Positions 1-64,000 of a stretch of 64,000 nucleotides of DNA are shown here, in pieces. Below the pieces are notes generated by a model that saw only the letters and a program-made list of their open reading frames with translations, was not told the origin of the DNA and made no database searches. Origin of the DNA: Alphaproteobacteria bacterium. Lineage in GTDB: Bacteria > Pseudomonadota > Alphaproteobacteria > Reyranellales > Reyranellaceae. The stretch lies in the NCBI GenBank assembly GCA_017308235.1, contig JAFKFL010000033.1:1-64000 (forward strand), in the 5' to 3' direction. The translations under genes were made by a program, and so were the position numbers. Position 1 is the first letter of the stretch. Every line of letters begins with the position of its first letter.

Positions 1-1906
1 AATTCGCCGGATCGCAGAAGGCGTTCTCGTCCATGCCGGGTTCGAGCTCGGCCAGCGGATAGTTGTGCGGCACGTAGGCGGCGAATACCGCCTGTCCCAG
101 CGGCACGTTCTTGTCGGTGCCGGCGACCTTGAAGGTGCCGTTCTCGAAGACGACGTCGTCGACCGACGCCTCCATCAAATGAGCCGCGATCTTCTTGCCC
201 TTGGCGATGATCTTGTCGGCCGCCTTCATGATGGCCGACCCACCGACCGCGAGCGATCGCGAACCGTAGGTGCCCATGCCGAACGTCGTCGTCGAGGTGT
301 CGCCGTGGACTACTTCGATATTCTCGATCGGCACGCCGAGCTTGTCCGAGACGATCTGGGCAAAGGTCGTCTCGTGGCCCTGGCCATGGCTGTGCGATCC
401 GGTGATAACCTGCACGTTGCCGGTCGGATTGAACTTGAGCTGCGCCGACTCCCATTGGCCGACGCCGCCGCCCAGCTGGCCGATCACCTGCGAAGGTGCG
501 AGCCCGCAGGCCTCGATATAGGACGAGAAGCCGATGCCGCGCAGCTTGCCACGTGACTTGGCCTCGGCGCGGCGACTCTCGAAGCCCTTGTAGTCGGCGA
601 TCTTGATCGCCTCGTCGATGATTGGCGGGTAGTTGCCCGAATCGTACTGCAAGGCGACCGGCGTCTGGTACGGGAAGGCGGTCGAGGGGATGAAGTTCTT
701 CCGGCGTAACTCCGCCGGATCGACCTTCAGTTCCTTCGCCGCTTGCGACACGATGCTTTCGACCACGAACGTCGCTTCCGGGCGGCCCGCGCCGCGGTAG
801 GCATCGACCGGCGCGGTGTGCGTGACTGCCGCCCTCACGTTGGCGTAGATCAACGGCGTCGTGTACTGCCCCGCCAGCAGGGTGGCATAGAGATACGTCG
901 GCACCGCGGTCGAGAAGGTCGAGAGATAGGCGCCCATGTTGGCGATGGTGTCGACGCGAAGCGCCAGGAACTTGCCGTCCTTGTCGAGCGCCAGTTCGGC
1001 ATGGGTCACATGATCCCGGCCGTGCGCATCGGTCATAAAAGACTCCGAGCGCTCAGCCGTCCATTTGATCGGACGACCAACGCGGCTCGCCGCCCAGCAC
1101 ACTGCCGTCTCCTCGTTGTAGCAAAAGATCTTGCTACCGAAGCCACCGCCGACGTCAGGTGCGACCACGCGCAGCTTGTGCTCGGGGATGCCCAGCACGA
1201 AGGCCGACAGGATGAGCCGCAGCACGTGCGGATTCTGCGACGTCGACCAGAGCGTATATTGACCCGTGCCCTTATCGAATTCGGCGGCCGCGGCGCGCGG
1301 CTCCATCGCGTTGGGGATCAGCCGGTTGTTGACGATGTCGATCTTGGTGACGTGCGCGGCCTTGGCAAAGGCGGCGTCGACATCGGCTTTCACGCCGAGT
1401 TCCCAGTCGTAGATCAGATTGCCCGGCGCTTCTCCGTGGACCTGTGCCGCGCCCTTGTCGAGAGCCTTCGCCAAATCAACGTTGGCGGGCTTCACCTCGT
1501 AGTCGACCTTGATCTTCTCGGCCGCGTCCTTGGCCTCGTCATGGCTGTTGGCCACGACCATCGCGACCGGATCGCCGACATAGCGCACGGTGTCAGCGGC
1601 CAGGACCGGATGCGGCGGCGCTTTGTGCGGTTGGCCGTGCTTGTCCTTCACGACCCAGCCGCAAATCAAACTGCCGACCTTGGCTTCGGCCAAGTCCTTG
1701 CCCGTGAAAATTGCGACGACGCCCGGCATCTTCTCTGCCGCCGAAAGGTCGACGCCCTTGATCGCGGCGTGAGCATGCGGCGAACGCAGGAAGTACGCGT
1801 AAGTCGCCCGCGCGAGGGGCAGATCGTCGACATAGCGGCCCGTGCCGGTCAGGAAGCGCACGTCTTCCTTCCGTTTGACCCGGGCGCCGATTCCGGTGGC
1901 GGTCAT
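1..1906 (-). CDS. coxL: CO dehydrogenase-like molybdopterin large subunit (CoxL family, form II), 3' end cut by window
   Basis: Large, molybdenum-cofactor subunit of a xanthine-dehydrogenase/CO-dehydrogenase family hydroxylase. About 635 residues are visible and the C-terminus lies beyond base 1. The start is the ATG at 1904-1906, preceded by AGGAG inside the end of coxS, five bases after the coxS stop. The active-site loop reads AYRGAGR (782-802). Form I CO dehydrogenases carry AYRCSFR, so this is a form II enzyme and its substrate may not be CO. It completes a CoxG-CoxS-CoxL set; the FAD subunit CoxM is not visible and may lie to the left. Confidence 0.9.
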
Positions 1907-1911
1907 GGCGG

Positions 1912-2397
1912 CTACACTCCTGCGGCTTTCATGGCCGGCGCAGCGGCTAGGATAGCCTTCACGATGTTATGGTAGCCGGTGCAACGGCAGAGGTTACCCT
2001 CGAGCTCGTGGCGCACCGTGGTTTCGTCGAGTTGGTAATTGTGGCGCTTCACCATATCGATGGCGCTCATCACCATGCCCGGGGTGCAGAAACCGCACTG
2101 CAGGGCGTGGTTGTCGCGGAATGCCTCCTGCATCGGGTGAAGCTTGTCGGCGCTGGCCGCAAGTCCCTCGATGGTGGTGACCTTCGCTCCCTCGGCCTGT
2201 ACTGCCAGTATGGTGCAGGATTTCACCGACCTGCCGTCGACATCGACGACGCAGGCGCCGCATTGGCTGGTGTCGCAACCGACATGGGTGCCGGTCATGC
2301 CGAGGTGCTCGCGCAGGAACTGAACCAACAGTGTGCGCGCCTCGACCTTGCCGGACACGGACTTGCCGTTGACGGTCATGGCGACGGAAATGGTCAT
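1912..2397 (-). CDS. coxS: (2Fe-2S)-binding small subunit of CO dehydrogenase-like hydroxylase
   Basis: This 161-residue protein carries two [2Fe-2S] clusters that pass electrons from the molybdenum site to the FAD subunit. The plant-ferredoxin-like cluster uses Cys41, Cys46, Cys49 and Cys61 (motif CDTSQCGAC). The helical-domain cluster uses Cys101, Cys104, Cys137 and Cys139 (motifs CGFCTPG and CRCTGY). Length and spacing are normal for CoxS. It lies upstream of coxL in one transcript, with a gap of five bases. Confidence 0.95.
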
Positions 2398-2530
2398 TAC
2401 TCTTCTCCCTCACATATTGGTTCAGGCCGCGCCGATGCGCGCCGCAGGGCTTTCGGCGACTGTCGCAAGCGCGCGATATGCCGGTCAAGCGAATTACGGA
2501 TGACGCACAACGGTCGGCAAAAAGCCGCGC

Positions 2531-2656
2531 CTAGCGGCTCAGCAGGAACACGATAATCAGGACCACAGCGCCCAAGCCGATGATGGTCCAGTCCCGGTAG
2601 CCGCGCTGCGCCGCCGAGGTCGGGCTCGGTGGCCGCAGATCGTCTGGCGAGGTCAT
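2531..2656 (-). CDS. 41-residue single-pass membrane peptide between coxG and coxS, possible detached CoxG anchor
   Basis: A short reading frame of 41 codons starts with ATG at 2654-2656, four bases after the coxG stop and in another frame. Its N-terminus is polar and rich in Pro and Ser. Residues 24-40 form one hydrophobic helix (TIIGLGAVVLIIVFLLS), ending in Arg. The ribosome site is weak, so translation coupled to coxG is likely. Known CoxG proteins carry a linker and C-terminal membrane helix after the SRPBCC domain, and this CoxG has none, so the peptide may be the anchor encoded separately. That role is inference. Confidence 0.55.
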   Translation of the reverse strand: MTSPDDLRPPSPTSAAQRGYRDWTIIGLGAVVLIIVFLLSR

Positions 2657-2660
2657 GTTG

Positions 2661-3125
2661 CTAGTCCGCTGAGGCTACCGGCGCCGGTGCTCCAACGCTT
2701 TCGGCGAACTTGCCGAAGAACTGGTCCGCGAGCTTCTTGGCCGTGCCGGCGATCAGCCGGGCGCCCACCTGGGCGATCTTGCCGCCAACCTGAGCGTCTA
2801 CGTCGTAAGTGAGTATCGTGGCACCGGCATCGTCAGCAAGCTTGACCACGGCGCCGCCCTTGGCGAAGCCAGCGACCCCGCCCTGCCCTTCGCCGCTGAT
2901 CTTGTAGCCATTCGGCGGATCGATATCTGACAGCGTGACCTTGCCGCTGAAGGCCGCGCTCACCGGCCCGATGCGCAAGCGCACCTTTGCCGTCATCTCG
3001 GTATCCGACAGCTTCTCGAGAGACTCGCAGCCCGGAATGCAGGCCTGTAGCACGGCTTGATCATTGAGCGCCGCGAACACCTTCTCCCGCGGTGCGTCGA
3101 TTTTATATTCGCCCTTGATTTCCAT
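2661..3125 (-). CDS. coxG: CoxG-family SRPBCC protein
   Basis: A 154-residue SRPBCC (START-like) protein of the CoxG family. CoxG proteins are encoded with CO-dehydrogenase-like enzymes and are linked to membrane recruitment of the enzyme or to cofactor handling. It begins with the typical MEIKGEYKIDAPREKVF strand and contains the conserved CIPGCESL segment near residue 33. It ends in an Ala/Pro-rich tail without the transmembrane helix found in longer CoxG proteins; a separate peptide with such a helix follows. It is the first of the cox genes seen here. Confidence 0.85.
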   Translation of the reverse strand: MEIKGEYKIDAPREKVFAALNDQAVLQACIPGCESLEKLSDTEMTAKVRLRIGPVSAAFSGKVTLSDIDPPNGYKISGEGQGGVAGFAKGGAVVKLADDAGATILTYDVDAQVGGKIAQVGARLIAGTAKKLADQFFGKFAESVGAPAPVASAD

Positions 3126-3152
3126 AAGGTTACTCCGCTCCTCGGGCCTGCA

Positions 3153-5123
3153 TTACCACTTGCTGGTATAGGAGTCTGGTGGCAGTTCTGCCAGAGGCTC
3201 GCGGACCGAGAGGTAGACGGTCGCCAAGTACGGCACGGCCATCAAGACGGCCAAGCCGGCCAGCCAGTCCGCCTGAGTGTTCCAGAAAAGTGTCCTGATT
3301 ACCCAGCGGCCACCATCCGCGGCAATGAAGCCGCCGATGCCGCCATCGTAGAGCTTGATGGCCCCTTCCGTGATGACGAGGACGGCCGCCCAGAAGATCA
3401 GGAGGCCGGCGAGGATGACTTCCGGCAAGACCGGACGAAGCCGACTCAAGGTCCGATCCATGCGCACGTAGCCCCGGCTCGTGTCATAGCCCAACAGGCG
3501 GCCGAACGAGAGCGCACGCAGCAGCTGCTGGGGCCGCGGCACTGTCTGGGTCCGCAGCAAGGTCATGACCTTCCAAGCCATCAAGCAGAGGCCCGGGATG
3601 ACGAAACTCCAGATCGGGAAGTCGCGATAACGGCCGTCGATGGCGATCTGCCGAAACCAGGTGTCGCTCAGCCGGATGACACCGTCGTACCAGTCGATCG
3701 AGATGACCACGAGATAGAAGATGCAAAGGATCGTGAGCGCGAGATAGAGCATCTGCGCCATCAGATCGGCGCGCTGCAAGATGCGAAAGCGCGGCAGCTC
3801 ACGCCAGGCGCGCCAGGCCTCGCGCACGCGCGCGCCATAAAGCGAAGGATCGGCCATGCGCCCGGTGAGACTGTCGGCGATGCCGCGCAGCAACGCGTAG
3901 CCGAAGAGGCCCAACAGGACCGCCCAGAACACAACGCCCAGCCATTTTTCCAGATAGAAGGTGCGCGACACATCGATCCAGACAGATTGGACATAGCAAG
4001 TCGCGATCAGTTGACCGAACAGGGCAAACACGGCGATTTGCTTCCCGTTGGCGCGCCGGCGGCCCGCCGTGAAGACCAACAGCAGCAGACCGGAAAGCAA
4101 GGCCGATAGGCCAAACAGGGTGCGCCAGTGCGGCTCGGCCACGACGGGCTTGCCAAGCTCGAACTTATCTTCACGATAGGCGTCGAGCAGGCCCCAGGCT
4201 GCACCAACCGTCCCTTCCTGGCGTGCCTTCCAATACTGATCGAAGGCCTCGACGACGTTGTAGTCGAAGTGCTCGCGCTCGGCCAAACCGCGGAACAGCG
4301 AGAAGAAGCGGACCTGCTCCACCCGGCCTGGTCGCGCATCAGATCGCATGCGTCCGTCGGACGGCCAGCCCGTCTCGCCAATCACGATCTTCTTGCCAGG
4401 AAAGCGCGCCTGCACTCGATGATAGATATCGAGGATATGCTTCTCGATGCTCAGCCTTCCATCTGCCTCGCGCCGGTCGAGGCCGATCGGCTCGTCCTCC
4501 CAGTAGGGCAGGATATGGATGGTGATGAAGTCGACATCGTCGGCGAGCGATGGATTGCGTAGCCAGAACTCCCACACATCGGCGTAGGTCACCGGCTGAC
4601 GAACCCGCGACTTCACCATGCGGATGTAGGCGCGGAGTTGGTTCGCTGTCAGGTCCTTGCGCAGCAGCACCTCGTTGCCGACGATCACCCGTTCAACCGC
4701 GTCGGGATACTTGTTCGCGTGGTCGATCAGCAGGTTCACCTGCTGGAGGTTCTCCTTGTCGTTGCCGTTCAGCCAGGCCCCTTCCCAGACCTTGAGGCCG
4801 TATTTGCCGGCGCGCTGCGGCACGGTCTCCAGGTTCTCGGCGGCCGAATAGGTGCGCACTGCCTGCACTTTCCCCTGCAGGCGTTTCAGGTCCTGCTCGA
4901 TCTGGTCGGGGGTGGGGAAGGTGCGCGACAGCGGGCTCTGACCTGGCCGATACGGCGCAAAGGAGACGCTCTGGAGCGGAGCGCTGGTCCAGCCGGCGAT
5001 CTCGACTGGCCTATTGGGCAGCCACCACCACATGAGATTGAGCGCTGTCACGACCGCAAACGCGAGCAACGCTGCCAAGGCACGCATGGCAGGCTTTGTA
5101 GCAGGATGACCGAGGCGCGCCAC
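3153..5123 (-). CDS. Membrane-anchored glycoside hydrolase family 17-type protein
   Basis: A 656-residue protein with an N-terminal membrane helix (about residues 15-35), a GH17 beta-glucanase-like domain (about 45-335) and at least five further membrane segments. The GH17 catalytic pair is present: acid/base Glu151 in VGNEV and nucleophile Glu250 in IGETGWP. GH17 proteins cut or rearrange beta-1,3-glucans. Membrane members in rhizobia (NdvC type) help build cyclic beta-1,3/1,6-glucans, so a transglycosylase role is plausible. No NdvB-like synthase is visible nearby. It lies 27 bases upstream of coxG on the same strand, but no functional link is known. Confidence 0.8.
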   Translation of the reverse strand: MARLGHPATKPAMRALAALLAFAVVTALNLMWWWLPNRPVEIAGWTSAPLQSVSFAPYRPGQSPLSRTFPTPDQIEQDLKRLQGKVQAVRTYSAAENLETVPQRAGKYGLKVWEGAWLNGNDKENLQQVNLLIDHANKYPDAVERVIVGNEVLLRKDLTANQLRAYIRMVKSRVRQPVTYADVWEFWLRNPSLADDVDFITIHILPYWEDEPIGLDRREADGRLSIEKHILDIYHRVQARFPGKKIVIGETGWPSDGRMRSDARPGRVEQVRFFSLFRGLAEREHFDYNVVEAFDQYWKARQEGTVGAAWGLLDAYREDKFELGKPVVAEPHWRTLFGLSALLSGLLLLVFTAGRRRANGKQIAVFALFGQLIATCYVQSVWIDVSRTFYLEKWLGVVFWAVLLGLFGYALLRGIADSLTGRMADPSLYGARVREAWRAWRELPRFRILQRADLMAQMLYLALTILCIFYLVVISIDWYDGVIRLSDTWFRQIAIDGRYRDFPIWSFVIPGLCLMAWKVMTLLRTQTVPRPQQLLRALSFGRLLGYDTSRGYVRMDRTLSRLRPVLPEVILAGLLIFWAAVLVITEGAIKLYDGGIGGFIAADGGRWVIRTLFWNTQADWLAGLAVLMAVPYLATVYLSVREPLAELPPDSYTSKW

Positions 5124-5183
5124 TGCGACGGCACGACATTTTGTGGATCGCCAAGGGCGAAACGCGATCGGTCGCGTGCCCGA

Positions 5184-6281
5184 TCAGACGGCGCCCAACT
5201 GCACCCCTGCAACGGCCTGACGCACGACCTGGTGGCCGCGGAACAGCACCGCCTCTTTCCAGTCGTCGGTGTCGGGGTAGAACTGGCGCCGCATGGCTGC
5301 GCGTACCGGCTCGGCCTCTTTGCCCAGCGGATCGCCGTATTTGTGCAGCCAGTGGTCGGCGCGGAAGGCCTTCTGCCCGCGCTCGCGCTCGAACGTACCG
5401 AATTCAAGCGTGCACATGGTGAGCCGTGTCGTGGGCTCGGTCAGCACGCGATTGAGGCCGTAATGCCCGAGACCGTCGCGCGCCTGCGAGGCGGTCTGGC
5501 CGCGCTTGGACTCTGTGACCGATTCGCCCCAATAGGCCCGCACGCGACGCGAGCCAGCGGAATCGATGTCGTAGTGCGTGATCGGCTCGCCGTAACCATA
5601 CGGGCCGAGGCCGGTATGGAAGTCGATTACAGCGACATCGCCGCGCCTCTTGAGGAACCGGTCTGCGATCGCATGCAAGGTACGGTTCGACCAGCTCGGC
5701 CCACCGCCGCCAAAGAACATGCCATCGGCATGACTGTACTGGCCGCCGGAGATGGCGCGGAAATACGCCACGTCCCCCACCTTCTTGCGATATTCCGCAA
5801 GCTTGGCGTCGGCTGTCTTGAGGCTTGCGTCGCCGAAGTCTGCCGGCACCAGCCAGTCGGCGATCTCGAGATATCCCTCGTTTACCGGATAGGGCTTGGA
5901 GTGGTCGACATAGTTGCGGTTGAGGTCGTTGCCTTCCTCTGTCACTCGCCGCGTCCAGGCAAAGCCGTAGGGATTGATGGCGTGCACGAACAACAGGGCC
6001 GTATCCTTCGGCAGACCCGCGGCACCGACAGCGGCCAGCCAATCGACCTGGAAGCCCGAGCCGCAATAGCCCTCGACGCCATGCGTGCTCGACAACGTGA
6101 CCACAATCTTGCTCGCATCGTCCGGGCCAAGGCGCGCCACGTCAGTCGACAGCGCCTCGCCCTCCGGGCCTTTGGTTGGATTGTCGTATCGCGAGATCAC
6201 CGCACCTGCGATCCGCGCCGCGGCGAGGAATTTGTCGCGGGCTTCACTGTAATCGGTGGCGAAGGAATGAATGTTGGGCAT
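5184..6281 (-). CDS. M14-family metallopeptidase-like protein (DUF2817)
   Basis: A 365-residue protein of the DUF2817 group, related to zinc carboxypeptidases. The zinc site is visible as His67-x-x-Glu70 (THGVEG) and His222 (IDFHTGLG). The EGNDLNRNY segment (about 116-124) corresponds to the substrate-binding Asn-Arg pair of M14 enzymes. No signal peptide is seen, so it is probably cytoplasmic. It is the last gene of a tight minus-strand set with the SDR (8 bases upstream) and the quinone oxidoreductase. The substrate cannot be told from sequence. Confidence 0.8.
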   Translation of the reverse strand: MPNIHSFATDYSEARDKFLAAARIAGAVISRYDNPTKGPEGEALSTDVARLGPDDASKIVVTLSSTHGVEGYCGSGFQVDWLAAVGAAGLPKDTALLFVHAINPYGFAWTRRVTEEGNDLNRNYVDHSKPYPVNEGYLEIADWLVPADFGDASLKTADAKLAEYRKKVGDVAYFRAISGGQYSHADGMFFGGGGPSWSNRTLHAIADRFLKRRGDVAVIDFHTGLGPYGYGEPITHYDIDSAGSRRVRAYWGESVTESKRGQTASQARDGLGHYGLNRVLTEPTTRLTMCTLEFGTFERERGQKAFRADHWLHKYGDPLGKEAEPVRAAMRRQFYPDTDDWKEAVLFRGHQVVRQAVAGVQLGAV

Positions 6282-6289
6282 GGATCAAC

Positions 6290-7045
6290 CTAGGTCCGAA
6301 GCGTGAGCCCGCCGTCGACCACCAGCTCGTGGCCGGTGATGAAATCGGCCTCGTCGGACGCCAGCAGGAGTGCGCCACGGGCGATATCGATTGGCTGGCC
6401 AAGCCGGCGAAGCGCCGCCTTCTTCTCCCATACCGCGCGGATCTCGGGATTGTCGAAGTTGGTGCGCGTCATGCCTGTGTAGATCGCGCCGGGACAGACA
6501 TAGTTGGCGGTGATGTTGAACTTGCCGAGCTCCAGCGCCAGCGTGCGCGTGAGTCCGCCGACGCCTGCCTTCGAGGCACAATAGGCGGCAAGCCCATAAT
6601 CGGTGTCGAAGGCCATCACCGAGGCGGTGTTGATGATCCGCGCGCGGCCCTTTTCTCTGGCCCGGGCCTTGAGCGCGGGAATGGCCTCGCGGCAAAGGCG
6701 GAACATGCCACGCACATTCACCCCATTCACTCGATCCCATTCTTCGTCCGTCATCTCTTCGACGAAGGCCCGGCCGCTCACACCTGCGTTGTTGAACAGG
6801 ATATCGAGCGCGCCGAATTTCGAGAGTGCTGCCTCGATGATGCGCTTGGGTGCATCATCGGCCGTGATGTCGGCCTTGAAGGGCGCAACGGCGCTACCGC
6901 TGCCGTGGACTTTCTCGATGTCGGACTCCGGCCGGTCCACAGCGAGGACCTGCGCGCCCTCGTCCGCGAACAGTTTGGCCGACGCCGCACCGATCCCAGA
7001 GGCAGCGCCCGTGACAATCGCGACCTTGCCTGCGAGCCGGCCCAT
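6290..7045 (-). CDS. SDR-family NAD(P)-dependent oxidoreductase
   Basis: A classical 251-residue short-chain dehydrogenase/reductase. The nucleotide motif TGAASGIG lies at 12-19, NNAG at 85-88, the catalytic Ser at about 142, and Tyr155/Lys159 in YCASK. Asp37 at the end of strand beta-2 (AVDRPE) favours NAD(H). Members oxidise or reduce alcohol/ketone groups, often 3-hydroxyacyl or sugar substrates. It is packed between the quinone oxidoreductase (7 bases upstream) and the M14-like peptidase, so probably one transcript. Specificity is unknown. Confidence 0.85.
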   Translation of the reverse strand: MGRLAGKVAIVTGAASGIGAASAKLFADEGAQVLAVDRPESDIEKVHGSGSAVAPFKADITADDAPKRIIEAALSKFGALDILFNNAGVSGRAFVEEMTDEEWDRVNGVNVRGMFRLCREAIPALKARAREKGRARIINTASVMAFDTDYGLAAYCASKAGVGGLTRTLALELGKFNITANYVCPGAIYTGMTRTNFDNPEIRAVWEKKAALRRLGQPIDIARGALLLASDEADFITGHELVVDGGLTLRT

Positions 7046-7052
7046 CGTCAGC

Positions 7053-8030
7053 TCAGGCGACCGTCAGGACGACCTTGCCGGTCGCCTTGCGAGACAGGAG
7101 CGCGTTCATTGCCTCCGCCCCCTTCTCCAGCGGAAAGCGCATGGAAATATGCGGCTTGAGCTTGCCTTGTGCGTACCAGGTCAGCAGCTCATCGAAGTTC
7201 TTGCGCGCTTCCGCCGGTTCGCGGCCGCGCCAGGCACCATAGAACACGCCGCGCACGTCGCAGCTCTTGAGCAGCGCCAGGTTTGCGGGAAGTGATGGAA
7301 TGCGGCCTGCTGCGAAGCCGACCACCAGCAGACGCCCATACCAGGCGATGCAGCGAACCGCCTCATCGAAGGCATCGCCACCCACGGCATCATAGATGAT
7401 GTCCGCACCGTTGCCGCCGGTCAGCTCCTTCACCTTGTCGCGCATCTTCTCCTTGGCGTAGTTCACGAACATGGTAGCGCCGTACTTGCGGCAGATTTCC
7501 ATCTTCTCGTCGGAGCCGACAGCGGCGATCACCTTCAGCCCCATCAGAGCCCCCAGCTCGACGGCGGTGAGACCGACGCCACCCGACGCGCCGGTGACGA
7601 GCAACGTCTCGCCCGGCTTGTAGGAGCTGCGCTGCTTCAGCGCGTAGTAGGACGTGCCGTAGGTCATGGTGAAGGCGGCGCCGTCCTCGTAGCTCATGTT
7701 CTTCGGCATCGGCAGGAGCTGGCCTTCGTCGGTGGTGACCTCCGAGGCGTAGCCACCGTGGCCGATCATGCCGATCACCCGATCGCCTACCTTGTAGGCG
7801 CTTACGCCTTCACCCACTTCCGTGATGTCGCCCGCAACCTCATGGCCCGGTGCGAATGGCCGCGGCGGCTTGAACTGATACTTGTCGGCGATAATCAGCG
7901 TGTCGGGAAAGTTAACGCCCGCCGCATGCACGGCGACGCGCACCTGGCCCTTGCCCAGCGGCTTGGAGGGCAACTCCATCAGCTTGAGACTCTCCGGTCC
8001 GCCCGGCGCTTCGCTGATCATGGCCCGCAT
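7053..8030 (-). CDS. NADPH:quinone oxidoreductase family (zinc-free MDR) protein
   Basis: A 325-residue medium-chain dehydrogenase/reductase of the zeta-crystallin/Qor type. It has an N-terminal GroES-like domain (about 1-115) with the conserved GVNFPDTL segment, and a Rossmann domain with TGASGGVG (about 145-152). The zinc-ligand cysteines of alcohol dehydrogenases are absent. Such enzymes reduce quinones, enones or acryloyl-type substrates with NADPH. It heads the minus-strand set, divergent from the MaoC gene, so 8031-8137 must hold two promoters. Confidence 0.85.
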
Positions 8031-8137
8031 CGTTTGCTCCGCCTGCTCGAGTTTCGTCCTGTGGCCACATTGATACGATGACGGCCTGCCCAGCGTCCAT
8101 CCGTGCTAAAAGACGCAGGACTTTCGCGAGGAGGAAA

Positions 8138-8593
8138 ATGGCAGGGCTCTATTTCGAGGAATTTACCGTCGGACGCACATTCGACCACGTCTGGACACGC
8201 ACGGTCACGGAGATGGACAACGTGCTGTTCAGTTCGCTCACCATGAACGTACAGCCGCTGCATCTCGACGAGGAGTTCGCCTCGAAAACCGAATTCGGCC
8301 AGCGCATCGTGAACAGCCTGTTCACACTCGGCCTCATGATCGGCATCACCGTCAACGACACGACGCTCGGCACGACCGTCGCCAATCTTGGCATGACCGA
8401 CGTTCGCTTTCCCAAGCCCGTCTTCCATGGCGACACGCTCAAGGTCCAGACCAAGGTCATCTCGGTGCGGGAAAGCAAGTCGCGGCCCGATGCAGGTATC
8501 GTCGAGTTCGGACATACCGCCTTCAACCAGCGCGGCGAGACCGTCGCCCAATGCACCCGCCAGGCGCTGATGCGCAAACGCCCCAAGAACTGA
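8138..8593 (+). CDS. MaoC-family enoyl-CoA hydratase/dehydratase
   Basis: A single hot-dog domain of 151 residues. The start is the ATG at 8138, preceded by GAGGAGG at 8128-8134; an upstream in-frame start gives an Arg-rich tail typical of non-coding sequence. MaoC proteins hydrate trans-2-enoyl-CoA or related dicarboxylic thioesters. A CitE-like lyase follows after 10 bases. A hydratase plus CitE-like lyase is the arrangement used for C5 dicarboxyl-CoA esters such as mesaconyl- or citramalyl-CoA. That substrate assignment is inference from context. Confidence 0.85.
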
Positions 8594-8603
8594 GAGCCGA
8601 AGC

Positions 8604-9467
8604 ATGCGTTCCTTCCTGTTCGTTCCCGCCGATTCCGAGCGCAAGCTCGCCAAAGGGCCTCAATCTGGCGCCGACGGCCTGATCCTCGATCTCGAAGATT
8701 CCGTCGCCGCCGACCGCAAGATGGTCGCCCGCGACATGGCGCTGGCCTTTCTGCGCGCTGCCAAGCGCGGCACCGGCCCCAAGCTCTACATCCGGGTGAA
8801 TGCACTCGATACCGGCCTCACCCTCGGTGATCTCGCGACCATCATGCAAGGCAAGCCCGACGGCATCGTCTTTCCCAAATGCGTCGGCCAGCGCGACCTC
8901 GACCTGCTTGCGACCTATCTCGACGCCTTTGAGGCGCGGGAGGGGATCGGGGCCGGCACGACCCGCATCCTTACCGTCGCGACCGAAAGTGCCGCGGCCG
9001 TGCTGGCCCTGACCGCAGCGACGGCCAAGCATCCGCGCCTGATCGGGCATTCCTGGGGCGGCGAGGATCTCATGGCCGACCTCGGGGCGCTCGCCAAAGG
9101 ACCGTCGCCCGGCGTCTATGATGATACCTTCAAGCTCGCGCGCACCGTCAATCTGCTGGCGTCGGTCGCAGCCGGCGTCACCGCCTATGACACGGTCTAT
9201 CCCGACATCAAGAACATCGAGGGCCTGCGCGCGGAGGCCCTCGAGGCGCGCCGCATGGGCTATGGCGGCAAGATCGCGATCCATCCCGACCAGGTCGCGA
9301 TCATTCACGAGGTCTTCACCCCGTCGGCGCAGGAAGTCGACTGGGCCAAGCGGGTGGTCGACGCCTTCGAAAGCAACCCCGGCTCCGGCGTGCTGACGCT
9401 CGACGGCAAGATGCTCGACAGGCCCCATTTCGTGCTCGCCCGCCGCCTGCTCGCCCGCGCTGGATGA
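8604..9467 (+). CDS. HpcH/HpaI aldolase / CitE-like CoA-ester lyase
   Basis: A 287-residue TIM-barrel protein of the CitE/malyl-CoA lyase group. It begins with RSFLFVPADSERKL, continues with DLEDSV (about 30-35), and has the conserved GHSWGGEDLMADLG loop near residue 150. Members cleave 3-hydroxy dicarboxylic CoA thioesters such as malyl- or citramalyl-CoA using a divalent metal. The stop overlaps the ExoD start by four bases (ATGA), and the MaoC hydratase is directly upstream, so the three genes are probably one transcript. Confidence 0.85.
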   Translation: MRSFLFVPADSERKLAKGPQSGADGLILDLEDSVAADRKMVARDMALAFLRAAKRGTGPKLYIRVNALDTGLTLGDLATIMQGKPDGIVFPKCVGQRDLDLLATYLDAFEAREGIGAGTTRILTVATESAAAVLALTAATAKHPRLIGHSWGGEDLMADLGALAKGPSPGVYDDTFKLARTVNLLASVAAGVTAYDTVYPDIKNIEGLRAEALEARRMGYGGKIAIHPDQVAIIHEVFTPSAQEVDWAKRVVDAFESNPGSGVLTLDGKMLDRPHFVLARRLLARAG

Positions 9468-10075
9468 GGGAACGCGGCACGCTGCTGCCCGTCCTCGAGC
9501 GACTGTTCGAGGGGCCGCGCGAGTCGAGGCTCACGCTCCAGGCGTTCCTCGCTGGCCTCGGCGGCCGTTCGTACGCCTTCATCGTCGCGGCGCTCGACCT
9601 GCCGAACTGCGTGCCCACTGGCATTCCGCTTCTGTCCACCGTCACCGGCGTGCCCATGCTCTGGTTGGTGGCGCAAGCCTGGCTCGGCCATCCGACGCCG
9701 TCTTTGCCACAGTTCATCGGCCTGCGGTCGCTACCGCGAGGCAGGCTCCAGGACTTTCTGGGCCGAGCCCGGCGCCGGATCGAATGGATCGAAGCCGCCA
9801 TCCATCCGCGCCGTGACTGGTGGGTGACGGGGATACGACGCCGGCTGCTGCAGCTGACGCTCATCACCATGATCGTGGTGCTCGCGGTCCCGATCCCGTT
9901 CGACAACCTCCTGCCGGCGTGGTCGATCCTGTTCTTCTGCCTGGCGCTGATAGAAGGTGACGGCGTCATGGCCATGCTCGGTTGGGCATTTGCCGTCTTG
10001 ACCGTCCTGTGGACGACCTTTTTGTTGATCGTCGGTCCGCTGGTCGTGGCCGGCGTGTTCAAGTCTTTCTTTTGA
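9464..10075 (+). CDS. exoD: Exopolysaccharide synthesis ExoD-like membrane protein
   Basis: A 203-residue ExoD-family protein. It has the typical start (GPRESRLTLQAFLAGLGGRSYAF split over residues 16-38), hydrophobic stretches near 37-75, and two C-terminal membrane segments (about 125-165 and 172-200). ExoD was named from rhizobial mutants with altered exopolysaccharide; its biochemical role is unclear. It overlaps the upstream lyase by four bases, an unexpected pairing with a CoA-ester lyase. It converges with the acyl-CoA dehydrogenase gene, and no terminator hairpin is visible in the 17-base gap. Confidence 0.8.
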   Translation: MRERGTLLPVLERLFEGPRESRLTLQAFLAGLGGRSYAFIVAALDLPNCVPTGIPLLSTVTGVPMLWLVAQAWLGHPTPSLPQFIGLRSLPRGRLQDFLGRARRRIEWIEAAIHPRRDWWVTGIRRRLLQLTLITMIVVLAVPIPFDNLLPAWSILFFCLALIEGDGVMAMLGWAFAVLTVLWTTFLLIVGPLVVAGVFKSFF

Positions 10076-10092
10076 CCGGTGCAGCGCGCCTG

Positions 10093-11259
10093 TCAGTAGG
10101 ATCGCGGCAGGCCGAGCACATGTTCGGACACGAAATTCAGGATCATGTTGGTCGAGATCGGCGCCACCATGTAAAGCCGCGTCTCGCGGAACTTGCGCTC
10201 GATGTCGTATTCCTCGGCAAAGCCGAAGCCGCCATGGGTTTGCACGCACATGTCGGCCGCGGCCCAAGCCGCTTCGGAGGCGAGCATCTTCGCCATGTTC
10301 GCCTCAGCCCCGCACGGCAAACCGGCTTCGTAGAGCGTTGCCGCCTTGCGCACCATGAGATCCGCCGCTTCGGTCTGGGCATAAGCGCGTGCGATCGGAA
10401 ATTGCACGCCCTGGTTCTGGCCGATCGGCCGGCCGAACAGCTTGCGTTCCTTGGCGTAGTCGGTCGCCTTCTCGATGAACCAGCGGGAATCGCCGATGCT
10501 TTCGGCAGCGATCAGGATGCGCTCGGCGTTCATGCCGCCCAGGATGTAGCGGAACCCCTGCCCCTCCTCGCCGATCAAATTCTCCGCCGGCACTTCCATG
10601 TTGTCGAAGAACACTTCCGTGCTGTTGTGATTCATCATGGTGCGGATCGGCCGGATAGTAAGGCCGTGGTCCAGCGCCTTGCGCATATCGACCAGGAACA
10701 CCGATAGCCCCTCAGTGCGTTTCTTCGTCTGGTCCCGAGGCGTAGTGCGCGCCAGAAGCAGCATCAGGTCGGAATGCTCGGCGCGACTGGTCCAGACCTT
10801 CTGGCCGTTCACAACGTAGGTGCTGTTGTTCTTCTTCACCGCCGTCGTGCGCAGTGCGAGCGTGTCGGTGCCGCTCGTTGGCTCGGTGACACCGAAGGCC
10901 TGCAGGCGCAACTTCCCGCTGGCGATCTCGGGCAGGTAGCGTTGCTTCTGCTCGGCGCTGCCATGCCGCAGCACTGTCCCCATCGTGTACATCTGCGCGT
11001 GGCAGGCAGCCCCGTTGCAGCCCGCACGCTGGACCTCCTCGAGCACCGCAGCAGCAGCCGAGATGCCGAGTCCCGCGCCGCCATATTCTTCGGGAATGAG
11101 GGTCGCAAGCCAACCCGCCTCGGTCAGCGCCTTCACGAATTCCGTCGGATAGCCGCGCTCGCGGTCGAGCTTGCGCCAGTAGGCACCATCAAATTTCAGG
11201 CAGAGGGCGCGAATCGCGTCGCGGATTTCAGGATGCGTCGGCGCGTAGGGATTTTCCAT
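10093..11259 (-). CDS. Acyl-CoA dehydrogenase family protein (atypical C-terminal active site)
   Basis: A 388-residue FAD-dependent acyl-CoA dehydrogenase. The start chosen is the ATG at 11257-11259 (MENPYAPTHPE), because sequence upstream in frame is antisense to the next gene and unrelated to the family. The FAD-binding segment FGVTEPTSGTDT lies near residue 122. At the C-terminus the usual EGT motif carrying the catalytic glutamate in MCAD-type enzymes is replaced by a YMVAPISTN segment, so the base must be elsewhere or the chemistry may differ. It lies 11 bases downstream of the DUF4392 gene on the same strand. Confidence 0.88.
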   Translation of the reverse strand: MENPYAPTHPEIRDAIRALCLKFDGAYWRKLDRERGYPTEFVKALTEAGWLATLIPEEYGGAGLGISAAAAVLEEVQRAGCNGAACHAQMYTMGTVLRHGSAEQKQRYLPEIASGKLRLQAFGVTEPTSGTDTLALRTTAVKKNNSTYVVNGQKVWTSRAEHSDLMLLLARTTPRDQTKKRTEGLSVFLVDMRKALDHGLTIRPIRTMMNHNSTEVFFDNMEVPAENLIGEEGQGFRYILGGMNAERILIAAESIGDSRWFIEKATDYAKERKLFGRPIGQNQGVQFPIARAYAQTEAADLMVRKAATLYEAGLPCGAEANMAKMLASEAAWAAADMCVQTHGGFGFAEEYDIERKFRETRLYMVAPISTNMILNFVSEHVLGLPRSY

Positions 11260-11270
11260 AGCGGCAAACC

Positions 11271-12179
11271 CTAGTCTGCAGCCTTCCCCCAGGCAATGCG
11301 GCGCAACTCGTCGATGACCGCAGCGTGGACTTCCGGTTTGAGGCCATCGACCGTGGCTTCGCGTCGACCCGTCACACCGTCCACGGCCCCAGCATCTTCG
11401 GCGAGCGCGCACGTGATCCGCAGATCGCTCTCTGCTGTCAGGAATTTCGCAAACTTCGGCGCCCAGCTCTCGCGCAAAAGTGCCAATGCGGCCATCAGGC
11501 CGTAAGCACCCCAATTGGAAACGCCAGCAACAACCAGATGATCACATCCTGTCACGCAAGCGATGTGCTCGCCGTTGGGAACGGCAGCCGCGATCAAATC
11601 GGCCGGCAACTTGCCCATGCCGATCTCGTTGCCGCCGTCGCCGACACCGATGCGTACCCAGGGACCAGCCGAGAACAGGGTGTCGAGCGGCGCCGTCCAC
11701 CGCGACACGTCGACGCCGCGCATGTTGCGTGGAAGGCCGTCGCGAGCAAGGCCGCAGCGCTCGATCGCCACGACATGGCTCGTCCCTGAGCGGCGCCAAG
11801 CATCGACCACCCGGTCGATCCCCGGCCGATCGTCGACGCCGACTTCATCGACTCCGACGTTGCCGCCGACTTCTCGAACCGCCATGCGCACCACGTCAGC
11901 GCACGGCGAATCGACGGCGATGCGCACGGGCACGCCGCAGGCAGCCAAGCTCGCCGCCAGGAGGGCGGTGCCCACCGGACCGTCGGTTTCAGGTGCCATG
12001 ACCTCATCACGCGGCACGAAGAAGCCGGTGATCAGGCCGACGCCTTTCGCCTGCAGTAACGCCGCCGCCGCCGCGCCCAACTCACCGCGGGTCGCATCGA
12101 TCAAAGGCTGGGTCTTGCGTCCGACGTCTCGGCAAACCACCGCCTCGATGGCGGCCAACTCACTTTTCCTTGGCGACAT
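11271..12179 (-). CDS. DUF4392 / D-glutamate cyclase-like protein
   Basis: A 302-residue protein matching the DUF4392 family, the C-terminal-like domain of mitochondrial D-glutamate cyclase, which makes 5-oxo-D-proline from D-glutamate. The diagnostic glycine loop GVGDGGNEIGMGK lies near residue 195, followed by a CDHLVVAGVSNWGAYGL segment. The start is the ATG at 12177-12179; a GTG six bases upstream is possible. It sits between a PaaK-like ligase and an acyl-CoA dehydrogenase, so its substrate here may not be glutamate. Family assignment is by motif only. Confidence 0.72.
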   Translation of the reverse strand: MSPRKSELAAIEAVVCRDVGRKTQPLIDATRGELGAAAAALLQAKGVGLITGFFVPRDEVMAPETDGPVGTALLAASLAACGVPVRIAVDSPCADVVRMAVREVGGNVGVDEVGVDDRPGIDRVVDAWRRSGTSHVVAIERCGLARDGLPRNMRGVDVSRWTAPLDTLFSAGPWVRIGVGDGGNEIGMGKLPADLIAAAVPNGEHIACVTGCDHLVVAGVSNWGAYGLMAALALLRESWAPKFAKFLTAESDLRITCALAEDAGAVDGVTGRREATVDGLKPEVHAAVIDELRRIAWGKAAD

Positions 12180-12238
12180 ACACACCGTTCCAGTTCGCCG
12201 AGGGTGCGCCGGTCAGACGGCCCCTCGTGCCCGCATTA

Positions 12239-13474
12239 CTAGGTGTACTTGCGGATGTCGTCGATCACTTTGCCATCGTTCGGCAGAGTGCCTGGTGTCG
12301 CGAATTCAACCTTGCCGCCCACCTTGCAGACAGTTCGAATCGTGTCGCCGAGGGCCTCGGCGAGCGCTGGCGACGTGTCGGCACTTTCCGCCTTCAGGAC
12401 CATCGTATCGGCCTGGTTCACCCAATCGACCACGAGGCGGAGACGCCCGAGGCCGGGGTGCTTTTTGGAGATTTCGGCAACCTGCTCGGGGTCGACGAAC
12501 ATGCCGCGCACCTTCGTTCGTTGATCGGCGCGCCCCATCCAGCCCTTGATGCGCATGTTCGTACGCCCGCAGGGGCTCGGTCCCGACAGGACTGCCGACA
12601 TATCGCCTGTGCCGAATCGGATCAGCGGATAGGCAGTGTTGAAGGTCGTCACCACCACTTCGCCCACGTCGCCCTCGGGCACCGGGTCGCCCGTGCCCGG
12701 GCGGACGATCTCGACGATCACGCCCTCGTCGACGATCATCCCTTCGAGGGCCTCCGACTCGTAGGCGATGGTGCCGATATCGGCCGTCCCGTAGCTTTGC
12801 AGACAGGAAAGGCCTGCATCCTGGAACATCCGGCGCAGCGAGGGCGGCAACGCTTCCCCGCCCACGAACGCCTTCTTCAGCGACGAGATGTCCTTGCCTG
12901 CTTCAGCCGCTTTCTCGAGCAGTATCTTCAGGAATGACGGCGTGCCGACATAGCCCACGGGCTTGATGGCCGCGATGGCGTCGAGCTGCAGCTCGGTATT
13001 GCCGACACCACCCGGTACGACGGGGCAACCCACTGCCCGCAGCGCCGACTCCATCATCACGCCGGCCGGTGTCAGGTGATAGGAAAAGGTGTTGTAGACC
13101 ACGTCACCGGCACGAAAGCCGGCGGCATACATCGCACGCGCACCTCGAAAGAAGTCCGGCTCGTCGATATCGATCTCGAAGATCGGCCCGGGCGACATGA
13201 AAACATGCCGCACCTTGGCAAGCGGCACCGTGATCAGACCGCCCATCGGCGGATCCGCCTTTTGCACTTCGCCCAGCCTGGATTTGCGCAATACAGGCAA
13301 TTTGCTTAGCGCCTCACGCGATCTGGTTGTAGCTGGATCGACGTCCTTCAGCCACCTGGCGAAGAAGGGAGCGTTCGCCTTGGCATGGGCGATCTGGAGA
13401 GGAAGCGCCTGCATCAGGGCAGCCTCCCGCTCCTCGCGCTTGCGGGTTTCAAGGGTGTCGTAATGCCCGGACAT
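12239..13474 (-). CDS. Phenylacetate-CoA ligase-like (PaaK family) adenylate-forming enzyme
   Basis: A 411-residue protein of the phenylacetate-CoA ligase type, somewhat short for PaaK (about 430-440). Typical features are the ALSKLPVLRKSRL N-terminal segment, QSYGTADIGTIAYE (about 247-260, the acceptor and metal-site region) and a GRADQRTKVRGMFV hinge near residue 330 before the small C-terminal domain. Such enzymes activate aryl or other carboxylic acids with ATP and CoA. It lies divergent to the Liv operon and upstream of the DUF4392 and acyl-CoA dehydrogenase genes. The substrate is unknown. Confidence 0.82.
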   Translation of the reverse strand: MSGHYDTLETRKREEREAALMQALPLQIAHAKANAPFFARWLKDVDPATTRSREALSKLPVLRKSRLGEVQKADPPMGGLITVPLAKVRHVFMSPGPIFEIDIDEPDFFRGARAMYAAGFRAGDVVYNTFSYHLTPAGVMMESALRAVGCPVVPGGVGNTELQLDAIAAIKPVGYVGTPSFLKILLEKAAEAGKDISSLKKAFVGGEALPPSLRRMFQDAGLSCLQSYGTADIGTIAYESEALEGMIVDEGVIVEIVRPGTGDPVPEGDVGEVVVTTFNTAYPLIRFGTGDMSAVLSGPSPCGRTNMRIKGWMGRADQRTKVRGMFVDPEQVAEISKKHPGLGRLRLVVDWVNQADTMVLKAESADTSPALAEALGDTIRTVCKVGGKVEFATPGTLPNDGKVIDDIRKYT

Positions 13475-13705
13475 TGGTCTTCCCCCTCGTCATTGCGGGC
13501 CGACTGCGACCCTAGCACCGACCCCGATCGTTTCAATATTCGATCGACCAGGCATCCTTCCGCCCTGGCCTCGACCACCCTCAGGCCGATAGTCGCAGTG
13601 GCCTCTTTAGGCCTTATACCTCGGATGGATTTGTTGCCTTCGGCGACGGAAGCCCACATGATGCAAACAAAGCTAAAGAAAACAGGGTTGATCTAGGGAG
13701 GCGTC

Positions 13706-14527
13706 ATGATGGGGCTGTCTGCCCGGCGCGCATCGTCGTGCCGGGGTGACAACCAATTGACCATCGAAAGTGTGTCCAAGAAGTTCGGTGGTGTCACCGC
13801 CGTGCAGGACGTATCGGTCGAGGTGCCGCGCGGCGGCATCCTCTCGATCATCGGTCCTAACGGCGCCGGCAAGACCTCGCTTCTGAACATGCTTTCCGGC
13901 TTCTATAAGCCTGACTCGGGGCGTGTGATGTTGGAAGGCCAGGACATCACACACAAGAAGCCGAGCGAGATCGCATCTCTGGGCGTTGCCCGGACCTTCC
14001 AGAACATCGCTCTGTTCAGCGGCCTTACCGTTCTCGACAATTTGATGCTGGGTCGTCACGTCCGCATGAAGGCGGGCGTCCTGTCGAGCGTGATCTATTG
14101 GGGTTTCGCCCAGAAGGAAGACATCGCCCATCGGGAGGCAGTCGAGGAGATCATCGACTTCCTGAAACTGCAGGATCTGCGCAAGCTGCAGACGGCAACG
14201 CTCGCTTACGGCCTGCGCAAGCGCGTCGAGCTCGGTCGCGCACTGGCGCTCGAACCCAAGGTGCTGCTGCTCGATGAGCCAATGGGCGGCATGAACCAGG
14301 ACGAGAAAGAAGACATGGCGCGCTACATCCTGGACGTGAACCAGGAACGAGGCGTCACGGTGGTGCTGATCGAGCACGATATGGGCGTCGTCATGGACAT
14401 CTCCGACAAGGTCGTCGTGCTCGATCGTGGCAAATGCATCGCCTCCGGCACGCCGGCACACGTCCAGGGCGACGCCCGGGTGATCGAAGCCTATCTCGGC
14501 ACCGCCAAGAGTGGAGGACAGACATGA
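13706..14527 (+). CDS. livG: Branched-chain amino acid-type ABC transporter ATP-binding protein (LivG-like)
   Basis: A 273-residue ATPase of the LivG/BraF type. The Walker A motif is GPNGAGKTS (about 51-59) and Walker B is VLLLDEP (about 188-194) followed by MGGMN. The signature region reads LAYGLRKRVELGRAL in place of LSYGQQR, a mild deviation. The start ATG at 13706 follows AGGGAGG. Its TGA overlaps the ATG of the acyl-CoA synthetase (ATGA). It opens a six-gene operon encoding a complete LivGHMJF-type importer with the synthetase inserted. Confidence 0.92.
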   Translation: MMGLSARRASSCRGDNQLTIESVSKKFGGVTAVQDVSVEVPRGGILSIIGPNGAGKTSLLNMLSGFYKPDSGRVMLEGQDITHKKPSEIASLGVARTFQNIALFSGLTVLDNLMLGRHVRMKAGVLSSVIYWGFAQKEDIAHREAVEEIIDFLKLQDLRKLQTATLAYGLRKRVELGRALALEPKVLLLDEPMGGMNQDEKEDMARYILDVNQERGVTVVLIEHDMGVVMDISDKVVVLDRGKCIASGTPAHVQGDARVIEAYLGTAKSGGQT

Positions 14528-16464
14528 GCCTGCTCGACTCCCCGCAAACAGACACCTTACCCAAGCTTCTGGAGCGTAATGCCCAGGAAAGCGCCGCCGC
14601 AGCCGGTATCCGCGAGAAGACGCGCGGCGTGTGGCAGACCTTCACCTGGGCGGACTATCGCGATCGCGTCCGCGACTTCGCACTCGGCCTCGAGTCCATG
14701 GGATTCCGGCGCGGTGACAAGCTCAGCGTGGTCGGCGACAACCGACCACAGCTCTACATCGGCCAGATCGCCGCCCAGGCGCTGGGCGGGATATCGGTGC
14801 CTGTCTACCAGGATTCGATCGCGTCGGAGTTGGTCTATGTACTGAACCATGCCGAGACCTCGGTGATCGTCGCCGAGGACCAGGAACAGGTCGACAAGGC
14901 GCTGTCGCTCAAGGACAAGCTGCCCAATTTGCGTCTGATCGTATTCGACGATCCGCGCGGACTGTGGGACTACAACGATCCGATCCTACACTCGTTCGAG
15001 AGCGTCCTGGGTGCGGGCCGCGAATTCGCCAAGGCCAATCCAGACTTTTATGCCGCCGAGCTTGCGAAGGGTGCAGCCGACGACATCGCCATGATCGCCT
15101 ACACCTCGGGCACGACCGGCAACCCGAAGGGCGCGATGCTGAGCCATCGCAACATGATCGCTGCGGCCGAATCGTTCATCGAGGTCAATGATGTCCGGGC
15201 CGGCGACAACTGGCTGTCGTACCTGCCGATGGCATGGCTGGGCGATGCCGCCTTCTCGCTCGGCATGGCCTTGGTTGGCAGGCTCACCGCCAACTGTCCT
15301 GAAAGCCCTGAGACGGTACAGCGCGATCTGCGCGAACTCGGTCCCCATGCGATGCTGGCCCCGCCCCGCATCTGGGAAAGCATGCTGACCCAGGTGCAGG
15401 TGAAAGGAGATGATGCCTCGCCGGTCAAGCGCCTCGTGTTCGAGCGCTTCCGCCGGCTTGCCGAGCGCTGCGAGCTGAAGCGCACCGACGGCAGGCCGCT
15501 GTCCGTCGCCGAGCGGCTGGCTCTTGCGGTCGGCGAGATCTTCGTCTACGGGCCCGTCCGCGACCAGCTCGGCCTGCGCAATGCGCGCTGGTGCTACACC
15601 GGCGGTGCGCCGCTGGGCCCGGACACCTATCGCTTCTTCCGCTCCTTCGGCATCAACCTGAAGCAGATCTACGGCGCCACCGAAGCATCGGCGCTGGTGA
15701 CCTGCCAATCCAACGCAGAGGCCAATCCCAATACAGTCGGCCGCCCGATGCCGCGCGTCGAAGTGAAGATCGACGATCGCGGAGAAGTCATCCTGAAGGG
15801 TCCGACCGTGTTCAGGGGGTACTTCAAGCAGGAGGACAGCACGCGCGCCACCCTGACGGACGAAGGTTGGTTGCTGACGGGCGATGCCGGCTTCTTCGAC
15901 AAGCAAGGCCACCTCGTCATCATCGACCGAGCGAGGGATGTCGGAAAGCTGGCCGACGGCTCGGCTTTCGCGCCGCAGTTCATCGAGAACAAGCTCAAGT
16001 TCAGTCCCTACATCCGCGAGGCCGTGGCGTTCGGAAACGACAAGCCGATGGTCGTGGCCATGATTGCCATCGACATGCAGACCGCCGGCACATGGGCCGA
16101 GAAGAAGGGCATCGCCTACTCGAGCTTCATGGATCTCAGCCGCAAACCCGAAGTGGCGGCCCTGATCAGCCAGGAAATCGCCAAAGCCAACGCAACCTTG
16201 CCAGACGTGCAACAGGTCAAGCGCTTCCTGCTCCTGAACAAGGAACTCGAGGCCGACGACGCGGAGATGACCCGCACACGCAAGGTACGCCGGCGCTTCG
16301 TGGTGGAAAAATATGCGGCCGTGATCGATGCCTTCTACAACGGCTCACGGCAGGTAAAGGTGACGATGGAGATCACGTTCGAGGACGGTCGCAAATCGTC
16401 GCTGACCTCGGATATCGATATCCACGACCTGGCCCCGGCCGAGCCGGCACGTCGGGCGGCTTGA
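14524..16464 (+). CDS. Long-chain acyl-CoA synthetase-type AMP-binding enzyme embedded in Liv operon
   Basis: A 646-residue adenylate-forming enzyme of the long-chain acyl-CoA ligase type. The P-loop YTSGTTGNPKGAMLSH starts near residue 195, YGATEASA lies near 383, and the hinge LLTGDAGFFDKQGHLVIIDR near 450. The start ATG overlaps the livG stop by four bases, giving translational coupling. A synthetase between livG and livH recurs in alphaproteobacterial Liv-type operons and suggests the imported solute is a carboxylic acid trapped as its CoA thioester. That functional reading is inference. Confidence 0.9.
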   Translation: MSLLDSPQTDTLPKLLERNAQESAAAAGIREKTRGVWQTFTWADYRDRVRDFALGLESMGFRRGDKLSVVGDNRPQLYIGQIAAQALGGISVPVYQDSIASELVYVLNHAETSVIVAEDQEQVDKALSLKDKLPNLRLIVFDDPRGLWDYNDPILHSFESVLGAGREFAKANPDFYAAELAKGAADDIAMIAYTSGTTGNPKGAMLSHRNMIAAAESFIEVNDVRAGDNWLSYLPMAWLGDAAFSLGMALVGRLTANCPESPETVQRDLRELGPHAMLAPPRIWESMLTQVQVKGDDASPVKRLVFERFRRLAERCELKRTDGRPLSVAERLALAVGEIFVYGPVRDQLGLRNARWCYTGGAPLGPDTYRFFRSFGINLKQIYGATEASALVTCQSNAEANPNTVGRPMPRVEVKIDDRGEVILKGPTVFRGYFKQEDSTRATLTDEGWLLTGDAGFFDKQGHLVIIDRARDVGKLADGSAFAPQFIENKLKFSPYIREAVAFGNDKPMVVAMIAIDMQTAGTWAEKKGIAYSSFMDLSRKPEVAALISQEIAKANATLPDVQQVKRFLLLNKELEADDAEMTRTRKVRRRFVVEKYAAVIDAFYNGSRQVKVTMEITFEDGRKSSLTSDIDIHDLAPAEPARRAA

Positions 16465-16474
16465 GGTCGGCACG

Positions 16475-17374
16475 ATGTCGGCAGAGGACTTCGGCTTCCT
16501 TCTGGCGCTGCTGCTGAATGGCGCTTCGATCGGCCTGATGTATGCGTTGATCGCTCTCGGCTTCGTGCTGGTCTACAAGGCGACCGACGCCATCAACTTC
16601 GCCCAGGGCGAATTCGTGATGATGGCCGGGCTGGTCGCCGCGGCCGTGTTGGGGCCCGACGGAACCTGGCTGATCGTGGCGATCCTGGTCACGCTTGCGG
16701 TCATGATCGGCTTCGGCTTCGGGCTCGAGCGCGTGGTGCTGCGCCCCTTACTGGGGCGCCCGGTAGTCGCTGTTATCATGGCGACCATCGGCCTCGCCGC
16801 GATGCTGCGCGGGCTGACGCCGATCGTGTTCGGCAGCGCAACGCAGGGGGTGCCGCTGCCGATCGGTGACGAACCGATCGAAATCGGCCCGGCGAGCCTG
16901 CCGCCCATACAGGTCCTGGGCGCCGTGGTGGCCATTCTCTTTTTCCTGGCCTTCAGCTGGTTCTTCAAGAAGAGCCGCATGGGTGTGGCCATGCGCGCCG
17001 TCGCCGACAACCAGCAGGTTGCACAGGCGATGGGCATCAATGTCGAGCGCTACTTCGCAATCGCCTGGGCGATGACCGGTGTCGTGTCGGCCCTAGGCGG
17101 CATCATCTGGGGCAGCATGCTGGGCGTCGACATCCAGCTCGCTCTGGTCGGGCTGAAGGTCTTCCCCGTGGTGATCCTGGGCGGCCTCGATTCGATCGGT
17201 GGCGCGTTGCTTGGCGGCGTGATCGTCGGGGTCGTCGAAAGCCTCGCGGCCGGCTACCTCGACCCCTATGTCGGCGGCGGCACCAAGGACTTCGCGCCTT
17301 ATGTGCTGATGATCCTGGTGCTCATGGTGAGGCCGTACGGCATCTTCGGCCGACGGCAGATCGAGCGGGTGTGA
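16475..17374 (+). CDS. livH: Branched-chain amino acid-type ABC transporter permease (LivH-like)
   Basis: A 299-residue inner-membrane permease with about eight hydrophobic segments. It begins with the typical LLNGASIGLMYALIALGFVLVYKAT pattern (residues 11-35) followed by AINFAQGEF. The C-terminal GLKVFPVVILGGLDSIGGALLGG loop is the LivH coupling region. It forms half of the membrane channel with LivM. It lies 10 bases after the synthetase, and its stop overlaps the livM start (GTGA). Confidence 0.93.
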   Translation: MSAEDFGFLLALLLNGASIGLMYALIALGFVLVYKATDAINFAQGEFVMMAGLVAAAVLGPDGTWLIVAILVTLAVMIGFGFGLERVVLRPLLGRPVVAVIMATIGLAAMLRGLTPIVFGSATQGVPLPIGDEPIEIGPASLPPIQVLGAVVAILFFLAFSWFFKKSRMGVAMRAVADNQQVAQAMGINVERYFAIAWAMTGVVSALGGIIWGSMLGVDIQLALVGLKVFPVVILGGLDSIGGALLGGVIVGVVESLAAGYLDPYVGGGTKDFAPYVLMILVLMVRPYGIFGRRQIERV

Positions 17375-18444
17375 GCATGTTCCACCGTGAAGCCGGCATC
17401 TTCAAAACCACCTACGCCGCCGACATGGCGCTCTATCCATTGCCAATCGCCAAATGGACGGTGGCGGCACTTGCGTTGCTGTTCGTGGTGCTCATACCCC
17501 TGCTATTTGCCGAATACTACCTCGCCATCCTGAACCTGATCTTCATTGCCGTCGTAGGCGCCCTGGGGCTCAACATCCTGGTCGGCTACACGGGCCAGAT
17601 CTCGATCGGCCATGGCGCCTTCATGTCGGTCGGCGCCTATACCGCGGCCAACCTCGCGGTGAGGTTGGACCTGCCGTTCTGGATCACGCTCCCCGCCGGC
17701 GGGCTGATGGCGGCGTTGATTGGCGTCGTGGTCGGCATCCCGAGCCTTCGCATCAAGGGTCTCTATCTCGCCATCGCCACACTGGCTGGCCAGCTCATCA
17801 TCGAGTGGACGATCAACCACGTGCCCGCGATCTCGGGTGGTGCGCAGGCCTCCATCCAGGTCCCCCGACCGGATCTGTTCGGCCTGATCCTGAACACGCA
17901 GAGCCGGCTCTACTTCTTCCTGCTGTTCTTCGCTGCGCTCGCGATTGTGGCAACGCTGAACCTCATGCGCAGCCGCATCGGCCGTGCCTTCATCGCCGTG
18001 CGCGACCAGGACATCGCCGCCGAGATCATCGGTATCAACATCTATCGCTACAAGCTCCTGTCGTTCGCGATCTCGTCCTTCTACGCGGGCGTCTGTGGGG
18101 TCCTGTACACCTACTATTTCGGCATCGCCAATTATGAGCAGTTCCAGCTCATCGTCTCGATCGACTACCTGGCCATGATCATCATCGGTGGGCTGGGATC
18201 GGTTTTGGGCTCGATTTTTGGCGCCATATTCGTCACGCTGCTGCCGATCGTCCTGCGTTTGCTGCTGGAGAATGTCGGTTCGCTGGTGTTCAGCGAGTCC
18301 GAATTGGCGAACGTCATATCCGGCACGCGGCTTGCTGTGTTCGGCGCACTGATCATCTTTTTTCTGATTGTCGAGCCCGAGGGGCTCAATCGGTTGTGGC
18401 GGAATGTCCGGAACTATTTCCGGGTCTGGCCCTTCTCCTACTAG
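17371..18444 (+). CDS. livM: Branched-chain amino acid-type ABC transporter permease (LivM-like)
   Basis: A 357-residue permease of the LivM type with about nine membrane segments. Conserved features are LGLNILVGYTGQISIGHGAFM (about 63-83), a central SRIGRAFIAVRDQDIAAE loop (about 205-222) and IIIGGLGSVLGSIFGA near 270. It starts at the GTG at 17371, overlapping the livH stop by four bases. It pairs with LivH to form the translocation path. Confidence 0.93.
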   Translation: MSMFHREAGIFKTTYAADMALYPLPIAKWTVAALALLFVVLIPLLFAEYYLAILNLIFIAVVGALGLNILVGYTGQISIGHGAFMSVGAYTAANLAVRLDLPFWITLPAGGLMAALIGVVVGIPSLRIKGLYLAIATLAGQLIIEWTINHVPAISGGAQASIQVPRPDLFGLILNTQSRLYFFLLFFAALAIVATLNLMRSRIGRAFIAVRDQDIAAEIIGINIYRYKLLSFAISSFYAGVCGVLYTYYFGIANYEQFQLIVSIDYLAMIIIGGLGSVLGSIFGAIFVTLLPIVLRLLLENVGSLVFSESELANVISGTRLAVFGALIIFFLIVEPEGLNRLWRNVRNYFRVWPFSY

Positions 18445-18477
18445 AGCGGGGCAACGTTCGAGCAAAGGGAGGAACCT

Positions 18478-19725
18478 ATGCTGAGGAGCGTAAAGAGTTG
18501 GCTGGGAATTGCGGCTGCGGCCGGCACCCTGGCATTCGGAACGAGTGGAGCACTTGCGCAGCAGAAAGAGGTGGTGTTCGGCTTCCAGTGCGATCGCACC
18601 GGGCCGACGGCGACCGTGGGCACCGTGCTTTGCCCCGGCTATCACGACTATATCGACCTGGTGAACAGCAAGGGCGGCGTCGACGGCTACAAGATCAAGG
18701 TCATCGAGGTCGACAACGAATACAAGGTGCCGCCCGCGATGGAAGCGCACGAGCGCTTCAAGAAGGAAGGCGCCGTTATCGACGGCCTGTACGGCACGCC
18801 GCAGACCCAGGCACTGGCCAAAAAGCTCGAGGAAGACAAGATGCCCGGGACCTCGCCGGGTTTCGGCACGGCCTCCGCGGCTGATGGCAAGCGCTTCCCC
18901 TACATCTTTCCGATTGCGGCCAGCTACTGGTCGCAGGCGGGTGCAGCGATCGAGTTCGTCAAGGAGAAGCTTGGTACGCTGAAAGGAAAAAAGATCGCCT
19001 ACTTGTTCTATGACAATCCTGCAGGGAAGGAGCCGTTGCCGATTCTCGAGGATCTGTCCAAGAGCGAGGGCTTCGAATTACGCACTTTCGCCGTGCCGGC
19101 GCCGGGTGTCGAGATGGGTGCCCAGGTGCTCGACATTACCAGCCGCTACAAGCCCGACTTCGTCGTCGCCCATCTATTCGGGCGCGCGCCCTCGGTCGCC
19201 ATCAAGGAACTGAAGGGCAAGGGCTACCCGCTCAGCAAGGTCATATCCTTTGTATGGGGCAGCGCAGAAGCCGACATCCTCGCCGCCGGCGGCTACGCCA
19301 TGGCCGAAGGCTACAACACCCTGCAGTTCGCCGGTGTCGGCAAGGACTTCCCAGTGTTGAAGGACATCGTCGCCATGTACAAGGCGCAAGGCAAGCCCGC
19401 GCCCAAGGAGATGGATTCGACGGTCTACTATAATCGCGGCGTCATGACGGCCGCGATCCACGTTGAGGCGCTGCGCAATGCCCTCAAGGCCACCGGCGGA
19501 AAACCGCCCACGTCTGACGACGTGCGCAAAGGCATGGAGCAGATCAAGGGCTTCACGCTCGGCGGCCTGGTACCACCGTTGACTATTACGCCGACCGACC
19601 ACGAAGGCGGTGGCTGGTGCGAAGTCTGGACGGTCAAGGGCGGTAAGCTGGTGAAGACCAAGGAATGGTACCAAGGCTTCCGCCAAGTTATCGAGAAGCA
19701 GATCGCCGCCGACGCCAAGTCCTGA
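18478..19725 (+). CDS. livJ: ABC transporter periplasmic substrate-binding protein (LivJ-like)
   Basis: A 415-residue type 1 periplasmic binding protein. It has a Sec signal peptide with probable cleavage after SGALA (about residue 26), and a strong ribosome site AAGGGAGG ahead of the ATG. The mature part begins KEVVFGFQCDRTGPTATVG, the usual Peripla_BP_6 fold. These receptors bind branched-chain or polar amino acids in the archetypes, but relatives bind urea, amides, aromatic acids or fatty-acid-like ligands. The embedded acyl-CoA synthetase favours a carboxylate here. Confidence 0.92.
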   Translation: MLRSVKSWLGIAAAAGTLAFGTSGALAQQKEVVFGFQCDRTGPTATVGTVLCPGYHDYIDLVNSKGGVDGYKIKVIEVDNEYKVPPAMEAHERFKKEGAVIDGLYGTPQTQALAKKLEEDKMPGTSPGFGTASAADGKRFPYIFPIAASYWSQAGAAIEFVKEKLGTLKGKKIAYLFYDNPAGKEPLPILEDLSKSEGFELRTFAVPAPGVEMGAQVLDITSRYKPDFVVAHLFGRAPSVAIKELKGKGYPLSKVISFVWGSAEADILAAGGYAMAEGYNTLQFAGVGKDFPVLKDIVAMYKAQGKPAPKEMDSTVYYNRGVMTAAIHVEALRNALKATGGKPPTSDDVRKGMEQIKGFTLGGLVPPLTITPTDHEGGGWCEVWTVKGGKLVKTKEWYQGFRQVIEKQIAADAKS

Positions 19726-19732
19726 TCGAAAA

Positions 19733-19763
19733 AAGGGAGTGGGCGGCGGTCCCTCGCCGCCCA
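19733..19763 (+). promoter_or_regulatory. Shine-Dalgarno plus 9-bp stem-loop between livJ and livF
   Basis: AAGGGAG at 19733-19739 is followed at once by a perfect 9-bp hairpin (arms 19740-19748 and 19755-19763, loop GTCCCT) and TTTT. The livF ATG at 19772 has no ribosome site of its own; folding the hairpin would bring AAGGGAG to an effective distance of eight bases. The element could also act as a weak terminator or as a 3' stabiliser that raises livJ over livF. Confidence 0.55.
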
Positions 19764-19771
19764 TTTTGCGC

Positions 19772-20563
19772 ATGCTGTCCATCAACAATATCGAGGTCGT
19801 ATACGACCGGGTGATCCTCGTGCTGAGGGGCGTCTCGATCGACGTACACGACGGCGCCATCACAACGCTCCTGGGCGCCAATGGCGCCGGCAAGACGACG
19901 ACGCTAAAGGCGATCTCGGGCGTCTTGCGCAGCGAGCGCGGCGAGGTGACCAAAGGCACGATCCATTTCGGCGAGCGCCGCATCGACGGCATGCGGGCCA
20001 ACGAGGTGACCCGGCTCGGCCTTGCCCAGGTCTTCGAGGGCCGGCGCGTGTTCGAGCACCTGACGACCGAGGAGAACCTGATTGCCGGCGGCCACGTGCA
20101 AAGCGGCGGCGCCGTCAAGCAGGGCATCGACATGGTCTATACCTACTTTCCCCGCCTGCGCGAGCGGCGCAGCCAGCAGGCGGGCTACCTGTCGGGCGGC
20201 GAGCAGCAAATGTTGGCCATCGGCAGAGCACTGATGAGCCGGCCGCGGATCGTGCTGCTGGACGAACCGTCCCTTGGGCTCGCGCCCCGGTTGGTCGAGG
20301 AAATATTCGGTATCGTCGGGCGGCTGGTGAAACAGGAGAAGCTATCGGTACTCCTGGTCGAGCAAAATGCTGCCATGGCGCTGGCTGTCGCCAGGCACGG
20401 CTATGTCATGGAAAACGGCCGCATCGTCCTCGAAGGCCCGGCCGACAAGCTGCGCGACAATTCCGACGTCAAGGAGTTCTATCTCGGCCTCAACGAGGGT
20501 GGGGCACGAAAGTCCTACCACGACACCAAACACTACAAGCGACGCAAGCGCTGGCTGCACTAA
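19772..20563 (+). CDS. livF: Branched-chain amino acid-type ABC transporter ATP-binding protein (LivF-like)
   Basis: A 263-residue ATPase of the LivF/BraG type. Walker A is GANGAGKTT (about 35-43), the signature YLSGGEQQMLAIGRAL begins near 141, and Walker B is IVLLDEPSLGLAP (about 163-175). The C-terminus carries about 18 extra residues rich in Lys, Arg, His and Tyr. The start chosen is the ATG at 19772 (MLSINNIEVVYD), where family similarity begins. It is the last gene of the operon, and no clear terminator follows. Confidence 0.92.
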   Translation: MLSINNIEVVYDRVILVLRGVSIDVHDGAITTLLGANGAGKTTTLKAISGVLRSERGEVTKGTIHFGERRIDGMRANEVTRLGLAQVFEGRRVFEHLTTEENLIAGGHVQSGGAVKQGIDMVYTYFPRLRERRSQQAGYLSGGEQQMLAIGRALMSRPRIVLLDEPSLGLAPRLVEEIFGIVGRLVKQEKLSVLLVEQNAAMALAVARHGYVMENGRIVLEGPADKLRDNSDVKEFYLGLNEGGARKSYHDTKHYKRRKRWLH

Positions 20564-20713
20564 AGCCGGCTCCGCCTCCTGCAACCCTACCCTGGGCCAA
20601 GGCTTCGATTGCCAAGCCTATGATCCACCTACGGTTTTTGTTCCTCGGTTGACCTCCACTGATCTCTCCTTCCGGCATTGACGAAAAGGCTCTCAAACCA
20701 CATCTTGTATGAC

Positions 20714-21046
20714 ATGAGCGATACCTCCTTTTCCGTTACCGAGAATGCCGCCAAGCGGATCGCCTTTCTGGCGGCCAAAGAGACCAAGCCCGTCATGATG
20801 CGGGTGGCCGTGCTGGGCGGTGGATGCTCGGGATTCCAGTACAACTTTTCGTTCGAGGAACAGCGCAACGAAGACGATCTGGTGATCGAACGTAGCGGTG
20901 CGGCGGTCCTGGTCGACAGTACCTCCCTCGAATTGCTCAAGGGCAGTGAGCTTGACTATGTCGAGGAGATGGTCGGCTCGGCCTTCCAGGTGAAGAACCC
21001 GAACGCCACCTCCTCCTGCGGCTGCGGCAACTCCTTCAGCGTGTGA
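20714..21046 (+). CDS. erpA: Iron-sulfur cluster insertion protein (ErpA/IscA A-type carrier)
   Basis: A 110-residue A-type carrier that receives Fe-S clusters and passes them to apo-proteins. The three ligand cysteines are present: GGGCSGFQY near residue 38 and SCGCG near 103-107. The ATG at 20714 gives the normal family length; a TTG at 20678 would add 12 unrelated residues. No good ribosome site is visible. The erpA-xth order recurs in alphaproteobacteria, where a dGTPase gene often precedes; none is present here. Confidence 0.92.
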   Translation: MSDTSFSVTENAAKRIAFLAAKETKPVMMRVAVLGGGCSGFQYNFSFEEQRNEDDLVIERSGAAVLVDSTSLELLKGSELDYVEEMVGSAFQVKNPNATSSCGCGNSFSV

Positions 21047-21056
21047 TCCGGCCGCG

Positions 21057-21842
21057 ATGAAGATCGCGACGTGGAACGTCAATTCCGTCCGCAAGCGGAC
21101 GGGGAATCTTCTGGCGTGGCTGCAGAAGGCCAAACCCGACGTGGTCGTGCTACAGGAGATCAAGGCCCAGGAAGCACAGTTTCCCCGCCTCGAAATCGAG
21201 GCCGCGGGTTATAAGGTCGAGATCGTCGGACAGAAGGGCTTCAACGGCGTGGCGTTGCTCTCGCTGCACCCGGTCGAGATCACGGCTCGCAGCCTGCCCG
21301 ATCCCGAGACTGACGAGCAGGCCCGCTATGTCGAAGGCAGGGTGCAAACACCCAAGGGCCCGGTAACGGTGGGCGGCCTCTATCTGCCCAACGGCAACCC
21401 CATCCATACTGATAAGTTCGCTTACAAGATCGCGTGGATGGACCGCCTCGCCAAGCAGGCCCGCGCCCTGCTCGCGCAGGAGGAGATGTTTGTGCTGGGC
21501 GGCGACTACAACGTCTGTCCAACCGACGTCGACGTCTTCAGCCCCACCGCCTTCGCCAACGACGCGCTCTGCCAGCCGCAGTCACGCCAGGCCCTGCGTG
21601 GGCTCTTCAATCTCGGGCTGACCGATGCCGTGCGGGCCTTCCACGTTGATGGACCGCAATACACCTTCTGGGACTATCAGGCTGGCGCCTGGCAGAAGAA
21701 CAACGGCCTGCGGATCGACCACTTGCTGCTCTCGCCCCAGGCCGCCGACCGCCTGACGGCCGTCGGCATCGACAAGGAGGAGCGCGGCCGGCCCGAGCCT
21801 TCTGACCACGTGCCGGTGTGGTGCGAGCTCGACGTCGACTAA
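21057..21842 (+). CDS. xth: Exodeoxyribonuclease III
   Basis: A 261-residue endonuclease/exonuclease/phosphatase fold protein, the AP endonuclease of base-excision repair. Motifs in order: ATWNVNSVR (3-11), LQEIKAQ (about 35-41, metal-binding Glu), GGDYNVCPTDVDV (about 147-159), and near the C-terminus RIDHLLLS and EPSDHVPVW with the catalytic His. Length is normal. It starts 10 bases after erpA and is probably co-transcribed. It converges with the SDR at 21850. Confidence 0.95.
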   Translation: MKIATWNVNSVRKRTGNLLAWLQKAKPDVVVLQEIKAQEAQFPRLEIEAAGYKVEIVGQKGFNGVALLSLHPVEITARSLPDPETDEQARYVEGRVQTPKGPVTVGGLYLPNGNPIHTDKFAYKIAWMDRLAKQARALLAQEEMFVLGGDYNVCPTDVDVFSPTAFANDALCQPQSRQALRGLFNLGLTDAVRAFHVDGPQYTFWDYQAGAWQKNNGLRIDHLLLSPQAADRLTAVGIDKEERGRPEPSDHVPVWCELDVD

Positions 21843-21849
21843 CCGGCGC

Positions 21850-22617
21850 CTATTCCGCTCCTGCACCGATCACGCCGCCGTCGGCGATGATGCATTGGCC
21901 GCAAACGAAAGCACCGGCCTTGGAGGCGAGAAAGACCGCCACACCACCGATATCGTCAGGCTGACCGATCCGCTTCAGCGCCGCCTTGTTCTCCTGGGCG
22001 CTCCGGATTTGCGGATTGTCCCACAAGGCCTTCGCGAAATCGGTCTGGATCAGGCCCGGCGCGATCGCGTTCACTCGGATGTTGTGCTTGCCCCATTCCA
22101 TGGCGAGCGATTTCACCAGCGACAGATCCGCGGCCTTGCTCATGTTGTAGGCTGCGATATGCGCCGACCCGACGAGGGCACCGATCGACGAGACAACGAT
22201 GAAGGCCCCATCCCTGCGCTCCGCCATCTCCGGTCCGACCAGGTTCATCAGCCAGAGATTGGACATGACATTGTTCATCATGATCTTCTGGAACACGTCC
22301 TCCTTCAGTCCCGTAAGCGGGCCGAAATAAGGATTGGAGGCCGCATTGCAGACCATGATGTCGATCTTGCCGTAGGTCTTGCGCGCCGCCGCGACCAGAT
22401 TCTCGAGCTGCGCCCTGTCGGAAATGCTGGCCGCTACGGCGGTCGCCTCGCCGCCCTTGGCCTTGATGGCCGTCACGACCTCCTCGCAGGCCGGCAGCTT
22501 GCGGCTCGAGACCACGACCTTGGCGCCGTGGGCCGCCATCTGTTCGCAGATCGAGCGGCCGATGCCGCGGCTGCCGCCCGTGACTACGGCCACCCTGCCG
22601 GAAAGGTCGAACATCAT
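21850..22617 (-). CDS. SDR-family oxidoreductase (3-ketoacyl reductase-like)
   Basis: A 255-residue classical SDR. It shows TGGSRGIG (about 13-20), SSRK at the NADP-selective position (about 37-40), CNAAS in place of NNAG near 91, Ser near 143, and YNMSK (Tyr157, Lys161). The Arg/Lys after beta-2 favours NADPH. It is the last gene of a minus-strand run that includes the RNA methyltransferase 32 bases upstream. The substrate is unknown; acyl or steroid-like ketones are common for this subgroup. Confidence 0.85.
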   Translation of the reverse strand: MMFDLSGRVAVVTGGSRGIGRSICEQMAAHGAKVVVSSRKLPACEEVVTAIKAKGGEATAVAASISDRAQLENLVAAARKTYGKIDIMVCNAASNPYFGPLTGLKEDVFQKIMMNNVMSNLWLMNLVGPEMAERRDGAFIVVSSIGALVGSAHIAAYNMSKAADLSLVKSLAMEWGKHNIRVNAIAPGLIQTDFAKALWDNPQIRSAQENKAALKRIGQPDDIGGVAVFLASKAGAFVCGQCIIADGGVIGAGAE

Positions 22618-22649
22618 CGGCTCATCTCCTCATGTGATTTGCTGAGACC

Positions 22650-23906
22650 TTAACGGCGGTCGAACAAGGCGATCAACTCAAGATGGGCGGACCAGAGGAA
22701 CTGGTCGATCGGGATCAGCCGCTGCAGCCGGTAGCCGCCCTCCTGCAGCGTACGCGCGTCGCGCGCGAAACTGCCAGGGTCGCACGAGGCATAGACGACC
22801 CGCGGTACTTTCGACCGGGCGATTTCAGCGGCTTGCGCTGCCGCCCCAGCGCGCGGTGGGTCGAGCAAAACCGCATCGAAGGCGTCGAGCTCTTTTGCCT
22901 GCAGTGGATTACGGAATAGATCGCGCCGTTCGGCCACGACACGATTGCCGCCAATCCTGCGTGCCACGGCATCCGCCGCAACGACACTGGCTCTGTCGCT
23001 TTCGAACAAAGAGAGCCGGCCAGGCCGTCCCAGTGACAACGAGCCGATGCCGGCAAAGAGATCGGCAATCCGTGTCGCCTCACTTGTCCAGGCTGCGACG
23101 GCCGCTCGCATCGCCAGCTCCCCCCGCTTGGTCGCCTGCAGGAAGGCGCCGGGCGGCGGCTCGACGGCGACATCACCCAACATGATGAGCGGCTGCCGGC
23201 GGATCACGATAGGCTCTGCCCGCGCGCGGTCTCCCCAGCTCAGCCGCGCAAGATCCGAGCGGTCGGCGAGTTCGACCAGTGCTTGGCGTCGGTCGACCGA
23301 AAGATCGGGCCGCTTATACGGGCGGAGCAACAGGTCGATACCGGTGTCGGTCTCGTTCGCAACGGCGTCGGCCGAAGCGCCATCCGGCAAAATCTCGACC
23401 AGGGCCGTCCGCAAAGGTTCGAGCATGGCGTTGAGCGACAGCCGCGCGATGATACAGGTACCAACGTCAACCACCCGAGTGCTGGCGCGTTCGTGAAATC
23501 CGGCCAGTGTCCGACGACCTTGTCGCCGCAACACGAAGTCTGCCCGGCGACGCTCCCCAGGGCCGCTTACCGACGGCGCTTCAAAGGGAGGCGCCTCCAC
23601 GCCACGCTGAACGAGCGCACGCTCGATCAAGCCCACCTTCCAGGCGGTGTAGGCATCCCGTCGCCAATGCTGCAGGGCGCACCCACCGCACACGGCAAAA
23701 TGCGCGCAAGGCGGCGTCTCGCGATGGCGAGAGGGTGCCAGAACCTCGACCAGCCGGGCGGCCATGCCTTCACCCCGCCGTTCCAGTGGCTCAGCCTCGA
23801 CCGTCTCTCCCGGCAAAGTAAAGGGCACGAAATAGCGCTCGCCACCTACCTCGGCGATGCCGTCGCCCCGTGCACCTATTTCCAGGATATCGAGCGTGAT
23901 CGTCAC
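22650..23906 (-). CDS. TrmA/RlmD-family 23S rRNA or tRNA (uracil-5)-methyltransferase
   Basis: A 418-residue class I SAM-dependent RNA m5U methyltransferase. It has an N-terminal TRAM domain (about 1-58), four cysteines placed as in RlmD for a [4Fe-4S] cluster (Cys67, Cys73, Cys76, Cys151), the SAM motif DLFAGIGSLS near 285, the DPPRAG loop, and the catalytic nucleophile Cys375 in YASCDPGSFARD. The target is probably 23S rRNA, but TrmA/RlmC/RlmD specificity cannot be settled from sequence alone. It lies 12 bases downstream of the asparaginase gene. Confidence 0.9.
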   Translation of the reverse strand: MTITLDILEIGARGDGIAEVGGERYFVPFTLPGETVEAEPLERRGEGMAARLVEVLAPSRHRETPPCAHFAVCGGCALQHWRRDAYTAWKVGLIERALVQRGVEAPPFEAPSVSGPGERRRADFVLRRQGRRTLAGFHERASTRVVDVGTCIIARLSLNAMLEPLRTALVEILPDGASADAVANETDTGIDLLLRPYKRPDLSVDRRQALVELADRSDLARLSWGDRARAEPIVIRRQPLIMLGDVAVEPPPGAFLQATKRGELAMRAAVAAWTSEATRIADLFAGIGSLSLGRPGRLSLFESDRASVVAADAVARRIGGNRVVAERRDLFRNPLQAKELDAFDAVLLDPPRAGAAAQAAEIARSKVPRVVYASCDPGSFARDARTLQEGGYRLQRLIPIDQFLWSAHLELIALFDRR

Positions 23907-23918
23907 GCTCTCGCTCTC

Positions 23919-24923
23919 CTATCCCAGCCAGCTCTTGGCCGGACGCATCTCGCCGACCAGCAGGCCGACCACGTTTTTGACCGGCGGATGCAGGAGTTCT
24001 TCCTGCTGCGCTGCCGGCACGACTCCGAGATGGACCAGCAAGGTGGCCATGGCGATCTCGGCCGCGCGACCCGCGCCGTCCCACATCTTGAGGGCAATCC
24101 CGAGTCCCTGTCCTGGCAGCATGCCGCAGAACACGCCCTCCGCGCCGGTCTTCACCTGCGCCACCCCTGGCAACGCCGCGTTGATGCGGGTACAGAAACG
24201 GCCGGTACCCGCCATCATGAAAGGCTCCGCGCTGATCGCCGCGCGAATACGGTTGGCGGCATCGGCGCGCTTGCTCGAAAGCCGCGAAGGATCGGCCATG
24301 CTCGCCATCGCCTGGGCAAGCCTCTTGAGCGGCGTGGCGAGCGTGGGGATACCGCAGCCATCGGTACCATGGGCGAAGCCGCCGGCATCGACGCCGCAGA
24401 GATCCGTCATCACGTCACGCAGCCGCCGCTGCACCGGATGGTCGTACTTGATGTAGTCGCGCGTGGGCTCGCCATGGACGACAGCCGTCGTGAGGAAGCC
24501 GCTATGCTTGCCCGAGCAGTTGTTGAAGGCTGGCGTCGGTAGGGCTTCCTCGCGCGTCAGCGCCTCGATCGAGGCTTGCAGGCGTGGCGGATGAGTGCCG
24601 CATTCAAGATCGCTTTCGCTCAATCCCACTTTCTGGAGCCAGGCGCGCACGGTCTCGACATGCCGCGGTTCGCCGTTATGCGAAGCACAGGAGAGCGCGA
24701 TATGTTCGTTGCCAAGGCCGAACCGCTCAACCGCTCCGCTCTCGACGAAGGCCATTGCCTGGATGGGCTTGTTGGCCGATCGCGGCAGGATGGCGGCATC
24801 GATGTCGCCCCAGGCCGCCACAACAGTACCATCGGGCTTCACGACGGCGGCGATGCCCTCGTGGCGGCTCTCGACCATCGGGCCTCGCGTAACTTCGACG
24901 ACAACAGGTCCATTGCTACTCAT
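23919..24923 (-). CDS. Class 3 (Rhizobium etli inducible-type) L-asparaginase
   Basis: A 334-residue protein of the asparaginase II (PF06089) family, unrelated to E. coli AnsA/AnsB. All key residues of the R. etli ReAV enzyme are found one position later: the Ser49-x-x-Lys52 dyad (PRSANKP), Ser81 (SCASH), and the zinc ligands Cys136, Lys139 (NNCSGKH) and Cys190 (TDGCGIP). It should hydrolyse L-asparagine to aspartate and ammonia in the cytoplasm. Its start overlaps the PP2C gene by four bases, an unusual pairing. Confidence 0.88.
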   Translation of the reverse strand: MSSNGPVVVEVTRGPMVESRHEGIAAVVKPDGTVVAAWGDIDAAILPRSANKPIQAMAFVESGAVERFGLGNEHIALSCASHNGEPRHVETVRAWLQKVGLSESDLECGTHPPRLQASIEALTREEALPTPAFNNCSGKHSGFLTTAVVHGEPTRDYIKYDHPVQRRLRDVMTDLCGVDAGGFAHGTDGCGIPTLATPLKRLAQAMASMADPSRLSSKRADAANRIRAAISAEPFMMAGTGRFCTRINAALPGVAQVKTGAEGVFCGMLPGQGLGIALKMWDGAGRAAEIAMATLLVHLGVVPAAQQEELLHPPVKNVVGLLVGEMRPAKSWLG

Positions 24924-25627
24924 GGCTCGCGTTCCAGCTTGATGATGGTGACATTATCCTGATGCGCGACGCCGACCGCCAGCACCGTGGCAATCAAGTC
25001 CCGCACCGGCCGCGCCGCATGGGCTGCGATCGCGTCGTCAGAAAGGCTCTGCACGCCGTCGCTGCACAGGAGCAGCCGGCTGTCGCGGCCGAGGCGGCGG
25101 CTTCCCTGGTCGATGAGGCTGAGCGGCGTGCCCATCACCGCTTCGCGCAGCGTGTGGCGGCCGGGATGAGCCGCAGCTTCCTCCGCCGTCAACATGCCGC
25201 GCGCTCGCAGCGCATCGATCTGCGGCGCCATCGAATGATCGGCGTTCAACCGCTCGAGTTTGTTTCCAACAACGAGATAGAAAGGCGAATCCCCGACGCT
25301 GATCCATCGCACTTCGTCGTTGGCGACGAGAGCCGCCACGACCGTCGAGCCCATGCCCTCGAGCTCGGGCTTCCCCCGTCCACCGTCCCGTACCGTGGCA
25401 TTCGCCATTTGCAAGGCGTCGGCCAGCGAGCCGCCTTGCTCGACGGACTTGGCCATCGCCCCGACCACGAGTTTCGAGGCCGTCGCGCCACCTGCATGAC
25501 CGCCCATACCGTCGGCGACGATCGCCAGCAACGATCCATCGGCCAGCGGCCGCAAAACCCAGCTATCTTCTTGATAGGAGCGGCCGCCCTGATGTTGGCT
25601 GCCCTCGCCCCGCCAGCGGGACCTCAT
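24920..25627 (-). CDS. PP2C-family serine/threonine protein phosphatase
   Basis: A 235-residue compact PP2C domain. Metal-binding aspartates are seen in QEDSW (about 19-23) and VADGMGGHAGG (about 37-47), followed by GMGSTVV near 91, SVGDSPFYL near 110, LLLCSDGVQSL near 185 and QDNVTII near the end. No transmembrane or sensor domain is attached. It is a stand-alone phosphatase for phospho-Ser/Thr proteins; no matching kinase is visible in the window. It overlaps the asparaginase start by four bases and lies 16 bases after the P450 stop. Confidence 0.9.
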   Translation of the reverse strand: MRSRWRGEGSQHQGGRSYQEDSWVLRPLADGSLLAIVADGMGGHAGGATASKLVVGAMAKSVEQGGSLADALQMANATVRDGGRGKPELEGMGSTVVAALVANDEVRWISVGDSPFYLVVGNKLERLNADHSMAPQIDALRARGMLTAEEAAAHPGRHTLREAVMGTPLSLIDQGSRRLGRDSRLLLCSDGVQSLSDDAIAAHAARPVRDLIATVLAVGVAHQDNVTIIKLEREP

Positions 25628-25643
25628 ACCCTAATGCCACATC

Positions 25644-26876
25644 CTAGTGCCACACCGCTGGAAGCTTGTTGAGACCGCGCAACGTGAAGCTGCGCCGCCA
25701 ATCAGGCCGATCCTTCTCCGACAATTCAAGAGACGGCAGTCGCTCCACAAGCGCCGTGAAAACCAGTTCGGCCTCCAGACGGGCGAGCTGCGCGCCGAGG
25801 CAGTGATGGATGCCGCCGCCGAACGACATCGGCCGCACATTCTCGCGTCCGACATCCAACCGGTCGGGATCAGTGTATTGCGCCGGGTCGCGATTGGCGG
25901 CACCCAACAGCGTGATGATGCTTTCACCGGCCGGTATGGTAACACCGCCGACCTCGACCGCCGTATTGGTCACCCGCCCCGTCATCTGGACCGAAGAATC
26001 GTAGCGCAACAGCTCCTCGACCGCGCCGGGGATCAGCGATGGCTCGTCCTTGAGCCGCTGCCACTGGTCGGGCGAGCGATGCAGCGCCAGCAGGCCGTTG
26101 CCAATCAAATTGGTGGTGGTCTCGTGCCCCGCGCCGAACAGCAGGCCGATATTGGCCCGCAGTTCCTCCGACGTCAGCCGGTCACCCGCCTCCTCCGCTC
26201 GCACGAGCTCCGTCGTCAGATCATCCTGTGGCTCACGACGGCGCAGTTCGCAAAGCTGATCGAAATAGACGTTGCCGGCCTCGGTCATGGTATTGGCGTG
26301 GTCGAGCTCCTCACGGCTCATGGGCGCCGGATCGAGGATACGGCCGCTCACATTGCTGCCGACCAGGAACGGCGCGCGATGTTCCTCGGGAATCCCCAGC
26401 ATGTCGCAGATCACGATCACCGGGAGGCGATGGGCAAGATCGCGAATCACATCCATGCCGCCCTTGTCGACCACACGATCGAGCTGCTCGTCGACCAGCT
26501 GGCGGATGCGCGGACGCATGTCGGCGATCCGCCGTGCCGTGAAGGCTTTTGTCACCAGGCTACGCAGCCGGGTATGATCTGGCGGGTCGAGAACCAGCAT
26601 GGTGTGCGATAGATTGGCGATGGTCGGCTCGCCCATCCTGTCCTCGCCGTAGCGCCGGCGGATGGAGCCTGCGAAATCCTTGCCGAAACGCTTGTCGCGC
26701 AGCGAGAAGGCCACATCCTCGTATCGCGTCAGCAGCCAGAAGCCCTGCTCTGCCTTGAACACCGGCGCATGCTCACGCAGCTTGCGGTAAAACGGATAGG
26801 GATCGGCGAGAAAGGACGGATCGAGCGGATTGAATACCAGCCCGGTCTCTGCTGGCGGATGGCTCATCTCATTCAT
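25644..26876 (-). CDS. Cytochrome P450
   Basis: A 410-residue soluble bacterial P450. It has the I-helix LLFGAGHETTTN (about 240-251) with the acid/Thr pair for oxygen activation, the ExxR region near 285, and the heme loop FGGGIHHCLGAQ with thiolate Cys359. It needs separate redox partners, none of which is visible nearby. The start may be the ATG at 26876 or the one at 26867. It heads the minus-strand run P450-PP2C-asparaginase-methyltransferase-SDR and is divergent to the ligase genes. Confidence 0.92.
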   Translation of the reverse strand: MNEMSHPPAETGLVFNPLDPSFLADPYPFYRKLREHAPVFKAEQGFWLLTRYEDVAFSLRDKRFGKDFAGSIRRRYGEDRMGEPTIANLSHTMLVLDPPDHTRLRSLVTKAFTARRIADMRPRIRQLVDEQLDRVVDKGGMDVIRDLAHRLPVIVICDMLGIPEEHRAPFLVGSNVSGRILDPAPMSREELDHANTMTEAGNVYFDQLCELRRREPQDDLTTELVRAEEAGDRLTSEELRANIGLLFGAGHETTTNLIGNGLLALHRSPDQWQRLKDEPSLIPGAVEELLRYDSSVQMTGRVTNTAVEVGGVTIPAGESIITLLGAANRDPAQYTDPDRLDVGRENVRPMSFGGGIHHCLGAQLARLEAELVFTALVERLPSLELSEKDRPDWRRSFTLRGLNKLPAVWH

Positions 26877-26937
26877 GTCTCCACCTTTAGCACGATATCC
26901 CTTGCAGCGTGAATGAACGGCACCCTAGCATTGTATC

Positions 26938-27855
26938 ATGCAAGCATTGACCCTGGGCCTGCACCGTGTCGTCGAACAGAAGCCTGATGCGCCCTCCACG
27001 AGTTTCGCCCCCCGTCGGCGTACCTGGCGACAGACGGCCGAGCGCGTGAGCCGGGTTGCTGGGGCACTCGTCACGCTGGACGTCGGGCGGGGTGACCGGA
27101 TCGCCATCTTGGCACAGAACAGCGACCGCTATCTCGAGCTTATGTATGCTACCGCCTGGTTGGGTGCCGTTCTGGTCCCGATGAGCACGGGACTTGGCGC
27201 CGCCGAGGTGGAATACATCCTTGGCGACTCAAGGGCCGTTGTCCTTTTCATCGACGGCACCATGGCGCATCACCTGACCGACCTCGAAGGCAGGATCCCC
27301 CAGATACGCGAGGTCGTCTGGATCGACGACATCGCCTCGCCCGAAGGCATGCTGCATTACGAGGACCTCCCGGCGTATCAACCTGTTGCTGACATCTGTG
27401 CCCACGACGACGACCTCGCCGGCCTGTTCTACGAGGGCGGAACCGGCACAGCCCTCAGCCACGCCGCAATGAGTGGAAACGCCATCGACGCTGTCGATAC
27501 CCTGGGCTTCAACGGCGACGCCGTCTATCTCCACGCCTCACCGATGTTCGAGCTGGCCGAAGATGCGGTGACCTTCGGCGTCACCCTGGCCGGCGGCCGT
27601 CACGTCTTCGTGCCGCACTTCGAACCTCGCGAGGTGCTGCAGATCATCACCGCCGACAAGGTCACCCACGCTCAGCTTCTTCCGGACATGATCGACCAAC
27701 TTCTTTCCTATCGTCGCTTCAGCGACTTCGATCTCTCGAGCCTGTCCACGATCCTTCACGGAACCGTGCCCATTCCCCAATCTGTGCTCGACAAGGCTTC
27801 CGTGCTGCTGCCGGGCGTTCGGCTGGTCGATGCCGAGGGCAGGACGGCGAACTGA
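26938..27855 (+). CDS. Truncated adenylate-forming (AMP-binding) domain protein without the P-loop lysine
   Basis: A 305-residue protein similar to the N-terminal part of acyl-CoA synthetases (about 520 residues). The early core is present: GDRIAILAQNSDRYLELMYATAW split over residues 52-74, then VLVPMSTGL. Where the ATP loop YTSGTTGxPKG is expected, residues 165-173 read YEGGTGTAL, with the Lys missing. The A5 region and the whole C-terminal lid are absent. The frame is open to a clean stop two bases before the next ATG. It probably cannot adenylate and may be a partner or regulator of the next gene's product. Confidence 0.75.
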   Translation: MQALTLGLHRVVEQKPDAPSTSFAPRRRTWRQTAERVSRVAGALVTLDVGRGDRIAILAQNSDRYLELMYATAWLGAVLVPMSTGLGAAEVEYILGDSRAVVLFIDGTMAHHLTDLEGRIPQIREVVWIDDIASPEGMLHYEDLPAYQPVADICAHDDDLAGLFYEGGTGTALSHAAMSGNAIDAVDTLGFNGDAVYLHASPMFELAEDAVTFGVTLAGGRHVFVPHFEPREVLQIITADKVTHAQLLPDMIDQLLSYRRFSDFDLSSLSTILHGTVPIPQSVLDKASVLLPGVRLVDAEGRTAN

Positions 27856-27857
27856 CC

Positions 27858-29408
27858 ATGCCCGGCATTCCTCCCTACTACGACTGGATCACCCACCACG
27901 CCGGACGTCGGCCGCAACAGCTCGCCATCCACGATCTGCAAACGGCACGGAAATTCAGCTATGCCGACCTCGACCGTCGCGCCAATGGTCTCGCGACGGC
28001 TCTGACGGCACTCGGAATCTCGAAGGGTGACCGCGTCGCCCTGCTTGCTCCCAACTGCGCCGAATATTTCGAGCTCCAGTTCGCTTGCGGGCGGATCGGC
28101 GCCATCATGCTGCCACTCAACTGGCGGCTTACCGTGCCGGAACTCGAGTACATCCTGAGCGATGCGGCTCCCAGGCTGCTGATCTACGACAAGGACTTCG
28201 CCGCTGCCGCTCAGGAACTCGCAAAACGTTGCGGGCTGCCACATCTGCTCGAGATCGATCATGAGCGCCCTGACAGCGCCTACGAGCGCGCGCTTGCAAC
28301 CGACATCGCCGCACCTCCGCCCGTCGCTCTCACCCACGACGACATCGGCATGGTGATGTACACATCGGGCACCACGGGTCATCCCAAGGGCGCCATCATC
28401 ACCCACGGCATGGTGCTCTGGAACTGCGTCAACCTCGGCATTCCAGCGTTCATTTCGCCCACAACCGTTCAGCTCGTGGTGCTGCCGTTGTTTCACACCG
28501 GTGGGCTCAATTGCTACGCCAATCCGGTACTGCATGCCGGCGGCGCCATCCTGATCATGCGCAGCTTCGATCCGGGCCTGGCGCTCGACTACATCTCCGA
28601 TCCCACGGTTGGCATCACGCACTTCTTCGGCGTGCCGGCCCCATACCAATTCATGATGCAGCATCCGAAATTTCAGAATGCCGACCTTACTCGCCTCAAG
28701 GTGGCGGGCGTCGGCGGTGCGCCTTGTGCCCTTTCGATCCTGGAAGGCTGGGCGGCACGCGGCGTGCCGCTGGTGCAGGGCTGGGGCATGACCGAGACCA
28801 GCCCGGCCGGCACGATGCTCGATGCCGCTGATGCGGTCCGCAAGCTGGGATCGGCCGGCAAGGCCGTGATGCACACGGCCATCCGAATCATCGACGAGGC
28901 CGGCCGGGATCTGCCGCCTGGCGCGGTCGGGGAGCTCCTGATCAAGGGGCCAAACATAACGCCAGGTTATTGGAACAAGCCTGAAGCGACGGCGAGCGCC
29001 TTCACCGACGGCTGGCTTCATACTGGCGATGCCGCCCGCCTGGACGAGGAGGGCTTCGTCTATATCGTCGACCGCTGGAAGGACATGTACATCTCAGGAG
29101 GCGAGAACGTGTACCCGGCCGAAGTCGAGAACGTCCTCTTCCAGCTGCCGCAGGTCGCCGACGCGGCAATCATCGGTGTGCCCAACGACCGCTGGGGCGA
29201 GGTCGGTATGGCCATCATCGTGCGCAAGCCCGATCAAACACTGGAGGAAGGCGACGTGATCCGTCACTGCCTCGGCCGGCTGGCGAAATTCAAGGTGCCG
29301 CAGTCGGTCACCTTCGTCGAAACCTTGCCGCGCAATGCGACCGGCAAGGTGCTGAAGCGCGAGCTACGGGCGCAGTTCATCGGCGCCGACAAGCCCGCCA
29401 TCAGCTGA
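27858..29408 (+). CDS. Acyl-CoA synthetase (class I adenylate-forming, fatty-acyl/aryl type)
   Basis: A complete 516-residue AMP-binding enzyme. The P-loop YTSGTTGHPKGAIITH begins near 168; QGWGMTETSP (about 306-315), WLHTGDAARLDEEGF (about 383-397), the hinge YIVDRWKDMYISGGENVYPAE and the C-terminal catalytic Lys in ATGKVLKREL (about 497) follow. It activates a carboxylic acid as the acyl-adenylate and transfers it to CoA. It starts two bases after the truncated paralogue, so the two are co-translated. The divergent P450 suggests oxidation and activation of one substrate, which is inference. Confidence 0.9.
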   Translation: MPGIPPYYDWITHHAGRRPQQLAIHDLQTARKFSYADLDRRANGLATALTALGISKGDRVALLAPNCAEYFELQFACGRIGAIMLPLNWRLTVPELEYILSDAAPRLLIYDKDFAAAAQELAKRCGLPHLLEIDHERPDSAYERALATDIAAPPPVALTHDDIGMVMYTSGTTGHPKGAIITHGMVLWNCVNLGIPAFISPTTVQLVVLPLFHTGGLNCYANPVLHAGGAILIMRSFDPGLALDYISDPTVGITHFFGVPAPYQFMMQHPKFQNADLTRLKVAGVGGAPCALSILEGWAARGVPLVQGWGMTETSPAGTMLDAADAVRKLGSAGKAVMHTAIRIIDEAGRDLPPGAVGELLIKGPNITPGYWNKPEATASAFTDGWLHTGDAARLDEEGFVYIVDRWKDMYISGGENVYPAEVENVLFQLPQVADAAIIGVPNDRWGEVGMAIIVRKPDQTLEEGDVIRHCLGRLAKFKVPQSVTFVETLPRNATGKVLKRELRAQFIGADKPAIS

Positions 29409-29414
29409 TTGGGC

Positions 29415-29768
29415 TCAGACCAACGGTACGTAATCGTACACACCGATCCCCTGCATGATGAGGAACGTAAGCGATGTTGTTCCGGCATTGGTCACGAGGT
29501 GCGGTCGTTTCGCCGTGGCGACGAAGCTTTCGCCCGGTCCAAGCTGCACCTCCTCCTTCGGGTTTTGCAGGAAGAGACGCATCTGCCCTTCGAGCACGTA
29601 GAAGGTGTCACTGATATTGGTGTGATAGTGCCAGGGCACTTTCTGGGTCGGTGAAAGCTGCAACTCGCTGATGCGGAAACCCGGCCGTTCGGCATGCCGT
29701 GCCCGCCGCTCCACTTCGTAGAGATGGCTTGCGTCCTTCACCGGCTGAAGCCGTTGGGTGCTGCTCAT
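29415..29768 (-). CDS. Cupin-domain protein
   Basis: A 117-residue single-domain cupin. Motif 1 is WHYHTNISDTFYVLEG (about 46-61), with two His and a Glu/Asp side chain available for metal; motif 2 is GPGESFVATAKRPHLVTN (about 77-94). Small cupins bind a metal and act as isomerases, dioxygenases or sensors, so the function is open. It converges with the acyl-CoA synthetase (6 bases) and is divergent to the GST, with a 16-base palindrome between. Confidence 0.75.
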   Translation of the reverse strand: MSSTQRLQPVKDASHLYEVERRARHAERPGFRISELQLSPTQKVPWHYHTNISDTFYVLEGQMRLFLQNPKEEVQLGPGESFVATAKRPHLVTNAGTTSLTFLIMQGIGVYDYVPLV

Positions 29769-29804
29769 ATGGCAAGCCTAGACCTACACATCTTGATCAA
29801 CAAG

Positions 29805-29820
29805 CGCAGTCGCGACTGCG
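29805..29820. promoter_or_regulatory. 16-base perfect palindrome between cupin and GST genes
   Basis: CGCAGTCGCGACTGCG reads the same on both strands and lies in the 99-base divergent region, 36 bases upstream of the cupin start and 47 bases upstream of the GST start. It could be an operator for a dimeric regulator shared by both genes. Roughly one such palindrome is expected by chance in a window this size, so the position, not the sequence alone, is the argument. Confidence 0.35.
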
Positions 29821-29867
29821 GTTTATTCCTCCGGACAAGGCAAAAAGTTCCTGATAAATAGCCGTTC

Positions 29868-30524
29868 ATGTTGACGATCTACGGCGTCTATCGCTCGCGC
29901 GCCTCGCGCCCCATCTGGTTGGCCAATGAGCTTGGCCTAACGTTCAAGCACGTGCCGGTCATCCAGCATTACCGCCTGACGAATGCCAACGCGCCGGATG
30001 CACCCCTGAACACACGATCTCCCGGGTTCCTCAAGGTCAACCCCAACGGCCATGTCCCGTCGATCGACGATGACGGGTTGGTGCTGCACGAGTCGCTCGC
30101 CATCAATCTCTATCTCGCCAAGAAGCATGGCGGCCCGCTGGCGCCGGCCAATGTGTCGGAGGACGGTCAGATGTCGATGTGGTCGCTGTGGGCCGCGACC
30201 GAGGTCGAAACCCAGGCGCTCAATATTGCCTATCATCGCGCCGGTAATCCTGCCGGTGGCAGGGATCCGAAGGTCGCCGATGCCGCCATCGCCGCTTTGC
30301 GCGCCCCCTTCGCGGTGCTCGACAAAGCGCTCGCCCACAGTGGCTATCTCGTAGGTGACCGCTTCACGGTGGCCGACATCAATGCCGCCGAGATCGTGCG
30401 CTACGCCTTGCCGGCGCCTGAGCTATTCGACGCCGCTCCCAAGGTGAAGGCATGGCTCGCTGCCTGCCAAAGCCGTCCGGCCTTCAAGAAGATGTGGGAG
30501 ATGCGCGACAAGGAGCCGGCCTAG
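29868..30524 (+). CDS. Glutathione S-transferase family protein
   Basis: A 218-residue cytosolic GST. The N-terminal thioredoxin-like domain has [15 protein letters not shown] (about 9-23), the cis-proline segment [11 protein letters not shown] (about 61-71) and the [10 protein letters not shown] glutathione-binding helix. The all-alpha C-terminal domain has the [18 protein letters not shown]-capping box (about 161-177). It conjugates or reduces substrates with glutathione. It is read alone, divergent from the cupin. Confidence 0.85.
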
Positions 30525-30540
30525 CGGCCCACCCCGCCGA

Positions 30541-30999
30541 TCATGCCGCCAGGACAAGGCGGTCCGAGGATTTGGCGAACCCGAAGCTCTCGTAGAAACG
30601 CTTGGCGTCGCGATTGACGTCGCCGACGAAAGCCTCGACCTGGACTGCACGGCGCTGGCGGGACCATTCGACGGCGGCGGCCAGCAACCGGCGACCGATG
30701 CGGCGGCCGCGCTGGTCGGCGCGCACGACGAGATTGTCGACCTCCACGACCTTGTGGATGCTGCCCTCAGGCCGCGGCACGATCCGCGTGACCAGCACTG
30801 CCACGCCCAGCACACCAAGCTCGCTTTGCGCGACCAGAAGCGTCATGGCGGGGTTCGCCAACCACGTCATCACCTGCTCACGCGCATGCTTTGGGTCATC
30901 GAGCAGGTCGCAGAGCGCATCAGAGTCTCGCGGACCTGCCAGCCGCACGCGAATCGCGGGCGGCGCCACGGGTTTTATCTCGGCATCAGCGATCGACAT
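30541..30999 (-). CDS. GNAT-family N-acetyltransferase under attenuator control
   Basis: A 152-residue Gcn5-related acetyltransferase. The start is the ATG at 30997-30999, preceded by GGAGG with good spacing. The acetyl-CoA loop reads QRGRRIGRRLL (about 98-108), with Arg for the first Gly of the usual RGxGIG pattern, and the NRDAKRFYESFGF signature follows near 131. The acceptor is unknown. Upstream lie a consensus promoter, a Trp-Tyr-Phe leader peptide and a terminator hairpin, suggesting expression rises when aromatic aminoacyl-tRNA is short. The acceptor may therefore be an aromatic amino acid or derivative, which is inference. Confidence 0.85.
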   Translation of the reverse strand: MSIADAEIKPVAPPAIRVRLAGPRDSDALCDLLDDPKHAREQVMTWLANPAMTLLVAQSELGVLGVAVLVTRIVPRPEGSIHKVVEVDNLVVRADQRGRRIGRRLLAAAVEWSRQRRAVQVEAFVGDVNRDAKRFYESFGFAKSSDRLVLAA

Positions 31000-31053
31000 C
31001 TTATCCTCCGTCTGCGGTCTCGCCGCGGCCCGGAGGCCCTCTCCAGAAACACA

Positions 31054-31117
31054 GAAGCCGCCGGGAAGCGGCGGCTTCGTCAGGTCACAACCCTTCGCGC
31101 CGCCTATTTTGGCGACG
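31054..31117 (-). promoter_or_regulatory. Transcription attenuator (alternative hairpins) upstream of GNAT gene
   Basis: Four RNA segments can pair in the classical manner. Segment 1 (31111-31117) pairs with segment 2 (31098-31104) in a 7-bp hairpin with one G-U. Segment 2 can instead pair with segment 3 (within 31068-31078; 6-7 bp). Segments 3 (31069-31078) and 4 (31054-31063) form a perfect 10-bp terminator stem with a five-base loop, followed by TGTGTTTCT. Segment 1 begins right after the leader Phe codon, so a ribosome stalled on Trp-Tyr-Phe would cover it and free segment 2 to block the terminator. The U-tract is poor, which is the weak point. Confidence 0.7.
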
Positions 31118-31154
31118 TAAAGTACCAACCCTTCTGGAGCAGGTTCGTGATCAT
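31104..31154 (-). CDS. Leader peptide with Trp-Tyr-Phe codons
   Basis: A 16-codon frame, MITNLLQKGWYFTSPK, ends with TAG inside the first attenuator hairpin. Trp10, Tyr11 and Phe12 are consecutive (31119-31127). The ATG lies seven bases after the -10 box, which is where transcription should begin, so the message appears leaderless; leaderless start is also known for the rhizobial trpL leader peptide. An ATG six bases upstream would overlap the promoter and is unlikely. The peptide's role would be ribosome-mediated sensing of charged aromatic tRNAs. Confidence 0.7.
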   Translation of the reverse strand: MITNLLQKGWYFTSPK

Positions 31155-31160
31155 GCGCAT

Positions 31161-31190
31161 TTTATAGGGCGTACGAGCAGGTTCTGTCAA
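31161..31190 (-). promoter_or_regulatory. Consensus sigma70-type promoter for leader peptide/GNAT transcript
   Basis: On the minus strand TTGACA (31185-31190) and TATAAA (31161-31166) are separated by 18 bases, the best sigma70 match I found in the window. The predicted start near 31154 coincides with the A of the leader peptide ATG. The promoter lies just after the stop of the MBL-fold gene, so the GNAT gene has its own transcription unit. Confidence 0.75.
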
Positions 31191-31230
31191 AGCTTCAATT
31201 TGGGAGGGCTTCATTCGGCATAGCGTTTGA

Positions 31231-32133
31231 TCAGAAGCCCGCTGCTGCCGGTGCAATGAATTCCAGTCGGAAACCGTCACCTTCGCGGTTGATCGCCGTG
31301 ACATGCGGCGCGGCGAAATGGGTTGGAAACAGCAAGGCGCGGTTCTCGCAGCAATGCTCGAGCATCTTGCGGCGTGTCACCCGCGCCAGCACCGGGTCCT
31401 CGCAAAAGCACGAATTCCATGTGGGCTCATAGACCTGGACCGGATGATGCAACGTGTCGCCGCAGAACAACGCCCGATCGCCACCGTCATCCAGCTTCAG
31501 CACGACATGCCCCAGCGTGTGTCCCGGCGATGGTTCGATCATCAGGCGATCGTCGATGGCGTGTGCGCCATCGAGCAGAACCGCCTGCTTTGCCTCGATC
31601 ACCGGCAGGATGCTGTCGTTGTAAATCGCAGCCAGGTCGAATTCCTGCGCGCGGCGGCCCGCGCCCGGCCCCCAAAAGTCATGCTCGATGCGGGAGAAGA
31701 GATATCTGGCGTTGGGAAACGTCGGCACCCAACGCCCGTTCTCGAGCCGGGTGTTCCATCCGACATGATCGGCATGCAGATGCGTGCACAGAACGATATC
31801 GATGTCTTCGGGCCGCGCCCCCGCGGCCCGAAGCCGTTCGAGAAAAGGGATGTCCTGCCGATGGAAACGCGGTTGCGAGGGCCGCTCCTTGTGATTGCCC
31901 GCACAACAGTCAAGCAGGATGGTGTGGCGGTCCGTCCTGATCAGCCACGAATGGATACTGGTGATCAGCCTGTCGAGCACCGGATCGAAATGGACCGGCA
32001 CCATCCAGGACAGGTGCCGATTGAACCGTTCGCGCACGACGCCGGTAAGGAAGGACTCGACCAGGGAACCGCTGGGCCCGAGCTGCTCCTCGATGCGGGT
32101 GACGGTCGTGCTGCCGATCTTCCAGGTCTGCAT
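31231..32133 (-). CDS. MBL-fold metallo-hydrolase
   Basis: A 300-residue metallo-beta-lactamase-fold enzyme. The dinuclear zinc motif HLHADH gives His118, His120, Asp122 and His123; further ligands appear in SPGHTLGH (about 218-225) and FPTHFAAPH near 275. Relatives include lactonases (AHL-lactonase type), arylsulfatases and thiol hydrolases, so the exact reaction is open. It lies 18 bases downstream of the DapA-family gene in one direction, so the aldolase product could be its substrate, which is inference. Confidence 0.85.
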   Translation of the reverse strand: MQTWKIGSTTVTRIEEQLGPSGSLVESFLTGVVRERFNRHLSWMVPVHFDPVLDRLITSIHSWLIRTDRHTILLDCCAGNHKERPSQPRFHRQDIPFLERLRAAGARPEDIDIVLCTHLHADHVGWNTRLENGRWVPTFPNARYLFSRIEHDFWGPGAGRRAQEFDLAAIYNDSILPVIEAKQAVLLDGAHAIDDRLMIEPSPGHTLGHVVLKLDDGGDRALFCGDTLHHPVQVYEPTWNSCFCEDPVLARVTRRKMLEHCCENRALLFPTHFAAPHVTAINREGDGFRLEFIAPAAAGF

Positions 32134-32151
32134 CGGTCCTCGGACCGCGAC

Positions 32152-33093
32152 TTACTCGGCCGCGACGGCCATCGCCTGTTTGAGACCAGGCATGGTGAAG
32201 CCGAGCTTGTCGAGCTTGGCGATCATGTCCTTGCCTTGCGCATCGGCCGTCTCCACGAGCGGCGGGCGGACCGGCGTCCAGTCCGCATCGGCACCGTAGT
32301 GCGCAATGCAGTACTTGAGTGCCGGGATCATCACGTAGCCTTGCATGACGCCGCGTACTTCGTTGATCCAGCCCTGCAGCTTCTCGCCTTCTGGCGTTGC
32401 ATGCTTCTTGTAGGTCTCGGCGATCTTGCCGGGGTTGATGTTGGCTGTGGCGCTGATGCAGCCCGCGCCGCCGGACTTGATGTTGTCGATCAACGGCTTC
32501 TCGTTGCCGGAAAAGACATCGAAGCCGTCCTTCGCGAAGGCATCGATCATGCTCTTGGTATGCGGCCAATCGTCGGACGAATCCTTCATGCCGGCGATCT
32601 GCTTCGGGTAGGCCTTCATCAGCCGCTCGACAAGCTTGTGCGTGATCGGCACCGCCGACACCGGCGGGATATGGTAGAGATAGACGCGAAGGCGATCGTC
32701 ACCGACACGCTGCACGACCTCCGAGAAGAAGCGGAACAGCCCCTCCTCCGGCACGCCCTTGTAATAGAAGGGTGGCAGCATCAGGACGCCCGAAACGCCG
32801 AGCTTGGTCGCATGGGCGCTCACCTTAGCCGCTTCCGTGACCGAGCAGGCGCCGGTGCCCGGCATCATGCGGGCTGTCGGCACACCAGCAGCGACGACTT
32901 TCTCAAGGAGTTCCAAGCGCTCGTCGGCCGACAGCGAATTGGCCTCGGAGTTGGTCCCGAACATGGCCAGCCCGCAATCCTGGCTCAGCAGCCATTTGCA
33001 ATGGGCGATGAAACGGCCGACGTCGGGCGACAGGTCACGCTTGAAAGGAGTGACGACGGGCGAAAGAACGCCTTTGATCCGCGCTGCGGCCAT
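32152..33093 (-). CDS. Dihydrodipicolinate synthase/N-acetylneuraminate lyase family aldolase
   Basis: A 313-residue TIM-barrel class I aldolase of the DapA family. The Schiff-base Lys170 lies in IAGMKDSS and Tyr140 in VYLYHIPP. The usual GTTGE loop reads FGTNSEANSLS (about 45-55). The start ATG at 33091-33093 follows GGAG; the longer frame upstream adds an Arg/Asn-rich stretch unlike the family. No lysine pathway genes are nearby, so it is more likely a catabolic keto-acid or sugar-acid aldolase than DapA itself. It is divergent to the amidase. Confidence 0.85.
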   Translation of the reverse strand: MAAARIKGVLSPVVTPFKRDLSPDVGRFIAHCKWLLSQDCGLAMFGTNSEANSLSADERLELLEKVVAAGVPTARMMPGTGACSVTEAAKVSAHATKLGVSGVLMLPPFYYKGVPEEGLFRFFSEVVQRVGDDRLRVYLYHIPPVSAVPITHKLVERLMKAYPKQIAGMKDSSDDWPHTKSMIDAFAKDGFDVFSGNEKPLIDNIKSGGAGCISATANINPGKIAETYKKHATPEGEKLQGWINEVRGVMQGYVMIPALKYCIAHYGADADWTPVRPPLVETADAQGKDMIAKLDKLGFTMPGLKQAMAVAAE

Positions 33094-33152
33094 GATTTTA
33101 TTTCTCCGGAAATTGGCGCGCCTGTTTTGCAACGAAGCGCCGGAGACGTCCA

Positions 33153-34595
33153 GTGGCTTCGACCAGCGATATTCTTCCCGATCTCTGCCGCCTGCCGGCC
33201 TCGGTTTTGCACCAGCACATTGCTGCCAAAAAGGTCTCGCCCGTCGAGCTCACGAAAGCCGTGCTGGCGCGCGCAGAGGAACTGCAGCCGGTGCTCAATT
33301 GCTTTATCACGCTCGTGCCCGATGAAGCGATGAGAGCGGCACAGGAAGCAGAAGACGCCGTCATGCAGGGCAAGCCGCTGGGCTTGCTGCACGGCATTCC
33401 CTATTCGGTGAAGGACCTGGTCAATACCGCCGGTGTGCGGACAACCTTCGGCTCGCGACTCTATGAACAGAACGTGCCCAAGGAAGACGCGGTCGCAACC
33501 GACCGCACCAAGCGTGCCGGCGCCGTCCTGTTCGGCAAGACGACGACACCGGAGTTCGGTCACAAGGCGTTGACCGATGCCCCGCTGTTCGGCCGCACCC
33601 GCAATGCCTGGAGCGCCGAACGCAGCTCGGGCGGATCGAGTGGCGGCGCCGCTGTCGCGGTGGCTTCCGGCATTGGCCCGATCGCGATCGCCACCGACGG
33701 CGGCGGCTCGACGCGAATTCCGGCCGCCGCCAATGGCCTTGCCGGCATCAAGCCGACCCTGGGCACCATCCCCCACAGCCAGGCCGCCGACGCCTTCGGC
33801 AACTATACCTACGTCACGCCGATGACGCGCACGGTCATGGACACGGCCTTGATGCTACAGGCAATGGCGGGGCCGCATCCTTCCGATCCCTGGTCGATCG
33901 GCGTCGCTCCTCAGGATTATCTCTCGGCAGCGCGGGCGGAAGGCGACCTCAAGGGCAAGAAGATCCTCTACAGCCTCACCTTCGGCAACAGGGCGGTGGC
34001 AAAGAGCGTCCAGGCCGCCTTCGAGCGCGCCCTCGGCCGCCTGCGTGAACTCGGAGCGGAGCTGGTCGAGTTGACCGAAACGGTGCCTGATATGGAAGCG
34101 GTGTGGAAGGTCATCAACCATACGACCTGGCGGGCGCGTTTCGACGACATGATCCGTCGTGACGGCGAGCGCATGTCGCCTTCGCTGGTGCGCCAGGTGG
34201 CAATGGCGATGGAGTGGTCCGGCGCCGACTACCAGCGCGCCATGTTCCAGCGCGCCGAGATCTTCCGTCTGGTGCAGCGCTGGTTCGAGACCGTCGATTT
34301 CCTGGTCATGCCCACGCTGTCGCGAACGGCCCTGCCGATCGACCAGGATTTGTTCGAGCCGATCAACATCGACGGCGTCGACGTGGGCGAGCTTCGACGC
34401 AACTGGTTCCCCTACACCATGGCCTTCAATATCACGGGCCATCCTGCACTCACGCTTTGCTGCGGCTATGACAACGAGGGCCTGCCGATCGGCTTGCAAT
34501 TCGTCGGCCGTTTTCGCGACGATGCCTCGGTGCTGCGCGCGGGCGCCCTCTATGAAGCGAGCGAGGATTGGCTCACGCGATGGCCAGACCTCTGA
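33153..34595 (+). CDS. Amidase (amidase-signature family)
   Basis: A 480-residue amidase-signature hydrolase. The Ser-cisSer-Lys triad is visible as Lys87 (YSVKDLV), Ser162 (GGSSGG) and Ser186 (DGGGSTRIP), with the normal 24-residue spacing between the serines. Such enzymes hydrolyse amides, including aryl and amino-acid amides; the GatA type is also related, but no GatB/GatC genes are present. The end overlaps the pseudouridine synthase gene by 16 bases. Confidence 0.9.
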   Translation: MASTSDILPDLCRLPASVLHQHIAAKKVSPVELTKAVLARAEELQPVLNCFITLVPDEAMRAAQEAEDAVMQGKPLGLLHGIPYSVKDLVNTAGVRTTFGSRLYEQNVPKEDAVATDRTKRAGAVLFGKTTTPEFGHKALTDAPLFGRTRNAWSAERSSGGSSGGAAVAVASGIGPIAIATDGGGSTRIPAAANGLAGIKPTLGTIPHSQAADAFGNYTYVTPMTRTVMDTALMLQAMAGPHPSDPWSIGVAPQDYLSAARAEGDLKGKKILYSLTFGNRAVAKSVQAAFERALGRLRELGAELVELTETVPDMEAVWKVINHTTWRARFDDMIRRDGERMSPSLVRQVAMAMEWSGADYQRAMFQRAEIFRLVQRWFETVDFLVMPTLSRTALPIDQDLFEPINIDGVDVGELRRNWFPYTMAFNITGHPALTLCCGYDNEGLPIGLQFVGRFRDDASVLRAGALYEASEDWLTRWPDL

Positions 34596-35320
34596 CACGC
34601 CCATCGGTCCGACCGCCTGTTCGGCGACCGCCACCGCTTTCACCCGAGGAGATCCAGGCCCGCGTGCTCCACCGCGACGGGCTGATCCTGGTGATCGACA
34701 AGCCCGCCGGGCTCGCGGTTCATGCCGGCCCTAGCGGCGCGCCCAATCTGGAGGAATGCTTCGACGCCCTGCGCTACGGCCTGCCGCGGCCGCCAGCGCT
34801 CGCCCATCGTCTCGATGCGGATACGTCCGGCGTTCTGGTGCTGGGCCGCCATCCCAAGGCACTCAGCAAGCTCGGCCGCCTGTTCGCCGGCCGCGGCACG
34901 GAGAAGACCTATTGGGCAATTGTCCGCGGTGCGCCGCCCGCCAACGAAGGCACGTTCGACGCGCCGCTGCTGAAAACAAATACCAGGAGCGGTTGGTCGG
35001 TAGCGGTTTCGGACAAGGGACAGTCGGCCGTCACGCGATACCGGGTTCTGGGCCGCGGTCCCGACGCCACGTGGCTGGAGCTGCGGCCCGAGACCGGCCG
35101 CACGCATCAGATCCGTGTGCACTGTGCTCATGCAGGCTGTTCCGTTGTCGGCGACCGGCTCTACGGTATGGTCGACGCGGGCCAGCAGCTTCATCTCCAT
35201 TCGCGAGCGATCGTGCTGCCCCTCTCCAAAACCAAGCCGCCGATCCGGGTGGAGGCGCCGCCGCCGGCGCACATGCTACCCTCGCTGAAGATGTGCGGTT
35301 ACCTCAATCCCGAGACGTGA
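34580..35320 (+). CDS. RluA-family pseudouridine synthase
   Basis: A 246-residue pseudouridine synthase without an S4 domain, as in RluA (short form). The catalytic motif LAHRLDADTSGVLVL (about 73-87) contains the active Asp, and RPETGRTHQIRVHCAHAG follows near 171. It probably modifies tRNA or 23S rRNA. The ATG at 34580 lies inside the end of the amidase gene, giving translational coupling. Its 3' end overlaps the convergent gene by 17 bases. Confidence 0.88.
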   Translation: MARPLTRPSVRPPVRRPPPLSPEEIQARVLHRDGLILVIDKPAGLAVHAGPSGAPNLEECFDALRYGLPRPPALAHRLDADTSGVLVLGRHPKALSKLGRLFAGRGTEKTYWAIVRGAPPANEGTFDAPLLKTNTRSGWSVAVSDKGQSAVTRYRVLGRGPDATWLELRPETGRTHQIRVHCAHAGCSVVGDRLYGMVDAGQQLHLHSRAIVLPLSKTKPPIRVEAPPPAHMLPSLKMCGYLNPET

Positions 35321-35978
35321 CCCAGATCCGCAAGGGATCGCCGATCTCGAACCCGGCCTTGTGCGCCGCTTTCAGTTCGTCGCCGGACTCGTAGCCGACC
35401 ACCGGCAAGCCAGGAAACGTCATCGCGGCAAGCGTGCTGAGGTCGCGCCATACCGCCGGCTCGTCGTCGGCATCGGCCACGACGTTAGTCAGCCCGACCA
35501 CCTTGTCCGCCCGATAGAACGTGCCGCCAGCCACGATCGCGCCATTGCGGCGGCCGGAAAACATGGCGAAGTTCCCGTCGCCGAACAGCGCGGCAGGAAA
35601 CGCATCGCCGCCTGGCCCCATACGTTCCCACATGAGGCCGGAGACCATGACCGATGCCTTCGGCTGCGGCTTGCGGATCCAGTTCGCCTCCTGCAGCACC
35701 TCGAAGCCAAGCCGGGCGATGTCGAGCGTATGGAAGCTGTCCTTCACCGCCCAACGACCAGGCAAATGCGACTTCAGGAGAATGCGCACGGTCTGACGTT
35801 GCTCTGCGAGGTCTGCGTCGCCCGACGTCAGCGTCACGACATTGGGATAGAAGCGCGGCACCGGCTCGGCATTGACCCAGGTGTGGACCAAAAACCTGCC
35901 CGCCGTGCCGTGTGCAAAACACACGGCATTGCACCAACGCGCATTGTTAAGCGCGGCAGTGATCGTCCAATCTTTCAG
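35304..35978 (-). CDS. GNAT-like conserved protein with apparent CTG start
   Basis: A protein of about 224 residues that I recognise only as a GNAT-like conserved hypothetical: it has an N-terminal NNARWCNAVCFAHG segment and a C-terminal GLPVVGYESGDEL region resembling the last GNAT helix. That N-terminal block lies upstream of the first standard start (GTG at 35924). In the open frame before it there is no ATG, GTG or TTG, only a CTG at 35976-35978, which overlaps the permease stop (CTGA) and follows GAGGAAG by seven bases. Translation therefore probably starts at CTG. It is the last gene of the NEW3-ABC operon. Confidence 0.6.
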   Translation of the reverse strand: MKDWTITAALNNARWCNAVCFAHGTAGRFLVHTWVNAEPVPRFYPNVVTLTSGDADLAEQRQTVRILLKSHLPGRWAVKDSFHTLDIARLGFEVLQEANWIRKPQPKASVMVSGLMWERMGPGGDAFPAALFGDGNFAMFSGRRNGAIVAGGTFYRADKVVGLTNVVADADDEPAVWRDLSTLAAMTFPGLPVVGYESGDELKAAHKAGFEIGDPLRIWVTSRD

Positions 35979-36946
35979 GCGCGCACTTCCTCGCGCTGGA
36001 AGATGACGTAGGAGGCCGAGAACACCACGATCATGCCGGCAATCAGACCGGTAACCTGCGGCCAGATCAAGAGCAGGCTTTGGCCGAGCGGCAGGGGCGC
36101 GCCCATGATTGCCCCGCGCATCTGGCTCGGCAGCATGGGGCCGAGCGTCCGGGTTTCAGGGTTGAGCAAGGCCAGTACGGCTTCGCTGAACAAGGTTCCG
36201 GGCGATAGGCGTTGCAGCGCAAGCGCAAGCTCCTGTAGCCCGATGTACTGGTCGAGGCTCGTGATCTCCGGCGGCACGAAGGCCCGGGTGATCGCCTGGG
36301 CGATCAGCGGCCAGAGAATGAAGAAAAAGAGCCAGAGGCCAAGCGCACTGAGCGCCGATGTCGCCGTCGATCGGAAGACCACGGAGAAGAACATGGCAAC
36401 GGCGAGCCACACCCCACCGTAAGCGACGGCGACCACGAGGAAGCCGAGCGCTCGTGCCACCTCCACGCCGCGCGGCGGCAGGCCGAGAAGCAGCAGACCT
36501 GCGCCGAACACGATCAGCCACAGCGCCGCCAAGGCCACCGCCAACGTGGTGAGGCCGGCCAGAAATTTGCCCAGCAGCAGAGCATCGCGATAGAGCGGCT
36601 GCGACAGCACCCGACTCAGAGTGCGGCGGTTGAACTCGCTGTTCACAAGGTCGAAGCCCAACCCGATCGCCATCAACGGGATCACAAAGTTCAGGGCCTG
36701 CACAAAGGGGATCGGCACCTGTTCCGGCTCGATGGTGAAGATCCGCAGAAACAGATAGGCGTCGGAGCCGATGGTGGTGCGAAGCTGCTGCAGCGATGAC
36801 GCCACCGGGAAAGCGCCGAAGACGATGATGAACAGCGTCAGCACCAGCATGCGAACGCTGCTGAGATGATCGGCCAGCTCTTTCATGTAAACCGGACCGA
36901 TGCCGGTGAAGGGCGACCCCTCTCGCCCGCCGAGGCTACGCGGCAT
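35975..36946 (-). CDS. ABC-2 type transporter permease (NosY-like)
   Basis: A 323-residue membrane protein with six or seven helices. It has the ABC-2 permease pattern: a first helix after about 30 residues, then FDLVNSEFNRRTLSRVLSQP (about 98-117), the cytoplasmic coupling segment, then four further helices and a long external loop near 210-260. Its gene overlaps the ATPase gene by 11 bases. With the NEW3 protein and the ATPase it resembles Nos-type DFY transporters, but no nosZ gene is present, so the cargo is unknown. Confidence 0.85.
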   Translation of the reverse strand: MPRSLGGREGSPFTGIGPVYMKELADHLSSVRMLVLTLFIIVFGAFPVASSLQQLRTTIGSDAYLFLRIFTIEPEQVPIPFVQALNFVIPLMAIGLGFDLVNSEFNRRTLSRVLSQPLYRDALLLGKFLAGLTTLAVALAALWLIVFGAGLLLLGLPPRGVEVARALGFLVVAVAYGGVWLAVAMFFSVVFRSTATSALSALGLWLFFFILWPLIAQAITRAFVPPEITSLDQYIGLQELALALQRLSPGTLFSEAVLALLNPETRTLGPMLPSQMRGAIMGAPLPLGQSLLLIWPQVTGLIAGMIVVFSASYVIFQREEVRA

Positions 36947-37874
36947 GGCGCGCCTCCTGGAAGTAGCGGGTATAGACCTCCTCCAGACTCGGCTGCAGGT
37001 CGGAAAGCTTGGTCAAGGCGCCGCCCGCCGAGACGATGCGCTGCGCGACCTCTGCTCGCACGTCATGATCGGCGGTGACCCGCCAGGCTCCCTCGCCGGC
37101 CGGCACGACTTGCCGCACGCCGGCGATGCTTCCCAACGTGCCTGCGACGTCTTGGCCAGTCGCCTCGATCAGCAGCGGGTGGCCGGCACCCAGCACCTTG
37201 TTGGCAAGCTCGACCACAGTCCCCATGAGGGCGATCTTGCCCTGATTGAAAAGCGCCACACGGTCGCAAACGCTCTGCACGCGATCGAGCAGATGAGACG
37301 ACAGGAGTACCGCCACGCCGCCCCGCTTGAGGCGGCGGATCATCTCCAGGAGTTCGAAGGTGGCATGCGGGTCGAGGCCCGATGTCGGTTCGTCCAAGAT
37401 CGCCACTTCGGCTTTCTTCATCACGATCTCGGCGATGCCGAGCCGCTGGCGCATACCACGCGAGTAGGTCGCGACCCGCTTGTCGGCGACGTCGGCGAGA
37501 TCGACGCTTCGCAGCGCCTCCATAATGCGGGCTTCCGTCTCCCGTCGCGGGATGTCGAGCAGGCGCGCGGTGTAGATGAGGTTCTCGCGCGCCGACAGAT
37601 TGTCGTAGAAGCCGACCGCATCGGGCAGATAGCCGACGCGCCGCTTGACCTCAAGCGGCTGGCGCACCGGGTTGAAGCCGAGCACGTTCACCGAGCCACC
37701 GCTGATCTCGGTGAGGCCCAGCATCATCAGGATCGTCGTCGTCTTGCCAGCGCCGTTGGGGCCCAACAGACCGAAGATCTCGCCACGCCGGATACTGAGA
37801 TCGATGGCGTCGACCACGCGGGCCCCGCCGTAGAGCTTCAGGAGTCCGCGGGCGTCAATGACATTGTCGCTCAT
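36936..37874 (-). CDS. ABC transporter ATP-binding protein (NosF/CcmA-like)
   Basis: A 312-residue ATPase with a C-terminal extension of about 90 residues beyond the nucleotide-binding domain, as in drug- and Nos-type exporters. Walker A is GPNGAGKTT (about 38-46), the signature is YSRGMRQRLGIAEIV (about 136-150) and Walker B is VAILDEPTSGLDP (about 156-168). The start ATG at 37872-37874 gives the normal N-terminus. It lies 10 bases after the NEW3 gene. Confidence 0.88.
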   Translation of the reverse strand: MSDNVIDARGLLKLYGGARVVDAIDLSIRRGEIFGLLGPNGAGKTTTILMMLGLTEISGGSVNVLGFNPVRQPLEVKRRVGYLPDAVGFYDNLSARENLIYTARLLDIPRRETEARIMEALRSVDLADVADKRVATYSRGMRQRLGIAEIVMKKAEVAILDEPTSGLDPHATFELLEMIRRLKRGGVAVLLSSHLLDRVQSVCDRVALFNQGKIALMGTVVELANKVLGAGHPLLIEATGQDVAGTLGSIAGVRQVVPAGEGAWRVTADHDVRAEVAQRIVSAGGALTKLSDLQPSLEEVYTRYFQEARHAA

Positions 37875-37884
37875 TGCCGCTGTC

Positions 37885-39078
37885 TTACCGACGGCCGAAG
37901 CGCGCCACGGCGCCCAGCAGTACCAACAGCGCCACCGCGATGATGCCGATACCAACGATGCCCCACAGGGTCGAGGTCGTCACCGTGATGCGGAAATCGG
38001 CATTCGCCGAATCGCCACGGCCGCCAGCACGGAACGAGGCGACATAGTCGCCGGCGATCGCCTTGTCGGACGGCGTCACGACTGCCTCGACTTCCTTCTT
38101 GTCGCCCGCGGCAAGGCTCGCGATGCTTTTGGGATTGAACTCGACCTTCCAGTTGGTCGGCACGGTACCCGACATCTCGACATCCTCGAGCGGCGCGGTA
38201 CCGTCATTGCTGACGACCAAAGTGTAGTTCGAGGTCTTGCCGACCGTGGCATCGCCGCTCAGCCGCCCGTCCTTGGTGCTGAGCGCCAGCTTACCCTGGC
38301 CGCTGATCTGCAGGGTCACGCGCTGCTCGGCGGTGGCGCTTTCGGCCGACGCCTTGACCAGCACAGGATAGTCGCCGGCCTTCACGTCGCGCGGCGGCGT
38401 CACCTTGATCTTCACGTCCTTCGAGGCGCCGGCAGCGATCGGCAGCGAGCTGATCTCGTTGCTGCCGTAGCCCTCGGTGAAGGTCGTCTGGAAGTTGCTT
38501 GGCGCCTGGGCGGCCAGTGCAACCGTCAGGTCCTTGCCGCTGTCGTTGGTGACCGAAAGCGTATAGTCGAACGACGACTTCGGCGTGCCGCGCAAGGCCG
38601 GCAGGCTCGACTTGATCGTGAGCTTGGCCGGTGCGATCTCGCCGATCGTCAGCGTGACCGGCAGCTCGATTGCCTGGTTCTGGCCCTTGGCGCGGATCGT
38701 GATGACATGCGAGCCGGGCTTCGCATCCTTCGGGACATCGACGCGCAATTGCAGGGACACGCTCTCGTTCATGGTCGGCATCGCCGCCGCGACGGGCTGC
38801 CCGCTGCCCATCAGGTCGATCTTCCAGCCGGCCGGCACGTCGCCAAGCGACAATGCCAGCGGCTCAGGCGCCAGCCCCATGTTCTGCAGTTTGAAGTGGA
38901 CATTCGTCACCTCACCGGCGCGGACCGTCTGTGACGGATAGTCGGTGAGCAGCCACAATCCCTTGGCTGTCGAGGTTGCAGCTGTCGCTGCTGGAGCGGG
39001 CGGCGTGGCCGCAACGACCTGGGTCGCGGCAAAAGCTGAAGTAGCGATCAAAGCCAGTAGAGCAATCAGACGGCGCAT
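37885..39078 (-). CDS. Exported NEW3-domain protein with C-terminal membrane anchor
   Basis: A 397-residue protein with a Sec signal peptide (cleavage near VVAATP, about residue 23) and then three beta-sandwich repeats of the NEW3 / COG1470 type (about 45-140, 150-255, 265-365), each with a GxYxxxV/FxxSF-like strand. A C-terminal membrane helix (about 371-392) ends in Arg. It should sit on the outer face of the inner membrane. Co-transcription with an ABC-2 transporter suggests it is an extracytoplasmic partner of that transporter. Confidence 0.8.
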   Translation of the reverse strand: MRRLIALLALIATSAFAATQVVAATPPAPAATAATSTAKGLWLLTDYPSQTVRAGEVTNVHFKLQNMGLAPEPLALSLGDVPAGWKIDLMGSGQPVAAAMPTMNESVSLQLRVDVPKDAKPGSHVITIRAKGQNQAIELPVTLTIGEIAPAKLTIKSSLPALRGTPKSSFDYTLSVTNDSGKDLTVALAAQAPSNFQTTFTEGYGSNEISSLPIAAGASKDVKIKVTPPRDVKAGDYPVLVKASAESATAEQRVTLQISGQGKLALSTKDGRLSGDATVGKTSNYTLVVSNDGTAPLEDVEMSGTVPTNWKVEFNPKSIASLAAGDKKEVEAVVTPSDKAIAGDYVASFRAGGRGDSANADFRITVTTSTLWGIVGIGIIAVALLVLLGAVARFGRR

Positions 39079-39176
39079 TTGGAGTCCCTGCGTCTTGTCG
39101 AAACCATCCCCGTTTTCGCGGGCGCGAGGCTATGTCTCGGAAAACGACGAAAAAAAGGCAAGCCGACTTTATTCGT

Positions 39177-39791
39177 TCAAGCGGCGGCGCTTGGTCGCGC
39201 TTTCATTCGTCCGAACCATGCCGTGAGGCTCTTGCATGCCGGATCGAGCGGCTGACCGACATCCTTCATGAAATCGAGGAAAGCGAACAGCATGATGTCC
39301 GACATGGTGAGCTTCGAGCCGCCGACGAACGCCTTGTCGCTCACCAGACCATCGAGCCATGCGAGCCTCTCGCGTGCGACAGCCTTGAGATCGTCGGCCG
39401 CTTGCGGGATGCAGCGGATACGGTTCTGGAAGAGCTTGATCCCTTCGGCATAGCGAAAGGCATTCACCGCCGGCTCGACGATGTTGAGATCGATCCGCCG
39501 CGTCCACATGCGCGTCTTGGCGCGCTCCTCGGCCGTGTCACCGATCAGGGACGGTGTGTCTTTTTTCACCTCATCCACGTACTCGCAGATCGCCGTGATC
39601 TCGGCCAGCACGGTACCGTCATCCAGCTCGAGCGCCGGCATCTGGCCCGACGGATTAGCCTTCAGATAGGGCTCGCGGCGGTTCTCGCCGCCGCGCAAAT
39701 CCACCTCGACCTTGGGAACCGCGAACCCTTTCTCGGCCATGAACATCCGCACCATGCGCGGGTTCGGCCCGATCGAATTGTAGAACTTCAT
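39177..39791 (-). CDS. Glutathione S-transferase family protein
   Basis: A 204-residue GST. The N-terminal domain has PNPRMVRMFMAEKG (about 8-21), the cis-proline segment SGQMPALELDDG and an EITAICEYVDE glutathione-site helix (about 63-73). The C-terminal domain has KAFVGGSKLTMSDIMLFAFL near 155. The start is the ATG at 39789-39791, with GAGGGGGAGAG directly upstream. It is 98 bases upstream of the NEW3 gene and 30 bases downstream of the zinc dehydrogenase. The substrate is not known. Confidence 0.85.
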   Translation of the reverse strand: MKFYNSIGPNPRMVRMFMAEKGFAVPKVEVDLRGGENRREPYLKANPSGQMPALELDDGTVLAEITAICEYVDEVKKDTPSLIGDTAEERAKTRMWTRRIDLNIVEPAVNAFRYAEGIKLFQNRIRCIPQAADDLKAVARERLAWLDGLVSDKAFVGGSKLTMSDIMLFAFLDFMKDVGQPLDPACKSLTAWFGRMKARPSAAA

Positions 39792-39821
39792 TCTCTCCCC
39801 CTCGTCGAACGGCAAGATATC

Positions 39822-40841
39822 TCAGCGCCACGGCTCGACAAGAATCTTGGTGTGGCGTTCCGGGTTGCCGAGCTCCCGGAATGCACTCTTGACATCGTCA
39901 AGACCAATCTTGCCAGTGATCAACGCCGGTGCATCGACTACTCCCTCCGCCAGGAGACGCAGTGACCGGGCGAACTCCTCTGGCGTGTAGCCCAGCACGA
40001 ACTGCAGGCTGAGCTCCTTCACGATGCCGAACATCGGTTCTATTGCGTCGGACTCCATGCAAACGCCAACCACAATGATCTTGGCATCCTTGGGCGCCTT
40101 CTCGAGCGTCTGCTGGATCAGCCCCGGCACACCGACGCACTCGAACAGAACGGCCCGCTTGCCCGCGGCGAGCTTGGCGTAGGGATCTTCCTTGGCGGGA
40201 TCGACGACGACATCGGCCCCCATCTTCGCCGCGAGCTCCCGTCGCTTTGGCGAAAAATCAGCTGCCACGATAGGTCGGATGTCTTTCAGGCGAAGGGCCG
40301 CAATGACGGCCAGTCCGACCGGGCCGCAGCCGACGACGAGCGGCGCCTCGTCGCCCTTCAGCAGCCCCTTCTCGACCGCATGCACGCCCACCGCCAGCGG
40401 TTCGGTAAGGGCGGCGTGCTCGGTCGGCAGGCCATTCGGCACTTCCAGCATCAGCGGCGCCGAGAGCAGCATCTGCTCGGCGTAACCGCCGACATAGCTG
40501 TTGGAATAGCCCATGCTCTTGGGGCCGTCGGCCTCGATCATCACCGGCATCGCGCAGACGCGCGTGCCGGGCTTCAGCTTCTTCTCGGTCTTGGGACCGT
40601 AGTCCAACACCTCGCAGCAGAACTCGTGGCCGAACACGATGTCGCGAGAGAGATCCATGGGCGTGCGACCTGGCATGCGCCTCGTCACCTCCACCATGCG
40701 ATGAGCGTGCTTGGCAGCGTGCAGGTCCGAGCCGCAGATGCCGCAGGCCAGCGTCTTCACCAGGGCCTGCCCTTGCGCCGGGACGGGCGCCGCCATCGTA
40801 TCGACGACCAGATCGCCGCCGCGGAAGATGGCTGCTCTCAT
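39822..40841 (-). CDS. Zinc-binding alcohol dehydrogenase family protein
   Basis: A 339-residue medium-chain dehydrogenase. The catalytic-zinc Cys lies in CGICGSDLHAAKHAH (about 33-47) and the catalytic His-Glu in FGHEFCCE near 72. The structural-zinc four-cysteine lobe is absent; that region reads KPGTRVCAMPVM. The Rossmann motif VGCGPVGLAVIA begins near 172. The start is the ATG at 40839-40841 after GGGAGGAA. Its start overlaps the glycosylase gene by four bases. The alcohol substrate cannot be told. Confidence 0.85.
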   Translation of the reverse strand: MRAAIFRGGDLVVDTMAAPVPAQGQALVKTLACGICGSDLHAAKHAHRMVEVTRRMPGRTPMDLSRDIVFGHEFCCEVLDYGPKTEKKLKPGTRVCAMPVMIEADGPKSMGYSNSYVGGYAEQMLLSAPLMLEVPNGLPTEHAALTEPLAVGVHAVEKGLLKGDEAPLVVGCGPVGLAVIAALRLKDIRPIVAADFSPKRRELAAKMGADVVVDPAKEDPYAKLAAGKRAVLFECVGVPGLIQQTLEKAPKDAKIIVVGVCMESDAIEPMFGIVKELSLQFVLGYTPEEFARSLRLLAEGVVDAPALITGKIGLDDVKSAFRELGNPERHTKILVEPWR

Positions 40842-41443
40842 CGCTTCGTTCCTCCCGATAAAGCCTCGTCCACGGCGACACGCAGTGCCGGCAGGACTTC
40901 TTTCTCGAACCAAGGATTGCGCTGCATCCAGATACCACTTCGCCACGAGGGATGCGGCAGGGGGAAAAATGCCGGGCCGTGCTGTGCGAAATGCCGAACG
41001 GCCTCACCCAGTCCCTGCTTCCGAGTCTGCGGCAGGTATCGTGCCAAGGCGTAGCTGCCGACCAACAGGATCAGCCGCTTGGCCTTGAGGCTGGCAAGGA
41101 TGCGGTCATGCCAGAGAGGTGCACATTCGGGACGCGGCGGCAGGTCGCCGCTCGCCCCGGCGCCCGGGTAGCAGAAGCCCATGGGCACGAGGGCAACCTT
41201 CGCCGGATTGTAGAAGTCTCGCTCGCTGAGCCCCGTCCAGTCGCGCAACCGGGCGCCGCTGCGATCGTCCCACGGTACACCGCTTTCATGGACGCGAGAT
41301 CCTGGCGCTTGACCGATGATCACCAGCCTCGAACGGGCGGCGAACTGCACGACGGGCCGCGGCCCGGCTGGCAACGCGCCGGCGCAGGCGGTGCAGGCGC
41401 GCACCTCCTTCAGCAGCAGATCCACTTTCGACGCGGCGGGCAT
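40838..41443 (-). CDS. Uracil-DNA glycosylase family protein
   Basis: A 201-residue protein of the UDG superfamily (uracil-excising, family 4/5-like fold). Motif A reads IIGQAPGSRVHESGVPWDDRSG (split over residues 42-63), and the C-terminal motif is PLPHPSWRSGIW near 162. CTACAG near residue 17 retains only part of the cysteine set of Fe-S UDGs, so a cluster is doubtful. It removes damaged or deaminated bases. The start ATG at 41441-41443 sits five bases after the hydrolase stop. Confidence 0.78.
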   Translation of the reverse strand: MPAASKVDLLLKEVRACTACAGALPAGPRPVVQFAARSRLVIIGQAPGSRVHESGVPWDDRSGARLRDWTGLSERDFYNPAKVALVPMGFCYPGAGASGDLPPRPECAPLWHDRILASLKAKRLILLVGSYALARYLPQTRKQGLGEAVRHFAQHGPAFFPLPHPSWRSGIWMQRNPWFEKEVLPALRVAVDEALSGGTKR

Positions 41444-41448
41444 CGACC

Positions 41449-42333
41449 TTAGGCGATGAATGTTCGGACGGTATCGACGAAAGTCTCCAGCCGGTCGTGA
41501 TGCACCCAGTGGCCCGCGTTGTCGAACTCGACAACCTTCGCGGTCTTGAAATGCCGCATCCGGCCATCCTTCTCCGGATTGGAGGCCCAGCTCTCCTTGC
41601 CGTAGACGAGCAGTGTCGGGCAGGTGATGCGCGTCCAAAGGCTCTCGATGTCGTCGTATGTCATGTCGTAGGGTGGCCAGGCGCGGACATAGTTGTCGAA
41701 CTTCCAGCTGTAGGTGCCGTCCTCGTTCTGGTTCACGCCCTGCTGCGTGAGATGCCGAGCCTGCTCGGCCGAAAGGTGCTTGTTTTCTTCCTGCATGCGG
41801 CGGAAGGCGTCCTCGATGGTGGCGTAGCGTCGGGGCAGACGGCCCGAGAGCTTGCGCTGCTCGTCGACCCATTCCTGCATGCGCCCGGCCATCGTCTTGT
41901 CGGCGCGCCCGGCGATGACCTTGGGCGACGGCCCAAGCCCCTCGATCGCCACTAGCTTGCGTACCTTGTCCGGATAGATGCCGGTGTAGCGCAGGCAGAT
42001 GTTACCGCCCAGGGAATGCGAAACGATCGTCACCGGCGCCAACGCCTGCTGATGGATCAGTTGCGCCAGATCGTAGATATAGGCCGACATCGAGTAATTG
42101 CCGTCGGGCGACCACTGGCTGTCGCCATGTCCGCGCAGGTCAGGGCAAATGATGTGCCAGTCGTGGCGTAGTGCCTGGGCCACCCAGTCCCAATTGCGGC
42201 AATGATCGCGCCCACCGTGCACCAGGAGAAGCGGCGGAGCCTCGGGATTTCCCCAATCGACATAATGCATACGCAGGCGCTGGGAGATGAAGTGCCGGGA
42301 CGTCGGCCCGGGCATGTCGTGAAGAGCAGTCAT
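41449..42333 (-). CDS. Alpha/beta-fold hydrolase
   Basis: A 294-residue alpha/beta hydrolase. The oxyanion HGGRD segment follows PPLLLVHGG (about 34-42), the nucleophile elbow SHSLGGN gives Ser near 106, and the catalytic His lies in DNAGHWVHHDR near 275. Relatives include C-C bond hydrolases, epoxide hydrolases and esterases. It lies 33 bases downstream of the IclR regulator gene on the same strand and so may belong to the neighbouring catabolic locus. Confidence 0.85.
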   Translation of the reverse strand: MTALHDMPGPTSRHFISQRLRMHYVDWGNPEAPPLLLVHGGRDHCRNWDWVAQALRHDWHIICPDLRGHGDSQWSPDGNYSMSAYIYDLAQLIHQQALAPVTIVSHSLGGNICLRYTGIYPDKVRKLVAIEGLGPSPKVIAGRADKTMAGRMQEWVDEQRKLSGRLPRRYATIEDAFRRMQEENKHLSAEQARHLTQQGVNQNEDGTYSWKFDNYVRAWPPYDMTYDDIESLWTRITCPTLLVYGKESWASNPEKDGRMRHFKTAKVVEFDNAGHWVHHDRLETFVDTVRTFIA

Positions 42334-42366
42334 GACCCCAATCTAGCGGTCGCCATCGCTCCGTGG

Positions 42367-43167
42367 CTAGACGAGCCGTTCCTTGAGTGCGGCCGCCTCC
42401 CTCATGAGCAGCGGGGCGTATTCAGCGATCATGGTCTTGGCCGGCACCTGGTCGGGCTGCACGCCGATGTTGATCGAGGCCACCGTCTTGCCGTCGAACC
42501 GCACCAACGGCACGGCCAGCGACCGGATGCCCGCCTCGGCTTCCTGGTCGACCAGCGCATAGCCCTTTCGGCGAGCATCGAGGATCTGCCGGCGAATTTC
42601 CGGCTTCGATATGACTGTTTGCCTCGTAAAGCGAACAGGCTTCAGCCAGGCAAGAAACGCATCGAGTTCGGGATCGGGCATGGCACTTGCCAGAACGCGG
42701 CCGAGCGCGCTGCAGAAGAGCGGCAACCGGAAGCCGATGCTTAGCCCCACTGACGCCGGGCGCGCCGGCATGCCGCGTGCAATCATCACGCACTCGTCGC
42801 CGTCGCGAACGGCAACCGAGCAGGATGCGCCAACCTCGCGGGAGATGCGCTCACAAGCGGGTTGGAGCACACCCGGCACTGGATCGGACGAGAGGTAGGC
42901 GATCGAAAGCTTCAGGATGCGCGGCGTCAGCCTGAACAGACGGCCCTCGCTTTCGACGTACCCCAATTCGACCAGGGTGGTGAGCGCCCGCCGAGCCGTA
43001 GCCCGCGGCAGATCGATGACGCGGGCGATGTCGCTCAACGTCATCTGGCGGTGTTGCTCGTCGAAGGCGTTGATGACGCGCAGCCCTCGGGCCAGGGCCT
43101 CGGAGAAGTCGGCGCTATTGACACGTTGCGCACGCGTCTCGGCATCTTGCGGGCGAAGTCGGCTCAT
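42367..43167 (-). CDS. IclR-family transcriptional regulator
   Basis: A 266-residue IclR protein. The winged helix lies at about 22-80 (MTLSDIARVIDLPRATARRAL within it), followed by the IclR effector-binding domain with the SLAVPLVRFDGKTVASINIG signature near 215. The PcaU/PcaR-like N-terminus suggests control of aromatic catabolism. The start is the ATG at 43165-43167; longer frames upstream run into the divergent promoter. It is divergent from the Rieske oxygenase operon, with a palindromic operator between. Confidence 0.88.
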   Translation of the reverse strand: MSRLRPQDAETRAQRVNSADFSEALARGLRVINAFDEQHRQMTLSDIARVIDLPRATARRALTTLVELGYVESEGRLFRLTPRILKLSIAYLSSDPVPGVLQPACERISREVGASCSVAVRDGDECVMIARGMPARPASVGLSIGFRLPLFCSALGRVLASAMPDPELDAFLAWLKPVRFTRQTVISKPEIRRQILDARRKGYALVDQEAEAGIRSLAVPLVRFDGKTVASINIGVQPDQVPAKTMIAEYAPLLMREAAALKERLV

Positions 43168-43177
43168 GGGAGTATCT

Positions 43178-43206
43178 ATTATAGAACGAATGTTCGTTAA
43201 TTGAAC
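43178..43206. promoter_or_regulatory. Divergent promoter with IclR-type operator
   Basis: On the minus strand TATAAT (43178-43183) is a perfect -10 box, 11 bases upstream of the IclR start codon, with a weak -35 near 43201-43206. Between them lies the inverted repeat AACGAA-TG-TTCGTT (43185-43198). A regulator bound there would block its own promoter and sit next to that of the divergent oxygenase operon. Assigning it to the adjacent IclR protein is inference. Confidence 0.6.
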
Positions 43207-43245
43207 ATCCTGAATTGCCGTATCATCGTCGGGAGGACACGAGCC

Positions 43246-44580
43246 ATGATGAGTCCCGAGCAGAACGATCTGATCACGCGCGTCGGCCCCGGCACGAAAT
43301 GCGGCGCCTTGATGCACCACTACTGGCATCCGGTGGCGCTGGTCGAGGAGCTGCCCAACGAGCGGCCGGCCAAAGCGGTGCGCATCCTGGGCGAGGATTT
43401 CGTGCTCTTCCGCGACGAGCGCGGCCGTCACGGGCTGCTCGATCGCGCCTGCCCGCATCGCGGTGTCGATCTCGCCTACGGCCGGCTGGAAGATGGCGGC
43501 CTGCGCTGCCTATTGCATGGCTGGCTGTTCGACGTCGACGGTAAGTGCCTGGAGACGCCAGCCGAGCCCGAAGGCAGCGTGCTCTGCCAGCGCGTGCGCC
43601 AGCGCGCCTATCCGGTGGTGGTGAAGAACGGCATCGTCTTCGCCTATCTCGGTGAAGGCGAGCCGCCGGCCTTCCCCGACCTCGACTGCTTCCTGGCCCC
43701 CGGCACCCATGCCTTTGCCTTCAAGGGCCTGATCGACTGCAACTGGCTGCAGGCGCTGGAGGTCGGCATCGATCCCGCGCACGCCTCCTTCCTGCATCGC
43801 TTCTATGAGGACGAAGACCCTTCCGGCGAGACCTACGGCCGGCAGTTCCGCGCCTCCTCGTCCGATTCCGACATCCCAATGACGCAGCTGATGCGCGACT
43901 ATCCTCGGCCGCAGATCGATGTCGAGGGCACGGACTACGGTTTGCGCCTGTTCACGCGGCGCAAGATCAACGACAGCCACACGCACCTCCGCGTGACCAA
44001 CCTCGTGTTCCCCCATGCCTTCGTGATCCCGATGAGCCCGGAGATGACGATCACGCAGTGGCATGTGCCGATCGACGACACGTCCTGCTACTGGTATGCG
44101 ATCTTCACGTCGTTCGGTAAACCGGTGGACCACCAGCAGATGCGCGAGCAGCGGCTGCAGCTCTATGAGCTTCCCGACTACCGGCCACGCCTAGGCCGAC
44201 ACAATCAATATGGCTACAAAATCGCCGAACAAGCGACACAGACCTTCACCGGCATGGGCTTCGACATCAACGTCCATGATCAGTGGGCGATCGAAAGCCA
44301 GGGTCGCATCCAGGATCGCACGCGCGAGCATCTCGGTACCTCGGACAAGGCGATCGCCGCCTATCGCCGCCTGCTGCTGTCGGCGATAGGCCAGGTGGCC
44401 AACGGCGACAAGCCGCCGATGTGGCTCGATCCAGCGCGTGCCGCCCTGATCCGCGGGCCGATCACCGTCGACGGCATGGGCCCGACCGAAGGTTGGCAGG
44501 GTTACTGGAAAGAGTTCGACGCGCGACGCCGCAGCGGGTCGAGCTGGGCCTCCGCCACTCCCTCGCCGCTGGCTGCCTGA
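43246..44580 (+). CDS. Rieske non-heme iron oxygenase, alpha subunit
   Basis: A 444-residue aromatic ring-hydroxylating-type oxygenase. The Rieske [2Fe-2S] ligands are Cys69, His71 (CPHRG), Cys88 and His91 (CLLHGW). The mononuclear iron histidines are probably His179 and His184 in DPAHASFLH. It resembles phthalate/vanillate-type single-subunit oxygenases (VanA/Pht4 group), and no beta subunit or reductase gene is present. The start ATG at 43246 follows GGGAGG. A glutamine-synthetase-like ligase starts four bases after the stop. Confidence 0.9.
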   Translation: MMSPEQNDLITRVGPGTKCGALMHHYWHPVALVEELPNERPAKAVRILGEDFVLFRDERGRHGLLDRACPHRGVDLAYGRLEDGGLRCLLHGWLFDVDGKCLETPAEPEGSVLCQRVRQRAYPVVVKNGIVFAYLGEGEPPAFPDLDCFLAPGTHAFAFKGLIDCNWLQALEVGIDPAHASFLHRFYEDEDPSGETYGRQFRASSSDSDIPMTQLMRDYPRPQIDVEGTDYGLRLFTRRKINDSHTHLRVTNLVFPHAFVIPMSPEMTITQWHVPIDDTSCYWYAIFTSFGKPVDHQQMREQRLQLYELPDYRPRLGRHNQYGYKIAEQATQTFTGMGFDINVHDQWAIESQGRIQDRTREHLGTSDKAIAAYRRLLLSAIGQVANGDKPPMWLDPARAALIRGPITVDGMGPTEGWQGYWKEFDARRRSGSSWASATPSPLAA

Positions 44581-44584
44581 TCGC

Positions 44585-46024
44585 ATGCATCTCGCCGAGA
44601 AGGCCGGTCTCTGGACCGACGATCGCAAGGCGGCCGTCCGCGAAGTCGAACGCCGCATCCAGGCCGGCGAACTCACCGTCGTGCGGCTTTCCTTCGCCGA
44701 CCAGCACGGCATCCTGCGCGGCAAGACGCTGGTCGCGTCAGAGATCGCGGCGGCGATGAAGAGCGGCGTAGGCTTCAGCGCCACGATGCTGCTCAAGGAC
44801 ACGTCGCATCGAACGGCCTTCCCGATCTGGGGGCCGGGCGGTCCGTTCGGATCAGCGGAATGGGAAGGCGCGGCGGATGTCATGATGCTGCCTGATCCCA
44901 CGACGTTTCGCGTGCTGCCCTGGGCGCCGCACACCGGTTGGATGCTGTGCGACATCGTCTTCCCCGACGGCAAGCCGGTGCCGATCAGCACCCGTCACAT
45001 CTATCGTCAGGCACTGTCGGCACTGGCCGACGCGGGCTACGACTTCTTCGCCGGCCTGGAAGTCGAGTTCCATCTGTTCAAGCTGAACAAGACGAACCTT
45101 GGCGCGGGCGATGCTGGTTCGCCCGGCCAGCCAGGCCTGCCGCCAGAAGTCTCGCTGCTCAACCAGGGTTATCAGTACCTGACCGAGCAGCGCTACGACG
45201 AGATGGATCCGATTCTCGAGATCCTGCGCACCAACATCGCGGGCCTCGGCCTGCCGTTGCGTTCGCTCGAGGTCGAGTTCGGTCCAAGCCAGATCGAGTT
45301 CACCTTCCGCGCCGCCACGGGCCTCGATCCGGCAGACGCGATGGTGCTGTTCCGCAGCGCCACCAAGCAGGTGGCCGAACGAAACGGCTATCATGCGACC
45401 TTCATGTGCCGGCCGAAGCTGCCCAACATCATGTCGAGCGGCTGGCATCTCCATCAATCGCTGAAGGATCGAAAGACCGGTGCGAACGCATTCGTCGACA
45501 GCAAGGAGCTGCTGTCGCCCGTCGGCATGTCCTTCATGGCGGGCCTCCTCGATCACGCGACCGCGGCCTCGACCTTCAGCACGCCGACGTTGAACGGCTA
45601 CAAGCGCTACCGCCCCTTCTCGCTAGCGCCCGACCGCGCGCTGTGGGGCCATGACAATCGCGGCGTGATGGTGCGCGTGCTGGGCGCGCCCGGCGATCCG
45701 ACGACGCATCTCGAAAATCGCATCGGCGAGCCGGCAGCCAATCCTTATCTCTACATGGCAAGCCAGGTCGTCTGCGGCCTCGACGGCATGAAACGGACCG
45801 CCGATCCCGGTCCCTCGGCCGACGAACCCTACGCCGCCAAGGCGCCGATGCTGCCGCGCACCCTGGCCGATGCCGTCGACGCGCTGCGGGAGAACAAGGC
45901 CTTGCGCGCGGGGCTCGGCGATTTCTTCGTCGACTATTACGTGAAGCTGAAGCAGGCTGAGATCGACCGCTTCAACCTCGACGTCAGCGACTGGGAGCAG
46001 CGGGAGTACTTCTCGATCTTCTAG
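44585..46024 (+). CDS. Glutamine synthetase-family ligase (candidate gamma-glutamylamide synthetase)
   Basis: A 479-residue GS-fold protein. The N-terminal domain contains DQHGILRGKTL (about 39-49). The catalytic domain has LEVEFHLF (about 158-165), SLEVEFGPSQIEF (about 228-240), the ATP-site histidine segment SSGWHLHQSL near 284, and NRGVMVRV plus LENRIGEPAANPYLYMA near 355-390. Paralogues outside nitrogen assimilation (PuuA, IpuC, AtdA1/TdnQ type) join glutamate to an amine. Placement directly after a Rieske oxygenase matches aniline-type pathways, where gamma-glutamylation precedes oxygenation. Substrate is inference. Confidence 0.85.
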   Translation: MHLAEKAGLWTDDRKAAVREVERRIQAGELTVVRLSFADQHGILRGKTLVASEIAAAMKSGVGFSATMLLKDTSHRTAFPIWGPGGPFGSAEWEGAADVMMLPDPTTFRVLPWAPHTGWMLCDIVFPDGKPVPISTRHIYRQALSALADAGYDFFAGLEVEFHLFKLNKTNLGAGDAGSPGQPGLPPEVSLLNQGYQYLTEQRYDEMDPILEILRTNIAGLGLPLRSLEVEFGPSQIEFTFRAATGLDPADAMVLFRSATKQVAERNGYHATFMCRPKLPNIMSSGWHLHQSLKDRKTGANAFVDSKELLSPVGMSFMAGLLDHATAASTFSTPTLNGYKRYRPFSLAPDRALWGHDNRGVMVRVLGAPGDPTTHLENRIGEPAANPYLYMASQVVCGLDGMKRTADPGPSADEPYAAKAPMLPRTLADAVDALRENKALRAGLGDFFVDYYVKLKQAEIDRFNLDVSDWEQREYFSIF

Positions 46025-46036
46025 CGCGGAAAGCTC

Positions 46037-46342
46037 ATGGCCATCGGCATCTATATCGAATTCATCCCTCGTCCGGGCTGCCGGGAGACGCTGCTCGCCC
46101 GTCTACGCGAGGAAGCCGAGGCGTGCATCCGTGAAGACGACGGTTGTCTGCGCATGGAGGTTTCGGTTCCTGAAAAGGAAAGCGATGCGCGCGTGCTGCT
46201 GATCGAGTTGTGGCGCGATCGCGCCTCGATCACGGCCCATGCGGCCAAGCCCGGACATTCGCATGCCTGGCAGGAGCCGCTGATCGAGGACAAGCGCGTA
46301 TCGGTCTGCACCGTCGTCACCTCGCCCCAGCCCCGGAACTGA
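46037..46342 (+). CDS. ABM-family putative quinol monooxygenase
   Basis: A 101-residue antibiotic-biosynthesis-monooxygenase-fold protein (YgiN-like ferredoxin-like dimer). It shows the opening YIEFIPRPGCRETLL (about 5-19), the EDDGCLRMEV strand and LIELWRDRASITAHAAKPGH (about 53-72). Such proteins oxidise quinols or act on small phenolics without cofactor. It lies 12 bases after the ligase in the same operon, consistent with handling of an aromatic intermediate. Confidence 0.82.
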   Translation: MAIGIYIEFIPRPGCRETLLARLREEAEACIREDDGCLRMEVSVPEKESDARVLLIELWRDRASITAHAAKPGHSHAWQEPLIEDKRVSVCTVVTSPQPRN

Positions 46343-46346
46343 CCCG

Positions 46347-47300
46347 ATGCAGCTGATGCGACTTGGAGCAGCGCTTCTGTTGCTCCTTGGCATGGCGGCA
46401 AGCGCTGAGGCGCAATCCATGCGCTTTGTCGTGCCTTATACGCCGGGAGCCGCCAACGACACGCTAGCCCGCGTCCTGGCGCAGCATCTCGGCGAAGCAA
46501 CGGGCCGGTCGGTCGTCGTCGACAACAAGCCAGGTGGCGGCGGGCACATCGCCGCCGAGCAGGTCGCGCACACCACGCCGGACGGCCAGACCTTGCTGGT
46601 CACCACCAACGGACTGCTCGCCATCGGACCGCACCTCTATCGCAAGCTGCCCTACGATCCGCAGAAGGATCTTGCGCCGGTGGTGCGTTTCGCCGACGTG
46701 CCCTATGCGCTGAGCGCAGCGCCCGATCTCGGCATCAAGAACGTGGGCGAGTTGATCGCGCTTGCCAAACAACGTCCGGAGCAGGTCAATTTCGCCTCGT
46801 CTGGCAATGGCTCGGTACCGCATCTCTGTGGCGAGCTGATCAACCTAAAGGCTGGCATCAAGCTCACGCATGTCCCCTACAAAGGTGGCGCCCAGGCGAT
46901 GAACGACGTGATGGCCGGCACCGTCCAGCTCTACTGCGGCAGCATCCCCTCGTTGCTGGGCTATGCCCAGTCGGGCCGCATCCGCTTGCTGGGCGTCACG
47001 TCCGCCAAGCGCTCGCCCCTGCTGCCCGATCTTCCGACCTTCGAAGAGCAGGGCCTGCACGGCATCGACGTCAATTCCTGGGTCGGCCTGCACGCGCCCC
47101 GCGGCACACCGGCTTCGACGATCGAGCACCTCTACACTGAAGTCGCCAAGCTGATGGCGACCGATAAACTGCGACAGGCCTTCCTGAGCCAGGGCGCGGA
47201 ACCCGAAGCGGTCGCGCCGGCTGATTTTGCCGCCCGGATCCGCCAGGAATCGGAGCGCTGGGCGCCGATTGTCGAGGCATCCGGCGCCACACTCGACTGA
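46347..47300 (+). CDS. Bug-family (TctC-like) periplasmic solute-binding protein
   Basis: A 317-residue Bug receptor. It has a signal peptide (cleavage after AEAQS, about residue 25), then RFVVPYTPGAANDTLAR and the DNKPGGGGHIAAEQVA loop (about 53-68) that binds the carboxylate of the ligand. Bug proteins feed tripartite tricarboxylate transporters or act as sensors. No TctA/TctB genes are in the window, so it would need a transporter elsewhere. It lies four bases after the ABM gene. Confidence 0.9.
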   Translation: MQLMRLGAALLLLLGMAASAEAQSMRFVVPYTPGAANDTLARVLAQHLGEATGRSVVVDNKPGGGGHIAAEQVAHTTPDGQTLLVTTNGLLAIGPHLYRKLPYDPQKDLAPVVRFADVPYALSAAPDLGIKNVGELIALAKQRPEQVNFASSGNGSVPHLCGELINLKAGIKLTHVPYKGGAQAMNDVMAGTVQLYCGSIPSLLGYAQSGRIRLLGVTSAKRSPLLPDLPTFEEQGLHGIDVNSWVGLHAPRGTPASTIEHLYTEVAKLMATDKLRQAFLSQGAEPEAVAPADFAARIRQESERWAPIVEASGATLD

Positions 47301-47326
47301 GGCCATACTCGACCAAGGAGCCCCGC

Positions 47327-47638
47327 ATGACCGCTATTGCCGTCGTCACCACGGTGGGGAACAAGAAGGAAGCGCGCCGGATGGCACATGCCCTCGTCGA
47401 GTCGGGACTCGCCGCCTGCGCGCAGATCTCCCGTATCGAGAGCGTCTACGCCTGGAAAGGCGCCATCGAGCACGGCAAGGAATACCGTGTCCTGCTCAAG
47501 ACCAAGGTTGAGCGCTACGACCTTGTCGAACGCGTGATCCGCGACCTGCATTCCTACGAGCTGCCGGCTATCCACGCCTTTGCTTTTGAGCGCATCAGCG
47601 CGGCCTACGCCGACTGGATCGACACCAGCACGCGCTAG
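47327..47638 (+). CDS. cutA: CutA1 divalent-cation tolerance protein
   Basis: A 103-residue CutA1 trimer-forming protein. It has the strands VVTTVGNKKEARRMAHALVE (residues 5-24) and AACAQISRIESVYAWKG (about 29-45), and the C-terminal YELPAIHAF and YADWI motifs. It is linked to metal tolerance, although the molecular role is unsettled. It follows the Bug gene by 26 bases and overlaps the convergent nitronate monooxygenase gene by four bases. Confidence 0.93.
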   Translation: MTAIAVVTTVGNKKEARRMAHALVESGLAACAQISRIESVYAWKGAIEHGKEYRVLLKTKVERYDLVERVIRDLHSYELPAIHAFAFERISAAYADWIDTSTR

Positions 47639-48711
47639 GCGAAGCGATCCAACACCGCGCCCGTTTCCTTCACGAACGTGGCGATCAGGGCGGAGGTCGG
47701 CATCTCGCGCGCAAGCGTCGGCGCCTGTCCGCTCCAGAGCGGCATGAAATCGGTCGAGCCCTTGGGCTCGCTCGCAGCCCGCAGTGGATAAGCGGCGCCT
47801 GCCGCGAGAGGAAACGCCGGCGCGTCCGGGCTCATCGGCCCCACCTCGCGCACATAGCGATTGACGATGCCGCGCGCCGGCCGGCCGGTGAAGACGTTGG
47901 TGAGCGTGGTCGAATTGTCATGCGCCTGCTTGAGCGCAGCGCGATGAAGCGGCACGGTCTTGGCCTCGGGCGTCAGCAGGAAGCCGGTGCCGATCTGCAC
48001 GCCTGAAGCACCCAGCGCCAGCGCGGCAGCAATGCCGCGGCCATCGCCGATGCCACCCGCAGCAATCACCGGCACTTTCACCGCATCCACGACCTGCGGT
48101 ACCAGCGCCATCGTTCCCGCCTGGCGCGCGATGTCGTCGTTCAGGAACATGCCACGATGCCCGCCCGCCTCTGCACCCTGGGCGATGATCGCGTTGCATC
48201 CGTGCGCCTCGAGCCAGCGCGCCTCCTCGGCGCTGGTCGCCGAGCTGATCACGACGATTCCGGCGTCCTTCAACCGCCGGACCAGCGCCGCGTCGGGCAT
48301 GCCGAAATGGAAGCTCACGACCTTGGGCTTGTATTCCAGCACCACCTCGCACAGCGCCGCATCGAAGGGTGCGCGCACCGGGCCGCCGGCGCCCGCGTCA
48401 GGCGCCAGGCCGAGCTCGCCGTAATAGGCCGCCAGGCGCTTGCGCCAACGAGCCTCGTGGCCGGCGTCCACAACAGGCGGTTTGTGGACGAAGAAGTTCA
48501 CATTGATCGATCGGCCCGTGGCCTGCTGCGCGAGCTGCAGCTCCGTGCGCAGCGTTTCGGGCGTCAGCATCGCAGCCGCGACCGCTCCCAGCCCGCCGGC
48601 CTCCGACACCGCGATCGCCATTTGCGTCGAGCTCGCGCCGGCCATGGGCGCCTGCAGGATGGGATGCTCGATGCCGAACAGGTCGAGCAGACGACGGTCT
48701 TGCCACTTCAT
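47635..48711 (-). CDS. Nitronate monooxygenase family protein
   Basis: A 358-residue FMN TIM-barrel enzyme of the 2-nitropropane dioxygenase/nitronate monooxygenase type. It has the opening IEHPILQAPMAGASS (about 14-28), QGAEAGGHRG (about 178-187), PVIAAGGIGDGRGIAAALALGA (split over 214-235) and VQIGTGFLLTPEA. It oxidises nitronates, such as propionate-3-nitronate, to aldehydes and nitrite. It is divergent to a LysR regulator, a common arrangement for this family. Confidence 0.9.
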   Translation of the reverse strand: MKWQDRRLLDLFGIEHPILQAPMAGASSTQMAIAVSEAGGLGAVAAAMLTPETLRTELQLAQQATGRSINVNFFVHKPPVVDAGHEARWRKRLAAYYGELGLAPDAGAGGPVRAPFDAALCEVVLEYKPKVVSFHFGMPDAALVRRLKDAGIVVISSATSAEEARWLEAHGCNAIIAQGAEAGGHRGMFLNDDIARQAGTMALVPQVVDAVKVPVIAAGGIGDGRGIAAALALGASGVQIGTGFLLTPEAKTVPLHRAALKQAHDNSTTLTNVFTGRPARGIVNRYVREVGPMSPDAPAFPLAAGAAYPLRAASEPKGSTDFMPLWSGQAPTLAREMPTSALIATFVKETGAVLDRFA

Positions 48712-48770
48712 GCGAACTCTCCTCTGGAGCCCCGACCCTAGCGCTGTCCTGATATCTTTTATAGCGATTT

Positions 48771-48801
48771 AAAATGATCAGAACCATCTGCTAAAATGAT
48801 C
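48771..48801. promoter_or_regulatory. Direct repeats in nitronate monooxygenase/LysR intergenic region
   Basis: AAAATGATC occurs at 48771-48779 and 48793-48801, 22 bases apart and so on the same face of the helix. The first copy also pairs imperfectly with ATCTTTTA at 48754-48761, giving a LysR-like dyad. The second copy lies directly before the LysR ATG. They are candidate recognition and activation sites for the LysR protein, by position. Confidence 0.5.
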
Positions 48802-48803
48802 CC

Positions 48804-49688
48804 ATGGATACCAAGGATCTCGCCACATTCTCTGCCGTCGCCCGCCTGGGCGGCATGAGCCGGGCCGCGCGCGAATTGAACACGGTTCAGTCCAACGTCA
48901 CGCAGCGCGTGCGTCGGTTGGAGGAGGCCCTGGGCGTCAGCCTGTTCGAACGCAACCGCCACGGCGCCCGACTCACCGCCGCCGGCGAACGGCTGATGCC
49001 TTATGCCGCTCGGGTCGATGCTCTGTTGGTCGAGGCGGCGCGGGCCGCACGCGATGACGGTGCCCCGCGCGGCACGCTCACCATCGGGGCACTGGAAACG
49101 ACGGCCGCGCTGCGCCTGTCACCCCTGCTCGCCTCCTACGCCCGCGCCCATGCACACGTCGACCTCGTGCTGCGCACCGGCACGACCGCCGAGATGATCG
49201 AGCAGGTGCTCGATCGCACGCTGGAGGGCGCATTCGTCTGCGGGCCGGTCGCCCATCCCGAACTCGTGGCTACCGCTACCTTCGAGGAGGAACTGGCGCT
49301 CTTGAGTGCGCCATCCCGTAAATCCATGGCGACGCTTTTGAGCCAGCCCGATCTCCGCCTCGTGATCCTGCGCGCCGGTTGCTCCTATCGCCAGCGACTG
49401 GAGGAAGTGCTGGCGCGCCGCGGCATCGTCGGCTTGCGTCGCCTCGAGTTCGGCACGCTGGAAGCGATCCTGGGAGCGGTCTCTGCGGATCTGGGGATCA
49501 CCCTTCTGCCGAGGCCGCTTGTCGGGCCGACCTGGCGCGGCGGCCGCATCGCTGTCCATCGTCTGCCGACGGCGGAGGCGCGCGTGCAGACAGTCTTCGT
49601 CCGACGTCGCGACATGATGTGCTCCAGCGCTCTCCTCGCCTTCCAGAAGCACGTCACCGCAATACGCCCAAGACCGCACCGTTCGTAA
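48804..49688 (+). CDS. LysR-family transcriptional regulator
   Basis: A 294-residue LysR protein. The N-terminal winged helix (about 1-60) reads LATFSAVARLGGMSRAARELN, then SNVTQRVRRLEE, and ends in LFERNRHGARLTAAGERL. The periplasmic-binding-like effector domain follows (about 88-285). It is divergent to the nitronate monooxygenase gene and probably controls it in response to an unknown inducer. No ribosome site is evident before the ATG, and the operator-like repeat abuts the start codon. Confidence 0.9.
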   Translation: MDTKDLATFSAVARLGGMSRAARELNTVQSNVTQRVRRLEEALGVSLFERNRHGARLTAAGERLMPYAARVDALLVEAARAARDDGAPRGTLTIGALETTAALRLSPLLASYARAHAHVDLVLRTGTTAEMIEQVLDRTLEGAFVCGPVAHPELVATATFEEELALLSAPSRKSMATLLSQPDLRLVILRAGCSYRQRLEEVLARRGIVGLRRLEFGTLEAILGAVSADLGITLLPRPLVGPTWRGGRIAVHRLPTAEARVQTVFVRRRDMMCSSALLAFQKHVTAIRPRPHRS

Positions 49689-49784
49689 GCTCTGCGGTCT
49701 TCGACGCCGGACCTCCGAAAAACATCGATTCCATCGGGACTCTTTCGAAGACCGCAGAACTTTCAGACGGGTTTGCGGTCTTCG
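49687..49784. repeat. Cluster of three TGCGGTCTTCG repeats upstream of the Rrf2 gene
   Basis: Copies of the 11-base element lie at 49693-49703 (plus), 49746-49756 (inverted) and 49774-49784 (plus). The first two are the cores of an 18-base inverted repeat (49687-49704 and 49745-49762) with 17 of 18 bases matching, starting inside the LysR stop codon. A related cluster lies at 51004-51138, so the repeats bracket the Rrf2 and methyltransferase genes. They could be a dispersed palindromic repeat family or protein-binding sites. Confidence 0.7.
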
Positions 49785-49799
49785 TCTCGCCTCAAGTTC

Positions 49800-49836
49800 T
49801 TGACGAGCACCACAAATTGCAACATATAAAGTTACA
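49800..49836 (+). promoter_or_regulatory. Rrf2 gene promoter with overlapping inverted repeat
   Basis: TTGACG (49800-49805) and TATAAA (49825-49830; or CATATA two bases earlier with 17-base spacing) form a sigma70-like promoter. The ATG at 49836 lies five bases after the -10 box, so the message is probably leaderless. The inverted repeat TGCAAC-N7-GTTACA (49818-49836) spans the -10 box and start codon, a suitable place for autorepression by the Rrf2 protein. Confidence 0.55.
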
Positions 49837-50300
49837 TGAAGAGAGATAGCCGTTTATCGGGTGTGCTCCACATCGTCCTGCACATGGCGAGACAGGACGG
49901 ACCAGTGACGTCGGAAATGTTGGCGCGGCAGATGGACACCAACCCCGTGGTCATCCGGCGAATCATGGCGGGCCTCAGGGAGCGGGGTTACGTGCGATCG
50001 GAAAAAGGCCGCGGCGGCGGCTGGACGCTGGCCTGCGACCTCTCGACGGTCACGTTGCGCGACATCTACGCCGCCCTCGGCAATCCATCGCTTCTAGCCA
50101 TTGGCAACCGGACGGAGTCTCCCGGCTGTCTGCTTGAACAGGCCGTCAATTCAGCGCTCGGCCAGGCCTTCCAGGACGCCGAGGCCTTGCTGCTGTCACG
50201 CCTGGGGGAAGTGACGCTGGCCATGCTGGGCGCCGACGTGAGCAGGCGCCTGCGGGCTCATGGCGGCTCCCGCAAGCTGGAGGATATCCATGCCGCGTGA
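49836..50300 (+). CDS. Rrf2-family transcriptional regulator (probably without Fe-S cluster)
   Basis: A 154-residue Rrf2 protein. It opens with the standard MKRDSRLSGVLHIVLHMA, and the wing contains SEKGRGGGWTLA (about 54-65). Only two cysteines are visible, near 66 and 97, whereas the IscR/NsrR cluster needs three. It therefore belongs with cluster-free members such as YwnA, which sense redox or electrophiles directly. It is followed after 12 bases by a methyltransferase, its likely target. Confidence 0.88.
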   Translation: MKRDSRLSGVLHIVLHMARQDGPVTSEMLARQMDTNPVVIRRIMAGLRERGYVRSEKGRGGGWTLACDLSTVTLRDIYAALGNPSLLAIGNRTESPGCLLEQAVNSALGQAFQDAEALLLSRLGEVTLAMLGADVSRRLRAHGGSRKLEDIHAA

Positions 50301-50312
50301 CGTGTCGTCGTC

Positions 50313-50993
50313 ATGAGCGCGCTGCAAGCCCACTTCTCCGATCCGCAATCGGTCGCCCGCTACGCCGAGGTGCCACGGCGATTCGTGCCCGGCTTTGCCG
50401 ACCTGCACCGCATGACGAGAATCCTTCTGGCCGAGCGCGCGCCGGACGATGCCCGCGTATTGGTTGTCGGCGCGGGCGGTGGGCTGGAGCTGAAGGCCTT
50501 TGCCGAGGCCCAGCCGAGCTGGACCTTCGACGGCGTCGACCCGGCGGATGAAATGCTGAAGCTTGCCGAGCGGACGCTCGGGCCGTTCGCTGACCGCGTA
50601 CACCTGCACCGGGGCTATATTGACGATGCGCCGGATGGCCCATTCGATGCCGCAACGTGTCTGATGACCTTCCATTTCCTGCCACCTGAAGAACGACTGC
50701 GCACCGCAAGCGAGATCCGACGCCGCCTCAAGCCGGGAGCGCCCTTTGTCGCGGCCCATGCCAGCTATCCGCAGAACGACCGCTCGCTCTGGCTGTCGCG
50801 TTACGCGGCATTCGGTATTGCCTCGGGCGCCGATCCCGGCCAGGCGCACAAGGCCCGCACGACGATCGAGGCACATCCAAACCTCTTCCTCGGTCCGGAG
50901 CAGGACGAAGCGATTCTCCGTGACGCCGGATTCTCTGATGTGAGCCTGTTCTACGCCGCATTCACCTGGCGCGGCTGGGTGGCCTACGCCTGA
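50313..50993 (+). CDS. Class I SAM-dependent methyltransferase
   Basis: A 226-residue methyltransferase. The SAM motif VLVVGAGGGLELKAFAE lies at about 49-65, followed by the acidic FDGVDPADEML (about 72-82) and the FDAATCLMTFHFL post-motif (about 111-123). It resembles small-molecule methyltransferases linked to Rrf2 or TetR regulators. It begins 12 bases after the Rrf2 gene, so the two form an operon. The acceptor is unknown. Confidence 0.85.
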   Translation: MSALQAHFSDPQSVARYAEVPRRFVPGFADLHRMTRILLAERAPDDARVLVVGAGGGLELKAFAEAQPSWTFDGVDPADEMLKLAERTLGPFADRVHLHRGYIDDAPDGPFDAATCLMTFHFLPPEERLRTASEIRRRLKPGAPFVAAHASYPQNDRSLWLSRYAAFGIASGADPGQAHKARTTIEAHPNLFLGPEQDEAILRDAGFSDVSLFYAAFTWRGWVAYA

Positions 50994-51003
50994 CGCATTG
51001 CAC

Positions 51004-51138
51004 CGAAGACCGCAGGCTTCCCGGAACTTTGCGGCCTTCGACAGAGTATCGATAAAATGGGCCTTTTCTGGCACTCATCTGCCGAAGGCCGCATCGACTC
51101 CGAACGGTTACGGTCTTCGTCTACATCTGCGGCCTTCG
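51004..51138. repeat. Cluster of five TGCGGYCTTCG repeats upstream of the VOC gene
   Basis: Five copies of the element seen upstream of the Rrf2 gene lie here: 51004-51014 (inverted), 51030-51040 (plus), 51083-51093 (inverted), 51110-51119 (plus, degenerate) and 51128-51138 (plus). Copies 1 and 2 can form a stem, and two plus copies extend into CTTCGACAG. The cluster ends 20 bases before the VOC start codon, so it overlaps the region where that gene's promoter and leader must lie. Confidence 0.7.
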
Positions 51139-51158
51139 ACAGGAAACGGGAGAGACTG

Positions 51159-51521
51159 ATGATGCGTGGCAGCGCGACCGTCTTCACGGTCAGGGATATC
51201 ACCGCAAGTCTCGCCTATTATCGCGACAAGCTGGGCTTCGATGTCGCCTTCGAATATGGCGTGCCGACCTGCTACGTGGGGCTCTGCAGCGGCGACGTTT
51301 CCCTGCACCTGATCGCCGCCAGCCGGACTCCACGCCAACCGGGTCACGGCACGGCATGTATCTACGTCGACGATATCGATGCGCTGCATGTCGACCTGAC
51401 GAAGCGCGGTGCGAAAGTAATCAAGGCCCCGGCCAATCAAGACTACGGCCTGCGGGACTTCGATGTTGCCGATCTTGACGGCAACATGATCTTCTTCGGC
51501 ATGGAGATTCCCAGGACCTGA
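51159..51521 (+). CDS. VOC-superfamily (glyoxalase/bleomycin-resistance-like) protein
   Basis: A 120-residue protein with the two beta-alpha-beta-beta-beta modules of the vicinal-oxygen-chelate fold: FTVRDITASLAYYRDKLGF (about 9-27) and CIYVDDIDALHVDLTKRGA (about 66-84), ending DLDGNMIFFGME. Function could be resistance, isomerisation or dioxygenation. The ATG at 51159 follows GGGAGAG; an earlier in-frame ATG at 51057 would translate the repeat cluster and is unlikely. The amidase follows after 11 bases. Confidence 0.82.
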   Translation: MMRGSATVFTVRDITASLAYYRDKLGFDVAFEYGVPTCYVGLCSGDVSLHLIAASRTPRQPGHGTACIYVDDIDALHVDLTKRGAKVIKAPANQDYGLRDFDVADLDGNMIFFGMEIPRT

Positions 51522-51532
51522 CGGAGAGAACA

Positions 51533-52939
51533 TTGGAACTTTGGCAACTCGACGCGACCGACCTGGCGCGGCTCATTCGCAACGGCCAGGCCTCGGCGGT
51601 CGAAGCCCTCGACTCCGTCCTGAAGCGCCTGCACAAGGTCAACCCCGCGATCAACGCCGTCGTGAGCGTATACGAGCAGGAGGCGCGTACTGCAGCCGAG
51701 ACGGCGGACGCCGCGCGGTCGCGCGGTCATGCCCTGCCGCCGCTGCACGGCGTGCCGGTGACCGTCAAGGTCAACATCGATGTGGCAGGCAAGCCGACCG
51801 ACAATGGAGTGGTTGGCTTCAAGGACGTGATCGCGCACGAGGACAGCCCGGTCACCGCGAATGTGCGGCACGCAGGCGCGATCATCGTGGGTCGCACCAA
51901 TGTACCGGCTTTCTCGATGCGCCTCTTCAGCGACAACGCGCTTCATGGCCGCACACTCAATCCGCGCGATCCAAGTGTCACGCCCGGCGGGTCGAGCGGC
52001 GGTGCAGGTGCGGCGACGGCTGCCGGTATCGGCCCCATCTCCCTCGGCAATGACATCGCTGGCTCCGTGCGCGTCCCGGCCTACGTCAACGGGGTCGTGG
52101 GCCTGCGCACTGGTTTTGGCCGCGTCCCGTCCCAGAATCCCTCCGGCGCGAATGTTGGGCGGCCCTCCGGCTTCGTGCTCATGGCCGTCCAGGGACCGAT
52201 TACAAGGACCGTTCGTGATACCCGCCTAGCCCTCGAGATCATGGCCCGTAACGGTGGACGCGACTGGCGGTGGACCCATGTGCCGATGCAGGGTCCACCG
52301 CCGGCACGGCCGATCAAAGTAGCCCTCGTGCCTGAATTCCCAAATACCAAAACCCATCCGGCGCAGGCTGCGGCGGTGCGCCAGGCCGGCAAGCACCTCC
52401 AGGCAGCGGGCTATGTTGTCGAGGAGATCCTGCCGCCCGACCTCGAGCGCATCATCGACCTCTGGCATGCGATCTGCGTCACCGATGTCTTGGACAGGCT
52501 GTGGCCGCAGATGCAGAAGATGGGCGATCCCAACGGCATCGCTGCCATGGGCGCCTGGCTCGAATTGCACAAGCCGGTCGACCTTTCGACCTATATCGAC
52601 GCACTGGCGGAACGCGAGGGCGTGCTGTTTCGCTGGATGTCCTTCCTGCAGCAATGGCCCCTCGTCATTATGCCGACGCTTGCCGAACTGCCGCCCAAGC
52701 AAGACGCCGACACGACGCTCGAGGGGCAAAGGCAACTCCTCGACTCGATGCGGCCGACCCTGGTCGCGCCCACGCTCGGCCTGCCCGGCCTTGCCGTCCC
52801 GGTCGGCAGCCACGGCAAGCTGCGCACCGGCGTGCAGATCATGGCGATGCGCAATCGTGAGGATCTCTGCCTCGATGCTGGCGAGGTCATCGAGGCCGCC
52901 GAAGGCATCGTGACGCCGATCGATCCCGTTGCGGCCTAG
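51533..52939 (+). CDS. Amidase (amidase-signature family), TTG start
   Basis: A 468-residue amidase-signature enzyme. The triad Lys79 (VTVKVN), Ser154 (GGSSGG) and Ser178 (DIAGSVR) has the normal 24-residue spacing. The residues after Lys79 (VN rather than DL/DN) differ from most relatives. The start is a TTG at 51533 with GGAGAG five to six bases upstream; no ATG gives a sensible N-terminus. It follows the VOC gene in the same direction and converges with the PLD-like gene. Confidence 0.88.
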   Translation: MELWQLDATDLARLIRNGQASAVEALDSVLKRLHKVNPAINAVVSVYEQEARTAAETADAARSRGHALPPLHGVPVTVKVNIDVAGKPTDNGVVGFKDVIAHEDSPVTANVRHAGAIIVGRTNVPAFSMRLFSDNALHGRTLNPRDPSVTPGGSSGGAGAATAAGIGPISLGNDIAGSVRVPAYVNGVVGLRTGFGRVPSQNPSGANVGRPSGFVLMAVQGPITRTVRDTRLALEIMARNGGRDWRWTHVPMQGPPPARPIKVALVPEFPNTKTHPAQAAAVRQAGKHLQAAGYVVEEILPPDLERIIDLWHAICVTDVLDRLWPQMQKMGDPNGIAAMGAWLELHKPVDLSTYIDALAEREGVLFRWMSFLQQWPLVIMPTLAELPPKQDADTTLEGQRQLLDSMRPTLVAPTLGLPGLAVPVGSHGKLRTGVQIMAMRNREDLCLDAGEVIEAAEGIVTPIDPVAA

Positions 52940-52945
52940 AAGGGC

Positions 52946-54769
52946 CTACCTGTTGGGAACGGTACGGAAGATACAGGGCTCGATGCCGGGGCCGGAGACA
53001 GCGGCACGGCTGGACCATTCCCACAGTGGCTTCCAGTAGGCCTCGGTGATGTCGGCGGCGGCCTTGGCATCATCGACGATGTAGCCGTACTCCTGCAGGT
53101 TTACCGGGTACATGTTGTCGGAGCCGATATAGAAGGTCCGATCGTCGACCATCCAGAACTTCGCATGATTGGCGATGGGATGTCCGCCGGGCCACGCGGC
53201 GTCGGGACCGAAGCGAAACGGCGCGAGATGGACCCGGCTGCACAGCATCTCGTTCACCGGGTCGGGACCGCGGCGGATCTCGTAGCGCGCCAGAGGATCG
53301 CGGGCATAGATCCGTCGTTGCACGGCGTCGCGCAGATGCAGCGCGATTTGAGCCAGGGTCACGTTATTGGAGTAGCTGCTGCCACTATCGCCGGTGGCGC
53401 CGAGGTCTGACAGCACGATGTAGATATCGCCTTGCTGGCGTCGCAGGAAGTCCACGAATCGGTCGAATGTCGAATCGGGAAAGAGCGTGTCGGCGCGAGC
53501 GAGATTGAAGCCGAGATCCTGCTGGACGATTCGGATGTCGTGCCGGGCGGTGCCCAGCATCAGATCGCGCGCGAGCTCGCTCTGGTTGGCGAAGTCCTTC
53601 GTGATGCCGGCTGCCAGCCGGCCGACGCCAAGGACGGGGATGCCGCCTCGCGTGCCTTTCGACTGAGGCGGTAACGGTTGCGGCGGCAGGCACTCGCTGA
53701 TCGGGTCGGTCGCACCGGCCGGCAGGCTCGCCACGGATATCGCCGCCTTCTTGTCGAGGTTGGCGCACACAAACTGCCAAAGCGCGTCCGCGAAGTGTGC
53801 AGCGCTGGTGGCCGCCGGGCCAGTCACCTGCATCGAAAGATCGTGCACCGGATTGTCGATCAGATAGTCGTCCGACCAGAGGTTATGGCCGCCGACCAGC
53901 GCCTCGCGGCCGTCCACCGCCACGATCTTCGAATGGTTCCACGAATAGCTGTCGCAATCCTCGAATGCGACGCACGAGCGCATGGCCGAGACGCTGACCG
54001 ACAGGCGCGAACCGCTGATGTCCTCCAGCCCGGCCGTCAGCGCCTTCAGGAACGCCGGCACATCGACTTCGCCCGTGGGATACTGGCCGATCAGGATCCG
54101 CACCGAGATGGCGCGGTGCGTCCGCGCCAGCGAATCGAGAGCGTCGCGGATCGTGCCCAGGAAGCGCGTCCCCGGCGGAGGCTCCAGCAGATTGATATCG
54201 ACACGCTGCCGGGCGCTCGCAATCAGATCATGAAGACGCACGATCAGCGCATCGGAATGGCCGAAGCAGACCTTGCGCTTGGCGTTGCGTGGGCTGCCCG
54301 GCCGCGGCCAGATCTCGTTGCAGGTTCCGCCTCCCGGGCAATCGGCGTCGGCGGCACAGGTCGGCAAGCGGACATCCGGCTCGCAGTTCGTGCAGTCGAG
54401 CGGATAGAAAGGCAGATCGCTGGCCCGCCGGCCCCACCGGTTCGGGCTCTGGACGATCCAGTCGCTCGCGAGCCTGTTGCCAGAAGTCAGGTCGTAGGTA
54501 ACGCCGGCAAAAGACTGGTGGACATCGCTGCGCGCCAGCTCAGCTTCGAGCTGTTCTAGCAGCGGTACATTTGACGTCGGGTCGGGAACGTGGATGCCGC
54601 GATCGTGGATGACGGTCGCGACAGGCGTGGCAGCATCGAGTGCGCCGACATAGCGCACGGCAAGATGGCGCGGAATGGCTGTGTTTGGCAGCACGCCAGT
54701 ACAGGCCGCCAGAACTCCGAAGCATAGTCCAATCAGCACGAAGGCGAATGCCTTCGCGGCAGCGGGCAT
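52946..54769 (-). CDS. Phospholipase D-like lipoprotein
   Basis: A 607-residue protein with a lipoprotein signal (lipobox LAAC, lipidated Cys23) and two PLD/HKD motifs: HSKIVAVDGREALVGG near residue 300 and HAKFWMVDDRTFYIGSDN near 553. Between the signal and the first HKD lies a cysteine-rich insert (about 128-175) with a CAADADCPGGGTC core, likely disulfide-bonded in the periplasm. The start ATG at 54767-54769 puts the signal peptide at the N-terminus; the upstream GTG at 54817 would not. It probably cleaves or exchanges phosphodiesters of lipids at the cell envelope. Confidence 0.85.
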   Translation of the reverse strand: MPAAAKAFAFVLIGLCFGVLAACTGVLPNTAIPRHLAVRYVGALDAATPVATVIHDRGIHVPDPTSNVPLLEQLEAELARSDVHQSFAGVTYDLTSGNRLASDWIVQSPNRWGRRASDLPFYPLDCTNCEPDVRLPTCAADADCPGGGTCNEIWPRPGSPRNAKRKVCFGHSDALIVRLHDLIASARQRVDINLLEPPPGTRFLGTIRDALDSLARTHRAISVRILIGQYPTGEVDVPAFLKALTAGLEDISGSRLSVSVSAMRSCVAFEDCDSYSWNHSKIVAVDGREALVGGHNLWSDDYLIDNPVHDLSMQVTGPAATSAAHFADALWQFVCANLDKKAAISVASLPAGATDPISECLPPQPLPPQSKGTRGGIPVLGVGRLAAGITKDFANQSELARDLMLGTARHDIRIVQQDLGFNLARADTLFPDSTFDRFVDFLRRQQGDIYIVLSDLGATGDSGSSYSNNVTLAQIALHLRDAVQRRIYARDPLARYEIRRGPDPVNEMLCSRVHLAPFRFGPDAAWPGGHPIANHAKFWMVDDRTFYIGSDNMYPVNLQEYGYIVDDAKAAADITEAYWKPLWEWSSRAAVSGPGIEPCIFRTVPNR

Positions 54770-54915
54770 GGACAGTGGCTTGGTCCCTCCCCCAGACTGA
54801 GGCATACCGTCGAACACTGGAGCGAGATAAAGGTTTCACTCATGAACGGCAAGGCACCGAACAGCGGAGCCGCGCTGCCGGCGGGTGGCCGAACAAACGA
54901 ACCTGGGAGGAGACG

Positions 54916-55872
54916 ATGCGTTATCTGTTGGTCGCGGCGGCCCTGGTTATTACAGGCGGTCCGGCGCAGGCGGAGACCTATCCCGACAAACCGATCCACG
55001 TGATCGTTCCCTTCACGCCGGGCAGCGCCACGGACGTCGTGGCCCGCGCCGTGGCGCAGCAACTGTCGATCCGTTTCGGCCAACCGGTCGTCGTCGACAA
55101 CAAGCCGGGTGCCGGTGGCACCATTGGCTCGGCGCAAGTCGCAAAAGCCCAGCCCGACGGCTATACCCTGCTCGTCCATTCGTCCGGCCATACCGTCAAT
55201 CCGTCGATCTATCCCAATCTCACCTACGACACCGGCAAGGACTTGATGGGCGTCAGCCTGCTCGCCCAGCAGCCCAACATCCTCGTCACGGCACCGGAGA
55301 AAGGCTGGAAGAACGCGGTTGACCTTGTAAAGGCCGCCAAGGCTTCGCCCGGCAAGCTCACCTTCGCCTCCGCTGGAACGGGCACCGGCACGCACATGAA
55401 CGCCGAGAAGTTCAAACTCTCCGCGCAGATCGATGCGCTGCACGTTCCCTACAAGGGCACGCCCGAAGCGATGACCGATACGATGAACGGCCGGGTCGAC
55501 TATTTCTTTGCGCCGGTGGTCGCGAGCCTCAGTATCGTGCGCGACAAGCGGCTGGTGGCGCTTGCCGTCGGCAGCACCACGCGCTCGTCGGTCCTGCCCG
55601 ATGTGCCGACGACAGAGGAGCAAGGTTTCGCCAACAGCGCTTACAACTTCTGGGTTGGCATGCTGGCGCCAACCGGCACGCCGACGACGGTGATCGACAA
55701 ACTGAATGCCGAGGTGAAAGCCGCGCTGTCCGCGCCGGAGGTCAAGGATCGCCTGGGATCGCTGGGCGCCGACTCCTCGGCCACGACGCCGGCCGACTTC
55801 GACAAGATCATTGCTCGCGAGCTGGTCGAAAACGCTGCCTTGATCAAGGCAGCCGGCATCAAGATCCAGTAA
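54916..55872 (+). CDS. Bug-family (TctC-like) periplasmic solute-binding protein
   Basis: A 318-residue Bug receptor with a signal peptide (cleavage after AQA, about residue 19), then YPDKPIHVIVPFTPGSATD and the ligand loop DNKPGAGGTIGSAQVAKA (about 60-77). The ATG at 54916 follows GGGAGGAGA. It is paralogous to the receptor at 46347. No TctAB genes are nearby. It starts a plus-strand catabolic cluster, 10 bases before a MetE-like gene. Confidence 0.9.
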   Translation: MRYLLVAAALVITGGPAQAETYPDKPIHVIVPFTPGSATDVVARAVAQQLSIRFGQPVVVDNKPGAGGTIGSAQVAKAQPDGYTLLVHSSGHTVNPSIYPNLTYDTGKDLMGVSLLAQQPNILVTAPEKGWKNAVDLVKAAKASPGKLTFASAGTGTGTHMNAEKFKLSAQIDALHVPYKGTPEAMTDTMNGRVDYFFAPVVASLSIVRDKRLVALAVGSTTRSSVLPDVPTTEEQGFANSAYNFWVGMLAPTGTPTTVIDKLNAEVKAALSAPEVKDRLGSLGADSSATTPADFDKIIARELVENAALIKAAGIKIQ

Positions 55873-55882
55873 GGAGTGCGTC

Positions 55883-56917
55883 ATGGCTGAAGCGCTTCTG
55901 CAAACGACCGTCGTCGGCTCCTATCCGCAGCCCGACTGGCTGGTGAACCGGGACCTGCTGAGCAAGGTCGTGCCGCGCACGCGCATGAAGGAGATCTGGC
56001 GCGTCGCCGAGCCTTTCCTGCAGCAGGCACAGGACGACGCCACACTGCTTGCCATCCGCGACATGGAGCGCGCCGGCCTCGACATCATCACCGACGGCGA
56101 GATGCGCCGGGAAAGCTATTCCAATCACTTCGCCACGGCGCTGGACGGCATCGACAGCGACAATCCGGCCGAGATCGTCAATCGCACCGGCAACAAGACG
56201 CCAGTTCCTCGCGTCGTCGGCAAGATCAAGCGCACCCGAGCCGTTGAAGTGCGCGACATGCAGTTCCTGCGCGCCAACACGACCAGATCAGCGAAGATCA
56301 CGCTGCCCGGGCCGTTCACGATGGGCCAGCAGGTGAAAGACGAGTTCTATCGAGACGCTGAGGCGATGTGCATGGACTACGCCCAGGCCGTGAACGAGGA
56401 AGCGCACGACCTCGTCAAGGCCGGCGCCAATGTGATCCAGCTCGACGAGCCGTGGCTGCGCAACAATCCCGAGGAAGCCAAGCGCTACGCGGTGAAGGTG
56501 ATCAATCGCGCGCTTGAGGGCATCACTGTGCCGACCGTGGTGCATCTCTGCTTCGGCTACGCCGCAGTAGTGCCAGGGCTCAGCAAGCCCAGCGGTTATT
56601 CTTTCCTGCCCCAGCTCGCAGACACCATCGCCCAGCAAATCTCGATCGAATCGGCGCAACCCAAGATCGATCTCGGTGTGCTGAAAGATCTTGCGCCCAA
56701 GAAGGTGATGTTGGGCATGATCGATCTCAACGATCCCGAGATCGAGTTCCCGCAGAAGGTCGCTGAACGGATTCGTGCCGGACTCAAGTTTGTCTCGCCC
56801 GACAAGCTCCTCCCCGCTCCCGATTGCGGCATGAAGTATCTCCCGCGAGCAACCGCGTTCGGCAAGCTGAAGGCTCTCGTCGAGGGCGCAGCGCTGGTCC
56901 GACGGGAACTTGGCTAA
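55883..56917 (+). CDS. Cobalamin-independent methionine synthase (MetE C-terminal domain)-like methyltransferase
   Basis: A 344-residue stand-alone MetE catalytic barrel, about half the length of full MetE. Zinc-site residues match the family: His221 and Cys223 (VHLCFGY), Glu255 (ISIES) and Cys314 (APDCGMKY). It opens with TTVVGSYPQPDWL, typical of this short group. Such proteins transfer methyl groups to a thiol, or act on non-homocysteine substrates in catabolic clusters. Its position after a Bug receptor and before a GMC oxidoreductase favours a catabolic role. Confidence 0.85.
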   Translation: MAEALLQTTVVGSYPQPDWLVNRDLLSKVVPRTRMKEIWRVAEPFLQQAQDDATLLAIRDMERAGLDIITDGEMRRESYSNHFATALDGIDSDNPAEIVNRTGNKTPVPRVVGKIKRTRAVEVRDMQFLRANTTRSAKITLPGPFTMGQQVKDEFYRDAEAMCMDYAQAVNEEAHDLVKAGANVIQLDEPWLRNNPEEAKRYAVKVINRALEGITVPTVVHLCFGYAAVVPGLSKPSGYSFLPQLADTIAQQISIESAQPKIDLGVLKDLAPKKVMLGMIDLNDPEIEFPQKVAERIRAGLKFVSPDKLLPAPDCGMKYLPRATAFGKLKALVEGAALVRRELG

Positions 56918-56918
56918 C

Positions 56919-57239
56919 TTAGCGAGCTGTCGTGCTGCCGTCCGGGTTGGCAGTGACGGTGTGGTTGACACCGTTGCGTGTGGCCTCGCCGACCCATTTG
57001 CCGTCCGGCCCACGGTGAAGATTTTTGATCTGCGAATAGCCCTGCGACTGTAGACGCGACGAGACGCCGGCAGCGCCCGCCTGAGTCGTCTGGCTGGTCG
57101 GCGCGGGCCCTTTGGGCATCGTCTGCGCACTCGCAGCCGAAACCACCATGACGGAAGCGGAGACCAAAACTGACGCTAACGGAATATTGATCGTCATGAT
57201 CCAGTAACGCCCGGCTCGCAGAGCACGTTGCCGCAACAT
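56919..57239 (-). CDS. Small exported protein with PepSY/YpeB-like C-terminus
   Basis: A 106-residue protein, or 92 residues if the ATG at 57197 is used. A hydrophobic stretch ending VSAASAQ is a Sec signal; the mature part is about 67 residues, with a Thr/Gln/Ala linker and a C-terminal segment SRLQSQGYSQIKNLHRGPDG followed by GEATRNGVNHTV. This recalls single PepSY-like modules of small periplasmic proteins. The longer start has GGAG and GAAAG upstream. Function is not known. It is divergent from the GMC gene. Confidence 0.65.
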   Translation of the reverse strand: MLRQRALRAGRYWIMTINIPLASVLVSASVMVVSAASAQTMPKGPAPTSQTTQAGAAGVSSRLQSQGYSQIKNLHRGPDGKWVGEATRNGVNHTVTANPDGSTTAR

Positions 57240-57297
57240 TCTTTCTTTGCTCCGGTTTCAGCACAGGCGTAGCGTGCGGCAAGACAAGGGGAAACGC

Positions 57298-59004
57298 TTG
57301 ACCTACGACTATATCATCGTCGGCGGCGGCTCGGCAGGCTCGGCGCTGGCGAACCGGTTGTCCGCTCGCAGCGCCAACAAGGTGCTGGTCTGCGAGGCCG
57401 GCCAGGACACGCCGCCAGGTCAAGAGCCTCCCGAGATCCGCGACTCCTACTCCGGAACGGCCTATTTCGATCCGCGCTTCCATTGGACAGAACTCAAGGT
57501 CCACACCCAGGTCGTCTCCCACAACAATCCCGACGAGAACCGCCCGCCACTGCGGAAATATGAACAGGCGCGCGTGCTGGGCGGCGGCTCTTCCATCAAC
57601 GGCCAGATGGCCAATCGCGGCGCACCGACCGACTACCAGGAATGGGTCGATCGCGGCGCCGAGGGTTGGGGCTGGAACGACGTCCTGCCCTACTTCAAGA
57701 AGGTCGAGCGCGATCTCGATTTCGACGGTCCGTGGCATGGCAAGGACGGCCACATCCCCGTACGTCGCATCCCGGCTGAGCAATGGACCAAATACACCCA
57801 GGCCGTGGGTGAGGCCTGCAAGCTTGCTGGTATGGACTTCCTGCCGGATCAGAACGGCGAGTTCGCCGACGGCTATTTTCCGGCGACCCATTCCAATGCC
57901 GCCGAGCAGCGCGTCTCAGCCGCCATGGGCTATCTCAACGCCGAGACTCGCAAGCGGACCAATCTCACCATCTCGACCAACACCCAGGTGAAGTCGCTGC
58001 TGTTCGACGGCACGCGCTGCGTCGGCATCACGGCCATGGTCGAAGGCAAGGAGACGGAGTTTCGTGCGCGCGAGGTGATCCTCTCGTCCGGCGCCATTCA
58101 TTCGCCGGCGCATCTCTTGCGCGCGGGCATCGGACCCGTCGGGCATCTGAAGGACATGGGCATTCCGGTCGTGGCCGCATTGCCCGGCGTCGGCCAACGG
58201 TTGATGGACCATCCTGCGATCTCGCTCTCCTCCTTCCTGCGCCGCGGGGCGCGCATGAATGGCGCGACCCGACGCCATATCCATCTCGCCATCCGCTACT
58301 CCTCGGACCTCCCCGGCATTCCCAAAGGCGACATGTTCGTCGCCGTCGTGAACAAGTCGGCCTGGCACGCCGTCGGCGAGCAGATCGCCTCGCTGCTCAC
58401 CTGCATCTATCGAACCTATTCCGAGACCGGTCAGGTGAAGCTCAATTCACGCGACTGGCGGGCCGAGCCCACGGTCGAATTCAACCTCCTGTCCGATAAG
58501 CGCGACCTCGACCGTCTGATGACGGGCTTTCGCAAGATGGCGGGGCTGCAGATGAGCGCGCCCGTAAAAGCGGTGACGGACAATCCTTTCCCGGCTGCCT
58601 ACTCCGACCGCGTGCGCAAGATCGGCGTGGTCAATGCCAAGAACAGGTTTTTGACCAGCGTGGTGGCGAAGTTCCTCGACGGCCCCGCCGCCCTGCGTCG
58701 GTACATGATCGACACCTTCGTGGTCGAAGGCTTCACCTTCGATCAGGTGATGGCCGACGACGAGGCGCTCGAGGCCTTCGTGCGCAAGGCCGCGATCGGC
58801 GTGTGGCATGCCTCCTGCACCTGCCGAATGGGCCGACCGGACGATCCGATGTCGGTGGTGGATACGCAGGGCCGCGTGAAGGGCGTTCAGGGCCTGCGTG
58901 TGGTCGATGCGTCGGTCTTCCCCATGGTGCCCTGCGCCAACACCAATTTCCCGACTCTGATGACGGCCGAGAAGATCTCGGACGCCATCCTTACCGGACA
59001 ATAA
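57298..59004 (+). CDS. GMC-family FAD-dependent oxidoreductase, TTG start
   Basis: A 568-residue glucose-methanol-choline oxidoreductase. The FAD motif IIVGGGSAGSALANRL lies at 6-21, the first GMC signature VLGGGSSINGQMANRG near 95, the second signature near 260 (LSSGAIHSPAHLLRAGIG) and the catalytic His in WHASCTCRMG near 503. It starts with a TTG at 57298 preceded by AAGGGGA; the longer frame adds an Arg-rich stretch not found in the family. It oxidises a primary or secondary alcohol and passes electrons to oxygen or a quinone. Confidence 0.88.
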   Translation: MTYDYIIVGGGSAGSALANRLSARSANKVLVCEAGQDTPPGQEPPEIRDSYSGTAYFDPRFHWTELKVHTQVVSHNNPDENRPPLRKYEQARVLGGGSSINGQMANRGAPTDYQEWVDRGAEGWGWNDVLPYFKKVERDLDFDGPWHGKDGHIPVRRIPAEQWTKYTQAVGEACKLAGMDFLPDQNGEFADGYFPATHSNAAEQRVSAAMGYLNAETRKRTNLTISTNTQVKSLLFDGTRCVGITAMVEGKETEFRAREVILSSGAIHSPAHLLRAGIGPVGHLKDMGIPVVAALPGVGQRLMDHPAISLSSFLRRGARMNGATRRHIHLAIRYSSDLPGIPKGDMFVAVVNKSAWHAVGEQIASLLTCIYRTYSETGQVKLNSRDWRAEPTVEFNLLSDKRDLDRLMTGFRKMAGLQMSAPVKAVTDNPFPAAYSDRVRKIGVVNAKNRFLTSVVAKFLDGPAALRRYMIDTFVVEGFTFDQVMADDEALEAFVRKAAIGVWHASCTCRMGRPDDPMSVVDTQGRVKGVQGLRVVDASVFPMVPCANTNFPTLMTAEKISDAILTGQ

Positions 59005-59014
59005 GCGAGGCCCC

Positions 59015-59983
59015 ATGTCTGTCGTGTTGGGTAGTGGCGAGCATCGTTATCGCGTGGTCGAAAACTGGGCCAAGCTCCCCGACGGCTGGGAGTTCTTGGA
59101 CGTGGCCGCGGTCGCCGTTGACAGCAAGGACCACGTTTACGTCTTCAATCGCGGCCAGCACCCGATGATGGTGTTCGACCGTGAGGGCAAGTTCTTGCGG
59201 TCGTGGGGTGAAGGCCTGTTCGGCCGAGCGCATGGCTTGCATATAGATCGCGATGACGTGCTCTATTGCACGGATGACGGCGACCACACCGTCCGCAAGG
59301 TCACGACCGAGGGCAAGGTGCTGCTCACCATCGGCGTGCCGAACCAGCCTGCGCCATTCATGAGCGGCCGGCCCTTCAATCGCTGCACCCACACCGCCCT
59401 CTCGCCAAGAGGCGAGATCTATGTCTCCGACGGCTACGGCAATTCGCGCGTCCACAAGTATTCGCCCGACGGCAAGCACCTGATGTGCTGGGGCACGACC
59501 GGTACCGATCCTGGCGAATTCAACATCGCGCACAACATTGCGACCGATACCGACGGCTGGGTCTACGTGGCCGATCGCGAGAACCATCGCGTGCAGGTGT
59601 TTGACGGCAACGGCAGATACGAAGCGCAGTGGAACAACCTCCATCGTCCCTGCGCGCTCTATTGCTGCGGCGGCGCCGCGAATCGGCTGAGCTTCATTGT
59701 CGGCGAGCTGGGGCCCGGCATGCCGGTGAATGCGCGGCACACCAACATTGGGCCACGGCTCAGCATCGTCGACGGCAAGGGCAAGCTCATCGCCCGGCTG
59801 GGCGGGCAGGATGGGCCCGGCCAGGAGGTTGGTCGTTTCTTGGCGCCGCATGGCCTCGCTGTCGATTCGCGGGGCGACATCTATGTCGGCGAGGTGAGCT
59901 ACACCAATTGGCGCGGCACTTTCCCCGACAAGCCGATGCCGAAGTATCTGCGTTCCCTGCAGAAGTTGGAAAAAGTCATCTGA
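59015..59983 (+). CDS. NHL-repeat six-bladed beta-propeller protein
   Basis: A 322-residue protein with repeated NHL-type blades, each with a D-x-x-VYV or I-YVSDGYGNSRV strand: VDSKDHVYVFNRG (about 31-43), YVSDGYGNSRVHKYSPDG (about 136-153), VYVADRENHRVQVFDG (about 183-198) and a last GDIYVGEV. Relatives include the peptidyl-alpha-hydroxyglycine lyase propeller and lactonase-like hydrolases. There is no signal peptide. It lies 10 bases after the GMC oxidase and could hydrolyse a lactone formed by it, which is inference. Confidence 0.8.
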   Translation: MSVVLGSGEHRYRVVENWAKLPDGWEFLDVAAVAVDSKDHVYVFNRGQHPMMVFDREGKFLRSWGEGLFGRAHGLHIDRDDVLYCTDDGDHTVRKVTTEGKVLLTIGVPNQPAPFMSGRPFNRCTHTALSPRGEIYVSDGYGNSRVHKYSPDGKHLMCWGTTGTDPGEFNIAHNIATDTDGWVYVADRENHRVQVFDGNGRYEAQWNNLHRPCALYCCGGAANRLSFIVGELGPGMPVNARHTNIGPRLSIVDGKGKLIARLGGQDGPGQEVGRFLAPHGLAVDSRGDIYVGEVSYTNWRGTFPDKPMPKYLRSLQKLEKVI

Positions 59984-60012
59984 GGTCATCGTTTAGCGGC
60001 GGAGGGATGGTA

Positions 60013-60972
60013 ATGGTCGAGCGTGTTCTGGTTGTGGGCCCCAAGGATTGCCTGGCGATGGTCGACGACCTTGCCCCCAAGGGCTTCGAGATCGTCAAGG
60101 CGCCGCACAACTCGCCCGAACAGAAGGCCGCTTTGCCGGGAGCGCACTATTTCGTGGGCTTCGTGCAGCAGTATGTGACCTCGCAGCTCTATAAGGATGC
60201 ACCGCACCTCAAGCTCGTGCAGATGCTGAGTGCGGGCTATGACAGGGCCGACCTCGACGCAGCGCGCAAGAGCAAGGTCCCGCTGTGCAACAACGGCGGT
60301 GCCAATTCCGTCGCGGTCTCCGAGCATGCGCTGCTCTTGATGCTGGCCACCTCGCGCCGGCTGATCACCCAGCATTCCAACGTCACGGCCGGGCGCTGGC
60401 ACGGCAATGCGCCACCGACCGTCCACGAAGTTCGCAACAAGGTCCTGGGCATCATCGGGCTCGGCACAATCGGCAAGAAAGTCGCCCGCCTCGCCCTCGC
60501 CTTCGGGATGCAGGTCCACTACTACGACATCGCCCGCCTCAAGGAGGAACAGGAGGACGCGCTCGGCGTCCGCTTCCGTCTGCTGCCGGAGATCCTGCGC
60601 GGTTCGGACATCCTGTCCCTCCACGTCCCCCTGAACGACTCGACCCATCACATGATCGGCGCGGCCGAGCTTGCGGTGATGAAGAAGTCGGCGATCATCG
60701 TGAACACCTCGCGCGGGCCGGTGATCGACGAGAAGGCGATGACCCAGGCCTTGTCGTCCGGCAAGCTGTTCGGGGCCGGTCTCGACGTGTTCGATGAGGA
60801 GCCGACGCCGGCTGACAATCCGCTGCTGAAGCTAGACAATGTCGTGTTGACGGCGCATCTCGCCGGCCCGACCTTCGAAAGCAACATCACGCGCCTGCGC
60901 AACGGCTTCGATAACGTCCAGCGAGTCGCGCGAGGCGAGCCCGCGTTGTGGGTCGTTCCCGAGCTCGCTTGA
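60013..60972 (+). CDS. D-isomer-specific 2-hydroxyacid dehydrogenase
   Basis: A 319-residue NAD(P)-dependent 2-hydroxyacid dehydrogenase of the phosphoglycerate dehydrogenase type. It has the substrate loop LSAGYDRADLDA near 74, the cofactor motif GIIGLGTIGKKVARLA (about 151-166), NTSRGPVIDEKA with the catalytic-Arg region (about 230-241), Glu in DVFDEEPTP and the catalytic His in LTAHLAGPT near 286. The start is the ATG at 60013, with GGAGG seven bases upstream; the ATG at 60007 is too close. It closes the plus-strand cluster. Confidence 0.87.
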   Translation: MVERVLVVGPKDCLAMVDDLAPKGFEIVKAPHNSPEQKAALPGAHYFVGFVQQYVTSQLYKDAPHLKLVQMLSAGYDRADLDAARKSKVPLCNNGGANSVAVSEHALLLMLATSRRLITQHSNVTAGRWHGNAPPTVHEVRNKVLGIIGLGTIGKKVARLALAFGMQVHYYDIARLKEEQEDALGVRFRLLPEILRGSDILSLHVPLNDSTHHMIGAAELAVMKKSAIIVNTSRGPVIDEKAMTQALSSGKLFGAGLDVFDEEPTPADNPLLKLDNVVLTAHLAGPTFESNITRLRNGFDNVQRVARGEPALWVVPELA

Positions 60973-61132
60973 TGCCTTTAGGGTGATAAAAGCCATGCTC
61001 GATCCGTGAATTGTGCGTTGCAGCATAATTCTTGGAATTGCCACGTTTCTCGGTTATCTTGCTGATGTGCGCCGCAACAGAAGGCGCCGTCCGGGAGAAC
61101 GCCCGCCAGTTTAGCGTTTGGCGGAGAAACCG

Positions 61133-61543
61133 ATGCCCGACTCCGGTTACACACCGAGCAATTTGGAGGAGCCGCGCGGCCAGTTGGCCTCGCGCGTTCT
61201 TGCCATGCCCACGGACACCAATCCCAAGGGCGACATCTTCGGTGGCTGGATCATGTCGATCATGGACATGGCCGGTAAAATGTCTGCCACCACGGTCGCC
61301 AATGGCCGCGTCGTTACGGTTGCCGTCGACCGGATCGTCTTCCGCGAGCCAGTCAAAGTCGGCGATGTCGTCTGCTGCTACACCGAAACGTTGCGTGTCG
61401 GACGTTCCTCGGTAACGCTCTCCATCGAGGTCTGGACCCTGCGCCAGGGCCAGGGAGATCGGGTCAAGGTGACCGATGCGGTCTTCACCTTTGTCGCCAT
61501 CGACGATGACGGCCGGCCACGGCCAATCGATGGGAAAGCCTGA
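61133..61543 (+). CDS. Acyl-CoA thioesterase (hot-dog fold, YciA-like)
   Basis: A 136-residue hot-dog thioesterase. It has the characteristic MPTDTNPKGDIFGGWIMSIMD (split at about 24-44) with the catalytic Asp, followed by the DRIVFREPVKVGDVV strand. It hydrolyses short- to medium-chain acyl-CoA. The start ATG at 61133 has GGAGAA upstream; a TTG 15 bases earlier is less likely. A clean intrinsic terminator follows at 61545, so it is a monocistronic unit. Confidence 0.87.
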   Translation: MPDSGYTPSNLEEPRGQLASRVLAMPTDTNPKGDIFGGWIMSIMDMAGKMSATTVANGRVVTVAVDRIVFREPVKVGDVVCCYTETLRVGRSSVTLSIEVWTLRQGQGDRVKVTDAVFTFVAIDDDGRPRPIDGKA

Positions 61544-61544
61544 T

Positions 61545-61570
61545 AGTTCGCACGGGCGAACTTTCTTTTT
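61545..61570 (+). terminator. Intrinsic terminator after the thioesterase gene
   Basis: A perfect 7-bp stem AGTTCGC/GCGAACT (61545-61551 and 61556-61562) with the four-base loop ACGG is followed by TTCTTTTT. It begins one base after the thioesterase stop. It is the clearest intrinsic terminator in the window. Confidence 0.85.
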
Positions 61571-61592
61571 CGCCTTAACAACGCGACGGCAC

Positions 61593-61625
61593 CCACCAGA
61601 AAGCATAGAATAAATGTTCTGGTGG
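61593..61625. repeat. 9-bp inverted repeat upstream of the DUF2189 gene
   Basis: CCACCAGAA (61593-61601) and TTCTGGTGG (61617-61625) are perfect inverted repeats around a 15-base AT-rich spacer. The site lies 100 bases upstream of the DUF2189 start codon and could be an operator or a second hairpin backing up the terminator. No T-run follows, so a regulatory site is the more likely reading. Confidence 0.5.
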
Positions 61626-61724
61626 TTGAGTAATTGGTTCGCGGCTCCTTTGTGACCGGCGAAAAAACGTGCGTCGACCACGAATGGCCGCACCTTCGGA
61701 CTGTCGTTCCGGGAGGAAGACGCT

Positions 61725-62597
61725 ATGGCCATACATCAAATCCGAAATCCGATCGAATGGGGTTGGGATCAGCTCAAGCGTACCGGCCACGCCATGGATG
61801 CGGCCGCACATACCGTCGAGGGCACATGGGAAGCGCGCGATGCGGCACCGCTCGTGGTGCGGCGCATCGGAGCGGCCGACCTGCGCGAAGTGTTGCGCAA
61901 GGGCTTCGAGGATTTCGGCGCCTACCGTACCGACGTGATCTTCCTCTGCCTCTTCTACCCTATTGCCGGCATCGTGCTGTCTCGCTTCATCGTCGGCAAC
62001 GGGATGCTCCAGCTCCTTTTCCCGCTGGTGTCGGGCTTCGCGATCATCGCCCCGTTCTTCGCGGTCGGCCTCTATGAAATGAGCCGGCGCCGCGAGAGGG
62101 GCGTCACCAACGGCTGGGCCGATGCCTTTGGCGTGGCGTCCTCGCCTGCCCTCGGCCAGATCGTGGTGATGGGCCTGCTATTGGCCGCCCTGCTCGCCCT
62201 TTGGCTGTTCGCCGCCCACTTCATCTATTTGCTGAGCTTCGGGCCGGAGCCGCCGGAGTCGTTGAACGGCTTTGCCAAGGAAGTGCTCACCACATCCGCC
62301 GGCTGGACGATGATCGTTGTCGGCATCGGCGTGGGCTTCCTGTTCGCACTGGTCGCGGCCGTCATCAGCGTCGTCTCCTTTCCCTTGCTGCTCGACCGTC
62401 ATGTCGGCGTCATGACGGCGATCAAGACGTCCGTGAGCGTCGTGCGCGCCAATCCCGGCACAATGGCGTTGTGGGGCATAATGATCGTTATCGGGCTCGT
62501 GCTGGGCGCAATTCCCTTGCTGCTGGGGCTTGCAATCGTGCTGCCAGTCCTGGGCCACGCGACCTGGCATCTCTATCGCAAGGTCCTGTTACGCTGA
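61725..62597 (+). CDS. DUF2189 domain membrane protein
   Basis: A 290-residue inner-membrane protein. A cytoplasmic N-terminus of about 60 residues is followed by about six hydrophobic segments (near 71-90, 98-118, 150-175, 195-225, 245-265 and 268-285). It matches DUF2189 by the GFEDFGAYRTDVIFLCLFYP region, the YEMSRRRERG loop (about 118-127) and the FPLLLDRHVGVMTAIKTSV segment. Function is unknown for the family. The ATG follows GGGAGGAAG. Confidence 0.85.
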   Translation: MAIHQIRNPIEWGWDQLKRTGHAMDAAAHTVEGTWEARDAAPLVVRRIGAADLREVLRKGFEDFGAYRTDVIFLCLFYPIAGIVLSRFIVGNGMLQLLFPLVSGFAIIAPFFAVGLYEMSRRRERGVTNGWADAFGVASSPALGQIVVMGLLLAALLALWLFAAHFIYLLSFGPEPPESLNGFAKEVLTTSAGWTMIVVGIGVGFLFALVAAVISVVSFPLLLDRHVGVMTAIKTSVSVVRANPGTMALWGIMIVIGLVLGAIPLLLGLAIVLPVLGHATWHLYRKVLLR

Positions 62598-62676
62598 TGG
62601 CACGACCACAGACCTGAACTGCGACGGCCCTCGTGCTCCTTGCGAAGGCCGATAACCGCAGTCATTGAGGACCTCC

Positions 62677-62865
62677 ATGCACGCGTTGTGGACGGCGATC
62701 ATTTATTTCGGAACCTTCTTGATCCTTGGTCTGGGAGCGAAAGTCGCCCTTAACCGGTGGACCCAGCGCCATGACGTCGATCTCTCCAGCATCCAGGCCC
62801 AGGCCGGACCCCATCGCCGAAAGCGCTCCATGTTCCTCCTAGGCACCTGGCGCACCGAGGATTGA
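62677..62865 (+). CDS. Small single-pass membrane protein
   Basis: A 62-residue protein. One hydrophobic helix at about residues 4-22 (WTAIIYFGTFLILGLGAKV) is followed by a basic, polar tail with HRRKR near 47. GAGG lies seven bases before the ATG at 62677. I do not recognise the family. It lies between the DUF2189 and VOC genes on the same strand; the upstream 79 bases contain a variant of the GCGAAGGCCG...CCGCAG repeat. Confidence 0.6.
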   Translation: MHALWTAIIYFGTFLILGLGAKVALNRWTQRHDVDLSSIQAQAGPHRRKRSMFLLGTWRTED

Positions 62866-62939
62866 ATCGCAAAAACCGCTCCCGCGATTGGACTCTGGCC
62901 CCACCTCGGGGCGTAGGATCCGATCCAAGGAGTATCCGA

Positions 62940-63377
62940 ATGGCCTTGAAACATATCGATCATGTGACGGTCGTGGTCGCCGACCTTGCCGCGGCCCAGC
63001 GTTTCTTCAGTTTGCTTGGCTTCAAGGAGGACAAGGCGGTGGTGATCAGTGGTCCGGTCATGGACCATTACATGGGGGTGCCAGGGATCGAAGCCGACCA
63101 CGTCACGCTGATCATGGTGGACGCCAACCCGCGATGCGAGGTCCAGCTTCTGCATTACCGCCAACCCACGCCGCGTTCGGACCCCAATGCAGATCGGCTG
63201 GATCGCCTTGGTTACAATCACATGTGCTTCGCCGTCTCCGACATCGACGAGATGATCGAGCGGCTGACCAAGGCTGGCGTGCGGCTGCGCAACGAGCCGA
63301 TGACCTTCCATGACCGCAAGCTGGTCTTCCTCGAAGGGCCCGAGGGGGTCACGGTGGAGCTTGCTGAGTGGCGATAG
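62940..63377 (+). CDS. VOC-superfamily protein
   Basis: A 145-residue glyoxalase-fold protein. Module 1 is LKHIDHVTVVVADLAAAQRFF (split over residues 3-22), with a His at the metal position; module 2 is NHMCFAVSDIDEMIERLTKAG (about 94-114), ending EGPEGVTVELAEW with the metal Glu. These placements suggest an active metal site, as in lactoylglutathione lyase or methylmalonyl-CoA epimerase relatives. The start ATG at 62940 follows AAGGAG; 26 extra residues upstream are not family-like. Confidence 0.85.
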   Translation: MALKHIDHVTVVVADLAAAQRFFSLLGFKEDKAVVISGPVMDHYMGVPGIEADHVTLIMVDANPRCEVQLLHYRQPTPRSDPNADRLDRLGYNHMCFAVSDIDEMIERLTKAGVRLRNEPMTFHDRKLVFLEGPEGVTVELAEWR

Positions 63378-63397
63378 CCGACTTGGAAGTCGTCCAC

Positions 63398-63417
63398 GGG
63401 GGTCTTCGACGGAAACA
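63398..63417 (+). repeat. Isolated copy of the CTTCGAC-type repeat
   Basis: The segment GGGGTCTTCGACGGAAACAG matches the copy at 51128-51149 (GCGGCCTTCGACAGGAAACGG) with a few changes. It lies 20 bases after the VOC stop and 113 bases before the next start codon. A third, more distant copy shows the element is dispersed and not tied only to the Rrf2 locus. Confidence 0.45.
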
Positions 63418-63529
63418 GCAGGAGTCTGTACAGCGAACGAAGATGGAACCGTAAATCAACTACTTACACGGCGACGCTACTTAAAGTAATATCTGAGCTA
63501 CGCGACGGTGTAGCAGAGGTGGCGTCTCA

Positions 63530-63742
63530 ATGACTGACTATAAGTCCAAGCAGGAGCGAGATTTTATTCTCGCTGACGACCGCTACCCGGTATCAGCGGA
63601 GGAAACGCCGCGTCCCGGAGGCGAAATCACCGTGCAAGAATTCCTGGAGGCATCTGAGCCCGACCGGACCTTGATGATCCTCGCGGCGCTCCAGGCATCA
63701 CCCCGCCTCCGTACATGGCTGAAGCAGCGGCAGGTTCACTGA
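63530..63742 (+). CDS. Small hypothetical protein
   Basis: A 70-residue soluble, charged protein. The N-terminal half is acidic and polar (SKQERDFILADDRYPVS); the C-terminal half is predicted helical, LMILAALQASPRLRTWLKQR. I do not recognise it. Codon use is less GC-biased than in the neighbours, and the 152-base upstream region is also comparatively AT-rich, with an ACTTAAAGT palindrome and a GCTAC...GTAGC repeat (63497-63514). It may be a recent acquisition. Confidence 0.55.
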   Translation: MTDYKSKQERDFILADDRYPVSAEETPRPGGEITVQEFLEASEPDRTLMILAALQASPRLRTWLKQRQVH

Positions 63743-63779
63743 TCCTCGGCCGTTACGCGCAGATCTCGTCGGCTTGCCG

Positions 63780-64000
63780 CTAGCTCCGTTGAGCTGAGCC
63801 GCCAAGCACAAGGCCCATGACGATGGCCAAGCCTGCGACGCCCAACAAGAAGGCGATCAAGGGTGCACCGCCCAGGAAAGCCAGGGCGAGGCAGACCAGC
63901 ACCAGTGCGATGTGGAGTACTGAGAACAGGACGAGTCGTTCGAACGTCACGTAGGAACGCCAGTGAGCACGCATCTCCTCGGCAGCAATGGTATCAGCCA
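63780..64000 (-). CDS. Probable aa3-type cytochrome c oxidase subunit IV, 5' edge cut by one base
   Basis: A small membrane protein of about 73 residues. The frame stays open past the internal ATG at 63974 to the window edge, giving ADTIAAEEMRAHWRSYVTFERL; the first codon is nTG with n just outside the window, so an ATG start at 64001 is very likely. Two hydrophobic segments (about 24-44 and 46-66) follow. The short acidic N-terminus, aromatic pre-helix and small size resemble PF07835-type subunit IV, which usually has one helix, so the assignment is tentative. Confidence 0.5.
   Translation of the reverse strand, partial: ADTIAAEEMRAHWRSYVTFERLVLFSVLHIALVLVCLALAFLGGAPLIAFLLGVAGLAIVMGLVLGGSAQRS

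Follow-up and report, generated by a model that had tools for sequence, protein, structure and literature searches.

A Trp-Tyr-Phe leader and candidate transcription attenuator in front of a GNAT acetyltransferase gene of Reyranellaceae

Attenuators that respond to an amino acid normally point to the pathway in which that amino acid is made or used, and the locus described here raises the question of what a leader with consecutive aromatic codons, fixed to an acetyltransferase gene, is doing there. The locus lies on the minus strand of the window (i.e. the whole stretch of 64,000 nucleotides that was analysed), and direct reading confirmed its outline as given in the initial annotation, namely a TTGACA-N18-TATAAA promoter leading into a 16-codon frame with Trp, Tyr and Phe codons (WYF), and a 10-bp terminator stem (31078-31054, with a 5-nt loop) ahead of the GNAT gene (30999-30541; Table 1). 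The tail past the stem, TGTGTTTCT, is a weak U-tract. From the comparison of sequences and predicted folds it is very probable that this leader is a ribosome-mediated transcription attenuator of the GNAT gene, responding to the charging of tRNA-Trp, tRNA-Tyr and tRNA-Phe.

Table 1. Positions in the window of the leader, its pairing segments and the gene behind it
Feature	Position	Strand	Basis or remark
-35 box TTGACA	31185..31190	-	direct reading; TTGAC[N] in 59/59 relatives with upstream sequence
-10 box TATAAA, 18-nt spacer from -35	31161..31166	-	exact TATAAA in 27/59 relatives
Leader ORF MITNLLQKGWYFTSPK, 16 codons + UAG	31104..31154	-	ATG 31154, 6 nt past -10; TAG 31106-31104
Regulatory codons UGG-UAC-UUU (Trp-Tyr-Phe), putative	31119..31127	-	56/56 distinct leaders; 61/63 GNAT-first loci
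Segment 1, partner of segment 2	31111..31117	-	94.1% of cells paired; two-sided changes in 2/7 pairs
Segment 2, partner of segment 1 or 3	31098..31104	-	first base = last base of stop codon
Small conserved hairpin within antiterminator loop	31082..31093	-	94.2% of cells paired
Segment 3, terminator 5' arm and antiterminator 3' partner	31069..31078	-	stem prediction and alignment
Segment 4, terminator 3' arm, then weak U-tract	31054..31063	-	99.3% of cells paired
Predicted hairpin sequestering the Shine-Dalgarno	31005..31036	-	CCUCCG 31036-31031 with CGGAGG 31010-31005; inner hairpin 31026-31014
GNAT acetyltransferase gene, 152 aa	30541..30999	-	PF00583 E 6e-13

Within the 64 kb of the window, TTGACA-N15-19-TATAAA occurs only once, and it occurred in none of 100 shuffles. 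A generic promoter scan of positions 22000-41000, whose rule requires a TATAAT-like box with a final T, missed the leader promoter, and the terminator-like sites in the scanned region were not above chance (12 found versus 11.5 expected). With the terminator count at chance, a weak U-tract and a promoter unlisted by the scan, the significance of the arrangement therefore rests on its conservation. Upstream sequence was long enough in 59 loci. Their best-scoring -35 box (the best choice per locus within a 47-nt stretch) is TTGACA in 49 and TTGACC, TTGACG or TTGACT in 10; its spacing to the -10 box is 18 in 44, and in 48 the distance between the -10 box and the Trp codon is the same. Transcription is predicted to start approximately 7 nt past the -10 box, at the leader AUG, and since the first base transcribed 6-7 nt beyond the -10 box would belong to this codon, a leaderless leader mRNA is to be expected. 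In this it would be like trpL of Sinorhizobium meliloti, which is leaderless, the 5' end of rnTrpL beginning with the ATG of trpL (according to the excerpt of PMC7298713 used here). A second in-frame ATG (31158-31160) stands immediately past the -10 box, and would be too close to it to be transcribed if the start is as predicted.

The GNAT locus is neighboured by a DHDPS-family gene upstream and a convergent GST gene, and no link to aromatic metabolism was found for the neighbouring genes. Between the DHDPS-family gene and the leader lies a metallo-beta-lactamase-fold gene (31231-32133), of which no relative was found at 1e-10 in 63 related loci.

That orthologues should keep the WYF codons had been set as a test beforehand. 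Starting from the leader, its DNA was matched in 59 of the 65 genomes of the genus Reyranella (42 of the 44 of good quality), and WYF was present in all 59 fetched loci (one per matching genome). The six genomes without a leader match (G027, G031, G034, G042, G050 and G060) were likewise without a GNAT match at 1e-12, in a search that had no positive control and that covered several incomplete genomes. Starting from the gene, the direction with less bias, and with a GNAT alignment as query (A3, which was built from GNATs found behind leaders, the leader itself not being used), 77 loci were obtained, mainly from Reyranella, Enhydrobacter aerosaccus, Vineibacter, Desertibaculum and unclassified Alphaproteobacteria and Rhodospirillales. 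From these names the genus of the window can be taken to be Reyranella as delimited by GTDB. The subfamily comprises 63 of the 77 loci (L124-L186, E 5e-15 or better). WYF codons lie at most 420 nt upstream of the GNAT gene in 61 of the 63, and both misses are at contig ends (L152 begins too near the end and L175 begins inside the gene), which bears out the expectation, as far as two overlapping genome sets that are not independent samples can do so. Upstream of the other 14, unrelated GNATs from other phyla (a few with a shorter upstream stretch) WYF was not found once.

The leaders were compared in a set of 59 loci of the genus and six from other genera of the family, of which 63 of the 65 could be cut out whole and 56 are distinct. 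Trp, Tyr, Phe and the following Thr are invariant in all 56, only the third base of the Tyr codon varying within WYF (TAT in 42, TAC in 14), and codons 2-9 change amino acid freely. The ORF columns are gap-free, and the first codon is ATG in 52, GTG in two and an ATG one codon later in two. One genome (G023) carries, beside the intact copy, a decayed tandem duplicate (L058:1440-1720) with a Trp-His-Phe leader, a damaged terminator and a truncated GNAT, which would fit a leader and a gene that are losing constraint together. Partial second leader matches were also seen at contig ends in G037 and G063, and a second match in G010 (L094) was discarded as stem only.

The controlled gene had been called a GNAT acetyltransferase, and this holds on both the Pfam match (Table 1) and the predicted fold, since the AlphaFold2 model (pLDDT 89.7) is a confident GNAT fold that reaches Z up to 18.7 against solved GNATs. 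Compared with one relative (L126) over 137 codons, dN is 0.051 and dS 0.80, and the gene is therefore under purifying selection. The canonical acetyl-CoA motif of GNATs is R/Q-x-x-G-x-G/A, whereas motif A of this protein (window 30682-30711) reads RGRRIGRRLL and does not match it. Arg takes the place of the first Gly of the acetyl-CoA loop in 58 of 62 other family loci (the other four being unmatched by the search pattern), and the GNAT of Desertibaculum (L186) has RGQGIG, with the Gly kept. With an Arg in the loop, yet under purifying selection, GNAT1 is a putative acetyltransferase that could be either an active enzyme or a pseudo-enzyme.

In 31 of the 63 loci (e.g. L125, L138, L160) a second GNAT follows the first, usually overlapping its stop by 1-4 nt; it is apparently broken in two of the 31 (L156, L173), and none was found downstream of the window's GNAT gene. 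GNAT1 of the window and its close relatives lack the segment around HxxARP, which is kept by GNAT2 and several single-copy relatives. Neither this second GNAT nor the Shine-Dalgarno hairpin and the related leaders at other aromatic genes (see below) were part of the initial annotation. As to the substrate, the NCBIfam, PDB-sequence and VIA-align lists contain many GNATs and gave no clear winner by sequence or fold, the candidate neighbours being polyamine, RimI, AAC and BH1408 GNATs, and the protein has no known tie to aromatic metabolism.

The geometry proposed for the leader, with mutually exclusive helices 1:2, 2:3 and 3:4, does fit ribosome-mediated attenuation. Over the 56 leaders, helices 1:2 and 3:4 and the small loop hairpin together pair in 96.6% of 1176 cells, and five of their pairs show two-sided changes (e.g. 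a terminator pair going from AU to UA in three genomes), which is above all 500 shuffles and all slid versions. Helix 1:2 looks rebuilt (by eye) in one leader (L092) and one of its pairs is unpaired in 23 of the 56; the amino acids encoded by segment 1 vary (Ser-Pro, Leu-Leu, Pro-Leu, Ser-Leu), mostly through exchanges of one pyrimidine for another, which leave the pairing with G intact. The outer pair of the small loop hairpin is GC, GU, UA or AU, and is unpaired in 11 of 56. A better U-tract than the weak one of Reyranella follows the terminator in some other genera (e.g. L088/L089). For helix 2:3, pairing reaches 99.7% of cells with next to no variation; the helix is thus kept, but covariation is no test of it. 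The initial annotation had expected pairings 2:3 and 3:4 to persist in orthologues, and both do, although two-sided changes back 3:4 and 2:3 is too invariant for support of that kind.

Switching between the helices appears only when transcripts are cut before segment 4. In such transcripts, a ribosome placed at the Trp, Tyr or Phe codon gives 2:3 with P>0.5 in 56 of 56 leaders, a ribosome at the stop codon gives it in none (nor does 1:2 exceed this value), and without a ribosome 1:2 exceeds P>0.5 in 66% and 2:3 in 20% of leaders. At equilibrium, 3:4 is favoured in 55-56 of 56 full-length leaders in all ribosome states modelled, and antitermination would therefore have to be kinetic. A separate folding run, with leaders extended to the GNAT start and a slightly longer blocked stretch (54 leaders, alignment A1), gave for the stalled state a mean P(3:4) of 0.79 and P(2:3) of 0.14, and for the window leader 0.02 and 0.97, respectively.

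A second hairpin covers the Shine-Dalgarno of the GNAT gene and pairs in 97.5% of 488 cells in 49 sequences (L161 was excluded, its start having been wrongly picked). Two of its pairs show two-sided changes (CUUCCG/CGGAAG in Desertibaculum being one instance), but this covariation is modest, as 8 of 500 shuffles reach the same two-sided count, and so do the slid versions -3 and +1 (although only 42% and 41% of their cells pair). Of 15 other aromatic leaders, 12 are predicted to fold with two-thirds or more of their best Shine-Dalgarno-like hexamer paired, a count that has no shuffle control. In the folding run on 54 leaders, mean pairing of the Shine-Dalgarno is 1.00 without a ribosome, 0.55 with a stalled ribosome and 0.90 with a ribosome at the stop (0.96 for the stalled window leader). 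Given the value of 0.55, a stalled ribosome might loosen this hairpin in some relatives in the folding model; no conserved alternative pairing was found by eye.

From these elements, a sequence of events can be proposed. Transcription would start at or beside the leader AUG, and translation of the leaderless ORF would follow immediately. A shortage of any one of the three tRNAs would stall the ribosome at UGG-UAC-UUU, where it would mask segment 1; segment 2 could then pair with segment 3 ahead of the synthesis of segment 4, so that the terminator would be avoided and GNAT transcribed. During normal charging the ribosome would reach the UAG and cover segment 2, leaving 3:4 to end transcription, and without translation both 1:2 and 3:4 would form. 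The Shine-Dalgarno hairpin would probably act as a second layer, lowering the translation of read-through RNA.

Other explanations need to be weighed against this. It could be that the attenuator is the same and that its natural signal is tRNA modification (i6A/ms2i6A37, MiaA/MiaB) instead of charging: tRNAs reading the U-starting codons for Trp, Tyr and Phe usually carry i6A/ms2i6A37, modification of A37 has been linked to attenuation, and all three invariant codons do start with U. However, tyrS, trpS, DAHP synthase and prephenate dehydrogenase genes have related leaders ahead of them, and these genes are the outputs to be expected of aromatic charging, and modification is therefore an unlikely signal. 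A leader whose main action, once terminated, is in trans (as sRNA or peptide) appears very unlikely, as its peptide varies freely at codons 2-9, unlike a conserved trans-acting peptide, and as the leader stays before GNAT in the 61 readable loci; this is in spite of the strongly conserved GGUCAUGACC-like loop and of the precedent of rnTrpL/peTrpL in S. meliloti, as described in the consulted part of PMC7298713. An sRNA role in addition to cis control may still apply. The remaining alternative, i.e. the terminator of the upstream gene lying by chance beside a meaningless short ORF, would agree with terminator-like sites being no commoner than in shuffles and with the promoter that the generic scan passed over, but invariant WYF codons, a conserved promoter and the retention of the alternative helices, in the family and outside it, refute it, leaving it next to no probability. 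Control of GNAT in cis by the charging of three aromatic tRNAs thus remains the preferred reading.

Aromatic leaders in other places help to interpret this. In the genome of the window itself, trpS is preceded by a leader, MIDVKPLARLFWWRSF (FWW; G000:C1 ~253939-254048; L119/L221), whose model E was 0.29, hence it was recognised by reading. In contrast to the GNAT gene, the tyrS, class II DAHP synthase and trpE genes of this genome showed no short frame with two neighbouring aromatic codons in the ~450 nt upstream, in a comparison that covered a handful of genes and is not exhaustive. The prephenate dehydratase gene has an upstream short frame with Phe-Phe (VPDLARFFGVG...), which is doubtful and shows, by eye, no terminator. 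A search for a TTGAC-type promoter ahead of tyrS, DAHP synthase II, trpE, the prephenate dehydratase gene and trpS found none, and since trpS with its FWW leader is also devoid of one, the promoter test at these genes says little.

In the wider class, the covariance model of the leader (R1) matched 21 of 385 genomes at E<=0.01, five of them in the family. All 17 matches outside the family were inspected: nine are aromatic-codon leaders before a fitting gene, and eight were rejected, being apparently terminators at gene ends, a tRNA flank or chance matches; among the candidates of a second search, which covered the order of G444, L207 and L209 were judged false. The simple WYF DNA pattern matched 10 of 385 genomes (five in the family and five others), which is about the level of the reversed-pattern control. 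Leaders were found before tyrS, trpS, class I and II DAHP synthases, prephenate dehydrogenase and an S4-domain gene, and the families of tyrS, prephenate dehydrogenase and both DAHP synthase classes were confirmed for the leader-bearing genes. The small S4-domain protein, which follows WYF, YYWF or AYF (L100, L101, L108, L110, L201, L202, L204, L206, L208), stands alone and resembles the TyrRS C-terminus, three of four tested scoring below Pfam cut-offs.

The WYF-GNAT combination recurs in Desertibaculum subflavum (L186, to whose place G167 corresponds by its coordinates), of another order (Sneathiellales), and in a congener (G458). A search with the GNAT of this congener at 1e-18 matched 4 of 372 class genomes, including G167 and G304. 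In G304 the GNAT (44%) lies behind a Leu-Tyr-Phe leader beginning MLIAVHAALYFTGFP, with a terminator-like stem by eye; the GNATs of the other two, more distant at 41% and 35% identity to that of G458 (L227, L228), have no such leader. The order of G444 consists only of family f94, and G304 (f129) therefore belongs to another (third) order. As the Reyranella GNATs were not matched at 1e-18, orthology between the G458, G304 and Reyranella GNATs is only approximate.

A WYF leader class is thus tied to GNAT across Reyranellaceae and Desertibaculum, with an altered form in a third order, and the overall distribution suggests movement of aromatic attenuators among gene classes (GNAT, S4-domain protein, synthetases and DAHP synthases) in Alphaproteobacteria. 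Tentatively, the GNAT, alone or as a coupled GNAT1-GNAT2 pair, could be the dedicated stress output of a three-way aromatic tRNA sensor, produced whenever one of the three tRNAs is uncharged and acting on something tied to that stress. If true, aromatic starvation would trigger the acetylation of proteins or small molecules instead of biosynthesis, and the GNAT might, for example, detoxify inhibitors or analogues blocking an aromatic aminoacyl-tRNA synthetase, or might acetylate a component of translation or of the shikimate pathway. The leader provides a likely inducing signal for an uncharacterised GNAT family, which makes its substrate searchable.

With respect to known systems, Rfam gave no match in the window at gathering thresholds and, at relaxed thresholds, only sub-threshold Phe_leader and Xoo1. 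The nearest family, Phe_leader (RF01859; 21.3 bits, E 0.23, below its 55-bit gathering score), has in common with the Reyranella leader an aromatic-codon leader peptide and a four-segment attenuator. Enterobacterial Phe leaders contain a run of Phe codons and control pheA or pheST, whereas the Reyranella leader has one Trp, one Tyr and one Phe codon, and precedes GNAT. Among the matches listed from open-licence PMC papers, none reports a GNAT gene with an aromatic attenuator ahead of it, and the portions seen of PMC2965389 and PMC4833913 do not mention an acetyltransferase.

Rhizobial trpL-trpE(G), as portrayed in the part of PMC7298713 drawn on, likewise comes from Alphaproteobacteria and has a short ORF at the 5' end of the transcript and a ribosome-dependent attenuator, but trpL of S. 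meliloti has consecutive Trp codons and controls trpE(G), in contrast to the single Trp codon in WYF and the acetyltransferase found here. The attenuators of trpS and leuS in some Streptomyces (PMC1262725, in the portion consulted) are also codon-specific leaders before a gene outside the biosynthetic operons; there the product handles the sensed amino acid, a link of which none is known for the Reyranella GNAT. The leaders of tyrS, trpS, DAHP synthase, prephenate dehydrogenase and S4-domain genes in other Alphaproteobacteria share the covariance model and mostly a predicted Shine-Dalgarno hairpin, and differ in the controlled gene and often in the set of aromatic codons.
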